DNA of 64,000 bases from Acidithiobacillus ferridurans (GCF_003966655.1 NZ_AP018795.1:682001-746000), one strand, 5' to 3'; counted from the first letter of the stretch, positions 1 to 64,000 are shown. Notes: a model not told the origin generated them from the letters alone. A program made the numbers and translations.

Positions 1-1071
1 AAATTCACCGAGGTGGGCTATGTGGGCAAGGATGTGGAATCCATCATCCGCGATCTAACCGAAACCGCCGTCGACATGATCCGCAGCGAACGGCAGGTCG
101 CGCTGCGCCAGCGCGCCGAGGAATTGGCCGAGGAGCGGATTCTCGACATCCTCATTCCCGGTCCGCGCGACAGCAGCGTACCGCGCAGCGACGAGGGTAC
201 GCGCCAGAAGTTCCGCAAAATGCTGCGCGAAGGCAAGCTGGATGCGCAGGAAATCGAGATCGAGGTGAGCGCCCCCAAGGGCGGGGTGGAGATCATGGCC
301 CCGGCCGGCATGGAGGAGATGACCAACCAGCTCCGCGAGATGTTCTCCAACATGGCGCCAGGGAAGACCAGCACACGACGCGTCGCCGTGAGCGAAGCGC
401 AGCGTCTGTTGACGGACGATGAAGCCGCCAAGCTGGTCAATGAAGAGGAAGTTCGCGCCCTGGCACTGGAACGGGTACAGTCCGGCGGCATCGTCTTCAT
501 CGACGAAATCGACAAGGTGGCGGTGCGCTCCGGCACTCAGCAGGGCTCGGATGTCTCCCGGGAAGGGGTACAGCGCGATCTTCTGCCACTGGTGGAGGGC
601 TCCAATGTGAGTACCCGTTACGGCGTGGTGAAGACCGATCATATCCTCTTCATCGCCTCCGGCGCCTTCCACCTCAGCAAACCCTCCGATCTGATCCCGG
701 AACTGCAGGGCCGCCTGCCTATCCGCGTGGAGCTGGAGGCCCTGAGTGCGGCGGATCTGGTGCGGATACTGCAGGAGCCGGAGAATGCGCTGGTCCGGCA
801 ATACGGTGCGTTGCTGGCCAGCGACGGGCTGGCTTTACACTTTACCCAGGATGGCGTGCAGCGTATCGCCGAAATTGCCCAGCAGGTGAATGAACGGGTG
901 GAGAACATCGGCGCCCGGCGCCTGCATACGGTCATGGAGCGGCTGCTGGAAGAGGTGGCTTTTGTCGCACCGGACGGCAGCACTACGGCCCTGGAGGTCA
1001 ACGCCGCCTATGTGGACAGCCGTCTGAAAGACCTGGCGCAGGACGAGGATTTGTCTCGTTATATTTTGTGA
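1..1071 (+). CDS. hslU: HslU ATPase of the HslUV protease, 5'-truncated by window edge
   Basis: AAA+ unfoldase that feeds substrates into the HslV peptidase in the cytoplasm. The window opens inside the gene: reading from base 1 gives [11 protein letters not shown], which in the family follows the Walker A loop, so roughly the first 85-90 of about 443 residues, including Walker A, lie outside. The Walker B motif IVFIDEID is at about residue 164 of the fragment, followed by the sensor region [10 protein letters not shown] and the conserved C-terminal tail ending SRYIL that docks into HslV. The ATG at base 13 is internal and not the start. hslV is expected just upstream. Identity is clear from these motifs. 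Confidence 0.97.
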
Positions 1072-1095
1072 CGGGGGTAACTGTGTACAGCGTGG

Positions 1096-1428
1096 TCAGG
1101 GCTTGATGTAGAGGGCGCCGGCCTCCTGGGCATCCGCAATGGCGATGATGCCGGCGGCGACCAATTGGCTGCCCGCAGGCCGGTCGTCAGGGTTCAACCC
1201 CATGTTACGCAAGCTATTTTCACAAAAATCGACCTGCACTCCGGCACTGATGCGCTCTTCGATCTCGCGCCGCCAGTGGCCCTTCGCCCAGAGGGACACG
1301 GGTGCCTGACCATTCGCGATGACCCGCAGGCTTTGCGCCGGCGCCGCTGTCTGGGCATTACGCAGATTGGCCAGCAGATTGGGCCAACGCCCGGCATCGT
1401 CCACGTGAAAAAGCAATACGGCGCTCAA
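1096..1428 (-). CDS. DsrE/DsrF-like family protein
   Basis: Small (110 residue) cytoplasmic protein with the DsrE/F-like fold pattern: an N-terminal beta strand (AVLLFHVDD), a conserved cysteine in VDFCENSLRNMGL, and the C-terminal segment AIADAQEAGALYIKP. Family members carry sulfur on a cysteine or serve as structural subunits in sulfur relay; which applies here cannot be told from sequence. Its ATG overlaps the rpoH stop codon by 4 bases (ATGA), so it is translationally coupled to the heat-shock sigma factor and is the last gene of the ftsYEX-rpoH unit. Only one candidate sulfur-carrying cysteine (residue about 69) is visible. Confidence 0.8.
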   Translation of the reverse strand: MSAVLLFHVDDAGRWPNLLANLRNAQTAAPAQSLRVIANGQAPVSLWAKGHWRREIEERISAGVQVDFCENSLRNMGLNPDDRPAGSQLVAAGIIAIADAQEAGALYIKP

Positions 1429-2285
1429 GCTACTGCCGCCGTCGTCAGCATTTGTTGACGCAACTTGCCCATACTGCTTTTTTCCAGTTGCCGCACCCGT
1501 TCCGCCGAAACACCCAGTTCATCGCCCAACACCTGTAAGGTCTTGGGGTCGTCGCTCAGCCAGCGGTTTTCAATGATGTAGCGATCCCTCTGGGGCAGGG
1601 CCGACAGCGCCGTATGCAAGGCCTTGTGCTGCTGCTGATCCCAGTCCCGCTCCACCAGTTGCTCGATGGGCGACCCGGTGGGATCCGCCAGATCCAGGAC
1701 ACGTCCGCCCTCCCGTTCCTCATCCGGTTCGAGGTTGAGCGAGTAATCGTAACCGGACATCCGCCCTTCCATCTCCAGCACCTGGGCCTGGGTGACACCC
1801 AGATCGTCCGCCATGGCGGCACTCTCCTCACCGCTCATCCAGCCGGTATGGCTGCGGCTGGAACGGAGGTTGAAGAACAGCTTGCGTTGCGCCTTGGTAG
1901 TGGCCACCTTGACAATACGCCAGTTGCGCAGGATGAATTCGTGAATCTCCGCCTTGACCCAATGCACTGCAAAGGAGACCAGACGTACGCCATGATCCGG
2001 GTCGTAGCGCTTCACCGCCTTCATCAGGCCGATATTGCCTTCCTGAATCAGGTCGGCTTCCTGCAAGCCATATCCCCGATAACCCCGCGCCACCCGCACC
2101 ACGAAGCGCAGGTGGCTGAGCACCAGATCCTTGGCCGCATCCACGTCGCCATGATCGCGCAGGCGCCGGGCCAGATCACGTTCTTCTTCCGGCCGCAGCA
2201 GCGGTTGGGCGTTCACAAAACGCAGGTACCCCGCCAGCCCGTCGGGGCTGACCAAATCTCTACTGGCTATCGCAAGTTCCTTCAT
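1425..2285 (-). CDS. rpoH: RNA polymerase sigma-32 (heat shock) factor
   Basis: Alternative sigma factor of the heat-shock regulon. The 286-residue product has sigma region 2 (LIQEGNIGLMKAVKRYDP), the RpoH box QRKLFFNLR that distinguishes RpoH from other sigma factors, and the region 4 helix-turn-helix near LGDELGVSAERVRQLEKSSM. The start was set at the ATG preceding KELAIASRD because an AGGA lies six bases upstream and the length matches the family (about 284); the frame stays open 40 codons further upstream. It follows ftsX after a 144-base gap that could hold its own promoter, and overlaps the DsrE-like gene downstream. Confidence 0.95.
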   Translation of the reverse strand: MKELAIASRDLVSPDGLAGYLRFVNAQPLLRPEEERDLARRLRDHGDVDAAKDLVLSHLRFVVRVARGYRGYGLQEADLIQEGNIGLMKAVKRYDPDHGVRLVSFAVHWVKAEIHEFILRNWRIVKVATTKAQRKLFFNLRSSRSHTGWMSGEESAAMADDLGVTQAQVLEMEGRMSGYDYSLNLEPDEEREGGRVLDLADPTGSPIEQLVERDWDQQQHKALHTALSALPQRDRYIIENRWLSDDPKTLQVLGDELGVSAERVRQLEKSSMGKLRQQMLTTAAVA

Positions 2286-2429
2286 GGCAATCCTCATGCA
2301 CCGTCCTGCGTACTTGGACTCCGAACACGGCCGCACGTTCCGTCTGGTGGATTCTGATTCACGACACATCACCCGGCATATGGAGCCACCGGCGCGCTGT
2401 TTCAAGGACGGGCCGCAAAAAATCCGCCC

Positions 2430-3335
2430 TCAGGAAAAAGTATGGTCGAGGTGCCGCCCGACTGCAAGGCGGGATCCCAGCCAGCCGAGAAGCGCACTGG
2501 CCGCAATGAGAACAAGGCCCTGCCCGGAACTCAGGCCCAGCAAATGAAAGCGGGTACCGTAGAGTTCCGCCAGCCGTTCCACAGGCCCCTGCAAGGCCCA
2601 TACCGTGATGGCGACTATCATCCAGGCCAGCAGCCCGGCCACTGCCCCCTGAAACAGGCCCTGGTAAAGAAAAGGGCGGCGGATGAAGGCGCGAGTGGCC
2701 CCCACCAGACTCTCCACATCGATTTCGTCGCGCCGCTGGGCGATGTGCAGACGAATGGTGTTTCCCATGACCAGAATAACGCCCACCGCGAGCAATCCGG
2801 TGAGAATCCAGACCGCGCGCTGACCCAGCGAAAGTATCGCCTGCAGACGGGCCACCCAGCCCAGGTCTGACTGTGCGCTGGCCACCCCCGGCTGCCGGCC
2901 CCAATAGGCCACCAATGTCTGCAGTGACGACGGGCTCTGGGCCAAAGGGTTCAGCTCGACCACGAAAGAGGCCGGCAGGGGATTTTCGCCCAGGGTCTGG
3001 ATGGCCGCCGTCATGCCGGCGGTGTGCTCGAACTCCGTCAAGGCGGCGGCTTTACCCACATAACGCACGCTCACCACCCCGGTGCCACGTTCGAGCAGGG
3101 TCTGGAGGTTCTGAATCTGGGCGGCGGAGGCTTCCTGGTGCAGAAAGAGAGAGATCTGCGCCTGATCCTGCCAATGTCCCAGCAGTTGCTGGAGATTGTT
3201 GAGGGCCGCGAAAAGACCCACCGGAAGCGCCAGAACAATAGCCAGCGCGAACACGGTCATGAAGGTGGCCACAGGCTGTCTGATCAGCGTGTTCAGCGCA
3301 TTTTTTGCGGCTTCCAGGCGAACATGAAGATTCAC
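2430..3335 (-). CDS. ftsX: Cell division protein FtsX
   Basis: Membrane subunit of the FtsEX ABC-type complex that activates septal peptidoglycan hydrolases. The 301-residue protein has a cytoplasmic N-terminus, a first membrane segment around residues 22-45 (TVFALAIVLALPVGLFAAL), a periplasmic loop of about 120 residues and three C-terminal membrane segments (around 170-190, 220-240 and 270-290). Its start overlaps the ftsE stop by 4 bases, as expected for a coupled pair. The order ftsY-ftsE-ftsX-rpoH is the classical proteobacterial arrangement. Confidence 0.95.
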   Translation of the reverse strand: MNLHVRLEAAKNALNTLIRQPVATFMTVFALAIVLALPVGLFAALNNLQQLLGHWQDQAQISLFLHQEASAAQIQNLQTLLERGTGVVSVRYVGKAAALTEFEHTAGMTAAIQTLGENPLPASFVVELNPLAQSPSSLQTLVAYWGRQPGVASAQSDLGWVARLQAILSLGQRAVWILTGLLAVGVILVMGNTIRLHIAQRRDEIDVESLVGATRAFIRRPFLYQGLFQGAVAGLLAWMIVAITVWALQGPVERLAELYGTRFHLLGLSSGQGLVLIAASALLGWLGSRLAVGRHLDHTFS

Positions 3336-4003
3336 GCGTTGTCCTCCCCAGGCGTGTGCAGATGGCCCTGTTCCAGGTGAAATACCGGCAGGCCGAGGCG
3401 GTTGACTTGCGATTGGTCATGGGTCGCCACCAGCACTGTCGTTCCGTGGTGATGGAAGTCGCGGAAGAGGTCCAGGATCTCCGTGCTCAGAGATTGGTCC
3501 AGATTTCCCGTCGGTTCGTCGGCCAGTAGAATTTCCGGGGTATGGACGATGGCGCGGGCGATACCCACCCGTTGCTGCTCGCCCCCGGACAGGATCGCTG
3601 GAAAATCCTGTGCGCGATTCCCCAACCCCACCTTCTCCAGCGCCGCCCGTACCCGGCTTTGCACTTGCCGGCCGCTGAGACCTCCGACCTGCAGGGTCAA
3701 CGCCACATTGCTGAACACATCGCGATCCATCAGCAGCTTATGGTCCTGAAAGACCACGCCGATCCGCCGCCGGTAGGCGGGAATATGGCGGCGCCTGAGG
3801 GTGGAGACATCGATACCGTTGACCATCAACGTCCCGTGACTGACATCTTCCAGGCGCAGAAGCAACTTGAGGAGTGTACTTTTGCCAGCACCGGAAGGTC
3901 CAGTCAGCAGGGCCATCTCCCCTTTACGCAAACGCAGATTCACCTCGCGGAGGACATGATGTCGTCCCGGATAATGCTTGGTGACGTTGATGAACTCGAT
4001 CAT
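3332..4003 (-). CDS. ftsE: Cell division ATP-binding protein FtsE
   Basis: ABC ATPase partner of FtsX at the division site. The 223-residue protein shows Walker A GPSGAGKST (about residue 36), the Q-loop VVFQDHKLL, the ABC signature LSGGEQQR (about 140), Walker B EILLADEPTGNLD and the switch histidine in VATHD. It begins within the ftsY stop codon (4-base overlap) and ends in the ftsX start. Confidence 0.97.
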   Translation of the reverse strand: MIEFINVTKHYPGRHHVLREVNLRLRKGEMALLTGPSGAGKSTLLKLLLRLEDVSHGTLMVNGIDVSTLRRRHIPAYRRRIGVVFQDHKLLMDRDVFSNVALTLQVGGLSGRQVQSRVRAALEKVGLGNRAQDFPAILSGGEQQRVGIARAIVHTPEILLADEPTGNLDQSLSTEILDLFRDFHHHGTTVLVATHDQSQVNRLGLPVFHLEQGHLHTPGEDNA

Positions 4004-5031
4004 GACTTCGACTCCGCAAATAAGGCATCGACAAAAGATTCGGGGTCAAAGGGGCGTAAGTCTTCGACCTGCTCACCGACACCAATGTAGCGAATAGGGA
4101 TGGGCAGGGCCTTGGCGATGGCCGCCACCACACCCCCCTTGGCGGTGCCATCTAGCTTGGTGATGCAAATACCTGTCAGCCCCACCGCATCATGAAACTG
4201 ACGCGCCTGATTGAGGGCGTTCTGCCCGGTCCCGGCGTCCAGCACCAGCCAGATCTGCTGCGGCGCCTCCGGGTCCTGTTTGCCGAGAACCCGCCTGATC
4301 TTCTTCAGCTCTTCCATGAGATGGCCCTGGGTATGGAGGCGCCCGGCGGTATCGGCGATGAGCAGGTCGTTGCCACGCGCGCGGGTCGTGGTCAGCGCAT
4401 CGAAAATCACGGAGGCGCTGTCAGCGCCCGTACCCTGCGCCACCACCGGCACCTGCGCGCGCCTCCCCCAGCCCTGCAACTGCTCGACGGCAGCGGCGCG
4501 GAAGGTGTCGCCAGCAGCAAGCACTACCGTGAAACCTTCCGCTTTCCAGCGTGCCGCCAGTTTACCGATGGTGGTCGTTTTGCCCGCGCCGTTGATACCG
4601 ACCATGAGCAACACCTGAGAATGCCCCTTCTCGGGCGACCAGGGTTGTGCGCGGGGACGCAGGATATCCAGAAGCGACTCGCGCAGTGCCGCCTGGAGCG
4701 CGGCGGGGTCCGTGAGCTCCTTGCGACGCACCCGTTCCGTGACGCTGTCCATGACTTCCCGGGTTGCGGCGCTGCCGAGATCCGCCTGTAGCAGTAGGGC
4801 TTCCAGATCTTCCAGCAGATCCGCATCGATCACCTTTTTACCAAGTACCAGACGCCCTACACCCCCGGCCAGTTGTTCCCGGCTGCGGGCCAGACCTTGC
4901 CGAAGACGGGAGAAAAGTCCCTTGGGGGCGTCTTCCGGGATAGTCGCCACAGTGGCAGGGGGCAATGCCTCTTCGGCGAACGTTTCCCCCGCAGGGAGGC
5001 TTTTGTTACGCTTGAACCAGTCGAACACCAT
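4000..5031 (-). CDS. ftsY: Signal recognition particle receptor FtsY
   Basis: SRP-GTPase that docks ribosome-nascent chain-SRP complexes at the inner membrane. 343 residues: a short acidic A region of about 30 residues, the N domain, then the G domain with G1 GINGAGKTTTIGKLA (about residue 145), DTAGR, and TKLDGTAKGG. The A domain is short compared with E. coli FtsY (497 residues), which is common outside enterics. It is the first gene of the leftward ftsYEX-rpoH unit and is divergent from rsmD, with about 120 bases between the two starts. Confidence 0.97.
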   Translation of the reverse strand: MVFDWFKRNKSLPAGETFAEEALPPATVATIPEDAPKGLFSRLRQGLARSREQLAGGVGRLVLGKKVIDADLLEDLEALLLQADLGSAATREVMDSVTERVRRKELTDPAALQAALRESLLDILRPRAQPWSPEKGHSQVLLMVGINGAGKTTTIGKLAARWKAEGFTVVLAAGDTFRAAAVEQLQGWGRRAQVPVVAQGTGADSASVIFDALTTTRARGNDLLIADTAGRLHTQGHLMEELKKIRRVLGKQDPEAPQQIWLVLDAGTGQNALNQARQFHDAVGLTGICITKLDGTAKGGVVAAIAKALPIPIRYIGVGEQVEDLRPFDPESFVDALFAESKS

Positions 5032-5153
5032 TGGGTTAAGCAGACCTCAGACGCCATGAACCTTTACATTATCCACCGAAGGGCGGAATCGAACAATGCG
5101 CGGGGTGCCCGCACACCCCTCGCGGGACGATCCCCGCTGCCGGGCCGCTGCGC

Positions 5154-5715
5154 ATGAGCATCTCCATCATCGCGGGGCGTCATCGCGGGCGACGCCTGCT
5201 GACTCCAACCGGCCGTACCCTGCGCCCCACGCCTGGCGCGGTACGAGAGAGGCTGTTCAATTGGCTGGAGGGGCAGGTGGCCGGGGCGCGGGTGCTGGAT
5301 CTTTTTGCCGGTAGCGGGGCGCTGGGACTGGAGGCCTGGTCACGCGGCGCCCAGGAAGTCGTTTTTGTCGAACAGGACCCTGGTCATCGCCGGCTCCTGG
5401 CCCGGAATCTGGCCGCCTGCGGCGTAGCGGCACAGCAGTTGGCGGGAACGGACGCGCTGGGGTACCTGCAACAGTGTACCAGACCCTTCGATATCCTTTT
5501 CGCGGACCCGCCTTTCGATCAGGGCTGGCCAGCCCGGATGGCTCATCTGCTGTGGCAGGACCGGACACTTGCTGCGGGAGGCTGGCTCTACCTGGAAACC
5601 TCCGCTGCGGAGCAATGGGACGACGCCCTGATCCCTCGCCACTGGCAAGCCCACCGGCGGGGCCACTGCGGTACCGCACACTATGTTCTCTACCGGACCT
5701 TGCCGGAGCACCCCC

Positions 5716-5723
<8 letters not shown>
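5154..5723 (+). CDS. rsmD: 16S rRNA (guanine966-N2)-methyltransferase RsmD
   Basis: SAM-dependent methyltransferase of 16S rRNA G966. The 189-residue protein has the N-terminal RPTPGAVRERLFNWL signature, the SAM-binding motif DLFAGSGALGLEA (about residue 47) and the catalytic DPPF in ILFADPPFD. The ATG has no strong Shine-Dalgarno sequence, but the N-terminal sequence ISIIAGRHRGRRL matches the family start. Its end overlaps the coaD start by 8 bases, the usual rsmD-coaD pairing. Confidence 0.94.
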
Positions 5724-8483
<2,760 letters not shown>

Positions 8484-8499
8484 GCCTACTCCCGACCCA

Positions 8500-9312
8500 T
8501 CAGCGCTGACATCGAGAACAATAGATCGTCGCCCGGCCACCGATGCGGACGCTCTGTAACGGCGCACCGCAATGTGTACAAGGCTCCCCCTCTCGTCCAT
8601 ACACCGCCAGAGATAGTCGAAAATATCCATTCCCGCCATCCGGTCGGGTAAAATCACGCAAGGTCGTTCCACCCTGGGCAATGGCGGCCTCCAGGACGGC
8701 GCGCACCGACTGCACCAGTTTCATGTAACGCGGCAGGGCGATCCGTCCCGCAGGACGGCGTGGATCGATACCCGCCGCAAACAGCGATTCGTTGGCGTAA
8801 ATATTACCGACGCCCACAACGATATGGGCATCCATGAGGAAGGATTTGACCGGTATCTGCCGATTTCGGCCCCGCTGGTAAAGGTACTCCGCGCCGAAAG
8901 CATCGCCCAGGGGTTCCGGCCCGAGATGCTGCAGGAGGGGATGGCGGTCGGCATCGGCAAGCCAGAGTACGGCTCCAAACCGGCGCGGGTCATGAAAGCG
9001 CAGACAGAGATCGTCCGCAAACAGCAAATCGACATGATCGTGCTTCTGCACCGGGGCGCTTTGGGGGAGGATGCGCAGGTGTCCGCTCATTCCCAGATGG
9101 ATCAGGATCGTTCCCCGTTCCAGATCGAGCAGCAAGTACTTGCCCCGCCGCCGCAGGTTCAGCAGACGCTGCCCGCTCACCCGCGCCGCAAGGTCGTCAT
9201 TCACGGGCAGTCGCAGGCGGCCGTCCCGCACCACGGCCCCCTCCAGGCGCCGCCCCCGCAGATGGGGAGCGATACCCAGGCGGGTGACTTCGACCTCGGG
9301 CAACTCGGGCAT
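8500..9312 (-). CDS. mutM: Formamidopyrimidine-DNA glycosylase MutM (Fpg)
   Basis: Base-excision repair glycosylase/AP lyase for oxidised purines such as 8-oxoguanine. The 270-residue protein starts with the catalytic PELPEVE sequence (N-terminal proline nucleophile, E2), has the helix-two-turn-helix part VGVGNIYANESLF, and ends with a zinc finger CTHCGAPLQ...YCSRC. It starts only two bases after prmC, so the genes are co-transcribed. Confidence 0.97.
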   Translation of the reverse strand: MPELPEVEVTRLGIAPHLRGRRLEGAVVRDGRLRLPVNDDLAARVSGQRLLNLRRRGKYLLLDLERGTILIHLGMSGHLRILPQSAPVQKHDHVDLLFADDLCLRFHDPRRFGAVLWLADADRHPLLQHLGPEPLGDAFGAEYLYQRGRNRQIPVKSFLMDAHIVVGVGNIYANESLFAAGIDPRRPAGRIALPRYMKLVQSVRAVLEAAIAQGGTTLRDFTRPDGGNGYFRLSLAVYGREGEPCTHCGAPLQSVRIGGRATIYCSRCQR

Positions 9313-9314
9313 GA

Positions 9315-10184
9315 CTAGATCCTCGTTCCGCTGCTCACACGTTCGCGCCCGGCCAGATCACAGTGGGTCCGCACGGCGCAGAAACCGGCGTTGCCGAGCA
9401 GGCGACGCACCGCGGCGCCCTGATCCGGGCCATGCTCCAGCAGGAGCATGCCGCTGGTCGAGAGCCGTTCATATGCGCCGGCAATGATGCGTTCCAGGCA
9501 CTCCAGGCCACGGGGGCCGGCCACCAGGGCGTCCCGGGGCTCATGGTGCAAATCGGGAAGATGAGGGTCGTCATCAGCCAGATAAGGGGGGTTGGCTACT
9601 ATCTGGTCAAAACGCAGGGCATCATCCAGTGGCGCATACCAGTCGCCTTCCAGCCAATGTACCCGCGGCGCCAGAAGCGCACCGTTGGCGCGCGCCACCC
9701 GTAATGCCGCCGGGCTGTGCTCCACGGCCCAGACTTCCGTCTGCGGCCGCGCCAGGGCGATGGCCAGGGCAATGGCCCCGGAGCCGGTGCCAAGGTCGAG
9801 CACACGCCCCGCGCCCTCCTCCGCCAGTCCCTCCAGAGCCAGGGTCACCAACGTCTCGGTATCCGGGCGGGGGATCAGCACCTCCGGGCTAACGCGCAGG
9901 TCCAGCCCGTAAAAAGACCACTCACCCAGACAATAGGCCAGAGGGACTCCAGCGAGGCGCCGGGCGAGCAGTGCGGCAATCTGTTCTCCCTGGTCCGCAG
10001 GAATGGGCAGCAAGGCATTGCGGAGCAGGGCTGTCGTATCCAGTCCCAGGGCAGCAGCCAGCAACCAGCGCGCTTCCTGCTCCGGCTGATCGCTGACTAC
10101 CCGCAGTCGTTCGCGCAGATGATGCTGCCAGTCGCGCAGGCTGCGTGACAGAGGGTGTGCCACGCCTGAATCAGAGGTCATCAC
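9315..10184 (-). CDS. prmC: Release factor glutamine methyltransferase PrmC
   Basis: Methylates the GGQ glutamine of release factors RF1 and RF2, so its pairing with prfA is functional. 289 residues: an N-terminal helical domain, the SAM motif [16 protein letters not shown] (about residue 124) and the catalytic NPPY motif in [11 protein letters not shown]. The start overlaps the prfA stop by 14 bases; the second methionine is an equally possible start. Confidence 0.96.
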
Positions 10185-11268
10185 CCATATGCTGCAGGAG
10201 ATCGGCTTGATATTCCTTGATCAGCGGTTCAATCACGGCATCGAGATCACCCTCCAGCACCGCTTCCAGCCGGTACAGCGTGAGATTGATGCGGTGATCG
10301 GTGATCCGCCCCTGGGGGAAATTGTAGGTGCGGATGCGTTCGGAGCGATCTCCGGAACCCACCAGCAGACGTCGGGTCTGCGCCGCCGCACTCTGCTGCT
10401 TCTCCTGCTCCTGTTCCAGCAGACGGGCCTGCAGCAGCGCCATGGCCCGCGCCCGGTTCTTGTGCTGGGAGCGGTCTTCCTGGCAGGCCACCACCAGACC
10501 GGAGGGGATATGGGTGATGCGGATGGCGGAGTCGGTTTTATTGATGTGCTGCCCCCCCGCGCCACTGGCACGGTAGGTATCAATGCGCAGGTCGGCGGGA
10601 TTGATGGTGATCTCGCTCACCGTATCCACCTCGGGCAGTACCGCCACCGTACAGGCGGAGGTATGGATGCGGCCCTGCGTCTCGGTCTCGGGCACCCGTT
10701 GCACCCGATGTCCGCCCGATTCGAATTTCAGGCAGGAGTAAGCACCACGTCCACTGATTTCCAGCACGACCTCCTTGTAGCCGCCCCGTTCCGATTCGGA
10801 GGCGGAAAGGATGACCACCGCAAAGCCCTTACTCTCGGCATAACGGGTATACATCCGGGCCAACACTCCCGCGAAGAGCGCGGCCTCCTCACCACCGGTC
10901 CCTGCCCGCACCTCCAAAAAGACACTACGATCATCATTGGGGTCTTTGGGCAATAGGCGTACCCGCAGGGCTGCTTCGATCTGGTCGAGCTCTGCCTCGG
11001 CCGCCGCAACCTCTTCGATGGCCAGCGCACGCAGTTCCGCATCCTGTTCTTCCATCAGCATACGCCCGCCCTCGTCCCGATCCCTCTGCCGCTGCTGATA
11101 CCGGCGGAGCAGTTCCAGGACCGGGCCGATCTCGCCCAGCTCTTTGGAGAGGCTCTGAAAACGCTGGGTATCGTCAGCCGCACCAGGACTCGCCAGCAAC
11201 TGACTCAATTCATCAAAACGAAAGGCCAACTGCTCAAGCTGGCTCTGCAACCGCGGACTGAGACTCAT
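10171..11268 (-). CDS. prfA: Peptide chain release factor 1
   Basis: Class I release factor recognising UAA and UAG. The 365-residue product contains the GGQ loop ([17 protein letters not shown]) and the flanking [11 protein letters not shown]. The start at [10 protein letters not shown] gives the family length and a 4-base overlap with the hemA stop; an in-frame extension of 24 Arg/Ser-rich codons upstream lies inside hemA and is not family-like. The hemA-prfA-prmC order is common in gammaproteobacteria. Confidence 0.97.
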
Positions 11269-12527
11269 CCTTCGGCGTCGCTGAGACGAAAGAGAATATC
11301 CAGTGCCGCGACCAGACTTTCGTTGGTCGCGTCCTGACAAGGCTGGCGAAGGGTCGCGATGGGATCGTGAAGTACTTTATTCATCAAGGCCTTGGAGAAG
11401 GCCTCCAGAACCGCACGAGGGTCCTGCCCCTGATCCAGGTAATGGCTAAAACGCCGTAGCTCCTCCTGGCGCCGTCCCTCCACATGATCACGCAGACGAC
11501 GGATGGCGGGCACCACGTCCAGACTCTCCCGCCATTGCTGAAACTCGCCGACCTCATCGGCAATGATCAGCTCCGCCGCCGACGCCGCCTCGCGGCGGGC
11601 GCGCACGCCCGCCTGGGCGATATCGTTCAGATCGTCCAGCGTATAGAGAAAACACTGCGCAACACCTTCCACCTCCGGGGCGATATCCCGGGGTACGGCA
11701 AGATCCACCAGCATCAGATCACCCCGCGCCCGCTGTGCCATGACTGCAGAGATCGTTTCCCGCGTCACTATGGGCAGCAGGCTCGCGGTGCAACTGACCA
11801 CCACGTCGGCATCGTGCAACAGATGGGGGATAGCCTCCAGCGCATGGGAGTCGCCGGTAAATTTTTCGGCGAGTTGCTGACCGCGTTCCGCACTGCGGTT
11901 GGCTACGGCGAATCTCTCCACCCCATGCTCACGCAGATGGGTCGCCACCAGTTCGATGGTATCCCCGGCGCCGATCAGCAGCACCGATTTGCCTTCGAGG
12001 CTGCCCAGCAACTGCTTGGCCAAACATACGGCCGCATAGGCGACACTGACCGGGGCCGAACCAATGGCGGTCTCCGAGCGCACCCGCTTTGCCACACGGA
12101 AGGCCCAGTGCAGCAGGCGATTCAATACCGGCCCGGCGGCACCACTATCCGCCGCCGCCTGATAGGCATCCTTGACCTGACCGAGAATCTGCGGTTCTCC
12201 GATGATCATGGAATCCAGCCCGCAGGACACCCGAAACAGATGGCGCACGGCTTCCGCATCGCTCGAATGGTAGATATGCCCATCCAGCAATCGCGGGTCC
12301 ACGCCGTGAAAATGGCAGAGCCAGTCCTGCAGGGCCTGACGATGGTAGCCAGCACCGCCGTGAACATAGATTTCCGTGCGGTTGCAGGTGGATATGATCA
12401 GCGACTCGGCAGCCAAGCCCTGCTCCGCCAGGTCGTGATAGGCTGCAGCAAGCCTCTCCGGCGAAAAAGCGACTTTTTCCCGGACCGCGATGGGGGCAGT
12501 ATGGTGACTCAGTCCGAAGCAGAAAAT
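11265..12527 (-). CDS. hemA: Glutamyl-tRNA reductase (start codon uncertain)
   Basis: First committed step of the C5 heme pathway: NADPH-dependent reduction of Glu-tRNA to glutamate-1-semialdehyde. The sequence has [13 protein letters not shown] near the N-terminus, the active-site cysteine in [31 protein letters not shown], and a nucleotide-binding stretch [11 protein letters not shown]. The coordinate given uses an ATT codon, because the residues aligned with the family methionine are encoded GTC-ACC-ACC-ATT; a TTG at base 12596 is the nearest conventional in-frame start, adding 23 residues. First gene of the prfA-prmC-mutM operon, divergent from the TPR gene. Confidence 0.92.
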
Positions 12528-12650
12528 GGTGGTGACCGTCCCTGCGGAGCGACGATTAGGGGGCTGGATTGTCGCCGATGCCGGACAGGATTGCAAGCCG
12601 GAGCCCCAACGGGTATTGTGCCCGCTGGCAAAAACGTGGAGAACGAGCGG

Positions 12651-14312
12651 ATGAGGAGCAGGCTTGGGGGCATCGTGGCGGGTATTGCACTGTGCCTTAC
12701 CGCCGGAGGTGCGGCCGCCGATTCCGCTTCGGATGGCATGACCGGGAAGCAGCTCTACTATCTGCTGGTGGCCGAGTTCGCCACTGCACGGCAGGAACCG
12801 CAACTGGCCATCCCCGCCTGGCAGGAAGCCGCCAAGCTGGCACCAGAACCCAATGTTCTCGGGCGGGCAACGCAGGCTATCGCCCGGTTTGGCGATTTTC
12901 AGGATGCGCTGCAACTCGCCAGACGCTGGCGGCAGGCCGCCCCGGGGAGCGCCGAAGCGGATCAGTTTGAAGCCGCGTTGCTGCTTACCACAGGCCAGGA
13001 CGAGCAGGCCTTGCAATTGCTGCAGGCCACGCTGGCCCGCTTCCCCGACGATCCGAAGGTCACCCTGCAGCTCGCCGAGTTATTGGTGACCCACGGGCGC
13101 AGCGGTGAGGCGCGGCGGTTATTGAGCGCACTGGCCGATAAAGACCCGAAATCCGCAGCCGCCTATTACGCGCTCGGGCGCATCGATCTCCTTGAAAAAC
13201 GACCGGAACATGCCATCTCCTGGCTGGAAAAGGCCCTCGGCATCCGCCCTGACTGGCAGGAAGCCGCCATCAGCCTCGCCGAAGCCCTGCAGGCCGTTCA
13301 AGGTCCGGCAGCCGCCTTGCGCAGCATTCAAAGCTTTACCGCCAGCCATCCCGAGGCTACCCTCGCTCGCCAATATCTGGCGGCGCTCTATCTCCAGATG
13401 GGCGGCCTGACCCAAGCCTATCGCCTCTATCAGGACATGGCGCGGCAGAACCCTGATGACCCCGACATCCTCCTTTCTCTCGGACTCATGGACATCGACC
13501 GGAAGGACTGGAAGAGAGCGGAAAGCGTTTTGCTGCGCACCCGGGATCTGGCGCCCCAGTCTCCCGTCCCGGTCTACTATCTGGGCCGCCTCTACGAGGC
13601 GCAGGACCGATGGGCAGAGGCGCTGCAGTGGTACCAACGCATCCATTCGGGTCCCCTCTACCCTGAAGTCGAACTGCGCAGCGCGCGGGTGGAATACCTG
13701 CTGGGTCATCACGACAAGGCTACCGACAAACTGCGGGCACTGGCGGCCGCGCATCCGCAGGATGCGCAGATTCCGCTGCTGGAAGCGGGCCTGCTACAGG
13801 ACAGCGGTCACCTTCCACAGGCCCTGCAGGTAATCAGCAGCGCCTTGCAACGCATGCCGGAGCAGCCCAGCCTCTGGTACGCCCAGGGTGCCATCTATGA
13901 GCAACTGAAGGATTATCCGGCCATGGAAAAAGCCATGCGTATGGTTATCCACCTCGCGCCGAACCATGCACAAGCCTACAATTTCATTGGCTATAGCTTG
14001 GTGGAGCGGCACAGCGACCTGGCCGAAGCACAAAAATTGCTCACCAAGGCATTGAGTCTGAACCCTGACAATCCCGAGATTCTGGACAGCGTCGGCTGGC
14101 TCTATCATGCGCAGGGTGACAACGACCGAGCTCTGGGATATCTGCAGAGGGCCCATGCGGCACTGCCGGATGAGGCCGATATCAGCGCACACCTCGGACA
14201 AGTCCTCTGGTCGCTGGGACACCATGCGGAGGCACGGCAGGTCTGGCAGCACGCGCTGCAAAAACACCCGGATGATGCTGCCCTCAGAAGGGCGCTCAAC
14301 CGCCAGCCATGA
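12651..14312 (+). CDS. Exported tetratricopeptide-repeat protein
   Basis: 553-residue protein with a signal peptide (RSRLGGIVAGIALCLTAGGA, cleavage near AAA-D) followed by about ten tandem TPR-type helical hairpins up to the C-terminus, for example PDVYYLGRLYEAQDRW-like and NPEILDSVGWLYHAQGD units. TPR proteins at this locus, immediately before lolB, are common in proteobacteria; a protein-interaction role in the periplasm or outer membrane is inferred. The start is the ATG with GGAG nine bases upstream. The frame continues open far upstream through hemA antisense, which is not coding. Its stop overlaps lolB by 4 bases. Confidence 0.85.
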   Translation: MRSRLGGIVAGIALCLTAGGAAADSASDGMTGKQLYYLLVAEFATARQEPQLAIPAWQEAAKLAPEPNVLGRATQAIARFGDFQDALQLARRWRQAAPGSAEADQFEAALLLTTGQDEQALQLLQATLARFPDDPKVTLQLAELLVTHGRSGEARRLLSALADKDPKSAAAYYALGRIDLLEKRPEHAISWLEKALGIRPDWQEAAISLAEALQAVQGPAAALRSIQSFTASHPEATLARQYLAALYLQMGGLTQAYRLYQDMARQNPDDPDILLSLGLMDIDRKDWKRAESVLLRTRDLAPQSPVPVYYLGRLYEAQDRWAEALQWYQRIHSGPLYPEVELRSARVEYLLGHHDKATDKLRALAAAHPQDAQIPLLEAGLLQDSGHLPQALQVISSALQRMPEQPSLWYAQGAIYEQLKDYPAMEKAMRMVIHLAPNHAQAYNFIGYSLVERHSDLAEAQKLLTKALSLNPDNPEILDSVGWLYHAQGDNDRALGYLQRAHAALPDEADISAHLGQVLWSLGHHAEARQVWQHALQKHPDDAALRRALNRQP

Positions 14313-14965
14313 GGATTCCCCACGCCATGCGACCCACCCGGCTTCGGTTCCGGAGAACCGTTCGCACACTGGCCGCACTCCTGCTTACCGGCGTGCTGTC
14401 CGCCTGTGCGACCACCCCTCCCGTTTCGCCATCCCCCGGGGTCATCCTGCCGACGGCCGAGAGAAACCAGGTCGTCGCCAGCCTGAAACAGTGGCAAGCC
14501 AGCGGCCAGGCAGCGCTCAGCACCCCCAAAAGCAGTGAAGACTTCGGATTCGACTGGAAGCAGTCCCCCCGGCGCCAGGAGTTCTCCGTTTACGACCCCC
14601 TCGGCCGCACGGTCGCCCGCATTACCGTCGATCCCCGAGGCGCGCACCTGCAACTGGCCAACGGTGATGTCCGACAGGCGGATACTCTGGAGGCGCTCCT
14701 TGCGCTGGTCCTCCATGTTGATCTACCGGCGAATGAATTGCCGGACTGGATACTTGGCCTGCGCCGCGGTGCGGCGACGGAGCGGCAGAATGCCGCAGGT
14801 CTGCCCGAAGTCCTGCGCAGCGGCCCCTGGCGGATCCAATATCTCCAATATGCGCCGGTAGGCGGCCTCACCATGCCCAAGCTGCTCCAGGCCACGGGGC
14901 CGGAGGGCATCACCCTGCGCCTGGCCATCACCCAATGGCGCATGGGGAATCCCGGCACTCCATGA
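14309..14965 (+). CDS. lolB: Outer-membrane lipoprotein receptor LolB
   Basis: Accepts lipoproteins from LolA and inserts them in the outer membrane. The 218-residue precursor has a long basic N-region, a hydrophobic segment and a lipobox LSAC with the acylated cysteine at residue 33. The mature part shows the LolB pattern of WQASGQAALS followed by F.W and a beta-rich body. It is placed between the TPR gene (ATGA overlap) and ispE (ATGA overlap), the usual lolB-ispE-prs order. Confidence 0.88.
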   Translation: MRIPHAMRPTRLRFRRTVRTLAALLLTGVLSACATTPPVSPSPGVILPTAERNQVVASLKQWQASGQAALSTPKSSEDFGFDWKQSPRRQEFSVYDPLGRTVARITVDPRGAHLQLANGDVRQADTLEALLALVLHVDLPANELPDWILGLRRGAATERQNAAGLPEVLRSGPWRIQYLQYAPVGGLTMPKLLQATGPEGITLRLAITQWRMGNPGTP

Positions 14966-15807
14966 GCGAAAGTTATCCCGCCCCCGCCAAGCTGAACCTG
15001 ATGCTGCGCGTTATCGACCAGCGCAGCGATGGCTATCACGAACTGCAAACGGTGTTCCAGTTTATCGACCTGGCCGACCGGCTATGGTTCAGCTCGCGCC
15101 CTGCCGGACAATTTTCCCGCAGTGGTGGACCTACAGGCGTGGCAGAAGCCGATGACCTCAGTATCCGCGCCGCGCAATGCCTGGCCAAGGTCGGTGCCGT
15201 CCGCGAGGGGGTCCACATTCGTATGGAAAAAATTCTGCCCATGGGGGGTGGCATCGGGGGTGGTTCCTCGGATGCCGCCACCACCCTCATCATGCTCAAC
15301 CGACTGTGGCGTACCGGTCTGAGTCGCGCGGAACTCATGGAGATCGGCACCAGCCTTGGCGCCGACGTTCCGGTGTTCCTATTCGGGCGCAGCGCCTGGG
15401 CGGAGGGAGTGGGCGAACGCCTACAGGCACTCGATGCCCTCCAGGAAAGCCACTATGTGCTGTTGCATCCGCAGATATCGGTTAGTACCCGGGAGATATT
15501 CACTGCTCCTGAATTGACACGGCACCATGTGCCCATCACAATAAGCGCGTTTCTCGGCGGGGCGACGGAAAACACTCTGGAATCCGTGGTGTGTGCTCGC
15601 TATCCCGAAGTCCATCGCAGCATACGCTGGTTAAGAGACCATGGCGTGCGCGATGTTCGGCTGACGGGTAGCGGGGCCTGCGTTTTCGGGGTGGTGGCAG
15701 ATGCCGTTGCCGCACAGCAGGTTGCCGCGCTGGCGCCCCCGCCCTGGCGGGCATGGGCGGTACGCGGATGTAACCAGCACCCACTTTACGATCCCGCCGA
15801 GCAATGA
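14962..15807 (+). CDS. ispE: 4-diphosphocytidyl-2-C-methyl-D-erythritol kinase IspE
   Basis: GHMP kinase of the MEP isoprenoid pathway. The 281-residue protein begins with the substrate-binding PAPAKLNLMLRV motif and has the ATP-binding glycine/serine loop PMGGGIGGGSSDAAT (about residue 94) and the third motif LTGSGACVFGVV. The start overlaps the lolB stop. tRNA-Gln follows four bases after the stop. Confidence 0.96.
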   Translation: MSESYPAPAKLNLMLRVIDQRSDGYHELQTVFQFIDLADRLWFSSRPAGQFSRSGGPTGVAEADDLSIRAAQCLAKVGAVREGVHIRMEKILPMGGGIGGGSSDAATTLIMLNRLWRTGLSRAELMEIGTSLGADVPVFLFGRSAWAEGVGERLQALDALQESHYVLLHPQISVSTREIFTAPELTRHHVPITISAFLGGATENTLESVVCARYPEVHRSIRWLRDHGVRDVRLTGSGACVFGVVADAVAAQQVAALAPPPWRAWAVRGCNQHPLYDPAEQ

Positions 15808-15811
15808 TTAT

Positions 15812-15886
15812 TGGGGCGTAGCCAAGCGGTAAGGCACCGGATTTTGATTCCGGCATTCCCAGGTTCGATCCCTGGCGCCCCAGCCA
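15812..15886 (+). tRNA. tRNA-Gln (anticodon TTG)
   Basis: Cloverleaf of 75 bases: acceptor TGGGGCG pairs with CGCCCCA, discriminator G and an encoded CCA; anticodon stem CCGGA/TCCGG encloses the loop TTTTGAT with anticodon TTG; T arm contains GTTCGAT. Lies between ispE and prs, probably in the same transcript. Confidence 0.97.
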
Positions 15887-15934
15887 AATTATCCTCGGAC
15901 TGTTTTGCCACCTGCGAAGAGAGAACGACATCAC

Positions 15935-16882
15935 ATGGCCCACGGCAATCTCATGGTCTTCAGCGGGAACGCCAATCCCGTACTGGCCGCCCAGGTAGCG
16001 CGCTTCCTGCAAATTCCTATCGGCCGCGCCGAAGTCAGCGCCTTCAGCGACGGCGAAGTCTTTGTTGAGATACTGGAAAACGTGCGCGGGCGAGATGTTT
16101 TCGTGCTCCAGCCTACCTGCACGCCGACCAACGATCATCTCATGGAATTGCTGACCATGATCGACGCACTGAAACGCGCTTCGGCCAATCGCATCACCGC
16201 CGCCATGCCGTATTTCGGCTATGCCCGTCAGGATCGCAAGTCACGCTCACGTACAGCCATCACCGCTAAACTGGTCGCCGATCTCATTACCAGCGCTGGT
16301 GCCAACCGGGTCCTCACCATGGATCTACATGCTGACCAGATTCAAGGCTTCTTCGATGTGCCGGTGGATAATATTTACGCCTCACCCATTCTCCTCGGCG
16401 ACATCTGGCGCCAGAGCTATCCGGAGCTGATTGTGGTTTCCCCGGACGTAGGCGGCGTCGTCCGCGCCCGCGCCATTGCCAAGCGCCTTGAAGTGGATCT
16501 CGCCATTATCGACAAACGCCGACCGCGCCCCAACGAATCGGTCGTCATGAATATCATTGGAGACGTGGACGGCCGCACCTGTGTTCTCGTGGACGACATG
16601 GTCGATACCGCCAACACCCTCTGCGAAGCGGCCCATGCCCTCAAGGCGCGGGGCGCCGTCAAGGTCTGCGCCTACTGTACTCACCCCGTACTGTCCGGCC
16701 CCGCCATGGAGCGCATCGAGCGATCCGATCTGGACGAACTGGTCGTCACCGACACCATACCGCTCAGGCCGGATGCCCGGGCCAGCGCCAAGATCCGCGT
16801 ACTGTCCGTTGCCGAGCTGCTGGCCGAAACCATCCGCCGGATTGCGGAAGAGGACTCGGTCAGTTCGCTGTTCATGGATTGA
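15935..16882 (+). CDS. prs: Ribose-phosphate pyrophosphokinase
   Basis: Makes PRPP from ribose 5-phosphate and ATP for nucleotide, histidine and tryptophan synthesis. The 315-residue protein contains the cation/ATP-binding [14 protein letters not shown] (about residue 127), [19 protein letters not shown], and the PRPP-binding loop [14 protein letters not shown] (about 215). The start is MAHGNLMVF, which fits the family length; a longer frame adds 10 residues without similarity. Confidence 0.97.
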
Positions 16883-16943
16883 TCGCCGTTTCACCGGCCT
16901 TGCGGACGGGCGTCGGCCATTGTATGATCTGCCCTCTGTCAAT

Positions 16944-17020
16944 GGTGGCTGTAGCTCAGTCGGTAGAGTCCCGGATTGTGATTCCGGTTGTCGTGGGTTC
17001 GAGCCCCATCAGCCACCCCA
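16944..17020 (+). tRNA. tRNA-His (anticodon GTG)
   Basis: Acceptor GTGGCTG pairs with CAGCCAC; the extra 5' G (base 16944) pairs with discriminator C, the histidine identity element; anticodon stem CCGGA/TCCGG with loop TTGTGAT gives GTG; CCA is encoded. Total 77 bases. Confidence 0.97.
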
Positions 17021-17431
17021 TATTTTCAAGCAGTCAGGCACGTTGTGGCATAGTTCTCAGTGGGGGCCGCGCCATTTCTGTGCCGCCCTTGCAGGGCGCT
17101 CGCGTTCCGATGGTCTGGATGATAGCCATACCATGAAATGGTACATGGCGCACGATGCCGCCGCCCACCTCTCTTTTCTTGTGGGGTTTTTTGGGCCGGC
17201 GAATTCAAATAACAACCACCCTCCCTCTGCACCCAGGAAACCTGAAGCCTAAAAGACCTCGTAGGGTGTCTGGTATCACAGACACTTTCAAGACGGCAAT
17301 TCAGTCGACCAGAGCTGGGCGGCGAACTGGTCCTGCACCTGATGCAGGTTTTGCGTTCCAATGCTGAGCGCGATCAAACCAAAGCTGACGCCACTATTCC
17401 GGGTTCAGTTACTTATATTGCTCGCCTTCGA
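17021..17431. other. Intergenic, no gene recognised; two hairpins
   Basis: No frame here looks coding. It holds an imperfect terminator-like hairpin (CCCAC at 17164, GTGGG at 17181, then a T-run to 17192), suited to end the tRNA-His transcript, and a perfect 7-bp hairpin GTGTCTG/CAGACAC at 17264-17283. This is the left edge of the accessory region. Confidence 0.5.
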
Positions 17432-18595
17432 TCAAAACCAAAACCCGGTTTCCAGAATATCTCTGAACTGATCAGGCCTATTACCAGTGCTGAAACCAGA
17501 GGAATAGTTGGTGAGGTGAACATAAGAGAGTTCATCTCGTATAAAATACCAGTTATCTACATAAGTTGGTGTGATCATCACTCCGAAAGCGCTAGATCCC
17601 GCACCATAACCAAAATAGCCGCCCGTCGCCGCCGCAGCCTCACCAGTTGAAGTTGCGTGTTCATAGTCGACACCGGCTGCAATAGACCAGTTCTTGGTGA
17701 GATAATAGTCTGCGTGGATCATGGCGCTGATGTCGTTGGAACTTTGAGTCGTACCAAAAGCCCGATTGATTGGAGTGTACATGTACTGTAATTCCGGAGT
17801 TATGGTAAAAAGCGAACCGCTATAGGTGTAGTAAAAACCATAAACATTACTATTGTCATATACCAGTGAGCTATCTACATAACCATTTTTAGAGAAGCGT
17901 AACGAGTTCACATCATTGATCGTGCCGGTATGCCCTGTATTTCCATCGGCGTAGATGGAAACCGAGTTTTCCGGGTTGATCGTATAGGTCAGCAAGCCCG
18001 ATATAACGTTATAACGATTGGAAAAATATCCGTCATTCCAAGAAACCGATGCCGATACTGGCCCATAGGAATAGTTGATCTGGATGCCGCGACTAAATGA
18101 CGGTTGAATAGTCCACGGAAATCCTCCCTCGATATTCATGCGGTTATAATCAAGTGTTCCAGTATAACCAATCAGAGTGGGAAGCTGCCCGATGCTAACA
18201 GAAAAATTACTCAATGGCGCAATAGTAAGATAGGCAGACGGGAGCGCGGTAAAGTCTTGTAAGGCAGTGCTTGCAGAATGGAAGGGTTGCCCAAGGTTTG
18301 GAAAATCATAGACACCGGCAGTCAGATAAAACTGTATAAGGCCGGTAGGCTTACTGATGGATATCAAACCGTTGGTTATCCCGGCACCAAAATTTTTACC
18401 GTTGAGGCCTGTGCCGGCAGGGTTGGTCTGTGCAAAGACCATAGCAGAGGCAACACCCTGGACGTCAAGTTTTCCTAGGGGACCGGCATTAAATTTTAGT
18501 GGTGGTGGAATGGAGAAACCATCTGCATATGCTAACCCGGAAAGTCCGGATAGCAAGCCAAATACAAAAGCAATAGATTTTGGCTTTTTTGACAT
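17432..18595 (-). CDS. Outer-membrane beta-barrel (BBP2/porin-like) protein
   Basis: 387-residue secreted barrel. It has a signal peptide ending GLAYADG, alternating aromatic/polar strands throughout (for example SIAAGVDYEHATSTG, ELQYMYTP) and the C-terminal beta-signal ETGFWF with terminal phenylalanine. The overall pattern fits the BBP2/carbohydrate-porin-like proteins; substrate unknown. AGGAG lies seven bases before the ATG. It stands alone, with tRNA-His behind it and IS debris upstream, and its base composition is more AT-rich than the core genes, suggesting acquisition. Confidence 0.75.
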   Translation of the reverse strand: MSKKPKSIAFVFGLLSGLSGLAYADGFSIPPPLKFNAGPLGKLDVQGVASAMVFAQTNPAGTGLNGKNFGAGITNGLISISKPTGLIQFYLTAGVYDFPNLGQPFHSASTALQDFTALPSAYLTIAPLSNFSVSIGQLPTLIGYTGTLDYNRMNIEGGFPWTIQPSFSRGIQINYSYGPVSASVSWNDGYFSNRYNVISGLLTYTINPENSVSIYADGNTGHTGTINDVNSLRFSKNGYVDSSLVYDNSNVYGFYYTYSGSLFTITPELQYMYTPINRAFGTTQSSNDISAMIHADYYLTKNWSIAAGVDYEHATSTGEAAAATGGYFGYGAGSSAFGVMITPTYVDNWYFIRDELSYVHLTNYSSGFSTGNRPDQFRDILETGFWF

Positions 18596-19220
18596 GTTAA
18601 AGCTCCTACATTTAATTTTAGAAAAAATGTAACTTTTTGACTAAACAGAAAAATCACCAACAGGAAGTCCGGATATCACGTCATCGGTAAGTATTCATGG
18701 TGCGCCGATGACCGGCATCTATTCGGCTGGTCCTGGTTTTTCAGCTTCATGAACAGCGTCAGACTTTGTATGGACGCCTTTAAAAACCTTCCAATTTCGG
18801 ATGAATCTGCTGAAAATATAGCCAGTTGAACATTGTGGTGTATACCAGATGACACCACGAAATAGCACAATCACAATAGGCCCTGTTTGCATCTGATTTG
18901 CACCCGCAGAAACCGGATCAGGGCACCTCGAATAACAAAAATTGTTCAGTTTGAGATAGAGGTGCCCCCCCACCCTCGCCTTTCTCAGGCGATTTTTACA
19001 AAGTATCCCTACTTTATCTGCGTATTTCCAGTATTTTTTTAGCCCTTTTCGTGGGCTTTGGACAGATTGATCCCCACCTGGCTACCGATTGCTGGATCAA
19101 TCAGGCAAACCGCCGCATGTTAGACCAAATACTGTTTAGCCAGTTGGATTTCTGTGAGACTATAGCCGGGTTACCCATGATGGAGGCAGCGCTATGGCGA
19201 GGACAAAGCGCAATGATCAG
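18596..19220. other. AT-rich intergenic, nothing recognised
   Basis: About 625 bases upstream of the porin-like gene. A minus-strand open frame of 84 codons at 18719-18973 has no ribosome-binding site, domain or membrane pattern I can support. Presumably promoter DNA plus decayed mobile-element sequence, given the IS4 relic immediately to the right. Confidence 0.4.
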
Positions 19221-19505
19221 CGGGTGTGCGTTTGGCGGATTACCTGACCGTAGGCTATCTGGCCATGGTGCTCTATGCCAGAGTTGTTCCGCCTCGGTAG
19301 CGTCCTGAAGCTGCCCCGAGAGGAGGGCTGGCCGATGGGTCCTGCCTCAGCACCTCTATGCCAGTGCCCAAGACCGGAAGAAGGGACGCGATGGTGCCCG
19401 GGTGCGTGTCATCGAATACACCCTGGACGGGATCCCCGATGCGGAACCCCGCTATCGCCTGGTCACCAACTGGATGAACCCGACCGAAGCGGCGGCCCAA
19501 ACCGG
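19221..19505 (+). pseudogene. IS4-family transposase relic with internal deletion
   Basis: Two pieces of an IS4-type transposase in broken frames. Near 19225-19290 the translation RLADYLTVGYLAMVLYARVV resembles the N-terminal helix of these transposases; from about 19347 the frame reads QHLYASAQDRKKGRDGARVR, then VIEYTLDGIPDAEPRYRLVT, the characteristic mid-protein strand before the E-containing catalytic part. Everything between (about 200 residues) and the C-terminus is missing, so the element is dead. Confidence 0.6.
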
Positions 19506-19731
19506 GCAGGCCGCTGAAAATTTGTCTTTCTCGCATACCATTCGCGTACTACTATCGCCGGCTACCCGCCGCTGGCTCTATTCCCCCTCGGAGTAGGTCA
19601 GCATGGATATACAGCGTCCTGGCTGAGATTGCCTCATGACGGGCGGTAACCAGTCGCGGGCAGCGTAATCCGCGTGGCGTCAGAAGAAAGATGCGTTCGT
19701 ATCCGATTCGAGATCGGGGCGATTTGCTGCA

Positions 19732-19884
19732 TCAGCCCTGTCGGTGTTCGTCAGCGATGCGCAGCATCAGCAGGCGAATGGCGTCGGAAACCGACAGCCC
19801 CATTGATTCAAGCGCGCTGGCGGCCCGCTCCTTGGTATTGGTGTCAATGCGGGCGCGGACGTAGGTGTCGGTGGTGGTGCTCAT
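19732..19884 (-). pseudogene. Truncated RelB/DinJ-family antitoxin
   Basis: The 50-residue frame starts MSTTTDTYVRARIDTNTKER and contains the ribbon-helix-helix motif ASALESMGLSVSDAIRLLM, the DNA-binding part of DinJ/RelB antitoxins. Family members run about 85-90 residues; here the frame stops after IADEHRQG, so the toxin-neutralising C-terminus is gone, and no RelE/YafQ toxin follows. GGAG seven bases upstream and a palindrome further up are preserved. It could still act as a DNA-binding protein. Confidence 0.75.
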
Positions 19885-19918
19885 GGTAGTTCTCCAGGAA
19901 GGTTCAGACACCCGTCTT

Positions 19919-19937
19919 GTAGTCACAATGAGACTAC
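19919..19937. promoter_or_regulatory. Candidate operator of the DinJ-like gene
   Basis: Inverted repeat GTAGTC-(7 bases)-GACTAC, centred about 44 bases upstream of the antitoxin start. RelB/DinJ proteins bind such palindromes by their ribbon-helix-helix domain; the assignment is by position only. Confidence 0.45.
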
Positions 19938-20052
19938 GCAACAAGGACGCATTTTGGCTTATCCCCCTTCTCACGCAGTTACCTAACCGTATAGTATCCC
20001 CGGCGCTAATCTTTTGGCGCAAAAACCTAAACAAACGACGGAGGCCGTGCAG

Positions 20053-20673
20053 TTGAGTCATACCACCACAACTTTCTTCCTGGACCTGATCAACCTGTTA
20101 GGGATATTCGCATTTGCCATCAGCGGGGCAATGCGCGGGGTGCGCAGTCAAATGGACATTTTTGGTATTGTCGTATTGGGCGTTGTTACTGCGGTTTCAG
20201 GGGGCATTTTACGGGACCTGCTCATCGGTGCCACCCCTCCAGAAGCCATCGCCAACTGGCATATCATGGCCCTGGCGGTTCTCGTAGGTGTCGGTGTATT
20301 TTTCTTTCATCACCTTTTTGATCACCTGCGCCACCCAGTGCTACTTTTCGATGCTGCCGGCCTTGGTGTTTTTGCTGCCACGGGAGCACAAAAGGCTTTG
20401 ACTTTTGGCTTATCTCCGGTCATGGCAGCAGTTTTGGGGATGATCAGCGGCATTGGCGGCGGCATGGTGCGCGACATTTTAACAGCCCAGATTCCTGTGG
20501 TTCTGCGCGCAGAAATCTATGCGTCGGCGGCCTTGTTAGGAGCAGCGATTACTCTGGTTGGCGATTTTCTGCATTTACCCTCCATCGAAAGTACCCTGGC
20601 TGGCGCATCACTGACCTTTATTCTGCGCATGATGGCCTTGTATCGACACTGGAGTTTACCCAGACCTCGCTAA
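20053..20673 (+). CDS. Trimeric intracellular cation channel (TRIC/UPF0126) family protein
   Basis: Inner-membrane protein of about 206 residues with seven hydrophobic helices and the internal repeat of the family: each half carries a GGxxRD turn, SGGILRDLL in the first and GGGMVRDIL in the second. Bacterial homologues are K+-permeable trimers in structural studies; others are annotated YicG/YadS. I set the start at TTG because GGAGG lies eight bases upstream; the frame runs open 13 codons further. Divergent from the truncated antitoxin, with no partner gene downstream. Confidence 0.85.
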   Translation: MSHTTTTFFLDLINLLGIFAFAISGAMRGVRSQMDIFGIVVLGVVTAVSGGILRDLLIGATPPEAIANWHIMALAVLVGVGVFFFHHLFDHLRHPVLLFDAAGLGVFAATGAQKALTFGLSPVMAAVLGMISGIGGGMVRDILTAQIPVVLRAEIYASAALLGAAITLVGDFLHLPSIESTLAGASLTFILRMMALYRHWSLPRPR

Positions 20674-20812
20674 CGCCTTGAAGTGTGAACATCAACCTTA
20701 TTCCAGATATAGAACTTCTGGCCCTCGGCCATTTCAAGTGGGTAGCCTGAGATCCCGCTTACCCAGGCCCAGGAGCTCAAGATGGGGTACGAGTAGACGC
20801 ACGCTGCGCCAA

Positions 20813-21301
20813 TCACTGCGCTGCTGCCGCCCTGGCCAATGATTCCTGCATCCGCTGCGATTCTTTCTGCGCCTCAGCCAGGAGCTGATCCCAGTCATCC
20901 GGCGGATGCCCGCTTTCCAGCATCTTGCGGAACACCCGGTAGGCGTCGTCGCTGCGCTCAAAGGCACGTTTGCTGTCTTCGTCATTCACCCAGGCGTAGA
21001 CGATCACCTTGCTCGGGGCATGGTAGCGGAAGAATAGTCGGTACTGCTGGAAGAACTTGGCCCGAAACCAGTGCTTGTGATCGTCACCGAGCGTCCCGCC
21101 CTGGCGATACTCCGGTCGCGTCGGATCTTGCGGGATGACATCGAACGCCAGTTTGGTGATCGCGGCCAGCCGTTTGCTGGCGTTCTTTTTTACGTACCCG
21201 GCCGGGTCCTTCTGCTTCAGAGTCTCGACCTGCCGCGCCAGCGCTTCAATCTGCGCCAGGAACAGTGGATGGGCGAAGACCGTCCAGCCATGAATGACCA
21301 A
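20813..21301 (-). CDS. yhaV: YhaV-type toxin (type II toxin-antitoxin)
   Basis: Ribosome-dependent mRNA-degrading toxin of the RelE superfamily paired with PrlF. The 162-residue protein begins VIHGWTVFAHPLFLAQIEAL and contains TLGDDHKHWFRAKFFQQYRL and VIVYAWVNDEDSKRAFE, the strongest family features. Length agrees with E. coli YhaV (154). It lies 20 bases downstream of prlF, the expected order antitoxin then toxin. No frameshift or internal stop is seen, so the module is probably functional. Confidence 0.88.
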   Translation of the reverse strand: MVIHGWTVFAHPLFLAQIEALARQVETLKQKDPAGYVKKNASKRLAAITKLAFDVIPQDPTRPEYRQGGTLGDDHKHWFRAKFFQQYRLFFRYHAPSKVIVYAWVNDEDSKRAFERSDDAYRVFRKMLESGHPPDDWDQLLAEAQKESQRMQESLARAAAAQ

Positions 21302-21321
21302 GGGCTCAGGCTTCCCTGCAC

Positions 21322-21651
21322 TTATTCATCGTCTGCCGACAGGGCGGCATCGAGATCGACATCGACGCCGCCGACCAGCGACTGGAGGCGTTGGACGAGG
21401 CCGGCATCCACAGCTTGCAGCCGCTCAGGATGGCGAGTGATATCGGCGGCCAGGAAGCCGAGAAACTGACCGAGCACAGGGTCGTCACCGTCGGATGCTT
21501 GGACGCGCGTCAGCACCACCTCTCCGCTGGGGCGAATGGTGTAGTGGATCTTGTCGCGCTTGCCCAGCTTGAGGGCACGACGCACGGTTTCCGGCACCGT
21601 GGTCTGGTAGCGATCGGTGAGAGTGGATTCGACTTCGAGGGTCGCGGCCAT
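21322..21651 (-). CDS. prlF: PrlF antitoxin (AbrB-fold)
   Basis: Antitoxin of YhaV. The 109-residue product has the swapped-hairpin AbrB domain at the N-terminus (TLTDRYQTTVPETVRRALKL, then DKIHYTIRPSGEVVLTR) and an acidic C-terminal half that would cover the toxin. The start at MAATLEVES has GGAG seven bases upstream; a longer frame adds 17 residues that overlap the operator side. Autoregulation is expected through the palindrome just upstream. Confidence 0.88.
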   Translation of the reverse strand: MAATLEVESTLTDRYQTTVPETVRRALKLGKRDKIHYTIRPSGEVVLTRVQASDGDDPVLGQFLGFLAADITRHPERLQAVDAGLVQRLQSLVGGVDVDLDAALSADDE

Positions 21652-21687
21652 GGCAGTCTCCTGCGGATTTGGGTTGACGCTTGGATG

Positions 21688-21727
21688 GTAATGCAGTCGC
21701 ATTGTCTTGTCAATGCGGTTGCATTAC
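21688..21727. promoter_or_regulatory. Palindromic operator of prlF-yhaV
   Basis: A 40-base near-perfect inverted repeat: GTAATGCAGTCGCATTG on the left is repeated inverted as CAATGCGGTTGCATTAC on the right with a TCTTGT-type centre; two positions per arm differ. It begins 36 bases upstream of the prlF ATG. Size and placement fit a binding site for PrlF or the PrlF-YhaV complex. Confidence 0.7.
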
Positions 21728-22233
21728 CTCCAGCGGAGCTTGGCTTGAATGGGCGTAAATGGGTGTGGTGTTGGTCGAGGCGTCGGACGCGGGTTTGATT
21801 CCCGTTTTGGGAATTGAACTGGCCCCGGAAAGCAGACGAGGTTGAGCAGCCTTTCCGGTCACCAATCAGGGTGAAAATCGCGCTTGATCGTCCACGGCCG
21901 ATGGCCTTACCGGCAGGCTTGTCGATGGAGTTCGCAATGGTTCGCGCAGCCCGCAGCGCTTCGATTCCGTCCTTTCAATAGTCGTTTGATGCGGGGTACC
22001 ACCCCACCGCCAAATTCACATCCAGCAGCTTCCTGAAATATACATAACCACAAGAAAATGCGGGGTTTTTCTATATGCAGCTTCCCGTGAATTCCAAGAA
22101 AAACCGTTGGCAGCCAACCGCAAGTGATGGTAACTTTGAACCTGAATCCGTGGGCCAACCCCACAAAATCCGTTTCAACAATTTGATTATTATGGGATAA
22201 TATGGCCATTCGCCGTTCACCTGATGGGTGCGT
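21728..22233. other. No gene assigned; open minus-strand frame without start
   Basis: About 500 bases. On the minus strand a frame reads from about 21985 to 21740 as GIEALRAARTIANSIDKPAG and KAIGRGRSSAIFTLIGDRKG without a start codon or recognised family; it looks protein-like and could be the 3' relic of an unknown gene. The right part (after about 22010) precedes the IS1380 relic and may include its left end. Confidence 0.35.
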
Positions 22234-23225
22234 ATGGAACCGGTGCAATTTATCCTTCGTCAGGGCCATGAAACCCTGACTCCACTGGCGGGTTTGGTCT
22301 TGGCCGGTAAGGCCATCGCCCGGTTTTCCCGGTTGCGGCAGATCATTGATCCCCATTTTCCCGTCCGCAGCGGCATCCCCAACAGCGATGTGCTCATTGC
22401 CTACTGGGGACTGCTGTGTCTGGGCAAGTTCGATTTCGACGCCATTGAGCGCTTTTCGGGAAGACCGGTTCTTTGGCGAAGCCCTGGGCTTACGGGCTAT
22501 CCCGTCGAGTCCCACCCTGCGCCAGAGACTGGATGCCAAGGCCGAGGCGTTCTGCCCGTATTGGATGAATCCCTGCTGCAACTAGTGAAGCAGTCCAAGG
22601 TGCCCGTCACTCCCCAGTCCTGTGGCGGGGTGGCTTTGGACATGGACGTCTTCACTCTGGACAACTCGGATACCCGCAAGGAGGGCATTGGCTGGACCTA
22701 TGCCGGCTTGTGGGTTATGCCCCCATTGCGGCGTATCTGGGACAGGATGGCTGGTGCATCGGCATGGAACTGCGCGAAGGCACCCAACACAGCGCCGAGG
22801 CGATGGATGCCACCCTGGATCGCGTCCTGCCCCCGGGCCCTGCAGTTGACGCAGGCCCCTTGCTGGTGCGCCTGATGCCGGATTCCATGGCAAGGACATC
22901 GCCCAGGCCATCGCCCGGTACGACGCCACGTGCCGGTAGACCTCCGGTGCGCCCGTTGCCTTTCTGGTGAAATGGAACCGCCGGGGCCAGGATCTGGAGG
23001 CCATCGCACAGCGCCACCGTGCGGAACCGGAGGCGGTCTGGGGATCACCCCGCCCTGGCAAACGCGTGACTGTCTGGGAGGAAGGCGCCGCCGGGTAAAA
23101 ACCGTCATCCAGGAAATCATGACCCTGGCGGCTCACTGCGTGCGCCATGCCCGCCGCCAGATCCTGTCCTTTCCGGTGCATACCCTGGCCTTTGCTCCTT
23201 TCCAACGCCTCTATGCGGTCTGGTC
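22234..23225 (+). pseudogene. IS1380-family transposase, multiply frameshifted
   Basis: The N-terminus reads EPVQFILRQGHETLTPLAGL; then family segments appear in changing frames: FGEALGLRAIPSSPTLRQRL, LDMDVFTLDNSDTRKEGIGW, APIAAYLGQDGWCIGMELRE, and near the end VIQEIMTLAAHCVRHARR. These correspond in order to an IS1380-type DDE transposase of about 450 residues, including the catalytic D in DVFTLDNS. At least four frame changes (near 22455, 22553, 22712 and 22836) make it inactive. Confidence 0.8.
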
Positions 23226-23690
23226 GGCACCCTGCCATCCGGTATGGTTTCCTCACTCCCGCCTTTTCCGGACGCCGCCACTGATAGGAGGCGGACGGCT
23301 GCCCTCCCGCTGAAAAACCACCTCAAAATACCCACAAAAACCATCACCAAAGGAGCCCGCACCCTCTTTATCCATCCGCCGGAATGACCTAGCCCTTGGC
23401 CTCACGGCCCACTCAGGCCATTTGCTGGCCGCCCGGTTACCAGATCACGGATTCAGGTCCAGGGCATCCTATACCAGCGGTTTGTCGACTGAAAGGGCAG
23501 TACATAGTGATCGTGCTCGACGTCAATTATCTTGAACGTGTTCGAGACCCCGAATTCGGCACTTTGAAATGGCGCCATTACGCCGACCATCGGTGGCACC
23601 ATATTGCCAGCTGGTGACAATTCCAAACTTCAAGCACGAATTGGGCTATACAAAACATTGGCCTGGAAGCCATGGAAGGCTAGTTTACCC
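23226..23690. other. Right flank of IS1380 relic, nothing else recognised
   Basis: Contains the end of the IS1380 relic and an unassignable stretch. GGCCCACTCAGG at about 23408-23419 is inverted-similar to CCTGAATCCGTGGGCC at about 22141-22156, which could be degenerate IS ends, but the match has a 4-base gap. Confidence 0.3.
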
Positions 23691-23692
23691 TG

Positions 23693-23838
23693 CTCTCCGG
23701 GGGAGCCCGGCCTTCGGCATCCAGCGGCTGGGGCCTCCGCTTACCTTCAAACAGCGTCCCGGCCTGCTCCTGGATGGCTCATTTCCACTGTGCCACCTGA
23801 GTCGGGTACACCCCGTGATCTTGGGCTATCTCGTGCGG
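23693..23838 (-). pseudogene. IS3-family OrfA relic
   Basis: Translating the minus strand gives HEIAQDHGVYPTQVAQWK, a stop, then AIQEQAGTLFEGKRRPQPLD. This is the helix-turn-helix part of IS3-type OrfA proteins, where the pattern HP-TQ-WK is followed by an L-F- segment. A TGA interrupts it and no OrfB follows. Confidence 0.55.
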
Positions 23839-23848
23839 TCAGGAATGT

Positions 23849-24030
23849 CTACCGCATGCTCCAGGCGCAGAAACGTTGGAAGCTCCGTCGATCCAGGAAT
23901 TGAAATCCGGCCTGTTCGTTGGACAATCCATGTAGTCGCTTGCCCACTAGGACCCGCACCATGAACTCGCTGGGGTCAGGCTGACGGCCACCATTTCCTT
24001 GCAGGGGAGGGGGCGCAATCTGATCGACCG
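23849..24030 (-). pseudogene. IS5-family transposase N-terminal relic
   Basis: Minus-strand frame contains PSEFMVRVLVGKRLHGLSNE and QAGFQFLDRRSFQRFC, the N-terminal signature of IS5-type transposases (LSDEQ.E.Q..DR.SF.RF). The catalytic DDE part is absent: the frame stops at 23849. It abuts the IS3 relic, so elements were nested or stacked here. Confidence 0.6.
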
Positions 24031-24607
24031 CATCCGTCAGCCGTTGGATAACCACGACACTGCACGATCTTCCGCAGCGAATCCCCGAACTCCTCGACCT
24101 TTCGAGCCCGCAGCTCACCGGCAAAAGATCGTTCTGGATGGCTGTCCTGAGCGCAATCATCCCCGCCCAATCTCCTGTCACTCGAGACCATCCTATTTTA
24201 CCCGATCAGACCACATCGGCGGAGTTATTCGAGGTGCCCTGCAAAAAGACGTAGCCGTTTTCCCCCAGGCTGGGTATAGAACTCGCAAGCAAAGGCCATC
24301 TAACCGAATCTGGGACCTTACCAGATAGTATGGGTATTGCCATCTGTTGCGCTTTGGCGACAAACCGGGGCGGTAGGACGGCATGGGTTCTTTCCATATA
24401 TGGGAGAAACTGCATAGGTAACCTATGGAAAAATTTTATGGCCTTTCGCTGATATGGCGGATTGGCATGATCCATGCATAAAAATCGCCTGCCTGATGGT
24501 GCGTCCGACTACGCGTCTAGAGTAGATCCCGACCGCCCGGCAGAGCCTGAAGCCATTGTGCGAGAAGACTCTCTTGCAGGCGACAGCCACAATACGGAAC
24601 AGAGGAG
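24031..24607. other. Non-coding stretch upstream of the polysaccharide locus
   Basis: No credible gene. It carries two adjacent perfect palindromes (24394-24403 and 24413-24427, listed separately) and presumably the promoter of the polysaccharide cluster. I cannot place -35/-10 boxes with confidence. Confidence 0.4.
24394..24427. promoter_or_regulatory. Paired palindromes upstream of polysaccharide cluster
   Basis: CCATATATGG (10 bases) and, nine bases later, CATAGGTAACCTATG (arms CATAGGT/ACCTATG). Both are perfect dyads, about 180-210 bases before the first possible coding sequence. Candidate transcription-factor sites; the factor is unknown. Confidence 0.4.
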
Positions 24608-24838
24608 ATGTCGATAGCCATGGAAACCCGTATGACCTACTGGCGCTCGCTTTTGCGGTGCACACCCAACATGCGGTTGGTTCCAAGCCACACCAACGAG
24701 TTGCGCATGGCGCTGCGGGATGCGCTGGGCGAAATAGAGAACCTGCGCGGCCAAGTGGAGCGCGAGAGGCAACGCTATGCCCAACTGGAGGCCAACAGCC
24801 GGCCGCTATCCCCATTGAGATGGAGTGGCAGGTATTGA
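24608..24838 (+). CDS. Small coiled-coil hypothetical protein
   Basis: 76 residues; I recognise no family. The middle (NELRMALRDALGEIENLRGQ) forms a strong amphipathic coiled coil. GAGGAG directly precedes the first ATG, so the second ATG four codons later (12 bases from the motif) may be the real start. It sits 51 bases before the KpsE-like gene on the same strand and may be the leader gene of the polysaccharide operon. It could also be non-coding. Confidence 0.4.
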   Translation: MSIAMETRMTYWRSLLRCTPNMRLVPSHTNELRMALRDALGEIENLRGQVERERQRYAQLEANSRPLSPLRWSGRY

Positions 24839-24889
24839 TGTGGCTTTGTTCCGCAGATGAATCATAGAAACCGACATGGAGAATTTCCG

Positions 24890-25927
24890 ATGAGTTCCTG
24901 GGCGTCCCGTCATAAGCTTTTGATCGGACTTGTGTTCGTACCGAACCTGCTCAATGCGGCCTACTGGGTTGCCCATCCGGATCAATACACCGTCACCACC
25001 AACCTGCTGGTGTACCGGAGAAGCTCCGGCACCAGCTTTTCCGGCGTCCTGCAAGGAAACGCCGGCGGGGCCGACAGCGGCGCGGGGCGGGTGCTGGCTT
25101 CCCTCCTGAAAGCGGGCAGTACCTGGCGGGCGGTGGATAGCAAACTGGATCTGGCGCGGATCTACCGGTGGGGGCCGTTGTACGGGTATTGCAGCGCCAC
25201 CAATTTCTGGTCGTGCGGCGCGAAAGGCTTGCTATCTACCTATCGGGACCGGCTGCGTCCCCGCGTGAATCCCAAGAGCGGGGTGCTGTCCGTGCATTCC
25301 ACCGCCTACACCGCCGCGAACAGCCTGGCCGTCCTGCAACAGGCGACTGCCGTTGCCGAACGGCGCCTTCTGCGCATGCACCAGCAAGAGTCCCTCGCGC
25401 AGTTGGCGCAGGCCCAGCGCCTGGTCCAAACCTTGACCGGCAGCCTCGAAACGGCGCAGGAAGCCAGCAATGCGTATCTACAAGCGCAAAAGAGCCTGTT
25501 TCCCAGCGCTGAGGACGCGGCCGCGCTTCACCTGATGAACACCCTGGAGACAGAATCAGCGCGGATCGACGCGCAACGCCAGGCGCTCACCAGCGGTGCC
25601 CCCCATAGCCCAATGATCGGAAATCTGGACGCCGAAGCCGCGGCGGTCCGCCAGCGTATAGAACGGCTACAGCGGCAAATGCCTCAGATGTCTGCGGTGT
25701 TCGGCCACTACACCCTTTTGCAGATGCGGGTCGACTCCTTACGGGAACAGCTGAAGCTGGCCAATGCCGCGTATGTGCAGGCCCAGATCGCGTCCGTTCG
25801 TCCCTGGTACACTCTTCATGTGCTAAGTCCCGCGCAAAAGCCGCTTGGCCCTTCCGGGCCGGACCGCAAGGCCTGGATATTCTGGGTTCTAGTCGGCACC
25901 CTGCTGCTTTGGAGCATCTTGCGATGA
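24890..25927 (+). CDS. Polysaccharide chain-length/export inner-membrane protein (Wzz/KpsE-like)
   Basis: 345-residue polysaccharide co-polymerase-like protein. Topology is typical: one N-terminal membrane helix (KLLIGLVFVPNLLNAAYWVA, residues about 8-27), a large periplasmic region with long coiled coils (about residues 155-305, rich in Ala/Gln/Glu/Leu), then a Pro-containing stretch SPAQKPLGPSGP before the second helix AWIFWVLVGTLLLWSI at the C-terminus. No cytoplasmic tyrosine-kinase domain is present. The start was chosen at MSSWASRHK with GGAG eight bases upstream. Its stop overlaps the Wza-like gene by 4 bases (ATGA). Confidence 0.75.
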   Translation: MSSWASRHKLLIGLVFVPNLLNAAYWVAHPDQYTVTTNLLVYRRSSGTSFSGVLQGNAGGADSGAGRVLASLLKAGSTWRAVDSKLDLARIYRWGPLYGYCSATNFWSCGAKGLLSTYRDRLRPRVNPKSGVLSVHSTAYTAANSLAVLQQATAVAERRLLRMHQQESLAQLAQAQRLVQTLTGSLETAQEASNAYLQAQKSLFPSAEDAAALHLMNTLETESARIDAQRQALTSGAPHSPMIGNLDAEAAAVRQRIERLQRQMPQMSAVFGHYTLLQMRVDSLREQLKLANAAYVQAQIASVRPWYTLHVLSPAQKPLGPSGPDRKAWIFWVLVGTLLLWSILR

Positions 25928-27084
25928 AGACGAAACTCCTCTACTTCCCGCTTCTCGCCGCCGTGCTCGGCGGATGCGCACAGTTCCCCTCCGGCGGCCC
26001 GGGAAGTACCACTTTGCTGCACCCTTCAGCGGGCGAGCGCATCCAGACCATAACCCCGGAAAAGGCCGCCGCTGAAGCCAAAAACCTGCGTAATCAGCAG
26101 CGGCAAGCCGTAGCCCAAGCAGTCGCTACCCTGCGGGAATACGCCGAAAGGCACCCATACTCCGGGACGCTGCTGGCAGGCGACGTTCTTCAAATTCGGC
26201 TCTGGTCCTATTCAGGCCTTAATCTCAGTTCCGCTAACGGAAGCGGATTGATCGCCACCAACCTGAGTCCGGTCACAGTGGACCCACAGGGCCGGATAGA
26301 TCTGCCATATCTACCGTCTCTCCGGGTTGCGGGAGATACTCCCGCAATAGCCGCACAAGCCATAGCAAGGGCCTACGCCAAGCGACAGACCATGGAGGCA
26401 CCCCAAGCCCAGGTGCGCGTCGCCCACCAAGCCCAGGGAGTCTGGATTTACGGCGCCGGAAACCGCCATTTCCTGCCGTGGACGCCGCACGGCTGGACGC
26501 TGGCACAGGCACTGTCTGGAGTCAGTGGTGGAAACAGCTCCGGATCCGGATGGGCCTCGAGCGCCATGCATCACAGTACCAGTGTCCATGTCGTGGCCCA
26601 TGGACGGATGCTGGCCAGCCTTCCCATTGCTCAGGCACTCCGCAAGCACATTCCCCTGGTCCCAGGAGAGCGACTGGTGGAGATTAGCGGAGCACCGGTG
26701 CGAGTCAGCATTTTGGGATCGGGAATGCGCAAGCCGGACATATACGGTTTTGATGGAAACGTACCGGTCAGTGAGGTCCTGGCCAAGGCCGGCGGCCTGA
26801 ACGGCAATACGGCCAACTATCGTTATGTTCTCCTTTACCATCCCGAAGCCAACGGCCGAATGGAGTTGGCCGTGTTCCATTGGGATAGTGGCGCCGGATT
26901 CCTGGCGTCACAGCGGTATCTGGTCAGGAACAACAGCGTGCTGTATGTCTCCAGCCAACCGATCGTCAAGCTGAACAGGGCACTAAACTTGCTCCTGAAT
27001 ATCGCTCTTCCTGCTCAGGTGTTCAAGGAGGTAGCCACCCAGCCGACGGGCGCCGTTGGTATTCCTGTTCAGACAGGGAATTAG
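25924..27084 (+). CDS. Polysaccharide export outer-membrane lipoprotein (Wza/KpsD-like)
   Basis: 386-residue lipoprotein: signal LLYFPLLAAVLGGC with lipobox LGGC (Cys about residue 18). The polysaccharide-export domain begins at LAGDVLQIRLWSYSGLNLSS and runs to DPQGRIDLPYL; an SLBB-type domain follows at VRVSILGSGMRKPDIYGFDG and SEVLAKAGGLNG. These domains build the periplasm-spanning translocon of capsule and EPS export. Coupled to the KpsE-like gene and directly followed (2 bases) by the glucosyltransferase. Confidence 0.85.
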   Translation: MKTKLLYFPLLAAVLGGCAQFPSGGPGSTTLLHPSAGERIQTITPEKAAAEAKNLRNQQRQAVAQAVATLREYAERHPYSGTLLAGDVLQIRLWSYSGLNLSSANGSGLIATNLSPVTVDPQGRIDLPYLPSLRVAGDTPAIAAQAIARAYAKRQTMEAPQAQVRVAHQAQGVWIYGAGNRHFLPWTPHGWTLAQALSGVSGGNSSGSGWASSAMHHSTSVHVVAHGRMLASLPIAQALRKHIPLVPGERLVEISGAPVRVSILGSGMRKPDIYGFDGNVPVSEVLAKAGGLNGNTANYRYVLLYHPEANGRMELAVFHWDSGAGFLASQRYLVRNNSVLYVSSQPIVKLNRALNLLLNIALPAQVFKEVATQPTGAVGIPVQTGN

Positions 27085-27086
27085 CC

Positions 27087-29282
27087 ATGTTTCGCGAACA
27101 TAACAGGCACCCGCTACCTGCCGCCATTTGGGATCGCTCATGGAAGGGTGCCTTCCGGCGGCGTTTCATGCGCCCCATAGGCAAGCCCAAGGCGGGAACA
27201 GTGCCAAAGGTGCCTTGGGAGCGCTTGCTCCGCCATCGCCGGCGCAGCACTCTGGCCCTGACCGTGGCGACCGTGGCGGCGATACTCCTGCTGGTGGACA
27301 ACATCCTGCGAGACCAGGCGCTGGCGCCAGTTTGGCAGATGGCATACCTCTCCCTCTACGGGGTCATGTCCTTCTTCATGATCCAGAGTTTCTACAAGAT
27401 CCTGATCGGCACTTGGCACGTTTCCCGGGGCATCGCCGGCAACCCCTACCACCCTTTGCGGGAACGGCGAGATCCGCCGGGAGGGGAGACGATGGCCCTA
27501 CTGTTTCCTGTGTACCAGGAGGACGTGGCTCGGGTCCTGGCCGGACTCGTGGCCACCTGGGACGCCATACGCGCCTATCGTCCGGATCTTGCGCCTCGCG
27601 CCCATACGTTCCTTCTATCGGACAGCCGGCGCCCGGCCATGGTCGCCCATGAGGCAATGGCGGTGCAGCGGCTCAAGCGGGAACGTCCGGACCTGCCGCT
27701 TTTCTACCGGCACCGGTCTATCAACGCCAACCAGAAGATGGGCAACCTGTCGGACTTCTTCCGGCGCTACGGACGGCATTATGCCTATACGCTCGTCATG
27801 GATGCCGACTCGATCATGGACGGGGAGGCCTGCATCGAGATGTGGCGAGCCATGGCCGCTCATCACCGCATCGGGATTCTGCAGACCAATCCCCGTCCGG
27901 TATTCAGGGAGAGCTTCTTTGGACGCATGTTGCAATTCGCCGCCCATCTTTATGGCTCGGTATTTTCTTATTCACTGATGGTGATGCAAATGGGCCATGC
28001 GGGTTATATCGGCCACAACGCCTTAATCCGGACACAGGCATTCATGGACCACTGCGTCCTGCCGAAGCTCCCCGGGCCAAAGCCCTGGGGCGGCAAACCA
28101 TTAAGCCATGACTTCGTCGAGGCAGCCATGATGTGCCGGGCGGGTTACGAGGTGTGGTTCGTCCCCGAGTTGACAGGCTCGTACGAGGAAGTGCCCGCAA
28201 ACATAATCGCATTTCTCGTCAGAGAACGGCGCTGGATGCAGGGAAACCTCCAGCATCTGCGGCTGCTGTTCCTCAATGGCATACGAGGGATGCACAGGGA
28301 AATCTTCATCAACGGGGCCATGGGGTATGTCACTGCCCCCATATGGTTCGTTTTTCTGCTGGTATCCGCATACACCATGGTGCATTTTTTGAGTGCCGCC
28401 AACCTGTCCGTTGGGTCCGTTCAGATGCTGATGGTTCCCATGGGCCTACTGCTGGCGGCAAGCATGGTGTTCCTATTCCTCCCCCGCATCCTGGCCATCC
28501 TGACGCATATGAGGTCGCACAAAGCCCCTATGTATGGCGGGCGCATCAAGCTGATATGGTCGGTGCTTGCCGATACAGTACTTTCGTTTTTTTATGCGCC
28601 GCTCATGATGATAATGGTCAGCTATTTTCTCTGGGCGTGGGTCAAGCGTCGGACCGTTTCATGGGGGCAGCAGCAACGGGATGACCGTGCCGTTGCATGG
28701 AAAGATGCATGGAAATCCTTTCGCGGTGTAATGGTCCTGGGGATCGCAGGATGGGCGGCCTTGCTGGCCCTGGTGCATGGGGCCATCCAGTCCCTGCACG
28801 CCATGCTGCTGGAGTCCATAACATACGGTTGGATACAGCCCGGCAGCATGCTGATGTGGTATGCACCGATCCTGGCCGGCTGGGCCCTTAGCGTTTTCTT
28901 AGTGCAATGGACCAGCCGAACCTTTCCTACGATCAATCGCATTCGCTGGTTCGCCATCCCTGAGGAGTTGAATCCCCCCAAGGTGCTGCAGGAGGTTCGT
29001 ACCCTGGAGCAGCAGTTCCGCTCATGGTGGGAGATCCCGGATACGGACGACCCAAAGGAGTATCTGCCGGTGTTCGTGCGCATCTGCAAGGCGCAGCAAG
29101 CGGATCTGGTGGAACTGCCGCATCGCCACACCAAGACCGAACTCTACCGCCGTCTGCATGACAAGGCCATGGCCCAGGGCGGGCTTTCCCAGCGGGAATG
29201 GATCCTGCTGCTGGGAAGCCAGCAGTTTCGGCATTACCTGTGTTCGGATGCCGGGTCGGAATTCCTGGCGGCGTTGCATTGA
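27087..29282 (+). CDS. OpgH/MdoH-like membrane glucosyltransferase (GT2)
   Basis: 731-residue processive glycosyltransferase related to the glucan synthase OpgH. Two membrane helices near residues 50-70 and 80-100, then a cytoplasmic GT-A domain with [18 protein letters not shown], the metal-binding DADS in [12 protein letters not shown], the acceptor motif [10 protein letters not shown] and the RxxRW motif [12 protein letters not shown] (about residue 385); several C-terminal helices follow (about 410-620). Usual OpgH is about 850 residues; the N-terminal cytoplasmic region is shorter here. No opgG is next to it; instead it is paired with Wza/KpsE-like exporters, so its product may be exported rather than periplasmic (inference). 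Confidence 0.85.
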
Positions 29283-29337
29283 CCGCTCCGTACACCCCTG
29301 CTTCCGTCATCACTCGCTGCAATTTACAGGAGGAAAT

Positions 29338-30216
29338 GTGGATCGTATTCGCAAGGCGGTATTCCCCGTAGCCGGGCTAGGGACCCGGTTTTTGCCCGCC
29401 ACCAAGGCCAGCCCCAAGGAAATGCTGCCGGTGGTCGACAAGCCGCTGATCCAATATGCCGTCGAGGAGGCTGTTGCGGCCGGCTGCGATCAGTTGATCT
29501 TCATTACTGGGCGGAGCAAGCGAGCCATCGCCGACCATTTCGACGTCTCCTACGAGCTGGAAAAGGAGCTTGAGAAGAAGAGCAAGACAGAATTGCTCGA
29601 GCAGGTCCGGGCCATTCTGCCTAGACACGTCAAGGCCATCCACCTGCGCCAGCCCCATCCACTAGGCCTGGGCCATGCGGTAGCGATGGCCGCCCCGGTG
29701 GTGGGCGACGAGCCTTTTGCCGTGCTCCTCGCTGATGACCTGATGCTTGCCGACAGGCCGGTCCTCGCCCAGATGATGGATCTGCACCAGCGCTATCAGT
29801 CCGGCATCCTGGGCGTTGAGGAGATTCCCAGGGAGCACAGTACCCGCTATGGGGTCGTCGAAGTCCGTCCCTGGGATGAATGCGTTTATCAGGTCGAAGG
29901 CATCGTCGAAAAGCCCAGCCCTGAAGCAGCCCCATCAAATCTCGGCGTCGTAGGCCGCTACATCCTGCCTGCGCGCATCTTCCACTTTTTGGAAAACGCG
30001 CAAATGGGCGCCGGCCAGGAAATCCAGCTGACGGATGCCATCGCTGAGCTGCTTGGCGAACGGCAGATGCTCGCTTATCGCTTTGCCGGCCAGCGCTTCG
30101 ACTGTGGTGACAAGCTGGGCTATCTCCAGGCGACGCTGACTCTCGCCCGGCGACACCCGGAAGTCGGCCCGGACTTCGAGGAGTATCTACGCGACCTTTG
30201 CGGTCAGTTCCGGTAA
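29338..30216 (+). CDS. galU: UTP-glucose-1-phosphate uridylyltransferase
   Basis: Makes UDP-glucose, the donor for the neighbouring glucosyltransferase and for NdvB. The 292-residue enzyme has the nucleotide-binding signature [20 protein letters not shown], the lysine motif [19 protein letters not shown], and GLGHAV and LADDL catalytic stretches. Start is GTG with AGGAGG four bases upstream; upstream codons in the frame belong to the transferase gene in another frame. Together with the upstream genes it forms one apparent operon. Confidence 0.94.
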
Positions 30217-30240
30217 CTCTGGTCTGGAGGGAGAGAGCCC

Positions 30241-31014
30241 ATGCGCACCCAGCGCCTTGCCTCGCCAAGCGATTATCTAGCCATGGCCGTCTCAGAATTT
30301 TTCATCCAAAACCAGGACGGTTATGCTGGCGTTTCGGCTCGCCACTCGAGGTCAAAGGCATTCCGGATCCGCCCGTACCAGTCATCGGATCGGGGAAGCA
30401 TCCGTCGCTTGTGCTGCGATACCGGCTTTTTCGGCAAGCCCATCGACCGTATATTTTGCGACCGCGAGCTCTTCGCCGACCTCCATACCACCCCCTACCT
30501 GGATTACGAGCCGGAATGGGCCTTTGTCGCGGAAGCGGATGGTCGTCTGGCAGGCTACCTGCTCGGTTCGGTGCGTCATGACTTCCCCTGGCTGCTTGTC
30601 TACGAAGGCTCCCGTACCGCCATGCGAATGTGCTCCCGCAGCCTGAAGGGCAGTTACGACTACCACCCGCGCAGCCGTCTCTATGTACGGTGGCTCTTGA
30701 CCAGGAGCTTCCGGGAGCGCCCCAGGCACCCTCCGGGAGCCGCCCACATGCACTTCAACGTGGCCGCGGCCTATCGGGGCCGCGGTGTCGGTCTGGCTCT
30801 CTGGCGCGCCTTTGAGGCGTCCTTGCAGGCGGCCGACATCCCCCACTATTACGGCGAACTCTTTTCCTGCCCGGGTAGGCGGCCCGAGCTGGCCTACCGG
30901 CGCTACGGGCTTCGGATTTATGATCAGGTGGACACCAGCGTTTACACCCCCGAGCTCTCCCGACCTGTCCACCTCGCCTGTGTACACAAGGTTCTCGATG
31001 GAAACGACTTATGA
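30241..31014 (+). CDS. GNAT-family N-acetyltransferase
   Basis: 257 residues. Acetyl-CoA-binding motif A is AAAYRGRGVGLALWRAFEAS (R-G-R-G-V-G, about residues 178-197), preceded by the beta strand WAFVAEADGRLAGYLLGS. Substrate unknown; its position 24 bases after galU, with a good GGAGGGAG site, suggests acetylation of a sugar, glycan or protein of the polysaccharide locus, but this is inference only. Confidence 0.8.
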   Translation: MRTQRLASPSDYLAMAVSEFFIQNQDGYAGVSARHSRSKAFRIRPYQSSDRGSIRRLCCDTGFFGKPIDRIFCDRELFADLHTTPYLDYEPEWAFVAEADGRLAGYLLGSVRHDFPWLLVYEGSRTAMRMCSRSLKGSYDYHPRSRLYVRWLLTRSFRERPRHPPGAAHMHFNVAAAYRGRGVGLALWRAFEASLQAADIPHYYGELFSCPGRRPELAYRRYGLRIYDQVDTSVYTPELSRPVHLACVHKVLDGNDL

Positions 31015-31141
31015 ACGAACTTCAGCGGATGGCGAGCATTTCGTTCGCTTGGACATCAATCAGTCCGCCATGATCAAGAAGCTATTGCTGATCACCAGTA
31101 ACCCGCGACTCGATGAGTGGTTTGCTGCTGCATCCAGGTAA
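30998..31141 (+). pseudogene. Possible truncated gene start after the GNAT gene
   Basis: 47-residue frame with AAGG six bases upstream, overlapping the GNAT tail by 17 bases; reads FVRLDINQSAMIKKLLLITS then NPRLDEWFAAASR before a TAA. It looks like the beginning of a protein cut off where the DUF262 fragment begins. No family can be named. Confidence 0.35.
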
Positions 31142-31146
31142 TTCCA

Positions 31147-31428
31147 GGGAGAGGAAATAAGTTCAAGCAAAAAGGCCAGATCGAGAGCGCCCAAATTGTC
31201 ATTGGCGAAGTGTTTTCACGCTTCTGGTTCCGCATCCTGGATTACCAGCGGGCCTACGTCTGGGGCAAGGATGAAATTTCCGAGATGATCGATGATGTGA
31301 ATTACGCCAGCGAGCACAACCGGGAAGGGCAGTATTTCCTGGGCTCAATGGTACTGCGCAAGGCAACCCATACCACCGATGGGGTGGGATTTGAGGAGTA
31401 CGAACAGCTGGATGGTCAGCAGCGCTGA
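31147..31428 (+). pseudogene. DUF262 (GmrS-like) restriction protein, N-terminal fragment
   Basis: The frame contains IGEVFSRFWFRILDYQRAYV, then WGKDEISEMIDDVNYASEH and GQYFLGSMVLRK, ending LDGQQR followed by TGA. DUF262/GmrSD proteins begin with exactly this P-Q-Y-RxYxW and DGQQRLTTL pattern and normally run 500-700 residues. Here translation ends right after the DGQQR nucleotide-binding motif and the sequence beyond is unrelated, so it is a 3'-deleted remnant. No start codon with a ribosome site is obvious at its 5' end. Confidence 0.75.
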
Positions 31429-31854
31429 CACCCAGGCTTTGGCTTGGGACCATGTGCAGAAGCTCAAGGCCGAAGTAAGCAATGCGTCCTGCGATGTACG
31501 TTAGAATTACCGATTTGACCAATGATCTGCGCGTTGTTTTGTCCGTCTGAAACCACCGTGGTGATTGCCACGCCACCAGCACGACAGGCACTGTAAATGC
31601 AGCTTCAAACCAAGGATCTGAAATCGTACCCACCGTCACACACATCAAAGCCAATGGAAGCGCTCAGCTAGGGCGATCGCTCAAGTAACAAATGAGGCCA
31701 ATTATGCCAAGCAACCCAAATACGCATACGCTATTATGTGTTACTGGATACGCAAGGATGCCAGGCTGTCCTATGGCCATAGGACTAGCCGTATGTATGA
31801 TTCAGGAGTTGAGCCAGATATTAACGGCTGGATGCACTGGCAAAGGATGATTCT
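31429..31854. other. No clear gene; minus-strand membrane-protein-like fragment
   Basis: On the minus strand from about 31645 to 31430 a frame reads with two hydrophobic stretches (FEAAFTVPVVLVAWQSPRWF and SVILTYIAGRIAYFGLELLH) and then runs into the antisense of the DUF262 fragment. This may be the 5' part of a small membrane-protein gene cut at the same junction. No family recognised. The remainder looks non-coding. Confidence 0.3.
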
Positions 31855-32043
31855 ATGCCTAAAATCTCATCAATAGAGCACAGGGCCTCAAATAAGATAC
31901 GCGGAATGCTGCGCCTTGGGCTGCGTGCAATGGTTGCTTGTGGCACAGCAATCCTAATCAGCGGCTGCTTGCCGTTGATGGCGGCAAGTGCTGCAGGTAG
32001 TGTGGCCTACTATAACATGCCGCATTCTGCCAAGGGCCAATAG
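31855..32043 (+). CDS. Small lipoprotein
   Basis: 62 residues; basic N-region, hydrophobic stretch MVACGTAILISGC with a lipobox LISGC (Cys about residue 38), then a short Ala/Ser-rich tail. AAGGA precedes the ATG by seven bases. First of a run of small envelope proteins. Confidence 0.6.
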   Translation: MPKISSIEHRASNKIRGMLRLGLRAMVACGTAILISGCLPLMAASAAGSVAYYNMPHSAKGQ

Positions 32044-32426
32044 CGCAACAGACGGTCTATCGGGCTGAACATTAACATGGCTGTTGGCTGCATAACCCGC
32101 CTACATAACATGCATGGCCAGCTTACTACATGACGTTATTGTTGCGATACCCTATTGCCAGCATAAAGGAGCCAAATTGTCATGGAATCAAGCCGGTCGT
32201 TCTCATCCCCTGATGATTCTGCAGACTGGCACAACGGCGACAACACAAGCCCTACCAAATCAGCGAGATGAGATGGAGCAACGTACAAATGTAGTCAACT
32301 GACTACAGCAGAGATGTGCCGATCAGGGTTAATACCCACTGGAAGCCCGTAAAGAGCCAGAAGTCCTGCCGGGAATGTTTTTTGCTTGTGTACTTTTGGC
32401 CTTGGATTTTCGATGGGAGCATTGCC
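32044..32426. other. Intergenic, nothing recognised
   Basis: 383 bases between two small envelope genes. A 62-codon plus frame at 32114 lacks a ribosome-binding site or domain. Probably promoter and untranslated DNA for the following gene. Confidence 0.35.
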
Positions 32427-32738
32427 ATGAAGCCGTTCCTCCATGCTTCACAGGTGCGACGAAAACCGATGCTATTGGCGGTTGCCGTTATTCTCGTGCT
32501 TTCGCCAGTTGCTGGAATCACCTCGGCGCTTGCCGATAACCTTTCCCTGGGTTTGGCAATTCCAGGGCTCAGTGTTTCATTGGGAGGGGCACCTGTTTAT
32601 TATCCTGTTCCCCCAGCGGCTTATGTTCCACCCCCACAACCCGTGTATTACTATGCAGCCCCGCCACCGCCGCCGGGATTTCCGCCCGTCTACTACGCGG
32701 TTCCCACGCCTGTGGCGGGCTATGTATCCGCTCCCTGA
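32427..32738 (+). CDS. Secreted Pro/Tyr-rich protein
   Basis: 103 residues. Signal peptide (PMLLAVAVILVLSPVAGIT, cleavage near ALA-D), a short hydrophobic region, and a tail dominated by PPPxYYxxP repeats such as APVYYPVPPAAYVPPP and PVYYYAAPPPPP. The start is the ATG with GGGAG eight bases upstream; 37 upstream in-frame codons lack a signal-like sequence. Function unknown; Tyr/Pro-rich tails occur in cell-surface proteins that cross-link or bind minerals. Confidence 0.65.
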   Translation: MKPFLHASQVRRKPMLLAVAVILVLSPVAGITSALADNLSLGLAIPGLSVSLGGAPVYYPVPPAAYVPPPQPVYYYAAPPPPPGFPPVYYAVPTPVAGYVSAP

Positions 32739-32768
32739 TAGTGACGCCGGATTTCGTAGGAAGACAGA

Positions 32769-33194
32769 ATGCAAGGGATACAGTATTTTTGGCTAATTGC
32801 GGTCACTTTACTATTGAACGGCTGTGCCTCAACCATGGTCGCTCCGTCCCCGATACCGGCACAGACATCCATTACCCATCAGCCAATGCCATCATTGTCC
32901 CAACCTCCCACCTCGGTCTTGCCACTTCCCACGGGTCCGATCCAGAAACCCTTGGGATTACAGCGCGATTGCCAGCGGTACCAGGTGCAGGCTCATCGAT
33001 TGCAACAAAAACTGACAAAACGGCCACACTCTGGTCTTTTGATGGATGACTTTGACCAAATCCAGGCGGTAGTGAAACCGCTATGCGCTGCACCAGGTTC
33101 TGGAACGCCATATCCTGTTGCCCAACAAGAAATTCGCCGGGCAATGCGGGACGTGGAACAGCTATCCAGATCCGCTTCTTCATCCACACCCTAA
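32769..33194 (+). CDS. Hypothetical lipoprotein
   Basis: 141 residues with lipobox LLNGC (Cys about 19), a Pro/Ser/Thr-rich linker of about 45 residues and a C-terminal helical part with three further cysteines. No family recognised. It lies 30 bases after the Pro/Tyr-rich gene and 14 bases before the glycine-zipper gene, so the three probably form one transcript ending at the terminator at 33480. Confidence 0.6.
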   Translation: MQGIQYFWLIAVTLLLNGCASTMVAPSPIPAQTSITHQPMPSLSQPPTSVLPLPTGPIQKPLGLQRDCQRYQVQAHRLQQKLTKRPHSGLLMDDFDQIQAVVKPLCAAPGSGTPYPVAQQEIRRAMRDVEQLSRSASSSTP

Positions 33195-33208
33195 GGAGAA
33201 ATATCCGC

Positions 33209-33457
33209 ATGTTATCCACGTTCAATTTTAAATATGGCCAGCATAAGTACCGGACAAAGGCCCTGCTGATTGGTATTGGCCTGATCGCTTTGGGCGGTTG
33301 TGCCAATATGAGCCCCACCGGGCAACGCGCACTGAGTGGGGGTGCCATTGGTGCTGCTGGCGGTGCGGTGCTCGGTGCCGTCGCTGGCGGCAGTCCGGCA
33401 GTAGGAGCCGCTGTAGGTGGTGCGGCGGGAGCGGCGACGGGTGCTTTGATGCACTGA
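33209..33457 (+). CDS. Glycine-zipper lipoprotein
   Basis: 82 residues. Signal KALLIGIGLIALGGC with lipobox (Cys about residue 31), then the glycine-zipper motif: ALSGGAIGAAGGAVLGAVAG and AVGAAVGGAAGAATGA, as in the SlyB/YMGG-like outer-membrane lipoproteins. Such helices pack in or across membranes. AAGGAG lies nine bases before the ATG. Confidence 0.75.
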   Translation: MLSTFNFKYGQHKYRTKALLIGIGLIALGGCANMSPTGQRALSGGAIGAAGGAVLGAVAGGSPAVGAAVGGAAGAATGALMH

Positions 33458-33479
33458 AAGCACCCTTCAATGATGTGGA

Positions 33480-33517
33480 ACACGCCCCATTTTCAGCAAC
33501 AAATGGGGCGTGTTTTT
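33480..33517 (+). terminator. Strong intrinsic terminator
   Basis: Perfect 11-bp stem ACACGCCCCAT/ATGGGGCGTGT with a 12-base loop, followed by a T-run. Ends the 32427-33457 transcript; the reverse orientation lacks a comparable T-run. Confidence 0.85.
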
Positions 33518-33578
33518 GCGTAACCAGTTCACAGCAGAGCGATTGGCCTGTAGCTTTTGAACCCTCTTGCGGAACCTC

Positions 33579-33827
33579 TCATGGAGGGGGCGGTGGTGGG
33601 GGCGGACCGGGTTGCTGGTAATAACCACCGGGACCCGCTGGCCCTCCAGGCGGCGGTGGGGGTGGCGGCGGTGGTGCGGGTTGCGCATAATAACCGCCAG
33701 GTCCCGGAGGTGGGCCAGGGGGGTAGGCATAACATCCTGCCAACGCCGCCAAAACACCCAAGGCCGCGATACGTAATGCGTGATGCCACACTTTACGGCC
33801 TGTCAGGTACTGAATTTCATGCAACAT
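33579..33827 (-). CDS. Poly-proline lipoprotein
   Basis: About 82 residues. Signal HALRIAALGVLAALAGC with lipobox LAGC, then YAYPPGPPPGPGGYYAQP and two runs of seven to nine consecutive prolines separated by GGPAGPGGYYQQP. AGGAG six bases before the ATG decides the start. The unbroken prolines should require EF-P for translation. The complementary (plus) strand has G-runs with quadruplex potential. Transcribed toward the 33480 terminator region. Confidence 0.65.
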   Translation of the reverse strand: MLHEIQYLTGRKVWHHALRIAALGVLAALAGCYAYPPGPPPGPGGYYAQPAPPPPPPPPPGGPAGPGGYYQQPGPPPPPPPP

Positions 33828-33878
33828 GAGGTTCTCCTTTAAGGGGATCACTTAATCTTCATCGCCTGAATAAGTGAA

Positions 33879-34175
33879 TCACGGATTTCGGTACAGCAAG
33901 TGGTCATACCTCCTTTCCGCTTTGCGGTCCTGTTTTTCCGACTTGCGCAGCGCCTTCCAGTAACGATGATCGGCTTTGCGATCCCGTTTGACCAGTCGCC
34001 GCTGACTTAAAGCATAGACGGCACCTGTAGTGGTTCCAATATCAAAAGAAATACAATGGGTTCGTTTTGCCTTGTCGGAATCCGATGAGATGATGCCATG
34101 ATAGGTTGTCGCCAAAGCGCAACAGACGCGCTTGAGAACTGGCCTGCTAGCACCGAGATCCCGTGAAACCCGCAA
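33879..34175 (-). CDS. Hypothetical basic protein with internal repeat
   Basis: Up to 98 residues; the start is uncertain. The C-terminal third carries a duplicated motif: KRDRKADHRYWKAL and KQDRKAERRYDHLL. No family recognised and no ribosome-binding site at the first methionine. It may be co-transcribed with the poly-proline lipoprotein 51 bases downstream. The gap up to 34400 has no other gene. Confidence 0.4.
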   Translation of the reverse strand: MRVSRDLGASRPVLKRVCCALATTYHGIISSDSDKAKRTHCISFDIGTTTGAVYALSQRRLVKRDRKADHRYWKALRKSEKQDRKAERRYDHLLYRNP

Positions 34176-34328
34176 AGCGATTTCATGAACGGACGGAGCA
34201 GGACACTGATTTCATCCAGAAATTCAGCCTGCCGGAACCTTTGGCATAAATTCTGCTGTCTAAAGCTCTGGGCTTGTCAGTGAGATTTCTCATGCTTTCT
34301 GTCATAACCCGAATGGCGGTCTGATTGC

Positions 34329-34355
34329 ACGGTATGACTTTAAAAGGCATACCGT
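34329..34355. promoter_or_regulatory. Inverted repeat upstream of barrel gene
   Basis: Perfect 8-bp arms ACGGTATG and CATACCGT around an 11-base spacer, 45 bases upstream of the beta-barrel ATG. Could be an operator or a 5' UTR hairpin; not a typical terminator because no T-run follows. Confidence 0.45.
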
Positions 34356-34400
34356 CAAACTCAGTCTATTTTTTAAACTAAACAAGGCAGGAGTATTCCG

Positions 34401-35072
34401 ATGATTCAGAAAAAAATATGGTTAACCGCGTTGACTCTCGCAATCACTTTACCGATAGGTGCCGAAGCATCTGTATATGGCGTCATGAATCAAGTCGGTG
34501 TTTCCGGCAATGTGCAAGGGGCTACCAATCAGTATGGCAATACCACCGGCGGACTGGGTCTGCGTGCCAGCCTTTACAATGGTGGATTGTTTGGTACAGC
34601 TAAGTACCGCCACGAGTTCGGGGCCACCTATCAGGGATATACCGGGGGCAATACCAATACGGTTGGACTCAAATTCGGCTATCTCTTCCATGCCAGCAAC
34701 ATCCTGGCTGTCGGACCTTATGTGGGGTACGAGTATAACCGTTTTGCACAGTCCAACAGCTATTATGACTACCACTCCTCGCTGAGCACCAATGATCTGG
34801 GTGGGGGTCTATATGCAGCAACTGCATTGCCGGGTATCAATTTTACCGGATACATCGGGTACCTTGGTGGTATCTCTGAAACCCAGCATGTTTCTGGATT
34901 TGCACCGGATACTTTCAACAGCACATCGGACCTACTGCAAATGGGAGTAAACGCATATTATCCGTTGATGGCAAACGTATCCCTCTATGTCGGATTGCAC
35001 GATGATGACTTTACGCAGCGAGGCGCTCCCAACATACTTCGGGGGGATGTGGGCTTAGGTATGCAATTTTAA
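34401..35072 (+). CDS. Outer-membrane beta-barrel protein
   Basis: 223 residues. Signal peptide (WLTALTLAITLPIGAEASVY), then about eight predicted strands with alternating aromatics (AKYRHEFGATYQGY, AVGPYVGYEYNRFAQ, GVNAYYPLMANVSLYVG) and the C-terminal beta-signal GDVGLGMQF ending in phenylalanine. Small-barrel size suggests an 8-stranded OmpA/OmpW-type fold; function unknown. AGGAG is seven bases upstream of the ATG. It sits in the middle of the Pro/Tyr-rich envelope cluster. Confidence 0.75.
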   Translation: MIQKKIWLTALTLAITLPIGAEASVYGVMNQVGVSGNVQGATNQYGNTTGGLGLRASLYNGGLFGTAKYRHEFGATYQGYTGGNTNTVGLKFGYLFHASNILAVGPYVGYEYNRFAQSNSYYDYHSSLSTNDLGGGLYAATALPGINFTGYIGYLGGISETQHVSGFAPDTFNSTSDLLQMGVNAYYPLMANVSLYVGLHDDDFTQRGAPNILRGDVGLGMQF

Positions 35073-35107
35073 GTATCCGCTGACGACATCATCAAATTCA
35101 TACGTGA

Positions 35108-35140
35108 CACTCAGGGTGGGCTCCACTCTGAGTGTGTTTC
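35108..35140 (+). terminator. Terminator after barrel gene
   Basis: 12-bp stem CACTCAGGGTGG/CCACTCTGAGTG with one G-T pair and a 3-base loop, followed by TGTTTC. The T-run is short, so termination may be partial. Confidence 0.65.
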
Positions 35141-35323
35141 AGCCGCACGGCAAGGGACCAATGAGGGTTCTTGTCAGCGCCTACCGAAAAGTAGTGGCAG
35201 AACCTGGCTGGAACCTGTTACAGAAGGCGACTAGACTAAAAGCATATTCTCCCAATCAGGGAAGGGTTAATCGCTTTTCTGTTGCCGATGTTGATGATGA
35301 AGGGCCACGTAAAGGAGAATGCC

Positions 35324-35527
35324 ATGCAGATTAAAACTACTACAAAACTCCTTCTGTTTGCCTTGGGTGCCATGATTTTATTCGGGCGTATGATGTTTCC
35401 TCACAGGGGATATGGCCATTCTGGTTATTATTCCCAGGGGGGCCAGCAAGCATATGGTTATCAGGGCAACCGCCCGCCACCACCGGCCTATGGGTCGGAT
35501 CCTGGTAATTACGGGTATGGCAATTAA
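35324..35527 (+). CDS. Small secreted Gly/Tyr/Pro-rich protein
   Basis: 67 residues: an N-terminal membrane/signal segment (KLLLFALGAMILFG) and a tail of GYGHSGYYSQGGQQAYGYQ followed by RPPPPAYGSD and GNYGYGN. AAAGGAG seven bases before the ATG sets the start. Low-complexity Tyr/Gly composition resembles structural or adhesive proteins. 62 bases before the next member of the cluster. Confidence 0.6.
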   Translation: MQIKTTTKLLLFALGAMILFGRMMFPHRGYGHSGYYSQGGQQAYGYQGNRPPPPAYGSDPGNYGYGN

Positions 35528-35589
35528 CCGCCAGGGTCATAAAACGGATCCGCGGCCCTGTAGTATACTAAATAACCAAGGAGGTTAAA

Positions 35590-36405
35590 ATGTCTCGTAA
35601 AGCTATTTTACTCCGCATCTCTCTCGCGCTTGCGGGAGCGGGTTTGTTGTCCAGTTTTGTACCGGCTACGGCCTTTCCCTTTGATATCAGCGTATTGTTG
35701 GGAGATATGGGTATCAACATCGGTAATGCTGGATGGCCCCAGCAGTATGCTTACTGGCAGCCGCCCTATGGGTACACCAGTTATTACAGCCAACCGCTCT
35801 ATGCACAATACATGATGTGGTACTACTATCCGCAATCTTATTATCAGTATTATCCAGCGCCTCCGCCGCCTCTACCTGCGGGTGCGCCTCCGCCTCCGCC
35901 ACCGCCTCCAGGCGCACCACCACTGCCACCGCCGGGAAATTTTTTCCATTACCTGGGCATGCGGCAGCCACCTCCGCCCCCGCCCGGAGCGAGGCTAACC
36001 CGTCCACCGGGTCCACCAGGAGCCAATCGATTTTATCCTGGTGGGCCTGGATTCAGCCCGCAACATGGACCGCAAACCGGTAGGCCAGGACCCATAGGGC
36101 CGCAGTTCCAGCATGGACCGGCGGGAGGGCCACCGCAGGGGCCACAATATCGTCCGGGAGGACGGCCACAAGAGGGGGGGCTAGGAAGGCCGGGAGGTCC
36201 GGGACCTCAACCAGGCAGACCAGGATTTGGCCCACAACTAGGACTACAACCCGGTAGGCCAGGACCCGGGGGTCCGCAGTTCCAGCATGGACCGGCAGGA
36301 GGGCCACCGCAGGGTGGCCCAGGCAGACTCGGAGGTCCGGATCCCCAACAGCGTCCACAAGGCCCTATGGGTGGACCGCCACGTGGAGGTCCAGGCGTTC
36401 CTTAA
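35590..36405 (+). CDS. Secreted Pro/Gly-rich protein with tandem repeats
   Basis: 271 residues. Signal peptide ends near PATAFP; residues 45-95 are Tyr/Gln-rich (PQQYAYWQPPYGYTSYYSQP), then a poly-proline stretch, then about 140 residues of collagen-like GRPGPxGPQ sequence (QFQHGPAGGPPQG occurs twice). GGAGG is six bases before the ATG. A hairpin CGAGCCGC/GCGGCTCG at 36422-36446 follows. No family; likely extracytoplasmic and disordered. Confidence 0.65.
   Translation: MSRKAILLRISLALAGAGLLSSFVPATAFPFDISVLLGDMGINIGNAGWPQQYAYWQPPYGYTSYYSQPLYAQYMMWYYYPQSYYQYYPAPPPPLPAGAPPPPPPPPGAPPLPPPGNFFHYLGMRQPPPPPPGARLTRPPGPPGANRFYPGGPGFSPQHGPQTGRPGPIGPQFQHGPAGGPPQGPQYRPGGRPQEGGLGRPGGPGPQPGRPGFGPQLGLQPGRPGPGGPQFQHGPAGGPPQGGPGRLGGPDPQQRPQGPMGGPPRGGPGVP
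36077..36140 (+). repeat. 64-base direct repeat, copy 1
   Basis: Matches 36251-36314 with about six differences, 174 bases apart, within the Pro/Gly-rich gene; encodes GRPGP.GPQFQHGPAGGPPQ. Shows recent internal duplication. Confidence 0.85.
36251..36314 (+). repeat. 64-base direct repeat, copy 2
   Basis: Second copy of the repeat at 36077-36140; begins CCGGTAGGCCAGGACCC and ends GGGCCACCGCAGGG. Confidence 0.85.
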
Positions 36406-36421
36406 AATGCGTAAAACGAAA

Positions 36422-36446
36422 CGAGCCGCTTATATGGGGCGGCTCG
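36422..36446 (+). terminator. Hairpin after the Pro/Gly-rich gene
   Basis: Perfect 8-bp GC-rich stem (CGAGCCGC/GCGGCTCG) 16 bases after the stop; followed by CTCTTGGG rather than a T-run, so a stabilising 3' hairpin or weak terminator. Confidence 0.5.
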
Positions 36447-36548
36447 CTCTTGGGTCTTTGCGGAACGTCTTTGCGTCTATGCTATGGCTCTGAGCGATTC
36501 AGTGAAGAGCTTTACTTTGCGGGTGGAAAGAATTTTTCCGCCCGGAGT

Positions 36549-36827
36549 ATGGCCGCCGTCAACGACTGCATTGCCGGGAAGATTGGCAAGCGTTTTGACC
36601 TGGATATGACGGTCCGGGAACCCAGTGGAGAGGGGTTTCGTGCACAGATGGAGCGATTACTGCCGCAAACACAACATGACAAGGTGTTTGGTAAGGCTGG
36701 GTATGAGAAATATTTCGAGAATACTGTCAGTGGATTGCTATACAGTCTGCAGAAGGAGCTGGAATTTGATGCTCAAAAAATCCCGCGGGTGCCGTTAGGG
36801 AAGAAAAAATGTGGTCCGGAGTTGTGA
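36549..36827 (+). CDS. Hypothetical protein, start uncertain
   Basis: About 92 residues from the ATG of AAVNDCIAGKIGKRFDLDMT; the frame is open from 36450 (TTG). Charged, soluble, with KAGYEKYFENTVSGLLYSLQ near the end; no domain recognised. It may be the C-terminal remnant of a larger gene. No close ribosome-binding site. Confidence 0.4.
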   Translation: MAAVNDCIAGKIGKRFDLDMTVREPSGEGFRAQMERLLPQTQHDKVFGKAGYEKYFENTVSGLLYSLQKELEFDAQKIPRVPLGKKKCGPEL

Positions 36828-36930
36828 CACTATTAGCCTGTTTTAGGGGTTGAGAGTGGCGATTATTACGAGAGCACGCGTGGTAAGATCATCAAAGCAT
36901 CCGGAATCAACCGGCTAAAAGAAGTTTCCC

Positions 36931-37310
36931 GTGCGCAAGATCGTGGCAACCGTTGGTTTTGCTATCCTCGCCTTGCCTACCTGCGCGGCGGCGCACGGCG
37001 TAAACCCCATCCCGCGCGCGCAGATCCGCCTCACTACGACAGCTGGCTACCGTGTGCCTGACACCGAACTGCGCGCCAGCCTTTCGGCGCGGCCCAGCGG
37101 ATCCGGTCCTCGACGCTTGCCGCCCATGTCAACCGGACGGTGGCATGGGCGGACGCACGGGTTTCGTCGGTACACCGTTTGCAACGGCACGCCGACGGAT
37201 ATGCGGCCGTGCGCACGGAGAACAAAACGGCCCCATGACCCGATAAGGCTGTACCACGATCACCCGATCTATACCTCCCAATCGAAGATTAACTGCGCTG
37301 GAGAGTACGA
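36931..37310 (+). other. Undetermined: signal-peptide-like start with conflicting frames
   Basis: A GTG-initiated frame begins RKIVATVGFAILALPTCAAA, a convincing signal peptide, but continues as Arg/Pro-rich unlikely sequence; a second frame between about 37070 and 37225 reads TLAAHVNRTVAWADARVSSV, which looks more natural. A frameshift within a small exported or plasmid-derived gene is plausible. No function can be given. Confidence 0.3.
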
Positions 37311-37948
37311 TGCCCGTCCCCGCCCCACTCCATTCCGGGAACAACACCGAAAAGAAAGATCCCCGTCTTGAGCTTGCCGATAGGCTGATTGAACAGATCG
37401 AGGCAGGAACCGCCTCCTGGCAAAGGCCCTGGGAAGCCGGCGATGTGTTGGCCCCGGTCAATGCAGTCACAGGCAAGCCTTACAGCGGGGTGAACTACCA
37501 AAATCTCATGATGTTCTCTCCGGATACGTCCGATCCACGTTGGTGTACCTACAAGCAGGCCCAGGAGCAGGGCTGGCAGGTGCGCAAGGGTGAGCATGGG
37601 ATCCCCATCGAAAAGTGGTCGCGTTACGAGCACAAGCGCACGGAAGAGGAAATGGGCAGACTCCGGGAACAGGGAGCAGCGGACCCTGAGCCCACAGAAA
37701 TGCGTCTTGGCGTGCGCTACTACAAGGTGTTTCACGCCTCACAGATCGACGGCATCCCGCCGCTGGAGAGGTCCCCACGTCCCGAGATCCAGGGAACTCC
37801 CGATGATCGCCTGCGGAAGCTGGCCGGGCGTTTTATCGTCCGTCGGAAGACCGGGTGCAGATGCCTCTCGTGGAATCTTTCGAGCAGGCTGTGGGTCAGG
37901 ACACTACCCTCCTGCACGAAGTCTGGAAGTAGTTCTATTCGTGGTTGA
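37310..37948 (+). pseudogene. ardC: ArdC-type antirestriction protein, N-terminal domain only
   Basis: The first ~150 residues match the ssDNA-binding N-terminal domain of ArdC-like plasmid antirestriction proteins: ELADRLIEQIEAGTASWQRP, WEAGDVLAPVNAVTGKPYSG, DPRWCTYKQAQEQGWQVRKG and the closing YYKVFHASQIDGIPPL. Full proteins are about 300 residues with a zincin metallopeptidase domain (HExxH); here the tail after residue ~165 is unrelated and no HExxH occurs. It marks former plasmid or ICE DNA. Confidence 0.75.
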
Positions 37949-37964
37949 AATTTCTTGAATGTGC

Positions 37965-38261
37965 TCACTGAAACTTCCTGGTCGGCAACGTGGGTATATC
38001 GTCTTCGCTCTCCGCTAGGCCCAGCCGGTAATGCCAGAAATTCCACATGCGCGGCGTGAACCATCCCGCTTCGGCATTCTTCAGGGCATCGACCAGTTTT
38101 TCTGGCCCAAAGGTGGTTTCCAGTCGGCGGGCATCTTCCCAGTCGCCTAAATTCATAACCTGAGCGATCAGGCGACGTTCATATTGGAGTGCATCGTCAG
38201 GCGTCTTCCACCAGATATACTTGGTGAAGTCGCGTAATGCCTGTTGTTGTGCATTCACCAC
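37965..38261 (-). CDS. Conserved-looking hypothetical protein
   Basis: 98 residues, aromatic-rich: RDFTKYIWWKTPDDALQYER, VMNLGDWEDARRLETTFG, and GWFTPRMWNFWHYRLGLA ending PTLPTRKF. The pattern resembles short proteins often found beside AbiEii nucleotidyltransferases (DUF6922-like), but no AbiEii gene is next to it. Orphan partner or stand-alone gene. Its stop nearly abuts the ArdC fragment on the other strand. Confidence 0.55.
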   Translation of the reverse strand: MVNAQQQALRDFTKYIWWKTPDDALQYERRLIAQVMNLGDWEDARRLETTFGPEKLVDALKNAEAGWFTPRMWNFWHYRLGLAESEDDIPTLPTRKFQ

Positions 38262-38444
38262 AACATCCCTCCACCAGTCGCCAACCCAAAAGTATTATAC
38301 TATCTTCCTTTCGCGCAGCAGAGGGTCACTGGGCCTTGGTGGCTATGGCGGGCACGTCTTTATCCTATAATTTCAGGGTGAAAAAGGGGCCGCGGTAAGG
38401 CCATGGGCCAGCGCAGAGCCCAGCAGATTGGGGAGAATAAATTC

Positions 38445-39068
38445 ATGCCTGGCCGGTACGTGATCGCGGGTATCCTTCTGGCGGCGGGCGCCAGCCGTCG
38501 CTTCGGCTCCCCCAAACTGCTTCAACCCCTTGCCGGCGGGACGCCCATGGCCCTCGCCTCCGCCCGTGCGCTGATGGGGAGCGTGGATCGGGTGATTGCG
38601 GTGATCCGTCCCGAGGACAAGGCATTGGCCCGGCTCTTCGCGGATCATGGCGTCCCCGTATTGCCCTGTCCGGAATCGTCGCAGGGCATGGGGCGTAGTA
38701 TTGCGTGCGGGGTGCGGGCGAGCGCGGAGGCGGACGCGTGGATCATCGCGCTGGCGGATATGCCCTTTATTCAGAAGGGCACCATCCAAGGGGTGGCGGA
38801 GTTACTGCGGAACGGTGCGGTCTTGGCCGCTCCCCTTTATGGGGGCAGGCGAGGGCATCCCGTCGGTTTTTCCCGGTCCTTTGGAATTGCCCTATGCGGA
38901 CTGAAGGGAGATGAAGGGGCGCGGAGCATCGTGGCGCGGCATCTCGACGAGTTACGCCTATACCCGTGCGCGAACCCCGGCGTACATAGGGATATCGATA
39001 CCCCGAAAGACCTAGCTTTCTGCGAATCTGCGGGCATGGGCCGAGGCACAGCGGAACCGGCTCCATGA
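38445..39068 (+). CDS. mocA: Molybdenum cofactor cytidylyltransferase MocA
   Basis: Transfers CMP to Mo-molybdopterin to give MCD, the cofactor form of xanthine-oxidase-type enzymes. The 207-residue protein has the nucleotide-binding loop GILLAAGASRRFGSPKLLQP, ALADMPFI, and the closing HRDIDTPKDL typical of the family. GGGGAG nine bases before the ATG sets the start. It converges on the adjacent molybdenum hydroxylase genes and very likely serves them. Confidence 0.88.
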   Translation: MPGRYVIAGILLAAGASRRFGSPKLLQPLAGGTPMALASARALMGSVDRVIAVIRPEDKALARLFADHGVPVLPCPESSQGMGRSIACGVRASAEADAWIIALADMPFIQKGTIQGVAELLRNGAVLAAPLYGGRRGHPVGFSRSFGIALCGLKGDEGARSIVARHLDELRLYPCANPGVHRDIDTPKDLAFCESAGMGRGTAEPAP

Positions 39069-39108
39069 CAAAGTGAACTTGCCCGTTGATGGATCACTCT
39101 TTTCTAGG

Positions 39109-40158
39109 CTACGGCCGTGGATCCTGCGACAAGGCGGCGGCAGCGAGCACGGCACGGCGTACTAACGTTGCGAGTAAGGGTAGTTTGTAGGCATTCTGCG
39201 CTAAGGGTGTTGCCCCCGCCAGCGCCGCTTCTCCCGCCGCCTCCGCCGTTTCCCCGTTGATGGTCGCCCCCGTCAGCAGGGCTTCTGCCTGTCGCGCCCG
39301 CCAGGGCGTCGGCGCCGCTGCGCCGAGCACGATACTCGCCTCCCGGCAAAGGCCGGCTGCGTCGAGATCCACGACCACTGCTACGGCCGCAAGGGGCCAA
39401 TCAAAGGCTTCCCGTTCAGCAACCTGGAAATAAATGGAGTGATTGGTCTGCATCTGGGGCGGCAGCCATACCGCCGTCAGGATCTCCCCGGCCGCAAGAA
39501 TGTTTTCCCGGTGCATATCTGCTTCGGGCAAAACGAAAAAATCCTCCAGCGGAACCTGCCGCCGCTGTCCTTGCGGGTGGAGAAGTTCCACCTGCGCATG
39601 AAAGGCCAGGAGCGCGGTGGCCGGGGTAGAGGGATGGATGATGGCGCAGCCGTGATTGGCAAAAATGGCGTGGTAGCGATTGTCGCCCGCAAAGGCGAAG
39701 CAGTGTCCACCGCCCTTGCGCAGGCAGTGATGGGCGGCAGAGCGCAAGTACCAGCAGCGCGGCCGTTGCAGCAGATTCCCGCCCAGCGTGGCGCGGTTGC
39801 GGATTTGCGGGCTGGCCGCCATGGCGGCCGCTTGTGCCAACGCGGCATGGCTCTGGTGGAGACCGGGGTGTGCGGCGATCTGAGCCAGGGTAGTCAGCGC
39901 CCCGATGCGCAGACTGCCGTCGCTCCCCCGGGAGATGCCCTGCAGTTCCGCCAACTGGCTGACGTCCACCAGACGCAGGGGATTGACCAGGCCCTCCTTC
40001 ATAAGGTCCAGCATGTCCACCCCGCCGGCTTTCACCAGAATGGCTTGTTGTGCGATCGGCGTATCTTGCAGCGTGAGCATCGCCTCGGCCGTGGTCTGAG
40101 TGACGAGGGCTGCGGCTTCCGTCGGCGACCGGGCCTGTTGCCACTGGAAGGCTTCCAT
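39109..40158 (-). CDS. Molybdenum hydroxylase FAD subunit (PaoB/YagS-like)
   Basis: 349 residues of the FAD-binding CoxM/XdhB-type subunit, with GALTTLAQIAAHP and the flavin motif NRATLGGNLLQRPRCWYLR. Unlike CoxM, it has four cysteines in the insertion after this motif (RPRCW, AHHCL, GGHCF, NHGCA), the arrangement that holds an extra [4Fe-4S] cluster in E. coli PaoB. The ATG overlaps the large-subunit stop by one base. Probable electron path: Mo, 2x[2Fe-2S], [4Fe-4S], FAD. Confidence 0.85.
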   Translation of the reverse strand: MEAFQWQQARSPTEAAALVTQTTAEAMLTLQDTPIAQQAILVKAGGVDMLDLMKEGLVNPLRLVDVSQLAELQGISRGSDGSLRIGALTTLAQIAAHPGLHQSHAALAQAAAMAASPQIRNRATLGGNLLQRPRCWYLRSAAHHCLRKGGGHCFAFAGDNRYHAIFANHGCAIIHPSTPATALLAFHAQVELLHPQGQRRQVPLEDFFVLPEADMHRENILAAGEILTAVWLPPQMQTNHSIYFQVAEREAFDWPLAAVAVVVDLDAAGLCREASIVLGAAAPTPWRARQAEALLTGATINGETAEAAGEAALAGATPLAQNAYKLPLLATLVRRAVLAAAALSQDPRP

Positions 40159-42506
40159 CAGCGCGGCCCTCCGCCTGTGGCACCGAGGGCATGGAGTACC
40201 TTTGCGGGCGTCATGGGCAAGGACCGCATGCGCACCCCGATGGCGTTGTAGACCGCGTTGGCGATGGCGGCGGCGGTGGCGATGTTGGCCGGTTCGGCAA
40301 TGCCGTAGGCATCGGTGGCGCTAAATCCCTGGTAATTTTCCAGCAGTATCACCTCGATCTGAGGAGCGTCCCACGCCCCGGTCAATTTGTAATCGACCAG
40401 ATTGGCATTGAGCATCCAGCCGGTGTTGGTATCCAGGATCCGTTCCTCCAGCAGCGCATAAGAAACGCCCATGAGCACGCCTCCTTGCACCTGACTTTCA
40501 ATCTGCAAGGGGTTGATGGGACGGCCGCAGTCCTGAACGGCCAGCACTCGTTCCACGCGGATGACGCCTGTCTCCGTATCGACGGCTACTTCGGCGAACT
40601 GGACTCCACCCAAGTCGTTCAGTGCCATGGCCGCATCACCCGAGCGGCTGCGGAAACCGGCGTAGTCATCGATCCGCCCGGCAAAGGCGCTGATGCGGTC
40701 GGTACGCAGGGCGGCGGCCGCCTCCTGCCAGGAGATGCGCCGCTGCGGCGCATCGCGCAAATGGATCCAGCCGTCTTGCACGGTCAATTGTTGCGGATCC
40801 ACCTGCCAAGACGAGGCGACGGAGCGGAAAAGGGCCTCTTTGATCTGCCAGGCGGCGGTGCGGGCAGGGGGAGTGATGGAGGCGGTGGTACGACTGCCGT
40901 AGGAAGGTGGTCCCGAGGGAAATTCGGTATCCCCGATGCGCACATGGATATCTTCCGGCCGCAGACCCAGCTCCTCGGCCACCACCTGGGCCAGGACCGT
41001 ACCGACTCCGGTGCCGATGTCCTGCACGCTGGAAAGCACTTCGACCCGGCCATCCCGCCACAGGCGTAGTTCGCAGGCGGCATTGGTCTGAACATTGGCG
41101 GACCACAGGGATTGCGCCATGCCCCTACCACGTTTGATAGGCCCCTGATCAGCCCCCAGCGGCTTGCCCTGCGTCCAGCCGATTCTTTCGGCGCCCATGC
41201 GGCGTTCCTCCCGGCGAACGGGGCTGGGGTCGATGACATCGCGGAGGGCAAGGGGATCCATGGCAAGTTTTTCCGCCAGTTCATCGATGCCCTGTTCCAG
41301 GGCGAAGGCACCCTGGGTGTTGCCGGGACCACGCATGGGGCAAGCGGGACCGGCATGCGTGAAAACATCATACTGCAGGGATTCCACATGGGGGCAACGG
41401 TATAACGCGGTGGCCATATTGCCGACGCCGGCGCCGAAGGCGATGCCGGCGCTGCCGTAGGAATGCAGGGAAAGCGCCATCAGGGTGCCGTCGCGGCGGG
41501 CCCCGATGCGCAGATGCTGCTCACTGGAGGGGCGGTTGCCGCTATCCATCTGTTCCTCGTCGCGGCGATGGACCAGGCGTACCGGCGCCTTGGCCAGCCG
41601 GGAAAGGGCTACCGCCGTGCGCCCGTAAAGTCCAATCTGCGATTTGGAACCGAACCCCCCGCCAACGGCCTCGGCCCGTACGCGGACGCGGGAAAGGGGC
41701 AATTGGAAATGGCGGGCCAACTGGGCGCGCACGCCGGCGGTGAATTGGGTGGACATCCAAACGTCGAGACCGTCCTCGTGCCAGGCCGCGACGATGGCAT
41801 GGGGTTCCAGACAGCAATGGGTCTGGACCTGGGTATGATAGGTTCCGTCTACCACGATCTCGGCGGCGGCGAAACCCGCATCGATGTCGCCGCGGCTGCC
41901 TTTGCTCTCGGGTCCCCGGATATTGCCGGTGATGGGGAGATCACCGGCTGCCGCAGGCAGGCCGGCCGATGGACTTTTTTGCCACTCGGAATCCGGGTAA
42001 ACGATGGGCGCATCCGCCTGTCTGGCCCCATCGAGATCCACAACGAAGGGCAAGGGATCATACTCCACTCGGATCAGGCGCAACGCCGCCTCCGCCAGTG
42101 CCGGCGTGTCCGCCGCCAGGGCGGCGATGGGTTGGCCGACATAGCGCAGCACCATGGAGGCGCCATCGGCCGGGGGCTCCACTACGGTCAGGACCGCATG
42201 GACGCCGGGCAGCGCAGCGGCTGGGGAAAGATCCAGGGAGCGAATGCGGGCATGGGGCAAAGGCGAGCGCAACACCGCCGCATGGAGCATTCCCGGCTGA
42301 TGCGCATCCACCGTATAAAGGGCTGCGCCAGTGACTTTGTTCCGCGCATCCCAGCGGCGGATATCCTTGCCGATCTGCGTCAACTCGGCGTTGGGCGCCA
42401 GTGGCGGCGGCTCGTCAGCGGGAATCTCCCGTTCCACCGCATCGAGCCCCAGATGGGCGAGGCCGAAGGGGAATTTCTCCCGACGCCGCGGGAATTCGTC
42501 ATCCAT
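40158..42506 (-). CDS. Molybdenum hydroxylase large subunit (PaoC/aldehyde dehydrogenase-like)
   Basis: 782 residues binding the molybdopterin cytosine dinucleotide. Visible motifs: GKDIRRWDARNKVTGAALYT, RVRAEAVGGGFGSK, PMRGPGNTQGAFALEQGIDE, and GVGTVLAQVVAEELGL. The MRGPG motif and absence of the AYRCSFR selenated-copper loop of CO dehydrogenase point to an aldehyde or heterocycle hydroxylase. Start MDDEFPRRR has GGAG seven bases upstream and lies two bases after the Fe-S gene; the open frame further upstream is antisense-like. Confidence 0.9.
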   Translation of the reverse strand: MDDEFPRRREKFPFGLAHLGLDAVEREIPADEPPPLAPNAELTQIGKDIRRWDARNKVTGAALYTVDAHQPGMLHAAVLRSPLPHARIRSLDLSPAAALPGVHAVLTVVEPPADGASMVLRYVGQPIAALAADTPALAEAALRLIRVEYDPLPFVVDLDGARQADAPIVYPDSEWQKSPSAGLPAAAGDLPITGNIRGPESKGSRGDIDAGFAAAEIVVDGTYHTQVQTHCCLEPHAIVAAWHEDGLDVWMSTQFTAGVRAQLARHFQLPLSRVRVRAEAVGGGFGSKSQIGLYGRTAVALSRLAKAPVRLVHRRDEEQMDSGNRPSSEQHLRIGARRDGTLMALSLHSYGSAGIAFGAGVGNMATALYRCPHVESLQYDVFTHAGPACPMRGPGNTQGAFALEQGIDELAEKLAMDPLALRDVIDPSPVRREERRMGAERIGWTQGKPLGADQGPIKRGRGMAQSLWSANVQTNAACELRLWRDGRVEVLSSVQDIGTGVGTVLAQVVAEELGLRPEDIHVRIGDTEFPSGPPSYGSRTTASITPPARTAAWQIKEALFRSVASSWQVDPQQLTVQDGWIHLRDAPQRRISWQEAAAALRTDRISAFAGRIDDYAGFRSRSGDAAMALNDLGGVQFAEVAVDTETGVIRVERVLAVQDCGRPINPLQIESQVQGGVLMGVSYALLEERILDTNTGWMLNANLVDYKLTGAWDAPQIEVILLENYQGFSATDAYGIAEPANIATAAAIANAVYNAIGVRMRSLPMTPAKVLHALGATGGGPR

Positions 42507-42508
42507 GC

Positions 42509-43036
42509 TCAATCTCCTTCCGCCTCGGCCAGGGCCAGCATGGCCTGGATCACATGGGGATAGGTTCCGCAGCGGCAGAGATGCCCGCTGATGGCGGTCC
42601 GAATCTCCGCTTCGCCTGGGTGGGGGTTCCCTGCCAGCAGGGCGGCGCAACTCATCACCATGCCGGGGGTGCAAAAGCCGCATTGCACCGCGTCGTGGGC
42701 GATGAAGGCCTCCTGGACAGGATGCAGTCGCTCGCCCGCGGCCAGCCCTTCGATGGTGGTGACCCGCCGTTCCCCCACCTCGATGGCCAGGATGCTGCAG
42801 GAGGCAACCACGAGGTCGTCGAGCCACACGCTGCAGGCCGAGCAGGCCCCCTGATTACAGGCGATTTTCGTGCCCGTGAGGCCCAGAGGCCCGCGCAGGG
42901 CTTCGGCAAGGGTGGTGCGCGGTTCGACCAGCAGGGTACGGGCTTCGCCATTGACCCAGAGGACAATGGGCACGGCACCGGGACCAAGGATGGAAGCGGT
43001 GGCCGATTTTTCATTCTCCTGCGGATCTTCTTTCAT
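42509..43036 (-). CDS. Molybdenum hydroxylase 2Fe-2S subunit (PaoA/CoxS-like)
   Basis: 175 residues with two [2Fe-2S] clusters: plant-type CNQGACSACSVWLDD...C and the helical-domain CGFCTPGMVMSCAALLAGNP followed by GHLCRCGTYPHVI. E. coli PaoA has a Tat leader; the N-terminus here (KEDPQENEKSATASILGPG) has no twin-arginine signal, so this enzyme is probably cytoplasmic. GGGAG lies 11 bases from the chosen ATG; a 15-residue longer form is possible. First gene of the three-subunit operon. Confidence 0.9.
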   Translation of the reverse strand: MKEDPQENEKSATASILGPGAVPIVLWVNGEARTLLVEPRTTLAEALRGPLGLTGTKIACNQGACSACSVWLDDLVVASCSILAIEVGERRVTTIEGLAAGERLHPVQEAFIAHDAVQCGFCTPGMVMSCAALLAGNPHPGEAEIRTAISGHLCRCGTYPHVIQAMLALAEAEGD

Positions 43037-43041
43037 CAGGG

Positions 43042-43347
43042 TCAGATCTCCCTCTGGAAACGCCCGCGCCCCCGGAAACATGGCGTGGCGAAGATGTCTT
43101 CAGTGTAGACGCCCATGGGAGCGTCTTCAAAATCCGAGATCTCCCGCGTGGTGCCGTCGCCGACCCGCTTGAGAATCACCAGCCCACGAAACACGGCCAG
43201 CCAACCGACGAGTTGCACAAAATTCTCATCACCATCACCGCCTCGTAACCTGGAGCGACGTGAGAACTGATCGAAAATCTCTTTGACCACAAGATATTCC
43301 GTGGCTGAAGAGCACATTGCCCTAAAACGGCGCTGATCCTGCACCAT
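43042..43347 (-). CDS. Hypothetical protein upstream of the molybdoenzyme
   Basis: About 101 residues (start uncertain, no Shine-Dalgarno seen) ending five bases before the Fe-S subunit. The central part VVKEIFDQFSRRSRLRGGDG, FVQLVGWLAVFRGLVILKRV and TTREISDFEDAPMGVYTED looks like a genuine globular protein. No family recognised. Same strand and tight spacing suggest co-transcription with the hydroxylase, perhaps as a leader gene. Confidence 0.5.
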   Translation of the reverse strand: MVQDQRRFRAMCSSATEYLVVKEIFDQFSRRSRLRGGDGDENFVQLVGWLAVFRGLVILKRVGDGTTREISDFEDAPMGVYTEDIFATPCFRGRGRFQREI

Positions 43348-43520
43348 GATAATGCAGGATATACATACCGCCCACGGATACAACACCCTGCTTGTTTCGC
43401 TACGCGCTGCCAAATGATCTGCCGCCGCAGCCGCTCTTGATACTTTCTGGCATGATCTCTGCATGATGAGATGCTCGCTGAGTCTGGCGTGTATGGGCGG
43501 CATCTGTCAGGAGGGTATCC

Positions 43521-44465
43521 ATGAATCGTTTCGATCATTTTCGCGAACTGCGGGTAGATCTCTCGGCATTATTGGGTGGGGTGGTAGACGCCGTAGCCAG
43601 TCCGCACCTGCTCAGGCAGGACCGCAAGGAGCAACGACGCGTCCTGGCGTGTTTAATTGAACGGCATCCTTTTCTGGATCTTTGTTACTTGCTTGACGCC
43701 GATGGCAACCAGATTGGCGATAATGTAGCAGCATCCAGGAGGCGGAAAGCACACGGTGGTGATGGCGCAAACCGCAGCCATCGTCCTTATTATCGATTGG
43801 CCAGGGAAGCTACCAGCCCTGTGCTCACGGAGCCGTATCTCTCCTCCACCAACGGTCATATTTGCATCACTGCAACCGCACCCGTTCGTGATGAGGCCGG
43901 TAAACTGCTGGGCATGGTAGTGGCGGATAGCGAACTGGATCGTACTTTGGCGTTGCTGGAAGAAGATGGCAGCCGACGTAGTTTCGAACCTTATTTTAAA
44001 TTCATTTACCTGTTGTTCTCCGCCGGATTGCTCACGGTAAGCATGGCACTCGGTCTGCATGCATTGATCGCGCTCGGTTCTGTATGGTCTACAGTAACTA
44101 CCCCGGATGATTTTAGTGCACCGTTCCAGGCAACGATTCTTTTTACTCTGGCCCTTGCTGTTTTTGATCTGGCAAAGACCATCTTTGAGGAAGAGGTATT
44201 GTTACGCAAGGATATTCGCCGTCATAGTACGACACGACGCACTCTGACCCGGTTTATTGCCGCTATTCTGATTGCGGTTTCCATCGAGGGATTGATGCTG
44301 GTTTTTAAATTCGCACTCGATGCCCCGCAGCATCTGTGGCTTGCCATTGGATTACTGGTTGCAGCCGCCGCACTTATGGTGGCCCTGGGACTCTATGTCT
44401 ATTTTGGCGCGCAGGCTGAGGTACTGTTGCTACGCAACAGAGAGCAGCGCCACGATGGACACTAA
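43521..44465 (+). CDS. PDC/Cache-type sensor domain membrane protein
   Basis: 314 residues. Residues about 30-150 form a PDC-like sensor: FLDLCYLLDADGNQIGDNVA, SHRPYYRLAREATSPVLTEP, and ICITATAPVRDEAGKLLGMV. Unusually, no membrane helix precedes the sensor; four helices follow (about 155-185, 200-220, 245-270, 275-300) and no output domain (HAMP, kinase, GGDEF) is present. GGAGG lies six bases before the ATG. It probably senses a small molecule and signals through its membrane part or an unknown partner. Confidence 0.7.
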   Translation: MNRFDHFRELRVDLSALLGGVVDAVASPHLLRQDRKEQRRVLACLIERHPFLDLCYLLDADGNQIGDNVAASRRRKAHGGDGANRSHRPYYRLAREATSPVLTEPYLSSTNGHICITATAPVRDEAGKLLGMVVADSELDRTLALLEEDGSRRSFEPYFKFIYLLFSAGLLTVSMALGLHALIALGSVWSTVTTPDDFSAPFQATILFTLALAVFDLAKTIFEEEVLLRKDIRRHSTTRRTLTRFIAAILIAVSIEGLMLVFKFALDAPQHLWLAIGLLVAAAALMVALGLYVYFGAQAEVLLLRNREQRHDGH

Positions 44466-44800
44466 AATGGTAAAACTTCCGCCGTTACCCGACAACGCAG
44501 CCCAGATGATCGACGCACTCCAGGCAAGTCCTGTCCAAACCAGGAGAACATCCAGTAACGTAATCGCCACCCGGTAGCGGCTCCCCCATGCTCCACACCA
44601 TCAGCGCAGAGAGCACCTACACACCCAGTGCCAGGACAAAGGCGATGGCGAGGAACGTGACAAATCCGGCACGGCTATCAGTAATCCAACGCATCATACG
44701 CTCCCCTGTTTTTGCTGATATGCTGATTATGTAGTCGATACCTGGAGAAAGGCAGATCGCCGGCGAGCGACCTTTTGTTGCCCGCTCTGTTCGCCGACCG
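44466..44800. other. Intergenic with a decayed minus-strand membrane-protein gene
   Basis: On the minus strand, GGGAG precedes an ATG at 44698 (MMRWITDSRAGFVTFLAIAF, then a stop after 26 codons); a second frame from about 44612 reads VAITLLDVLLVWTGLAWSAS and IIWAALSGNGGS up to a TAG near 44430, inside the 3' end of the sensor gene. Two hydrophobic segments in consecutive frames suggest a small two-helix membrane protein broken by a frameshift. Low certainty. Confidence 0.3.
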
Positions 44801-45124
44801 TCAGTCCAGCAGGGTCGCCTGCACCTGAAACACTGGTGACAGGTGTGTGGGGGCCTTGATCCGTAGCTGTTTGTTGACGTTCATTCGTCCGAATACCACC
44901 TCGATGGCCGAAGGGGCAACGCCGAACTCCCCCGCCAGAAACCGGACCATGTGATCGGTAGCGCGGCCATTTTGGGGTTTTGCGGTGACACTGACCTTGA
45001 GCTGGTTACCCTTGGGTTTGCCAATCGCATCGCGGGAGGCATTGGGTTTCCCCAAAATATTGACCACCAGAACATCCCCTTCCCACCAAAAAAATTTTTG
45101 ATCTAGTTCATTGTTTTTATTCAT
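44801..45124 (-). CDS. DUF167 (YggU) family protein
   Basis: 107 residues; the family core VNILGKPNASRDAIGKPKGN followed by LKVSVTAKPQNGRATDHMVR and LRIKA is clear. Function of the family is unknown; E. coli YggU is about 96 residues and here the extra residues are at both ends. No Shine-Dalgarno sequence precedes the chosen ATG, and the frame is open 15 codons further. In many genomes yggU follows yggT; here it is isolated. Confidence 0.8.
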   Translation of the reverse strand: MNKNNELDQKFFWWEGDVLVVNILGKPNASRDAIGKPKGNQLKVSVTAKPQNGRATDHMVRFLAGEFGVAPSAIEVVFGRMNVNKQLRIKAPTHLSPVFQVQATLLD

Positions 45125-45394
45125 ATTTAACCATCCGGTCACAGATCCTGAAAATTTTCCTTCGGACAAGAAAACCCCACGCAGTGAAGATCTTTGGGGC
45201 TCACAAAACAGTGACGATATGATAGGACTAAGTTCTACCGATTACCATCGGCGCAAAGAGGGTATTGACTATGCGTTCCGCATAGCAAATGAGCATTACC
45301 TTACCTCTGGAGAGGGTTCGATTAAATCCATTGCCATGCCAATCTGCGGAGTCCCGGCGTACTCGTGGTCAATTTTCCGAATAGTGGTTGGCGG

Positions 45395-45628
45395 ATGGAT
45401 GCCTATATCAGTCGCATTCAGATAAGCTTTGATGATCAGGTCATAGTGGTGGAAGCGGAAGAAGCCGGTAACAAGATACTTGTTTGCATACAAAGGCAAC
45501 AATTTTTCACTGTTAGCCAAGAAAATAACGGGGAGAGCGAGCGATCCATGAATTCTTTATATGATGTATCCATAAAAAATACGGCGCACAAACTGATTTA
45601 TAAATTAATCCAGCTATATGCGTTATGA
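45395..45628 (+). CDS. Hypothetical protein
   Basis: 77 residues from ATG (DAYISRIQISFDDQVIVVEA then EEAGNKILVCIQRQQFFTV); beta-rich N-terminal half and a Tyr/Leu-rich tail. Vaguely similar in layout to short DUF1488-type proteins, not enough for a call. Weak ribosome-binding site. The region 45190-45390 upstream holds only overlapping unlikely frames. Confidence 0.35.
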   Translation: MDAYISRIQISFDDQVIVVEAEEAGNKILVCIQRQQFFTVSQENNGESERSMNSLYDVSIKNTAHKLIYKLIQLYAL

Positions 45629-45906
45629 TACCATTTTTTACTATTACCACAAATTTTTGGATGACCACCCCCGCTGAGACCAGGTCATCCGCATTCGCAG
45701 GTCGAGGATGATTAACCACCAAGTAAAGAACTGGATTGTCGTGCCGCACCCGCTTGTTCAATCCTGTTCTGCACAGAACGGCACATAGGGATATTACTGA
45801 CAAACATCGTTTCGCGCATTGTGCGTTTCAGTTGTTTGGGAGGGGGCATGGCAGCGGGGCGGGTGATCAGCGATTCCTCGACCCTTGAACCGAAACAGGG
45901 GTCCCC

Positions 45907-46512
45907 TCACGGAGATACGCCTTTACGGCCCCGACGCGGCCAATGATCGATGATGCTGAACGCCAGATGCAGTACCCACAACAACAACAGAAAGGCGGCC
46001 AGTGTGCGGTGCCAGGGCAGGAGATCTCCCGCTCCCCGCCACAGCAGGATACCCAGGATCACGGTCACGCTCGCCAGGAGCAGAAAGACCCCCGCCACAG
46101 CGGCGTCCAGCCCCTCGCGCAGGAGGGTGCCGTCGCGCCCCAAATGGCGCCACTGGCGAACGACCCGCCGCCGAGTCGTCGCCGAAAGTAGAAAGATCCG
46201 CGCCGCACTCCGCCGACCTGCCCCAGAGCCAAGGAGCCAGGACCATTCACCGGCAAGGAAAAGCGCGGCAACCAGGCCGTCGATGATGTGGAAGGGCAGA
46301 AGCCAGATCCAGCCCAAGGCCAGGAGCAAACCCGAGGCGAGTTGCAGGGTCACCGTCAACACCACGCCGAGGAGCAGGAATATGGCCCAGGTCGGCCGAC
46401 GCTCAGCCCTCACCATTGCGCCAGATCCCGCCCGAGCGGCGCCCGGCGTCAACCAGAAAGGCTTCGGCCACGGGGAACGCATCGGCACGCAGACATTGGT
46501 ATAAGACGGCAT
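45907..46512 (-). CDS. Four-helix membrane protein, cytochrome b561-like
   Basis: About 201 residues (start uncertain, M at 46512 or TTG three codons upstream). Four hydrophobic helices: AIFLLLGVVLTVTLQLASGL, LPFHIIDGLVAALFLAGEWS, AAVAGVFLLLASVTVILGIL and RTLAAFLLLLWVLHLAFSII. Histidines sit within or at the ends of helices 2 and 4 (PFHII, PWHRT, VLHLAFSIIDH), as in diheme b561/DUF4405 proteins. Lies 61 bases downstream of nnrS on the same strand; a role in respiratory or NO-related electron transfer is inferred from context only. Confidence 0.55.
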   Translation of the reverse strand: MPSYTNVCVPMRSPWPKPFWLTPGAARAGSGAMVRAERRPTWAIFLLLGVVLTVTLQLASGLLLALGWIWLLPFHIIDGLVAALFLAGEWSWLLGSGAGRRSAARIFLLSATTRRRVVRQWRHLGRDGTLLREGLDAAVAGVFLLLASVTVILGILLWRGAGDLLPWHRTLAAFLLLLWVLHLAFSIIDHWPRRGRKGVSP

Positions 46513-46572
46513 ACATGGCAAAGGTCCCCCATCAAGCTAACGTTCATACATTAAAGCCCTCCGATTATTTCA

Positions 46573-47769
46573 TTACCCATATCGGCCATCGATCCGCGGC
46601 TTTATGAGCATGGGCGCATAAACGATGATAAAACCGACGAAGGCAATAATCCACAGGCCTTGCGACACCTCAATCCACATTCGGTACTGCATTGGCAATA
46701 TTATTGGAATAATCACGCGCACAATGGCACCAAGAAGCAACGAAAAGAATATCCAGTTCAAGGCCGATGGGGGTGTAAAGATGTTTCTTCCTGTGTGCCC
46801 TAGAGAGACTCTCGCCATCATGCCAATGGTCATCATGCCTACCCCACCATACGCAAAAGCATGAATTCCTAACATTGGATTGATGGGTATCCAATGAGCA
46901 AGCGCAGTCAAAATAAATCCAATGAATATCCATCCATAAGCCAGGTAAAGACTCCATAACAAGGGCTTACGCCATATGCCCGGAGTATACCATCCGATCA
47001 TTTGTAGAACCTGCAAAAACGCTAACGCGATGGCCACCAAAACCGTAATCAGTGAAATCGGATTCCATACAACAGCCACTATAAAAAACATCATAAGAAT
47101 CAAACTGCTGATGTTTACCCACGGCCGAACCCTCAAAACCACCGGATAACCAACGCCTCTTTCAATAAAGAACGGCATTATCCGCTGTCCCATCAGCATA
47201 ATCAGCGCGATAATCAGATAGAGGCCGAAAAACAACCCAATCTGCGTCAGCTCAGGATGCTTCCAGATGAGGCCTATATAGAACAATGTATTACCTGTCG
47301 TCATTAGTAATAATATGGACCATATGCCAAGCTGTTTCCATTGCTTGCTGCGGACCAAAGGATACAGTAAGGCGATGCAAACAGTGACATCAAACAACAG
47401 GTCGAATAGCGCCATGATCATCAGTGCGCCAGGAAAATCGGTGAACGGCATTATGCGTGCCATAAGCCAGAACAAACCTAGTAATAATAATCCATATCCG
47501 CGAAGCGTCTGGTGACCCGTCCAGTTTTTGACTGCGGTCAACAAAAAACCAACAGCCACGGCCATGGAATATCCAAATATCATTTCATGGGCATGCCACA
47601 GGATAATCGGGAAATTGCCATTATCAAGAAACTGCGTTCCGTGATAATAGAACCAGAACCAGGCAGAGATGGCAAAAGCAGAGAATACCGCCCCTAACAA
47701 AAAAAAGAGGCGGAACCCAAGATGGAGAAGGGCAAAACGATACTTTTTACTGGGCTCTATGACTATCAC
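46573..47769 (-). CDS. nnrS: NnrS family protein
   Basis: 398-residue heme-copper membrane protein with about twelve helices; NnrS proteins are linked to nitric-oxide stress tolerance. Family features: the N-terminal FALLHLGFRLFFLLGAVFSA, WHAHEMIFGYSMAVAVGFLL (histidine pair) and the later GVGMMTIGMMARVSLGHTGR. A GTG with GGAGG five bases upstream was chosen as start, giving IVIEPSKKYRF; the frame is open 12 codons further. Clearly more AT-rich than the neighbours, so possibly acquired. Confidence 0.92.
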   Translation of the reverse strand: MIVIEPSKKYRFALLHLGFRLFFLLGAVFSAFAISAWFWFYYHGTQFLDNGNFPIILWHAHEMIFGYSMAVAVGFLLTAVKNWTGHQTLRGYGLLLLGLFWLMARIMPFTDFPGALMIMALFDLLFDVTVCIALLYPLVRSKQWKQLGIWSILLLMTTGNTLFYIGLIWKHPELTQIGLFFGLYLIIALIMLMGQRIMPFFIERGVGYPVVLRVRPWVNISSLILMMFFIVAVVWNPISLITVLVAIALAFLQVLQMIGWYTPGIWRKPLLWSLYLAYGWIFIGFILTALAHWIPINPMLGIHAFAYGGVGMMTIGMMARVSLGHTGRNIFTPPSALNWIFFSLLLGAIVRVIIPIILPMQYRMWIEVSQGLWIIAFVGFIIVYAPMLIKPRIDGRYG

Positions 47770-47887
47770 GAGACCCTCCTGTATGAAAATCCATGGGGTT
47801 GCCAATTTTTTGCAATATGCCCATTCGACTTTTACCGTTGGCTCGTCAGAAAAGGATCATGGCACATATGCTCATCAATAATCCATC

Positions 47888-48298
47888 TTGCCGCCGCCTC
47901 TCATTTTGGCTCCATGCCCTGAGGAGAACGGGTACCGATCCCGGATGCATAGATACCGCACTATGCGGACAAAAACCGTTCGAACTACAAACAGGAGTCC
48001 GGCAACCCTTGGCTCAGAGCGAATTTCGTCACCCCCTGGACCAGTCGCGTTGATCCGCAGACATACAGGTCCATCACCGGCTGATGGTCGCCCGGTGGCT
48101 TATCCCGATGTCGGCGTGCAGGCAGCTGTGCTGATAGACTTCGCTCGCCAGGGCCGTCCGTTGTCCGAACTGGCCCGCGCCATGGGCACGAGTTGGCCAG
48201 CTGCACAGCGCCTTATCCGTCCTGGAAACCCCACCATCAAACAGCTTGAACGCGCCGCCGCTGCTTTGGGGAAGCGGCTGGTGATCAGTCTGGAGTAA
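47888..48298 (+). pseudogene. HicB-type C-terminal helix-turn-helix antitoxin remnant
   Basis: Only the last ~75 codons look natural: DVGVQAAVLIDFARQGRPLS, ELARAMGTSWPAAQRLIRPG, TIKQLERAAAALGKRLVISL. This is the XRE-like C-terminal domain of HicB antitoxins. The HicB N-terminal domain and a HicA toxin are absent, and the preceding 60 codons are Arg/Thr-rich junk. It may still encode a small DNA-binding protein. Confidence 0.55.
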
Positions 48299-48343
48299 AT
48301 CGTCCACCGGGTAGAACGCAGGATATCTCTCCTTTGAACGCTA

Positions 48344-49639
48344 TCAGAAACGGACCGGCCTGCAAAACGCGTGTTTGCCAGCAAAGCTGGCGGCCGTGCC
48401 CAGTTCTTCTTCAATGCGCAGTAACTGGTTGTATTTGGCAACTCGCTCACCGCGTGCCGGTGCTCCGGATTTCAGATGGCCGGTGTCCAGAGCTACTGTC
48501 AGATCCGCAATGAAATCATCAGTGGTTTCACCGGAGCGATGAGATACGAAAGCTCCCCAGCCATGAAACTGAGCCAGCCGGGTGGCGGCAATGGTTTCGG
48601 TGACAGTCCCAATCTGGTTGAGTTTGATCAGCGTCGAGTTGGCAATGTTGTCTTCTATGGCCCGGGCAATGATTTTCGGGTTGGTGCAGAAGATGTCGTC
48701 GCCGACCAACTCAATGATGCCACCGAGTTTCTCATTGAGCAGTTTCCAGCTTTCCCAGTCATCTTCCGCAAGACCATCCTCTAGCAATACGACGGGGTAG
48801 TTATGCACGATCTCGGCGTAATATCCGACCATTTCCGCACTGCTGAGCGCTCGTTTTTCGGTGCGCAAATGGTATTTTCCATCCTTAAAGAATTCCGAAG
48901 AGGCTGGATCGATGGCGATGCCGCAATCTCTTCCCGGTTCAAGTCCGGCGCGACGGATCGCCTCTACCAGCAGGTCATAGGATTGATGATTGGATTGCAC
49001 GGCGGGCGCAAAGCCGCCTTCGTCACCGACGCCAACGGACAGATGTTTTTCCAGAAGCAATCCCTGCAGGGTATGGTAGATTTCCGCACCCCAACGCAAA
49101 GCTTCGCGGAAACTGTCAGCGCCATAGGGGACCAGCATGCATTCCTGAAAATCAGCTCCCTGCCAGTGGGCATGGACGCCGCCATTAAGCACATTGAAAC
49201 AGGGGACCGGTAAGCGGGTGGCACCCGGGCCGCCCAGGTAGACATACAGGGATAAATCACAAAAATCAGCCGCGGCGCGGGCGCAGGCCATGGAAACGCC
49301 CAAGAGGGCATTGGCCCCCAGTTTGCCTTTATTGTCCGTTCCGTCCAGGCCGATCATGGTGTCGTCGATGGCTTTCTGCTCGCGAACATCCAGCCCCTGG
49401 AGGTCTGGAGCAATGATTTCTTCAATATTCTTCAGTACCTGTTGCACACCCTTGCCGCCGAAACGGTGACTGTCACGGTCACGCAATTCGACGGCTTCCC
49501 TGCTACCCGTCGAGGCTCCAGAGGGAACTGCCGCCCGGGCGTGCCGACCATTGCTGAGATACACTTCTACCTCAACCGTAGGATTACCGCGTGAATCCAG
49601 AATTTCCCGGGCGATAATGTCTTCAATCAAGCTATCCAT
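48344..49639 (-). CDS. eno: Enolase
   Basis: Glycolytic/gluconeogenic 2-phosphoglycerate dehydratase; 431 residues as usual. Motifs: IIAREILDSRGNPTVEVEVY, SGASTGSREAVELRD, the Mg-binding VVLLEDGLAEDDW (D/E ligands), SATLIKLNQIGTVTETI-like sequence and FVSHRSGETTDDFIADL. AAGGAGG lies five bases before the ATG. Not next to pyrG here; the neighbours are accessory. Confidence 0.97.
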   Translation of the reverse strand: MDSLIEDIIAREILDSRGNPTVEVEVYLSNGRHARAAVPSGASTGSREAVELRDRDSHRFGGKGVQQVLKNIEEIIAPDLQGLDVREQKAIDDTMIGLDGTDNKGKLGANALLGVSMACARAAADFCDLSLYVYLGGPGATRLPVPCFNVLNGGVHAHWQGADFQECMLVPYGADSFREALRWGAEIYHTLQGLLLEKHLSVGVGDEGGFAPAVQSNHQSYDLLVEAIRRAGLEPGRDCGIAIDPASSEFFKDGKYHLRTEKRALSSAEMVGYYAEIVHNYPVVLLEDGLAEDDWESWKLLNEKLGGIIELVGDDIFCTNPKIIARAIEDNIANSTLIKLNQIGTVTETIAATRLAQFHGWGAFVSHRSGETTDDFIADLTVALDTGHLKSGAPARGERVAKYNQLLRIEEELGTAASFAGKHAFCRPVRF

Positions 49640-49797
49640 AAAACCTCCTTGTCATGGGTGCACAGAATCTTCCAAGGGAATACATATGAATCATGACGCT
49701 CATGGTAGCCGCTGACATCCTGCCAGCGCAGGCGGTAAGGCGTGTGTAAAGGAAGTGTAGCCGATCGCAGACCCTCTGCCCATTTTAGCCAGAACGT

Positions 49798-50010
49798 TTG
49801 CATCTGGGCCGGGCCTACCTAGCCTGCCTGAACTGGGACACCAAGCGGGTGTGCGTGGCCCTGGTAGAACGCTGGGAGCCGGACAACTTGCGCGACTACA
49901 TCGATGGCACGCCGCTGCTGTCACTGGATCAGTGCATTGGCAACGTGATTGCGAGGGTGGCAGAACAGGCGATTGCAGCGCCGGCTCTGCCGGTCAAGGC
50001 CACTCACTAA
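49798..50010 (+). pseudogene. Unidentified gene fragment
   Basis: 70-codon frame (alternative start) with natural-looking sequence: AYLACLNWDTKRVCVALVER, WEPDNLRDYIDGTPLLSLDQ. No family recognised and no ribosome site; probably the 3' end of a deleted gene, because a good terminator follows at 50077. Confidence 0.35.
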
Positions 50011-50076
50011 ACCGGCGAGAGTCAAGACCCTTTCACGATACCACGCGCCGCCGGAACCGCCCAGCAGCACCCCTCC

Positions 50077-50100
50077 AGGCCGGCAACGTCCGGCCTTTTT
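50077..50100 (+). terminator. Intrinsic terminator
   Basis: Perfect 7-bp stem AGGCCGG/CCGGCCT with a 6-base loop and TTTT following; 67 bases after the unidentified fragment. Confidence 0.75.
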
Positions 50101-50183
50101 CACGCCTGCTTCGGACGCGTGCACACGTCCCTTCGCTTGACCGCATGTAATCGCTCGATTACACTACGCTCGTGACCTAGGCG

Positions 50184-50461
50184 GTGAAACTACTCAGTGA
50201 GTTCTCCGACTGGCTTAAGGGCCTGAGGATGGGCTGACCCGGCAGCGCATCAACAATCGGCTGCGCAAGGCCCAGCTGGGCGACGTGGAGCCGGTAGGTG
50301 AAGGCGTGTTCGAGATGCGCGAACACTTTGGGCCGGGCTAGCGTATGTACTGCGTCCAGCGGGGCGAGACGCTGATCGTGATACTTGCCGGCGGTGACAA
50401 GTCCACCCAGCAAGCCGACATCCGCCGAGCGATTGCGCTGGCGAAGCTTTTGGAGGATTGA
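50184..50461 (+). pseudogene. RelE/HigB-type killer toxin, inactivated
   Basis: Reconstructed product: FSDWLKGL, then after one frame change RQRINNRLRKAQLGDVEPVG, EGVFEMREHFGPG, stop, RMYCVQRGETLIVILAGGDK, STQQADIRRAIALAKLLED. This is the addiction-module killer protein of the HigB/RelE superfamily (about 95 residues). A base is missing near 50227 and a TAG at 50339 replaces the tyrosine of GPGYR. The partner antitoxin starts one base after the stop. Confidence 0.85.
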
Positions 50462-50462
50462 C

Positions 50463-50774
50463 ATGACCAAGAGAATCAAGGTTTCTGAACTTGCCGAGTT
50501 CGATGCGTCGGAGTACCTGAACTGCGACGAGGATGTGGCCGCATACCTGACGGCCGTTCTTGAAGAGAATGACCCCGCGTTGCTGGCCGCGGCCCTTGGC
50601 GACATTGCCCGCGCACGCGGTATGTCGCAGGTTGCGAAGGATTCCGGCATTGCACGCGAAGCCCTGTACAAAGCCCTTCGGCCCGGCAGTGAGCCGCGCT
50701 TCGAGACGATCAGCCGCGTTTGCGCAGCCCTGGGCGTGCGCCTGGTCGTGCAACCGATGCACCCGGCGCACTGA
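50463..50774 (+). CDS. Addiction-module antidote protein (HigA/XRE-like)
   Basis: 103 residues, intact. N-terminal DASEYLNCDEDVAAYLTAVL, LGDIARARGMSQVAKDSGIA (helix-turn-helix), and ISRVCAALGVRLVVQPMH match the antidote family that pairs with the killer protein encoded just upstream. GGAG precedes the ATG by about eight bases. With the toxin disrupted, it is an orphan antitoxin that may still repress its own promoter or neutralise a related toxin elsewhere. Confidence 0.85.
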   Translation: MTKRIKVSELAEFDASEYLNCDEDVAAYLTAVLEENDPALLAAALGDIARARGMSQVAKDSGIAREALYKALRPGSEPRFETISRVCAALGVRLVVQPMHPAH

Positions 50775-50908
50775 CGCCGCTCTGCTGCGGTCAAGTCATC
50801 GGGTCGGCGTACTCCGACCTTGTTCACTTGTTTGCAAAACAGTCCGGTTATACCGACCCTCCGCAAACAGAACATCGATTTAAGAAGATAATAGATGAAG
50901 CGGGGAAG

Positions 50909-51106
50909 ATGGAGTTTCTTGTGAACGCAGGCAAAATGATAAATACGGGACTGAAGGCGGCCCCGGAAATCAGGCGAGGCAGCATCTTCGCGCGAATGTC
51001 TCGATACGAGCTGGTCGAATATTGCCGCTCGCTATACATCCAAGGCGGAATCGAAGCTCTTTCTTATGCGTCCCGGGGTGGCAAAATTGCCGATGGCATT
51101 CTCTGA
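50909..51106 (+). CDS. Hypothetical protein, possibly a fragment
   Basis: 65 residues from ATG (GGGGA four bases upstream): EFLVNAGKMINTGLKAAPEI, FARMSRYELVEYCRSLYIQG. The frame is open upstream with KKIIDEAGK. Natural composition, no family. May be a remnant carried with the toxin-antitoxin genes. Confidence 0.4.
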   Translation: MEFLVNAGKMINTGLKAAPEIRRGSIFARMSRYELVEYCRSLYIQGGIEALSYASRGGKIADGIL

Positions 51107-51434
51107 GCCCAGACTCTGCTCTTTTGCGTAGCTAACGCCATTCCCCACGCTGACATCGTGGCCCTGCGACCGCGCTCCATCGGCGTGACCAGATTTGCTG
51201 ACCGCTTTGTGCTGAATTTTCTTGAGGCACCTGCCCAGTCCGTCACCGATACCATGCTGGCGCTGGTCGACGCCGTCGCCTAGGAAATCTGTGGGGGCGA
51301 CCAAGGTCCTTACCAGTCACCCCCTTGCCTTGAACAAAAAACTCCCGCGCACAAATTAACAATTCTCAATGCGGCATTCCCTTTGTTGGTCTATAAAGGA
51401 TAATCATTAGTATTCATCAGATAGGAGATATCCC
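51107..51434. other. Region with an unassigned plus-strand relic
   Basis: Between 51115 and 51283 the plus strand reads HADIVALRPRSIGVTRFADR and FVLNFLEAPAQSVTDTMLAL before a TAG, with no start codon. It faintly resembles the end of a LysR-type effector domain. The rest is promoter DNA of the DUF2202 gene. Confidence 0.3.
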
Positions 51435-52304
51435 ATGGACAACAGGGAATTGAGCACTCAAGGCCGGACCTGCCCCACCTGCGGAGTGGATCTGCCCGGA
51501 TTGAACAGCAGCGTCGACAACAACCTGCCCAACAACCAGAATATCCGCGGTGGCCAAGGTAACCGCGGGCGCGGGGCAGGTGGTGGCCGTGGCATGGGTG
51601 GCGGTGGCATGGGTGGCGGCGGGAGATTTGGCATGGCTGGAGGTGGTAGGGGCTTGGGCGGTGGTGCTTGGCAGAGTGCGGTTCCCGCTCAGGTTGGCAG
51701 CGACTTCGTCTATCTCGACCGCACCGCGCACCGCGAGGAGCACCTCGCACAGATCCGCTCCACCGTTGCAGCGTATCGCCCGGGCGAGTTGAGCGTTGAA
51801 GAGCGCGACGATTTGTTGCTGATGCGCGAGGAAGAAAAAATTGCCCGCGATGTCTATCTACGCCTTTATGACCGCTGGGGAATTCGTCCTTTCGACAATA
51901 TCAGCGGAGCTGAGCAAGCGCACATGGACGCCATCCTGGCCTTGCTGAAACATTACGGCCTCTCGGATCCGGCGCAGGGACTGGAACTGGGTCGGTTCCA
52001 CCGTGCCGAGCTGCAGGATTTGTACGATCGCCTCGTACAGCAAGGGCTGCAGAGTCGGGAAAATGCGATCCGTGTCGGCCTGCTGATCGAGGAATTGGAC
52101 ATCGCTGATCTTCAGAATGCGGCGCATCGCGCCGTCAAACCGGAGATCCTCGCGGTCTATGCCGAACTCGAACGCGGGTCACGCAACCATTTGCGTGCAT
52201 TTTATCGCTGGAAGCAGGGCCTCGGAATCGACTACCAACCGACGCATCTTCTCTCCGACGACTTTGAGCGCATCGCCCACTCGGCGCAAGAAGACTGTCA
52301 GTAA
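51435..52304 (+). CDS. DUF2202 ferritin-like protein with CxxC knuckle and Gly-rich linker
   Basis: 289 residues in three parts: an N-terminal metal-knuckle-like CPTCGVDLPG (residues about 13-22), a glycine/methionine-rich linker (about 40-78, GGGGMGGGGRF), and a C-terminal DUF2202 domain, a four-helix bundle with LLLMREEEKIARDVYLRLYD, AEQAHMDAILALLKHYGL and FRRAELQDLY-like carboxylate/histidine ligands. DUF2202 proteins are predicted diiron proteins; function unknown. AGGAG is seven bases before the ATG. No signal peptide is seen. Confidence 0.8.
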   Translation: MDNRELSTQGRTCPTCGVDLPGLNSSVDNNLPNNQNIRGGQGNRGRGAGGGRGMGGGGMGGGGRFGMAGGGRGLGGGAWQSAVPAQVGSDFVYLDRTAHREEHLAQIRSTVAAYRPGELSVEERDDLLLMREEEKIARDVYLRLYDRWGIRPFDNISGAEQAHMDAILALLKHYGLSDPAQGLELGRFHRAELQDLYDRLVQQGLQSRENAIRVGLLIEELDIADLQNAAHRAVKPEILAVYAELERGSRNHLRAFYRWKQGLGIDYQPTHLLSDDFERIAHSAQEDCQ

Positions 52305-52559
52305 TCTGCACGAAGGCATTTTATGCCGTGCCAATGCTCGAAATACCTCCCCGAGTTCCGGCCGCAATCTGACCGCTTTCCTCGTCGGGAGGTATTGACA
52401 GTACCCGCCCAACTCATTGCGCCAGCCCTTCCCATGGCCTCTCCGGATCGTCCGGGGATGCCATGCTTCCCTAATGGATGCTGGCAAGATCTGGAACGCC
52501 GTTTGCATTACGAAGCCCTCTGGATCAGGGCATTCTGGTGGAACTGTCGGGCTGTGGGA

Positions 52560-52690
52560 TGGCACTAACGCCATAGAATCGCTGAATAATTCGATGAGGA
52601 GGGTGCTGAAGAACTGCGGCGCGTCCCCGAACGATAAGTCGATCACGAAGCTCATGTGGTTCTTGCACGCTAAAGCTGATGATGACAACT
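52560..52690 (+). pseudogene. IS256-family transposase relic (C-terminal)
   Basis: Short stretch reading TNAIESLNNSMRRVLKNCGA then SPNDKSITKLMWFLHAKADD: the catalytic-glutamate region (TNAIESLN) of IS256/Mutator-type transposases. The rest of the element is missing or unrecognisable; an extra 250 bases upstream (52305-52560) hold only broken frames. Confidence 0.65.
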
Positions 52691-52705
52691 TTCCCGAACA
52701 GTTAT

Positions 52706-55700
52706 TTAGTCGAGGTAGACATCGACATCGTGCTCGCGGCGGTCATCCATGAGCGGAATCCTGTCTTGCGGCAATTCAGCACCATCCAGGGTAATGCGCA
52801 CTACCCGCGTTGATGCGGTGCTATCACCATGAACGGTGATATGGTACAGCGTATCGCGGTAGCGGTAGTGGACCTTATAGAATTTCCAGTCCGCCGGGAC
52901 GCGGGGCGTGATGCGCAGGTGATCAACCTCAAGCGATAGGCCCAGCAAGGTTTCGATCGTTAATCTATACATCCAGCCCGCTGCGCCGGTGTACCAGGTC
53001 CACCCACCGCGCCCGACGTGTGGTGCGGCGCCATAAATATCGGCGCACATAACGTAGGGTTCTACCTTATAGCGGGCGATAGATTCTGCGCTACTTCCAT
53101 GACGGACTGGATTGAGCATGTTAAACAACTCCCAGGCCCGTACTTTGTCTCCCATTTGGGCAAAAGCCATGGCGGTCCAAATGGCAGCGTGGGTATATTG
53201 TCCGCCGTTTTCGCGCACACCAGGTACATAGCCCTTGATGTAACCGGGTTCGAGTGCTGACCGGTCAAAGGGTGGATTGAGTAACTGGATAAGCTGCGCA
53301 TCGCGACGGACCAGATATTTGTCCACCGCTGCCATGGCCTGTCGCGCCCGCAAGGGATCGCCTGCGCTAGAGAGGATGGACCAACTCTGGCTGATGGAAT
53401 CAATTTGGCATTCGTCATTCGTAGCAGAACCAAGGGGCGTACCATCATCAAAATAAGCCCGCCGATACCAGGCACCGTCCCAGGCATTTTTTTCTATGTT
53501 CTCCTGTAACACGACAGCCTGTTGCACACAAAGATCAACAATGGTGCTGTCACCCCGGATGCGCGCGAGACCAGCAAACTGCTGTAGATTCTGAATCAGG
53601 AACCAAGCCAGCCAGACGCTCTCACCCCGACCCTCGTGACCGACCAGATTCATCCCGTCATTCCAGTCGCCACTGCCCATCAGAGGTAAGCCATGGACAC
53701 CCAATCGCAAACCGTTTTTGAGCGCCCGAACGCAATGATCATAGAGGCTGGCGGATTCAGCAGAGCGCTGGGGTTGATCGTAGTAGGACTCTTCCTCGGA
53801 ATTCAGTTCGCGGCCTTCGAGAAAATGAATGGGTTCGTCAAGAATGCCAGTATCGCCGGTAGCCATCACAAAGCGACAGGTGGCATAGGGTAACCAGAGA
53901 TAGTCATCGGAAATATGGGTGCGCACCCCTTGGCCGTGGGGCGGGTGCCACCAGTGCTGGACATCCCCTTGACAGAATTGGCGCTCTGCACAACGGATCA
54001 GTTGTTCTCGGGCCAGCCCGGGGGTCGTGTGGATCAGCGCCATGCTATCTTGTAGTTGATCACGAAAACCGTAGGCCCCGCCCGACTGGTAGTAGCCGCT
54101 GCGGCCCCAGAGTCTGCTGGAGATGGTTTGGTAGACCAGCCAGCCGTTCGCTAATACGTTCAGTGCAGGATCCGGGGTTTCCACATATATCGTACCTAAG
54201 GTCCGGCTCCAGTATTCCCGTACCCCGGCCAAAGCTTGCCGCGCATACTCTCTATTGGCGAAGCGGTCTGTATATTGCTGCGCTTCGTCGGTGCTGGCTG
54301 CGGTACCAAAAACAAACACGATTTCGCGCTCCGCGCCTTCAGCCAGATGAATCGGCGTTTGTATGGCGGCGCAGGGATCAAAGCCCGCCCCTGTTTTATC
54401 GGACAGACGGCTGCGGTACAGTGCCGCAGCTTTGGCAAGCGTACCGTTACGGCCGATAAACTCGCTGCGATTGCCGGTGATCGTACGCTCCCGTTCACTG
54501 GTCTGAACGAAAACGACCCGATGTCCGCACTCGCGCCCATAGTCATTGTGGGCATACAGCGCACCGTTGTGCGGATCACTTTCGGTGACGATATGCATCA
54601 TATTGGCATGACGCCACTCGCCGAGTACCAGTTCCCAGTATGCCGTCAGCGAAAGCCTTCGCGGGCGCTTGGAATGGTTGTGCAGTTTGACCACTACGAA
54701 TTTCACTGGCGCGTCCATCGCGACGTAAGTGGTCATTTCTGAAGAGATCCCCGACTCATAATGTTCAAAAATAGTGTATCCAAATCCGTGGCGGCACACA
54801 TATCCGGACTGACCGCGGGCGGGCAATGGAGAGGGTGACCAAAATGCTCCTGTGTCTTCGTCGCGGATATACAGAGCCTCGCCACTACTGTCACTGAGCG
54901 GATCGTTGTGCCATGTGGTCAGACGGAATTCATGGGCGTTTTCGACCCAGGTATAGGCACCGCCGCTCTCGCTGATGACAGTGCCGATGTGCGGACTGGC
55001 AATCACATTGGCCCAAGGAGCGGGTGTAATTTGGCCCGGCTCCAAACTGATGACGTATTCACGTCCATCGGCTGTGAATCCACCCAGCCCGTTGAAAAAA
55101 ATGCGTTCCCGCGGCAGCAGCGGTTGTATGATTTCGACGGCTGGGGGTGACTGCGGATTCAGCGGAGCAGGAAAGCGATCCCCTGATACCCGCCGTTCCA
55201 CCTGCTCTAGTAGGGAGTCGGCGCTGTCGGTGAGGATAATACGCGCGACGGTCTGGAACAGCACGCGATCCTCTTCAGAAAGTTCTTCGGCGCGGCGTAA
55301 GAAGACGCCACCGGGTTTGTCGACGATTTGTGCTTCCGGACCTGCGTGAATCAAGCCCATTATCTGATCTTGCAGCGTGGCCCGGTAGCTGGTGAAATCT
55401 TCGTTGACGATCACCAGATCGGTCGCTAGTCCTTTCAGTCGCCAATATGCATGGGCCTGCAGTATTTGTTTTACCAGATTGATACGGTTTAATTGACGGA
55501 CGCGCAGCAGCACAATCGGTAAATCGCCTGATATCCCAAAGCGCCACAGGCCGGATTGCCCTAACTGATTACGGGCAATTACACTGGGCGCGGCCCGCCG
55601 CAGGGCACTGGCGTACACCACGGAATTGGCCAGGCGTCCAAACACCTGGGCATCGGCTTCGCTGGCGCTCAGATGGCGGAGCACTTCCTGGCCCTGGAAC

Positions 55701-58700
55701 CAGGCCATTTCAAAAGCACGTTCCACCAGGTGACGGTCACCATACTTCTCCAGCAGGGCAATAGCGGCCTCACGCGTGTCGGCCATTCCGGAAATGATCT
55801 GTACCGTCGCGGACTCGTCTACGCCAAGCGTCAGTGTACGACGGATGGCCACAATGGGGTCTAATACAGGCCCCTCGCTATTTGATAATGTAGCCTGTTG
55901 TAGGCTGTCGAAGACGCGCGGATGCTCGGCGGTACGACCACGGCCTATGAACTGTGCGCGATCAGTTTCGTAAGATGCTGCACTGGCGGCAACACCGGGC
56001 GCAGCAAATAGATGAAACATCCAAGGCACTTGCTCGTCCGGTGAGCGACGACGTCGGGTACAGAGAATCGCATTGTGCTTTGACAGAATTTCGGTCTGAA
56101 CGAATAAATTGCTGAATGCACGGTGAGCAAGGTCGGCATTTAACGGAGCGAGGACAATCTCAGTATAACTTGTTAACTCTATCTGACGAATGCGTGGGGA
56201 GATATTGGTGAGCGTCACACGGCGGATCTCCACGTTGTCTTCCGGCGCAACGCTGACCTCCATATAGCTCTCTATCATTTGATCACGGCGACGGTATTCC
56301 GCCCGTGCTTGGACGAAAATCGCCTCATAGTGATCGGCTTTGCTTCGGGTGGGTTGATGGGTCGTCGACCAAAAGTGTCCGGACTGACGGTCACGCAGGT
56401 AAATGAAGGTCCCCCAGACATCTGCGGCGGTATCCTCGCGCCAGCGGTTCACGGCGAGACCGTCAAGATGGCTGTAACCGCTGCCAGCGTGGTTGATCAT
56501 GACGTGATAGCGGCCATTCGATAAAAGGTGGACTTCTGGCATGGACGTATCCGGATTGCTGTATACGCGCATTATTGTCGTAATTTCGACGCTGGACACG
56601 TTTGCGGCAGCGCTGACTTCAGCTGCATGGGGATGAAACGTAGCCTCCTGCCTGGGCAGACGCTCTTGCAACAATAACTGAGTGGCCTGAATGCCGGGAT
56701 CAGATAAAAACCGGCGCTGCATTGGCTGATTGAGAAGGACATGGGCAAAAGCCAGGAGACTCATCCCTTGATGATGCGCCATAAAGGTTCGGACAATGGC
56801 ATGACGCTCGCCCGGTGGCACCCGGGATGGCGTGTAATCGATGGCTTCGTAAAAGCCATAGGCGCCGAGAAACCCCTGCGCCGCAAGATTCTGCAAGTTG
56901 TGGCAGGCCTCCCACGGCATCACAGTTAGTGCCAGCGCGCTGGCATAAGGTGCAATCACCAAATCATCGCCGAGCCCGCGTTTGAAACCAAGACCGGGAA
57001 CCCCAAATGCCCGGTATTGATAGACTTGATGCATGTCCACGGCGTTGAAACAGGATTCCGATATTCCCCAAGGTACGGTGCGTTGGCGCCCATATTCTAT
57101 TTGGCGAGAGACGGCCGCTTTGCAGGTCTGGTAGAGCAGTGTGTTGGGGAAATCCGGCATGATCAATTGCGGCATGAGATACTCAAACATCGAGCCGCTC
57201 CATGAAATCAAGCACAGTTCGCCGCCGTAGCTCGTCAACAGGCGCCCCAACGAAAACCAATGTTTCTGAGGCGCTTGTCCTTGTGCAATAAGCAGAAAAC
57301 TGGCCAGGCGTGCTTCTGATGCCAGCAGGTCGTAGCAGGATGGATCACGGCGCCGTTCCCCGACATCATAGCCAATGGCCAGCAGGTCGCGCGCAGGGTC
57401 GTAAAGAAATTCAAAATCCATCGCCGCCAACGCGCGGCAGCGATCCACCAACTGATCAATGACCCTTAACCGTTCTGCGGCAGCTGCCCGGGCGGCAGCC
57501 GTCCCCGTGGCAATGCCATGGGCTAATTCAGCCAGTGTCAGAGTGTTGTTCACGTCCCGCGCATCAGGGACGAGGGTTTCCAGATCCAGCGCCAAAGCCT
57601 GACATTGTTGATAAAATGCCTTTGCCCAGTAAGCACAGTCGCTATCCGCCGGAACATCGGCGGGAAACCCGTTCACGAGATCGCCGCTGATCCTTTGAAT
57701 ATCGGCAAGCTGGTGATGGGCATCCACCAGGGATGGGGGGCATCCGTTGAGCGTCATGGCAGACAACACATCTTGCAGTGCAAGGACTTTGTTGGCCAGA
57801 TCTGTCGTGGGGATGTCGTGGATGCATGTTGCCAACAGATACAGCGTATCCTGCAGGCCCGCAAAGGCGTTGTCCGGCAACACCGGATGAGTTTTGAGCG
57901 CGTTCAACCCTGCTTGGAGGGTGAGCAGGCAGCCGCCGAGATTACCGCTATCCACCGCTGAGATATATTGCGGACTCAGTATTTGCAGGGTGCGCGTGTC
58001 ATACCAGTTATAGAAGTGACCGTGATAGCGTTCCAGTTGCTCCATGGTTGTCACGGTGTTTTCGGTCAATTGGAGGAACTCGCCGGCAGTAATATAACCA
58101 AAATCATAGGCAGCCAGACTGGCCAGCAGCGACATGCCCATGTTGGTCGGTGAGGTTCGCGAGGCAATGACCGTCGTTGGATACTCCTGAAAATTATCGG
58201 GGGGTAACCAGTGCTCCGCAGGGCCGACAAAGTCATCAAAAAAACGCCAGGTACGTCGTGCCGATAGCCGCAGAAAGCGTCGCTGTATATCATCCAGACC
58301 TGTGACACCGGTCCGCAACGGCCGGCTGATCCACCATGCGATAACCGGTGAAAACAGCCACAGCCCTAAAATGGGCATGCTGAACAGTAACACCGAGGGT
58401 GAACTGGTCCCCAGGCTGGAGGCGGTCACCAAGGCTATTCCGAGGAGGATGGCGAGCAGGGGTGCACTCCAGATCTCCCTGAAAAAATCTCCGGGGGTAT
58501 GACAGGCGTTACGGCTGCGGTACGAAGGCAGTTGCCAAAGCAACAATCCCCGACGGGTGAAAAGCATTCGTATGCCTGAGCGCAGAATGGCATCCAGGCT
58601 CATCACTGCGTCATAAGGCAGCAGTGCGACTGTCAGCAGTGCGGAGAATAGCGGGCGACTTGCCGAAGCCCTGGTCAAGGAGAGATGTGCTGCCCAGTCG

Positions 58701-61375
58701 AGGTCTTGAGGCTTGCGGAAGAGGTCGATGAGCGGCGAAAGCAGGACTGGCACGAGGATGATCCCGGTAACCAAGGTAGTCCATAACCAGGAGAAGGCCG
58801 GACCCAGGAGCCAGCCCCCCGCCAGCAGCAGCAACAGTGCGGATGACACCAGGCTGCGGCGGAGATTGTCAAAAATTTTCCATATCGACAAGTCGGATAG
58901 CGGATTGGTCGGACGCGGCGCCCGCATACCGTTAGCGGTTGGGGCACCGGGTACCGACGGCAACAGCCAGCCGATAATCTGCCAGTCACCCCGAATCCAT
59001 CGGTGTCGACGGGAGACTTCTGCGGTGTAACTGCCAGGCAATTCTTCAATCAGGACGACGCTGGTCGCCAGTGCCGCACGGGCATACCCGCCTTCCAGCA
59101 AATCGTGACTGAGGATAAGGTTTTCTGGAAAACGGCCATCAACCGCCTGGCGGAAGGCATCTACATCGTAGATGCCCTTGCCGATGAATGAGCCTTCGCT
59201 GAAAATATCCTGATAGACATCGGACACCTCGCGCGTATAGGGGTCAATCCCAGAATCCCCAGCCATGAGTTTAGTAAATAGCGATTGACCGGCGCTGGTC
59301 AGGTCGATCGCTACGCGGGGCTGAATGATCGCGTAGCCATCGACGATACGGCCCTTATCGACGTCATATACGGCTTGGTTGAGTGGATGCGCCATATGAC
59401 CGATCAGTGCCCGCGCCGTGTCACGGGGCAATTGGGTGTCGGTATCGAGGGTGATGACATAACGAATGCTGCCGAGGATGGACAGGTCGCCGACCTGCTC
59501 TGAGAATGCTGCCGCCTCCGCCGCCCCTCTCAGCAGCGCATTAAATTGTTCCAGTTTGCCGCGTTTGCGTTCGTAGCCCATCCACACCTGTTCAAATGCG
59601 TTCCAGACTCGGGGCCGGTGAAACCAATAAAACAGGCAGGGTCGATCATCGACATAGCGGGCGTTGAGGGTCTGAATAGCGACACGTGCATAGTCGATTA
59701 ATAAAGCATCTTCCGGACTGGTCTGCTCTGCCGCATCCCGAAAATCCGTCAGTAACGCAAAGTAAATATTGGAATCGCGGTTTCCGAGGTAGCGGATTTC
59801 CTGGGCCTCCAGCAACGCGTCAATTTCCTGTGGCGAACTCAGCAGTGTCGGGATAACGACCATGCAGCGGTGCGCATCAGGAACACCCTGCGAAAAATCC
59901 ATCTGCGGCAAGGCGCCGGGCGCCATAAAAAGAGTGATCAGGCGATTTACCAGAGAAACCGCCAAAGCCGAAATACTCACAACCCCGACCATGCCTAGCC
60001 ACCAGACACGCCAGTCGGTGGGGCTGAGGCCCTCAAGAGGGACGCGCAAAATTAAACTGATCAGCACCGTCAACAGGAGTATGGCGCTGATATACAAGGA
60101 AAGGCGGAGATGATCGCCCATTTGTCTGGCCGCTGACCGCCATTCAAAATAGCAGCCCATCGCCAGATCAAGACGCTGCCGACCCCGATCCAGCAGGTAA
60201 TAGCCGACATGCGCAGATCGATCTTCGCTGCCTGTTTGCTGCGATGCCGCCTGGGCAAGTGCAATCGCCTCCTCCGCCACCGCCAGCTCATCACGCCCAC
60301 TGCTGCGTGCAATATCTTCAATAGCGTGGCGATATCGATCGCGTGTTGCGAAATCCTGTCCGTCGTATATGCCCATCGGGTCCTGGCGCAGGCTTTGTTC
60401 GACAACACTGTACGCTTCGACATGACTTCGCCAGTCCATAGCCGCGAGAAAATTCAGGCTTCCAATGCTGTTCGCCATGGATATCTGGTTGGCAGCGGAC
60501 TTTCTGGCGGACACTTCAGACAACTGGGTAGCGGTTATGCCCTGTTCAAGTAATTTATGTTCGACCCAGGTTTGCACGAACGCCATAGCGGGACCGTAGG
60601 CTTGCAATCTGGCGTAAAACTCCTCCACAAACGGCGCCGTCAAGGGCATATCCGCATGCGCAAATTCAGCAAGTAATTGAATCAGCAGGTTCGGCTTTTT
60701 TTCTGCGGCGGCGAGCATGCGATCCGCCCAGATCATGGCAGCATTGCGTTCCTCCCGCCGACAAGCAACGTTCAGACTAGCGCGACGCAGGTTTTCCAGT
60801 AACGCCAATTGCAGCATGATGGGGAAGGCCCATAATTCGCCCAGCGTTAATGCCGTAATGGTCTGATAAGCATGGATATAGGCGCTGACGTTATCTCCGT
60901 CGACGCGGGCATCCTGATGCGCAATCAATTCAGAGGCGAGGTCGTAGACACGGGGGAACCCCGCCAAGCTGCCGGATTGCAGGCGTGGCAGTTGCTTGCC
61001 ATAATCGACAGGCAAATGCCTTCGGGCTAGAATGATTTGCTGCTCAATGAGGTAGAAATTATCAAGCAGCCAGATCTCGCCAGACTGTGTCCGCTGCTCA
61101 GCCTGCGCGGTCCCTGCAGTGAGCACGTCATAGGCTGCACGAAGAACATCGGCATTGTCGGCCAAGCGTGGTAGCAGGCGATCTGGCCCAGGGTATGGAT
61201 CAATAGCATGCTGACCAGCCAACATTACCGCATGTTGTTTCAGTTGTTCAACACTGAACAGCTCCGAGCGTAACAAGTCCATATCCGACGCATTGTTTAG
61301 GGCGTTTTTTACGCAGGATGAGAACTCTAATTTTTTTGTAGATATGACGCTCTCCTCGGAGTAATTTGGCGACAC
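52706..61375 (-). CDS. ndvB: NdvB-type cyclic beta-glucan synthase (GT84-GH94 fusion)
   Basis: 2889-residue inner-membrane enzyme. Layout: N-terminal helical part (1-420); membrane helices about 425-445 and 455-480; GT84 domain with VITLDTDTQLPRDTA (about 641), LILSHDLLEGGYARA and RRHRWIRGDWQ (about 791); more helices 845-1000; a glycoamylase-like domain (about 1250-1460); two beta-supersandwich regions; and a C-terminal GH94 phosphorylase domain with RDQLQDSMALIH (about 2440) and the acid-bearing MGSGDWNDGMNLVG (about 2570). The enzyme makes, elongates and cyclises beta-1,2-glucan in this family. Start is GTG; the next ATG is 31 codons in. No frameshift in 8.7 kb. No cgmA exporter nearby. 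Confidence 0.92.
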   Translation of the reverse strand: MSPNYSEESVISTKKLEFSSCVKNALNNASDMDLLRSELFSVEQLKQHAVMLAGQHAIDPYPGPDRLLPRLADNADVLRAAYDVLTAGTAQAEQRTQSGEIWLLDNFYLIEQQIILARRHLPVDYGKQLPRLQSGSLAGFPRVYDLASELIAHQDARVDGDNVSAYIHAYQTITALTLGELWAFPIMLQLALLENLRRASLNVACRREERNAAMIWADRMLAAAEKKPNLLIQLLAEFAHADMPLTAPFVEEFYARLQAYGPAMAFVQTWVEHKLLEQGITATQLSEVSARKSAANQISMANSIGSLNFLAAMDWRSHVEAYSVVEQSLRQDPMGIYDGQDFATRDRYRHAIEDIARSSGRDELAVAEEAIALAQAASQQTGSEDRSAHVGYYLLDRGRQRLDLAMGCYFEWRSAARQMGDHLRLSLYISAILLLTVLISLILRVPLEGLSPTDWRVWWLGMVGVVSISALAVSLVNRLITLFMAPGALPQMDFSQGVPDAHRCMVVIPTLLSSPQEIDALLEAQEIRYLGNRDSNIYFALLTDFRDAAEQTSPEDALLIDYARVAIQTLNARYVDDRPCLFYWFHRPRVWNAFEQVWMGYERKRGKLEQFNALLRGAAEAAAFSEQVGDLSILGSIRYVITLDTDTQLPRDTARALIGHMAHPLNQAVYDVDKGRIVDGYAIIQPRVAIDLTSAGQSLFTKLMAGDSGIDPYTREVSDVYQDIFSEGSFIGKGIYDVDAFRQAVDGRFPENLILSHDLLEGGYARAALATSVVLIEELPGSYTAEVSRRHRWIRGDWQIIGWLLPSVPGAPTANGMRAPRPTNPLSDLSIWKIFDNLRRSLVSSALLLLLAGGWLLGPAFSWLWTTLVTGIILVPVLLSPLIDLFRKPQDLDWAAHLSLTRASASRPLFSALLTVALLPYDAVMSLDAILRSGIRMLFTRRGLLLWQLPSYRSRNACHTPGDFFREIWSAPLLAILLGIALVTASSLGTSSPSVLLFSMPILGLWLFSPVIAWWISRPLRTGVTGLDDIQRRFLRLSARRTWRFFDDFVGPAEHWLPPDNFQEYPTTVIASRTSPTNMGMSLLASLAAYDFGYITAGEFLQLTENTVTTMEQLERYHGHFYNWYDTRTLQILSPQYISAVDSGNLGGCLLTLQAGLNALKTHPVLPDNAFAGLQDTLYLLATCIHDIPTTDLANKVLALQDVLSAMTLNGCPPSLVDAHHQLADIQRISGDLVNGFPADVPADSDCAYWAKAFYQQCQALALDLETLVPDARDVNNTLTLAELAHGIATGTAAARAAAAERLRVIDQLVDRCRALAAMDFEFLYDPARDLLAIGYDVGERRRDPSCYDLLASEARLASFLLIAQGQAPQKHWFSLGRLLTSYGGELCLISWSGSMFEYLMPQLIMPDFPNTLLYQTCKAAVSRQIEYGRQRTVPWGISESCFNAVDMHQVYQYRAFGVPGLGFKRGLGDDLVIAPYASALALTVMPWEACHNLQNLAAQGFLGAYGFYEAIDYTPSRVPPGERHAIVRTFMAHHQGMSLLAFAHVLLNQPMQRRFLSDPGIQATQLLLQERLPRQEATFHPHAAEVSAAANVSSVEITTIMRVYSNPDTSMPEVHLLSNGRYHVMINHAGSGYSHLDGLAVNRWREDTAADVWGTFIYLRDRQSGHFWSTTHQPTRSKADHYEAIFVQARAEYRRRDQMIESYMEVSVAPEDNVEIRRVTLTNISPRIRQIELTSYTEIVLAPLNADLAHRAFSNLFVQTEILSKHNAILCTRRRRSPDEQVPWMFHLFAAPGVAASAASYETDRAQFIGRGRTAEHPRVFDSLQQATLSNSEGPVLDPIVAIRRTLTLGVDESATVQIISGMADTREAAIALLEKYGDRHLVERAFEMAWFQGQEVLRHLSASEADAQVFGRLANSVVYASALRRAAPSVIARNQLGQSGLWRFGISGDLPIVLLRVRQLNRINLVKQILQAHAYWRLKGLATDLVIVNEDFTSYRATLQDQIMGLIHAGPEAQIVDKPGGVFLRRAEELSEEDRVLFQTVARIILTDSADSLLEQVERRVSGDRFPAPLNPQSPPAVEIIQPLLPRERIFFNGLGGFTADGREYVISLEPGQITPAPWANVIASPHIGTVISESGGAYTWVENAHEFRLTTWHNDPLSDSSGEALYIRDEDTGAFWSPSPLPARGQSGYVCRHGFGYTIFEHYESGISSEMTTYVAMDAPVKFVVVKLHNHSKRPRRLSLTAYWELVLGEWRHANMMHIVTESDPHNGALYAHNDYGRECGHRVVFVQTSERERTITGNRSEFIGRNGTLAKAAALYRSRLSDKTGAGFDPCAAIQTPIHLAEGAEREIVFVFGTAASTDEAQQYTDRFANREYARQALAGVREYWSRTLGTIYVETPDPALNVLANGWLVYQTISSRLWGRSGYYQSGGAYGFRDQLQDSMALIHTTPGLAREQLIRCAERQFCQGDVQHWWHPPHGQGVRTHISDDYLWLPYATCRFVMATGDTGILDEPIHFLEGRELNSEEESYYDQPQRSAESASLYDHCVRALKNGLRLGVHGLPLMGSGDWNDGMNLVGHEGRGESVWLAWFLIQNLQQFAGLARIRGDSTIVDLCVQQAVVLQENIEKNAWDGAWYRRAYFDDGTPLGSATNDECQIDSISQSWSILSSAGDPLRARQAMAAVDKYLVRRDAQLIQLLNPPFDRSALEPGYIKGYVPGVRENGGQYTHAAIWTAMAFAQMGDKVRAWELFNMLNPVRHGSSAESIARYKVEPYVMCADIYGAAPHVGRGGWTWYTGAAGWMYRLTIETLLGLSLEVDHLRITPRVPADWKFYKVHYRYRDTLYHITVHGDSTASTRVVRITLDGAELPQDRIPLMDDRREHDVDVYLD

Positions 61376-61472
61376 ATTAAAGCATCATCTATTCCCCCTC
61401 CACTGCTTATGTACTGCAACATGTTCTTGTTACGGGACTCCTCCACACTTTTTTGGCTGGGCGCCGCTGATT

Positions 61473-61601
61473 TCAGCGGGGAACGATGGTGGCACCCATA
61501 TCGCTGGAATGCTTCTTGGCCTGTTTGGCCTGTTTTTTCTCTTTGGGCGTCATCGCTGGCTGCTTCTTGGTTTCTTTATTGCTTTTCTGTGTTTTGCTCA
61601 T
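61473..61601 (-). CDS. Small lysine-rich protein
   Basis: 42 codons: MSKTQKSNKETKKQPAMTPK, EKKQAKQAKKHSSDMGATIV. Highly basic and Gln/Lys-rich, like the short MSK.QK.NKE.KK proteins scattered in proteobacteria, with unknown function. GGGGA lies eight bases before the ATG. Too short for usual gene finders; the opposite strand carries a hydrophobic frame that I judge a shadow. Confidence 0.55.
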   Translation of the reverse strand: MSKTQKSNKETKKQPAMTPKEKKQAKQAKKHSSDMGATIVPR

Positions 61602-61666
61602 GATGGTTTCCCCTATGCAGATGATTGAAATCTATAGTCAATCTGGAGTGATCTTGTTACCGGGCT

Positions 61667-61996
61667 TTAATGCGTCCTGCTCTGGTACCCTTTACCATTG
61701 GTCATGGCATCATGCAGCTCTGACTTGAGCCCTGCAATATCGGCCGTCTTGGATCTCAGTTGCTGCGCTGCGCGAATAGCGCCTGCCCGGTCATGGTGGG
61801 ACTTCAACGTGACAATCCTTTCTTCCAACCGGTGCTGCGCGATCTCTTCATGGTTGAGGTGCTCGCGCATCTGAGCGATGGTCCTGTTATGCGTGAGCGG
61901 ATAAGGGGCCGATACCCTGTCCGTACTTGCCTGGGCTCCGGCAGCGACACTACCGATGAGCAGTATACCGGCCATGGTTGCCATCCAGCGGTTCAT
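61667..61996 (-). CDS. Secreted hypothetical protein
   Basis: 109 residues: signal peptide (MATMAGILLIGSVAAGAQA, cleaved near AQA-S) and a mature charged, helical part with NRTIAQMREHLNHEEIAQHR and GAIRAAQQLRSKTADIAGLK. AGGAG seven bases upstream fixes the start at the second of two ATGs. No family recognised; likely periplasmic coiled-coil protein. Confidence 0.65.
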   Translation of the reverse strand: MNRWMATMAGILLIGSVAAGAQASTDRVSAPYPLTHNRTIAQMREHLNHEEIAQHRLEERIVTLKSHHDRAGAIRAAQQLRSKTADIAGLKSELHDAMTNGKGYQSRTH

Positions 61997-62419
61997 GATC
62001 ATGCTCCTGTGTAGCGATGTGCGACAAACCACGCACCATGCATTTCACAGTATAACCCATTCCTGGTCGCGCGTGCGGTAACATAAGCATAACCCCGTTT
62101 GCTGCCCGGCCTGGGCATTTCCTGTTCCAACCAGCGAGAAAGCCCAACCCCCGGAGAAATTCTCTATGGGGCACCAACCCCGATTGTGCGGTCATGGGTT
62201 CTTCTGTTGCGGACCGCTTAAAAGGACGCACAGTTCGTGCCATTTTTGTCGTCGGGTCCTCCTGCAACTCTCCCTGTAGGTGAATCTTTTTTGTCGAGTC
62301 CATTATACCGGAAAACCTTACAGGCTGGGCTCTTCATATTGTTTTTCCATCACATCATCGCGGAATTAGGGCTGGACGTTGTCCAGCATGACCGACTAAT
62401 GATCGTTTGACCGACATTG

Positions 62420-62445
62420 ATAGTAAGGCGTTTATGCATTACTAT
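62420..62445. promoter_or_regulatory. Candidate operator of vapBC
   Basis: Inverted repeat ATAGTAA-(12 bases)-TTACTAT, extended by TTG/CAA with a one-base bulge, 40 bases before the vapB ATG. Fits an AbrB-type VapB binding site by position and symmetry. Confidence 0.5.
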
Positions 62446-62484
62446 GCAAGACATCAACCTACGTAACCGCGAGGGTAGACCACC

Positions 62485-62736
62485 ATGACTACATTGACCG
62501 TTACCGCACGGGGACAAGTGACGTTTCGCAAGGATGTACTGCAACACCTCGGCATCAAGCCGGGTGACAAGATCGAACTGGACTTGCTGCCAGATGGCCG
62601 GGTGGCACTCAAGGCGGCACGGCCCACAGGGTCGATAGACAGCTTTGTCGGCCTGCTCGCAGGTAGAACGCAGAAGGTTGCTACCATCGAAGAAATCAAC
62701 GAGGCGGCGGCGCAAGGCTGGGCAGGCAAGCAATGA
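62485..62736 (+). CDS. vapB: VapB-type AbrB/MazE-fold antitoxin
   Basis: 83 residues. The N-terminal swapped-hairpin domain TLTVTARGQVTFRKDVLQHL then IKPGDKIELDLLPDGRVALK is typical of SpoVT/AbrB antitoxins; the C-terminal tail (IDSFVGLLAGRTQKVATIEE) would cover the VapC active site. Stop overlaps the vapC ATG by 4 bases. GAGGG about nine bases upstream. Confidence 0.9.
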   Translation: MTTLTVTARGQVTFRKDVLQHLGIKPGDKIELDLLPDGRVALKAARPTGSIDSFVGLLAGRTQKVATIEEINEAAAQGWAGKQ

Positions 62737-63128
62737 AGATCGCCGTCGATACCAACGTCCTTGTGCGTGCGGTTGTGCGTGACGATCCCGCACAAGCGGA
62801 CGTTGCCGCCGCAGTCTTGACCGATGCCGAGTTGATCGCGGTGGCTCTGCCGTGTCTATGCGAATTTGTTTGGGTGCTATTGCGCGTATATGAGTTCCAG
62901 CAAACTGACGTGGCTGGCGCGATTCGAGCGCTACTTGCCGCCACCAACGTGGAAATGAACCGGCCCGCCGTGGAGGCTGGCTTGCTGATGCTCGACGCAG
63001 GCGGAGACTTTGCCGATGGCGTCATTGCCTACGAAGGCCACTGGCTTGGCGGGGAAACCTTCGTTTCCTTCGATAAGAAGGCAGTGGCACTCCTTACCGC
63101 GCAAGGGCAATCAACGCACCTTTTGTAG
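62733..63128 (+). CDS. vapC: VapC-type PIN-domain ribonuclease toxin
   Basis: 131 residues. PIN-domain acidic residues are all present: D in VDTNVLVRAVVRDD, E in LCEFVWVLLRVYEF, D in GGDFADGVIAYEG and D in FVSFDKKAV. Homologues cleave tRNA or rRNA. The pair is intact and presumably active, with autoregulation through VapB. Confidence 0.92.
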   Translation: MKIAVDTNVLVRAVVRDDPAQADVAAAVLTDAELIAVALPCLCEFVWVLLRVYEFQQTDVAGAIRALLAATNVEMNRPAVEAGLLMLDAGGDFADGVIAYEGHWLGGETFVSFDKKAVALLTAQGQSTHLL

Positions 63129-63144
63129 GGAAAACCGCCTATTT

Positions 63145-63285
63145 CTAATGCGAGTTAGAATAATACAGGGTAGCCAGGCTATTGAGGCTGACAGCGATAT
63201 CGGGATGTCCATCGGGCAGCAGGGTCTTGAGGCGGATATCCAGCGCTTCTAGGAAAAGTGGCTCCGCGTCTCCTCTGGTAGAGTT
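63145..63285 (-). pseudogene. Kinesin-light-chain-type TPR relic
   Basis: Minus-strand translation: GDAEPLFLEALDIRLKTLLP followed by DGHPDIAVSLNSLATLYYSN and a stop. This is one complete TPR of the kinesin-light-chain type (A..L..RAL.I....G..HPD.A.SLN.LA.LY). No start codon or further repeats are present, so it is a fragment of a large TPR protein gene, cut on both sides. Confidence 0.65.
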
Positions 63286-63377
63286 TCTATTGAACAAGGA
63301 CTAGAAGTCTAGACGTATAATGTGACAATATGATGAAGTTTTGATGATAGAACGGTGACATAACCAAACAAGCGCCA

Positions 63378-63416
63378 AAAAAACCAAAGGCCCCGTCGGG
63401 AACCGGCGGGGCCTTT
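63378..63416 (-). terminator. Intrinsic terminator of the alanine-zipper lipoprotein
   Basis: Perfect 10-bp stem AAAGGCCCCG/CGGGGCCTTT; on the minus strand it is followed by GGTTTTTTTGG. Placed 24 bases after the lipoprotein stop. Confidence 0.88.
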
Positions 63417-63439
63417 GCACATCCACTACGACGATAAAA

Positions 63440-63745
63440 TTACTTCATCATCGACTTTTTGAACATCCGCTCCACCTTCGTGTTGGCTTCATCAGCCTTC
63501 TGATTGGCAGCGTTGGCGGTGCTCATCGCCTGATCAGCGGTGCTCTGCGCGGCGTTGGCTTTGCTCAGGGCATCGGTAGCGGTGCTCTGCGCGGCATTGG
63601 CCTTGGCCAGTGCTTCGTTGGCGGTGGACTGCGCGGCATCAGCCTTCGCAGAAACCTTGGCAAGGTCAGAACTGGTCGCACAACCGGCCAGGCCCAAGGG
63701 CAAAATCAGCGCAGTTACCTTCAAAGCGGTGGTGAACTTGCTCAT
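63440..63745 (-). CDS. Lpp-like alanine-zipper lipoprotein
   Basis: 101 residues. Signal ALKVTALILPLGLAGC with lipobox LAGC; the mature protein is one long Ala-zipper coiled coil of heptads (AQSTANEALAKANAAQSTAT and so on), ending MFKKSMMK with a C-terminal lysine as in Braun lipoprotein, which is the residue linked to peptidoglycan. The OprI/Lpp-like role is outer-membrane tethering or structure. AGGAG seven bases before the ATG fixes the start. Confidence 0.85.
   Translation of the reverse strand: MSKFTTALKVTALILPLGLAGCATSSDLAKVSAKADAAQSTANEALAKANAAQSTATDALSKANAAQSTADQAMSTANAANQKADEANTKVERMFKKSMMK
63516..63662. repeat. 42-base tandem repeats within the lipoprotein gene
   Basis: GCGGTGCTCTGCGCGGC recurs at 63537 and 63579 and with two changes at 63621, a 42-base (14 residue, two heptads) period; a partial copy lies at 63516. 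Suggests expansion by unit duplication. Confidence 0.8.
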
Positions 63746-64000
63746 AGCAGTCTCCTTTGTTGGGTTGGAAAAACGAGCAAACAAAGCATAGCTAAAAAAA
63801 CAACAACGCGCCAGTCTTTACACACATTTCTCCGGTGTGCCGCAATCCGGTACATTGGTCGCAAGAGCGACCGCCTGGCTCATCTTCACGGGCACTCCGC
63901 AAAAAATGTATCACCTCTTTTAAGCTGATCCAAGATCATCCAGCCGGCATGGTAACAGCGCATAAACCTCGGGCAGGGGGGCTGCCTCCTATCTCGTTGT
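63746..64000. other. No gene seen up to window edge
   Basis: 255 bases upstream of the lipoprotein gene; presumably its promoter. No supported coding frame, tRNA or repeat. Confidence 0.5.

Follow-up and report, generated by a model that had tools for sequence, protein, structure and literature searches.

Several described envelope systems resemble parts of the locus reported here. Omptins (OmpT) and the OpcA adhesin have 10 outer-membrane strands, and Gly-zipper_YMGG/OsmB-type lipoproteins are represented in Pfam (PF13441). In the Fap system, an outer-membrane barrel stands beside exported low-complexity proteins, and the secretion pore FapF has 12 strands and a family of its own. A Fap functional amyloid has been reported in vesicles of Fervidacidithiobacillus caldus (PMC10853474). 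Omp40, Slp, and licanantase are known surface proteins of Acidithiobacillus (PMC8886135, PMC4137666).

We analyzed a stretch of 64,000 nucleotides, hereafter the window, from the Acidithiobacillus ferridurans genome, which is a single contig of 2,921,399 bp. Positions 31855-36405 hold eight intact small genes, a to h, together with what remains of a ninth exported gene, m. The model of barrel protein f has 10 strands as in omptins and OpcA, but its loops are much shorter, its identity to them is 10-15%, and the Omptin profile of Pfam did not match it at any E up to 1. Protein d resembles the Gly-zipper_YMGG/OsmB-type lipoproteins in its lipobox and Pfam match, a likeness confined to one of the nine genes. 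The arrangement of the cluster recalls Fap, and FapF was among the weaker Foldseek matches of f (TM ~0.47). However, none of the eight window proteins matched the Fap component models in Pfam or NCBIfam, and the Fap genes of F. caldus lie at a locus of their own (Acaty_c0525-0529). Omp40, Slp, and licanantase are exported to the envelope in these organisms, as is predicted for the window proteins; with the exception of d, the latter differ from them in having no matching Pfam or NCBIfam family.

Both the barrel fold of f and the glycine zipper of d are of known kinds, whereas h, b, m, e, and g are without a curated family. An earlier reading of this DNA, made from the sequence only, had proposed an undescribed envelope gene set. 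The set is real and is kept together in relatives, our search of the literature on proline-rich, tyrosine-rich, and glycine-zipper proteins in Acidithiobacillus found no mention of it, and it appears undescribed in the literature searched.

Genes of the cluster

All of the ORFs described earlier were present, and all eight genes were under purifying selection relative to their counterparts in related genomes (dN/dS 0.03-0.40). The window has 257 ATG ORFs of at least 60 aa, and of the five with the highest Pro, Tyr, and Gly content, four fell within this 4.5 kb (hypergeometric P ~1e-4, in a post-hoc test). Sec-type signal peptides were found by inspection in b, f, and h. Proteins b, h, and intact m, all predicted to be exported by Sec, are low in charge. 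Lipoproteins were assigned by a lipobox of the form [LVI][ASTVIG][GAS]C behind a hydrophobic segment, as read from the sequence and alignment, which is present in a, c, d, and e in the window and in g in relatives. The sequence-only reading had counted one small lipoprotein, and four carry a lipobox. These predicted export signals, which all of the products have now or had until recently, give good support to their passage out of the cytoplasm.

Gene a (31855..32043, plus strand) is predicted to encode a 62-aa small lipoprotein with the lipobox LISGC and a conserved GCLPLMAASAAGSVxYYNMPHS. Its start codon is uncertain, its dN/dS is 0.33-0.40, and orthologues occur in the thiooxidans-clade, F. 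caldus, and YTS05 loci. Gene b (32427..32738, plus strand; dN/dS 0.13-0.15) encodes a 103-aa, putatively Sec-exported PPxYY protein whose mature N-terminal motif, DNLSLGLAIPGLSVSLGG (32535..32588, plus strand), resembles intact m and h. It is followed by c (32769..33194, plus strand; dN/dS 0.34-0.37), a 141-aa predicted lipoprotein with the lipobox LLNGC and a conserved two-Cys C-terminal domain, and by d (33209..33457, plus strand; dN/dS 0.14), an 82-aa glycine-zipper lipoprotein with the lipobox ALGGC. Protein d passed Pfam PF13441 (Gly-zipper_YMGG) with 30.9 bits against a gathering cut-off of 28.9, and scored 15.2 bits with NCBIfam OsmB, far under the cut-off of 98. Gene e (33579..33827, minus strand; dN/dS 0.16-0.28) encodes an 82-aa Pro/Gly/Tyr lipoprotein in which the lipobox ALAGC precedes YAYPPGPPPGPGGYY and poly-Pro. 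The sequence-only reading had recognized no known family besides the glycine zipper, and this agrees with Pfam and NCBIfam, which recognized d alone and held no matching family for h, b, m, e, g, a, c, or f. The b family as a whole also had no Pfam score above the cut-off.

Between e and f lies the remnant of m (approximately 33879..34005, minus strand), which retains a conserved basic C-terminal ~41 aa (KRDRKADHRYWKALRKSEKQDRKAERRYDHLLYRNP) and has lost the signal peptide and N-terminal half. Intact, exported homologues of 110-130 aa are found at loci L037, L038, L039, L084-L088, and L090, with carriers including A. montserratensis, A. concretivorus, F. caldus, and a third genus. A motif of the form DxLSLxLxxPG is common to the mature N-termini of b, intact m, and F. 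caldus-type h. Since the signal peptides enter into the hhalign alignments among b, m, and h, we relied on a shuffle test of the mature N-termini. The score was reached by 0-7 of 1000 shuffles for F. caldus h versus b, and by 0 to 322 of 1000, depending on the pair, for intact m versus b (0 of 1000 for m_037 versus window b). The likeness between window h and b was weak (46-130 of 1000).

Two terminators and one hairpin had been noted earlier, and computation gave three hairpins. An intrinsic terminator (33482..33517, plus strand) lies between convergent d and e, with an 11-bp stem at 33482-33511 (-17.7 kcal/mol, z -3.3) followed by TTTTT. A terminator-like hairpin with a weak T run is located 3' of f (35107..35135, plus strand; -21.7 kcal/mol, z -3.4), and a GC-rich hairpin with a 10-bp stem is located 3' of h (36422..36446, plus strand; z -2.6). 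A generic terminator scan detected none of these three hairpins.

Gene f (34401..35072, plus strand) encodes a predicted 223-aa outer-membrane beta barrel with a signal peptide and a C-terminal Phe. Its dN/dS (0.03-0.06) is the lowest of the eight genes, making it the most constrained. In keeping with the barrel proposed from the sequence, AlphaFold2 gave a beta barrel of 10 strands (pLDDT 80.9), for which omptins and OpcA were the nearest solved folds by Foldseek (E 6e-7 to 2e-5, TM ~0.6). We therefore model f as a 10-stranded outer-membrane barrel with an omptin/OpcA-like fold. Two of 17 distant homologues of f matched Pfam Omptin (best E 0.057), and PF13505 (OMP_b-brl) matched five of 17 family members (best 6.7e-9) but not f itself. 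A PDB sequence search with the barrel profile returned nothing useful. An H-D-D-D stretch (residues 200-203) lies near a predicted extracellular strand end, with H200-D203 kept in close orthologues and the His lost in distant paralogues.

Proteins g and h

Gene g (35324..35527, plus strand; dN/dS 0.11-0.26) encodes a 67-aa GYY-rich protein. The window sequence reads LFGR where relatives have LSGC, such that the lipobox Cys is replaced by Arg and no lipobox is present. Judged by this alignment, g is a former lipoprotein.

Gene h (35590..36405, plus strand; dN/dS 0.10-0.14) is preceded by an AGGAGG ribosome site (35580-35585) and encodes a 271-aa Tyr/Pro/Gly protein predicted to be exported. Its aromatic core, YTSYYSQPLYAQYMMWYYYPQSYYQYY (35773..35853, plus strand), is invariant in the alignment. 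The core consensus YYSQPLYAQYxMWYYYPQxYYxYY, followed by PPPPxPAGAPPPPPPP, is shared almost unchanged by all h-type proteins and is kept across three genera, a degree of constraint implying that h must do something specific. At the DNA level, the core pattern was present in 15 of 29 Acidithiobacillaceae genomes, at no more than three loci in each, versus 0 for a reversed control pattern. Stand-alone copies of h occur in A. ferrooxidans and elsewhere in the A. ferridurans genome. The charge of the core is very low, with 2 D, 0 E, 4 R, and 0 K among 121 aa.

AlphaFold2 placed helices at residues 68-79 and 82-87 of h with moderate confidence (pLDDT 70-79), adjoining the poly-Pro stretch on which the helix may pack, and modeled the variable Pro/Gly tail as disordered (pLDDT <50). 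Hence, the earlier description of disordered Tyr/Pro proteins suits the tail of h but not its invariant aromatic and poly-Pro core. No match was found by Foldseek with the low-confidence h model, by a PDB search with the h core, by comparing the h family with NCBIfam, or by comparing window h with Pfam. As far as these comparisons indicate, h is an uncatalogued family with an aromatic and poly-Pro core. In two genomes (G205 and G210, loci L120 and L122), a g-like lipoprotein N-terminus with a lipobox precedes the h core. When the fused N-termini were compared with g, the score was reached by 0 of 1000 and 0-101 of 1000 shuffles, depending on the g used. This fusion of a g-like N-terminus to the h core therefore links g and h.

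Conservation and lateral spread

Conservation in relatives had been set beforehand as a refuting test, and the refutation failed: the gene set is kept in A. thiooxidans-type species, F. caldus, and a third Acidithiobacillaceae genus, recurring in three genera. The type 1 arrangement of thiooxidans-type species is a-b-c-d-e(-)-m(-)-f, while type 2 is e-m-f(-g)-h, with f-g-h in A. concretivorus. An m-e/f-h order is found in F. caldus ATCC 51756 (which we take genome G201 to be) and the g180 genomes, and likewise in genomes of the third genus. In F. caldus G201, a, d, e, m, f, h, and b lie inside 7.3 kb, and the neighbors are envelope genes encoding an SLT transglycosylase and a VTT/DedA protein. 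Named loci belong to A. montserratensis (two), A. concretivorus (two), A. sulfurivorans, and Acidithiobacillus sp. HP-2 (two), as well as the KUB MAG, YTS05, and STE_117.

Close orthologues of f (E <1e-100) were present in 13 of 29 family genomes, spanning the three genera, and vertically diverged versions of f were ~65-70% identical. The barrel profile had no match in 184 further genomes of the class, nor the b profile in 142 genomes; at the thresholds used, all relatives seen fell within the family. Genome G006, presumably A. ferrooxidans ATCC 23270, lacks the cluster and has a 37%-identical barrel alone, without partners. In G006 and G007, the window's right-hand neighbors match up to position 38927 or 38334 with the cluster absent, and the left-hand genes are at another place in G006. 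We also scored f presence across the 29 genomes against rusticyanin (rus) as a marker of iron oxidation. Sulfur-only specialization was not supported, as f occurred in 2 of 8 rus+ versus 11 of 21 rus- genomes, which is not significant (Fisher p 0.24).

Type 1 loci were 99% identical across species. For example, f of the A. montserratensis type 1 locus was 99.3% identical to f of G016, whereas galU of the same pair was 85.3% identical. G016 is a complete 3.4-Mb genome with galU 98.5% identical to that of HP-2, and it carries a 3.0-kb block twice, in copies 99.93% identical. Copies that are nearly identical in species whose core genes have diverged show lateral spread, with the single gene galU as the core comparator. 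The copy in the KUB_Bin07 MAG was left out of this evidence because its contig is possibly contamination. Window f and the type 2 copy of A. montserratensis differed by a dS of 0.57, as compared to 2.7, near saturation, for core galU. The GC content of the cluster (0.48-0.57) is lower than that of most flanks (0.60-0.65), and the cluster sits between GmrSD_N and ArdC-N ORFs. Given the lower dS of f, the lower GC, and these flanking ORFs, A. ferridurans probably acquired the cluster laterally. With m decayed and the g lipobox gone, its set may be partly eroding.

A possible surface coat and its alternatives

We tentatively propose, as quite possible but short of probable, that this conserved and laterally mobile Acidithiobacillaceae cluster is for an outer-membrane or surface protein coat or adhesive layer, with localization deduced from export signals, fold, and the g-h fusion. 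Counted in favor of a coat were the conserved order and gene set, purifying selection, the barrel fold, the disordered h tail, the g-h fusion, the likeness of the N-terminal motifs, the low charge of h, and the envelope neighbors in F. caldus. Counted against it were the weakness of the N-terminal motif likeness for several pairs, including window h, the occurrence of b, d, and h without f, and the decay of m and of the g lipobox in A. ferridurans. Under the proposed mechanism, f would be folded by BAM and the lipoproteins placed in the outer membrane by Lol. Proteins b, h, and m would attach to the barrel or lipoprotein layer via the short N-terminal motif, and h also via its aromatic core. 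Uncharged Pro/Gly/Tyr tails would then extend as an acid-stable coat or adhesive mediating surface contact. With almost no charged side chains, the state of the chain would be unchanged at pH 1-3, which would suit the habitat. The proteins may reach the outer surface, bind f, and touch sulfur or mineral. The sequence-only reading is supported in part; its further suggestion of a Tyr/Pro matrix exported or anchored by the barrel and useful in acid, metal-rich, or mineral-contact conditions is speculative. A second b'-d' pair is located elsewhere in the same genome (G000:C1:1010k), without f and beside core genes; b, d, and h occur without f and are therefore not dependent on the barrel.

A barrel fold with extreme conservation (dN/dS ~0.04) would also fit f being a small-solute channel or pore, in which case the Pro/Tyr proteins and lipoproteins would be periplasmic accessories or spacers and there would be no surface coat. 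In F. caldus, b (L088 11719-12069) is directly downstream of, and overlaps, the gene for a predicted 263-aa exported barrel-like protein (10931-11722), so b may go with different channels. We nevertheless consider a channel unlikely, as the best fold neighbors of f, omptins and OpcA, are barrels other than general porins, and a channel alone leaves the g-h fusion and many stand-alone h copies unexplained. The match of d to Gly-zipper_YMGG and, under the cut-off, to OsmB, the b'-d' pair beside core genes, and the several tiny lipoproteins are in line with an envelope-stress or outer-membrane integrity set (OsmB-/SlyB-type). Such a set would be produced in response to osmotic or acid stress to stabilize the outer membrane, and the Pro/Tyr proteins would serve as stabilizers in the periplasm. 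This reading is improbable to a similar degree, because patchy occurrence (13 of 29 family genomes) and lateral spread better fit an accessory surface trait.

We give a slim chance to the genes being a loose neighborhood of unrelated small envelope genes on laterally moving DNA, without joint function. Their location on an accessory segment of lower GC flanked by GmrSD_N and ArdC-N ORFs, the 99% identity of the type 1 locus across species, the variation in content by locus (f-g-h versus a-f), and the decay of m and the g lipobox are consistent with such a neighborhood. However, order and content turn up again in three genera, in part as versions that have diverged vertically, selection is purifying in all genes, and the g-h fusion favors a functional link. 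It is very improbable indeed that f works as a surface protease of the omptin type and acts on neighboring exported proteins or the environment. Omptins were its top Foldseek matches (E 6e-7, TM ~0.6) and the conserved H-D-D-D stretch is near a predicted extracellular strand end, but the low identity, the missing Pfam Omptin match, the similar TM of the non-protease OpcA, and the loss of the His in distant paralogues all argue against proteolysis.

The surface-coat reading can be taken further, although we regard the extension as quite unlikely: h and its relatives would form a novel class of surface proteins in bacteria, in which a Tyr/Trp helix on poly-Pro would act as a charge-free, aromatic, acid-proof 'glue' on a lipoprotein and barrel platform, coating the cell and wetting hydrophobic elemental sulfur or minerals. 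Contact of sulfur oxidizers with insoluble sulfur and minerals is relevant to biomining, and the cluster defines, by name, a set of predicted envelope proteins of acidophilic sulfur oxidizers that is both conserved and laterally mobile.

Copies of cluster genes within single genomes

The block running from b, which encodes the PPxYY exported protein, to f, which encodes the outer-membrane barrel, is present twice in G016, a genome close to Acidithiobacillus sp. HP-2. The two copies, of 3.0 kb each, lie at distant sites (G016:C1:1004265 and G016:C1:2404895) and share 99.93% identity. Downstream, past position +709 of f, the sequence differs between the sites.

The A. ferridurans genome itself carries a second h-type gene, at G000:C1:2408057 (locus L115), in which the Pro/Gly tail leaves the frame past approximately residue 122. 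In contrast, A. ferrooxidans has a copy (L102) whose tail stays in frame. The out-of-frame tail may reflect a frameshift or an assembly error. The same genome also has a second pair of genes for a PPxYY protein (b') and a glycine-zipper protein (d'), adjoining ribosomal-protein and argC genes (L097 5304-5982; G000:C1 about 1010300-1010985).

Context of b in F. caldus

In F. caldus (L088 10931-12069, spanning both genes), b overlaps the stop of a gene for a 263-aa predicted exported barrel-like protein, for which a Pfam search returned no match.

Surroundings of the cluster

The window also contains a very long ORF of 2889 aa (52706-61375, minus strand) and the genome's second galU (29158-30216). 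The latter shares 75% identity with the other galU (G000:C1:1616182), and nothing closer than that copy was found in the genus.

Directly upstream of the cluster is a truncated GmrSD_N (DUF262) restriction-endonuclease ORF (31117-31428; Pfam E 8e-13). Positions 36450-36827 show weak, below-cut-off similarity to an AbiEii nucleotidyltransferase toxin, and this stretch is probably a fragment. Downstream, an ORF at 37310-37948 resembles the anti-restriction factor ArdC in its N-terminal domain (match at E 3e-33), which suggests debris of a mobile element.
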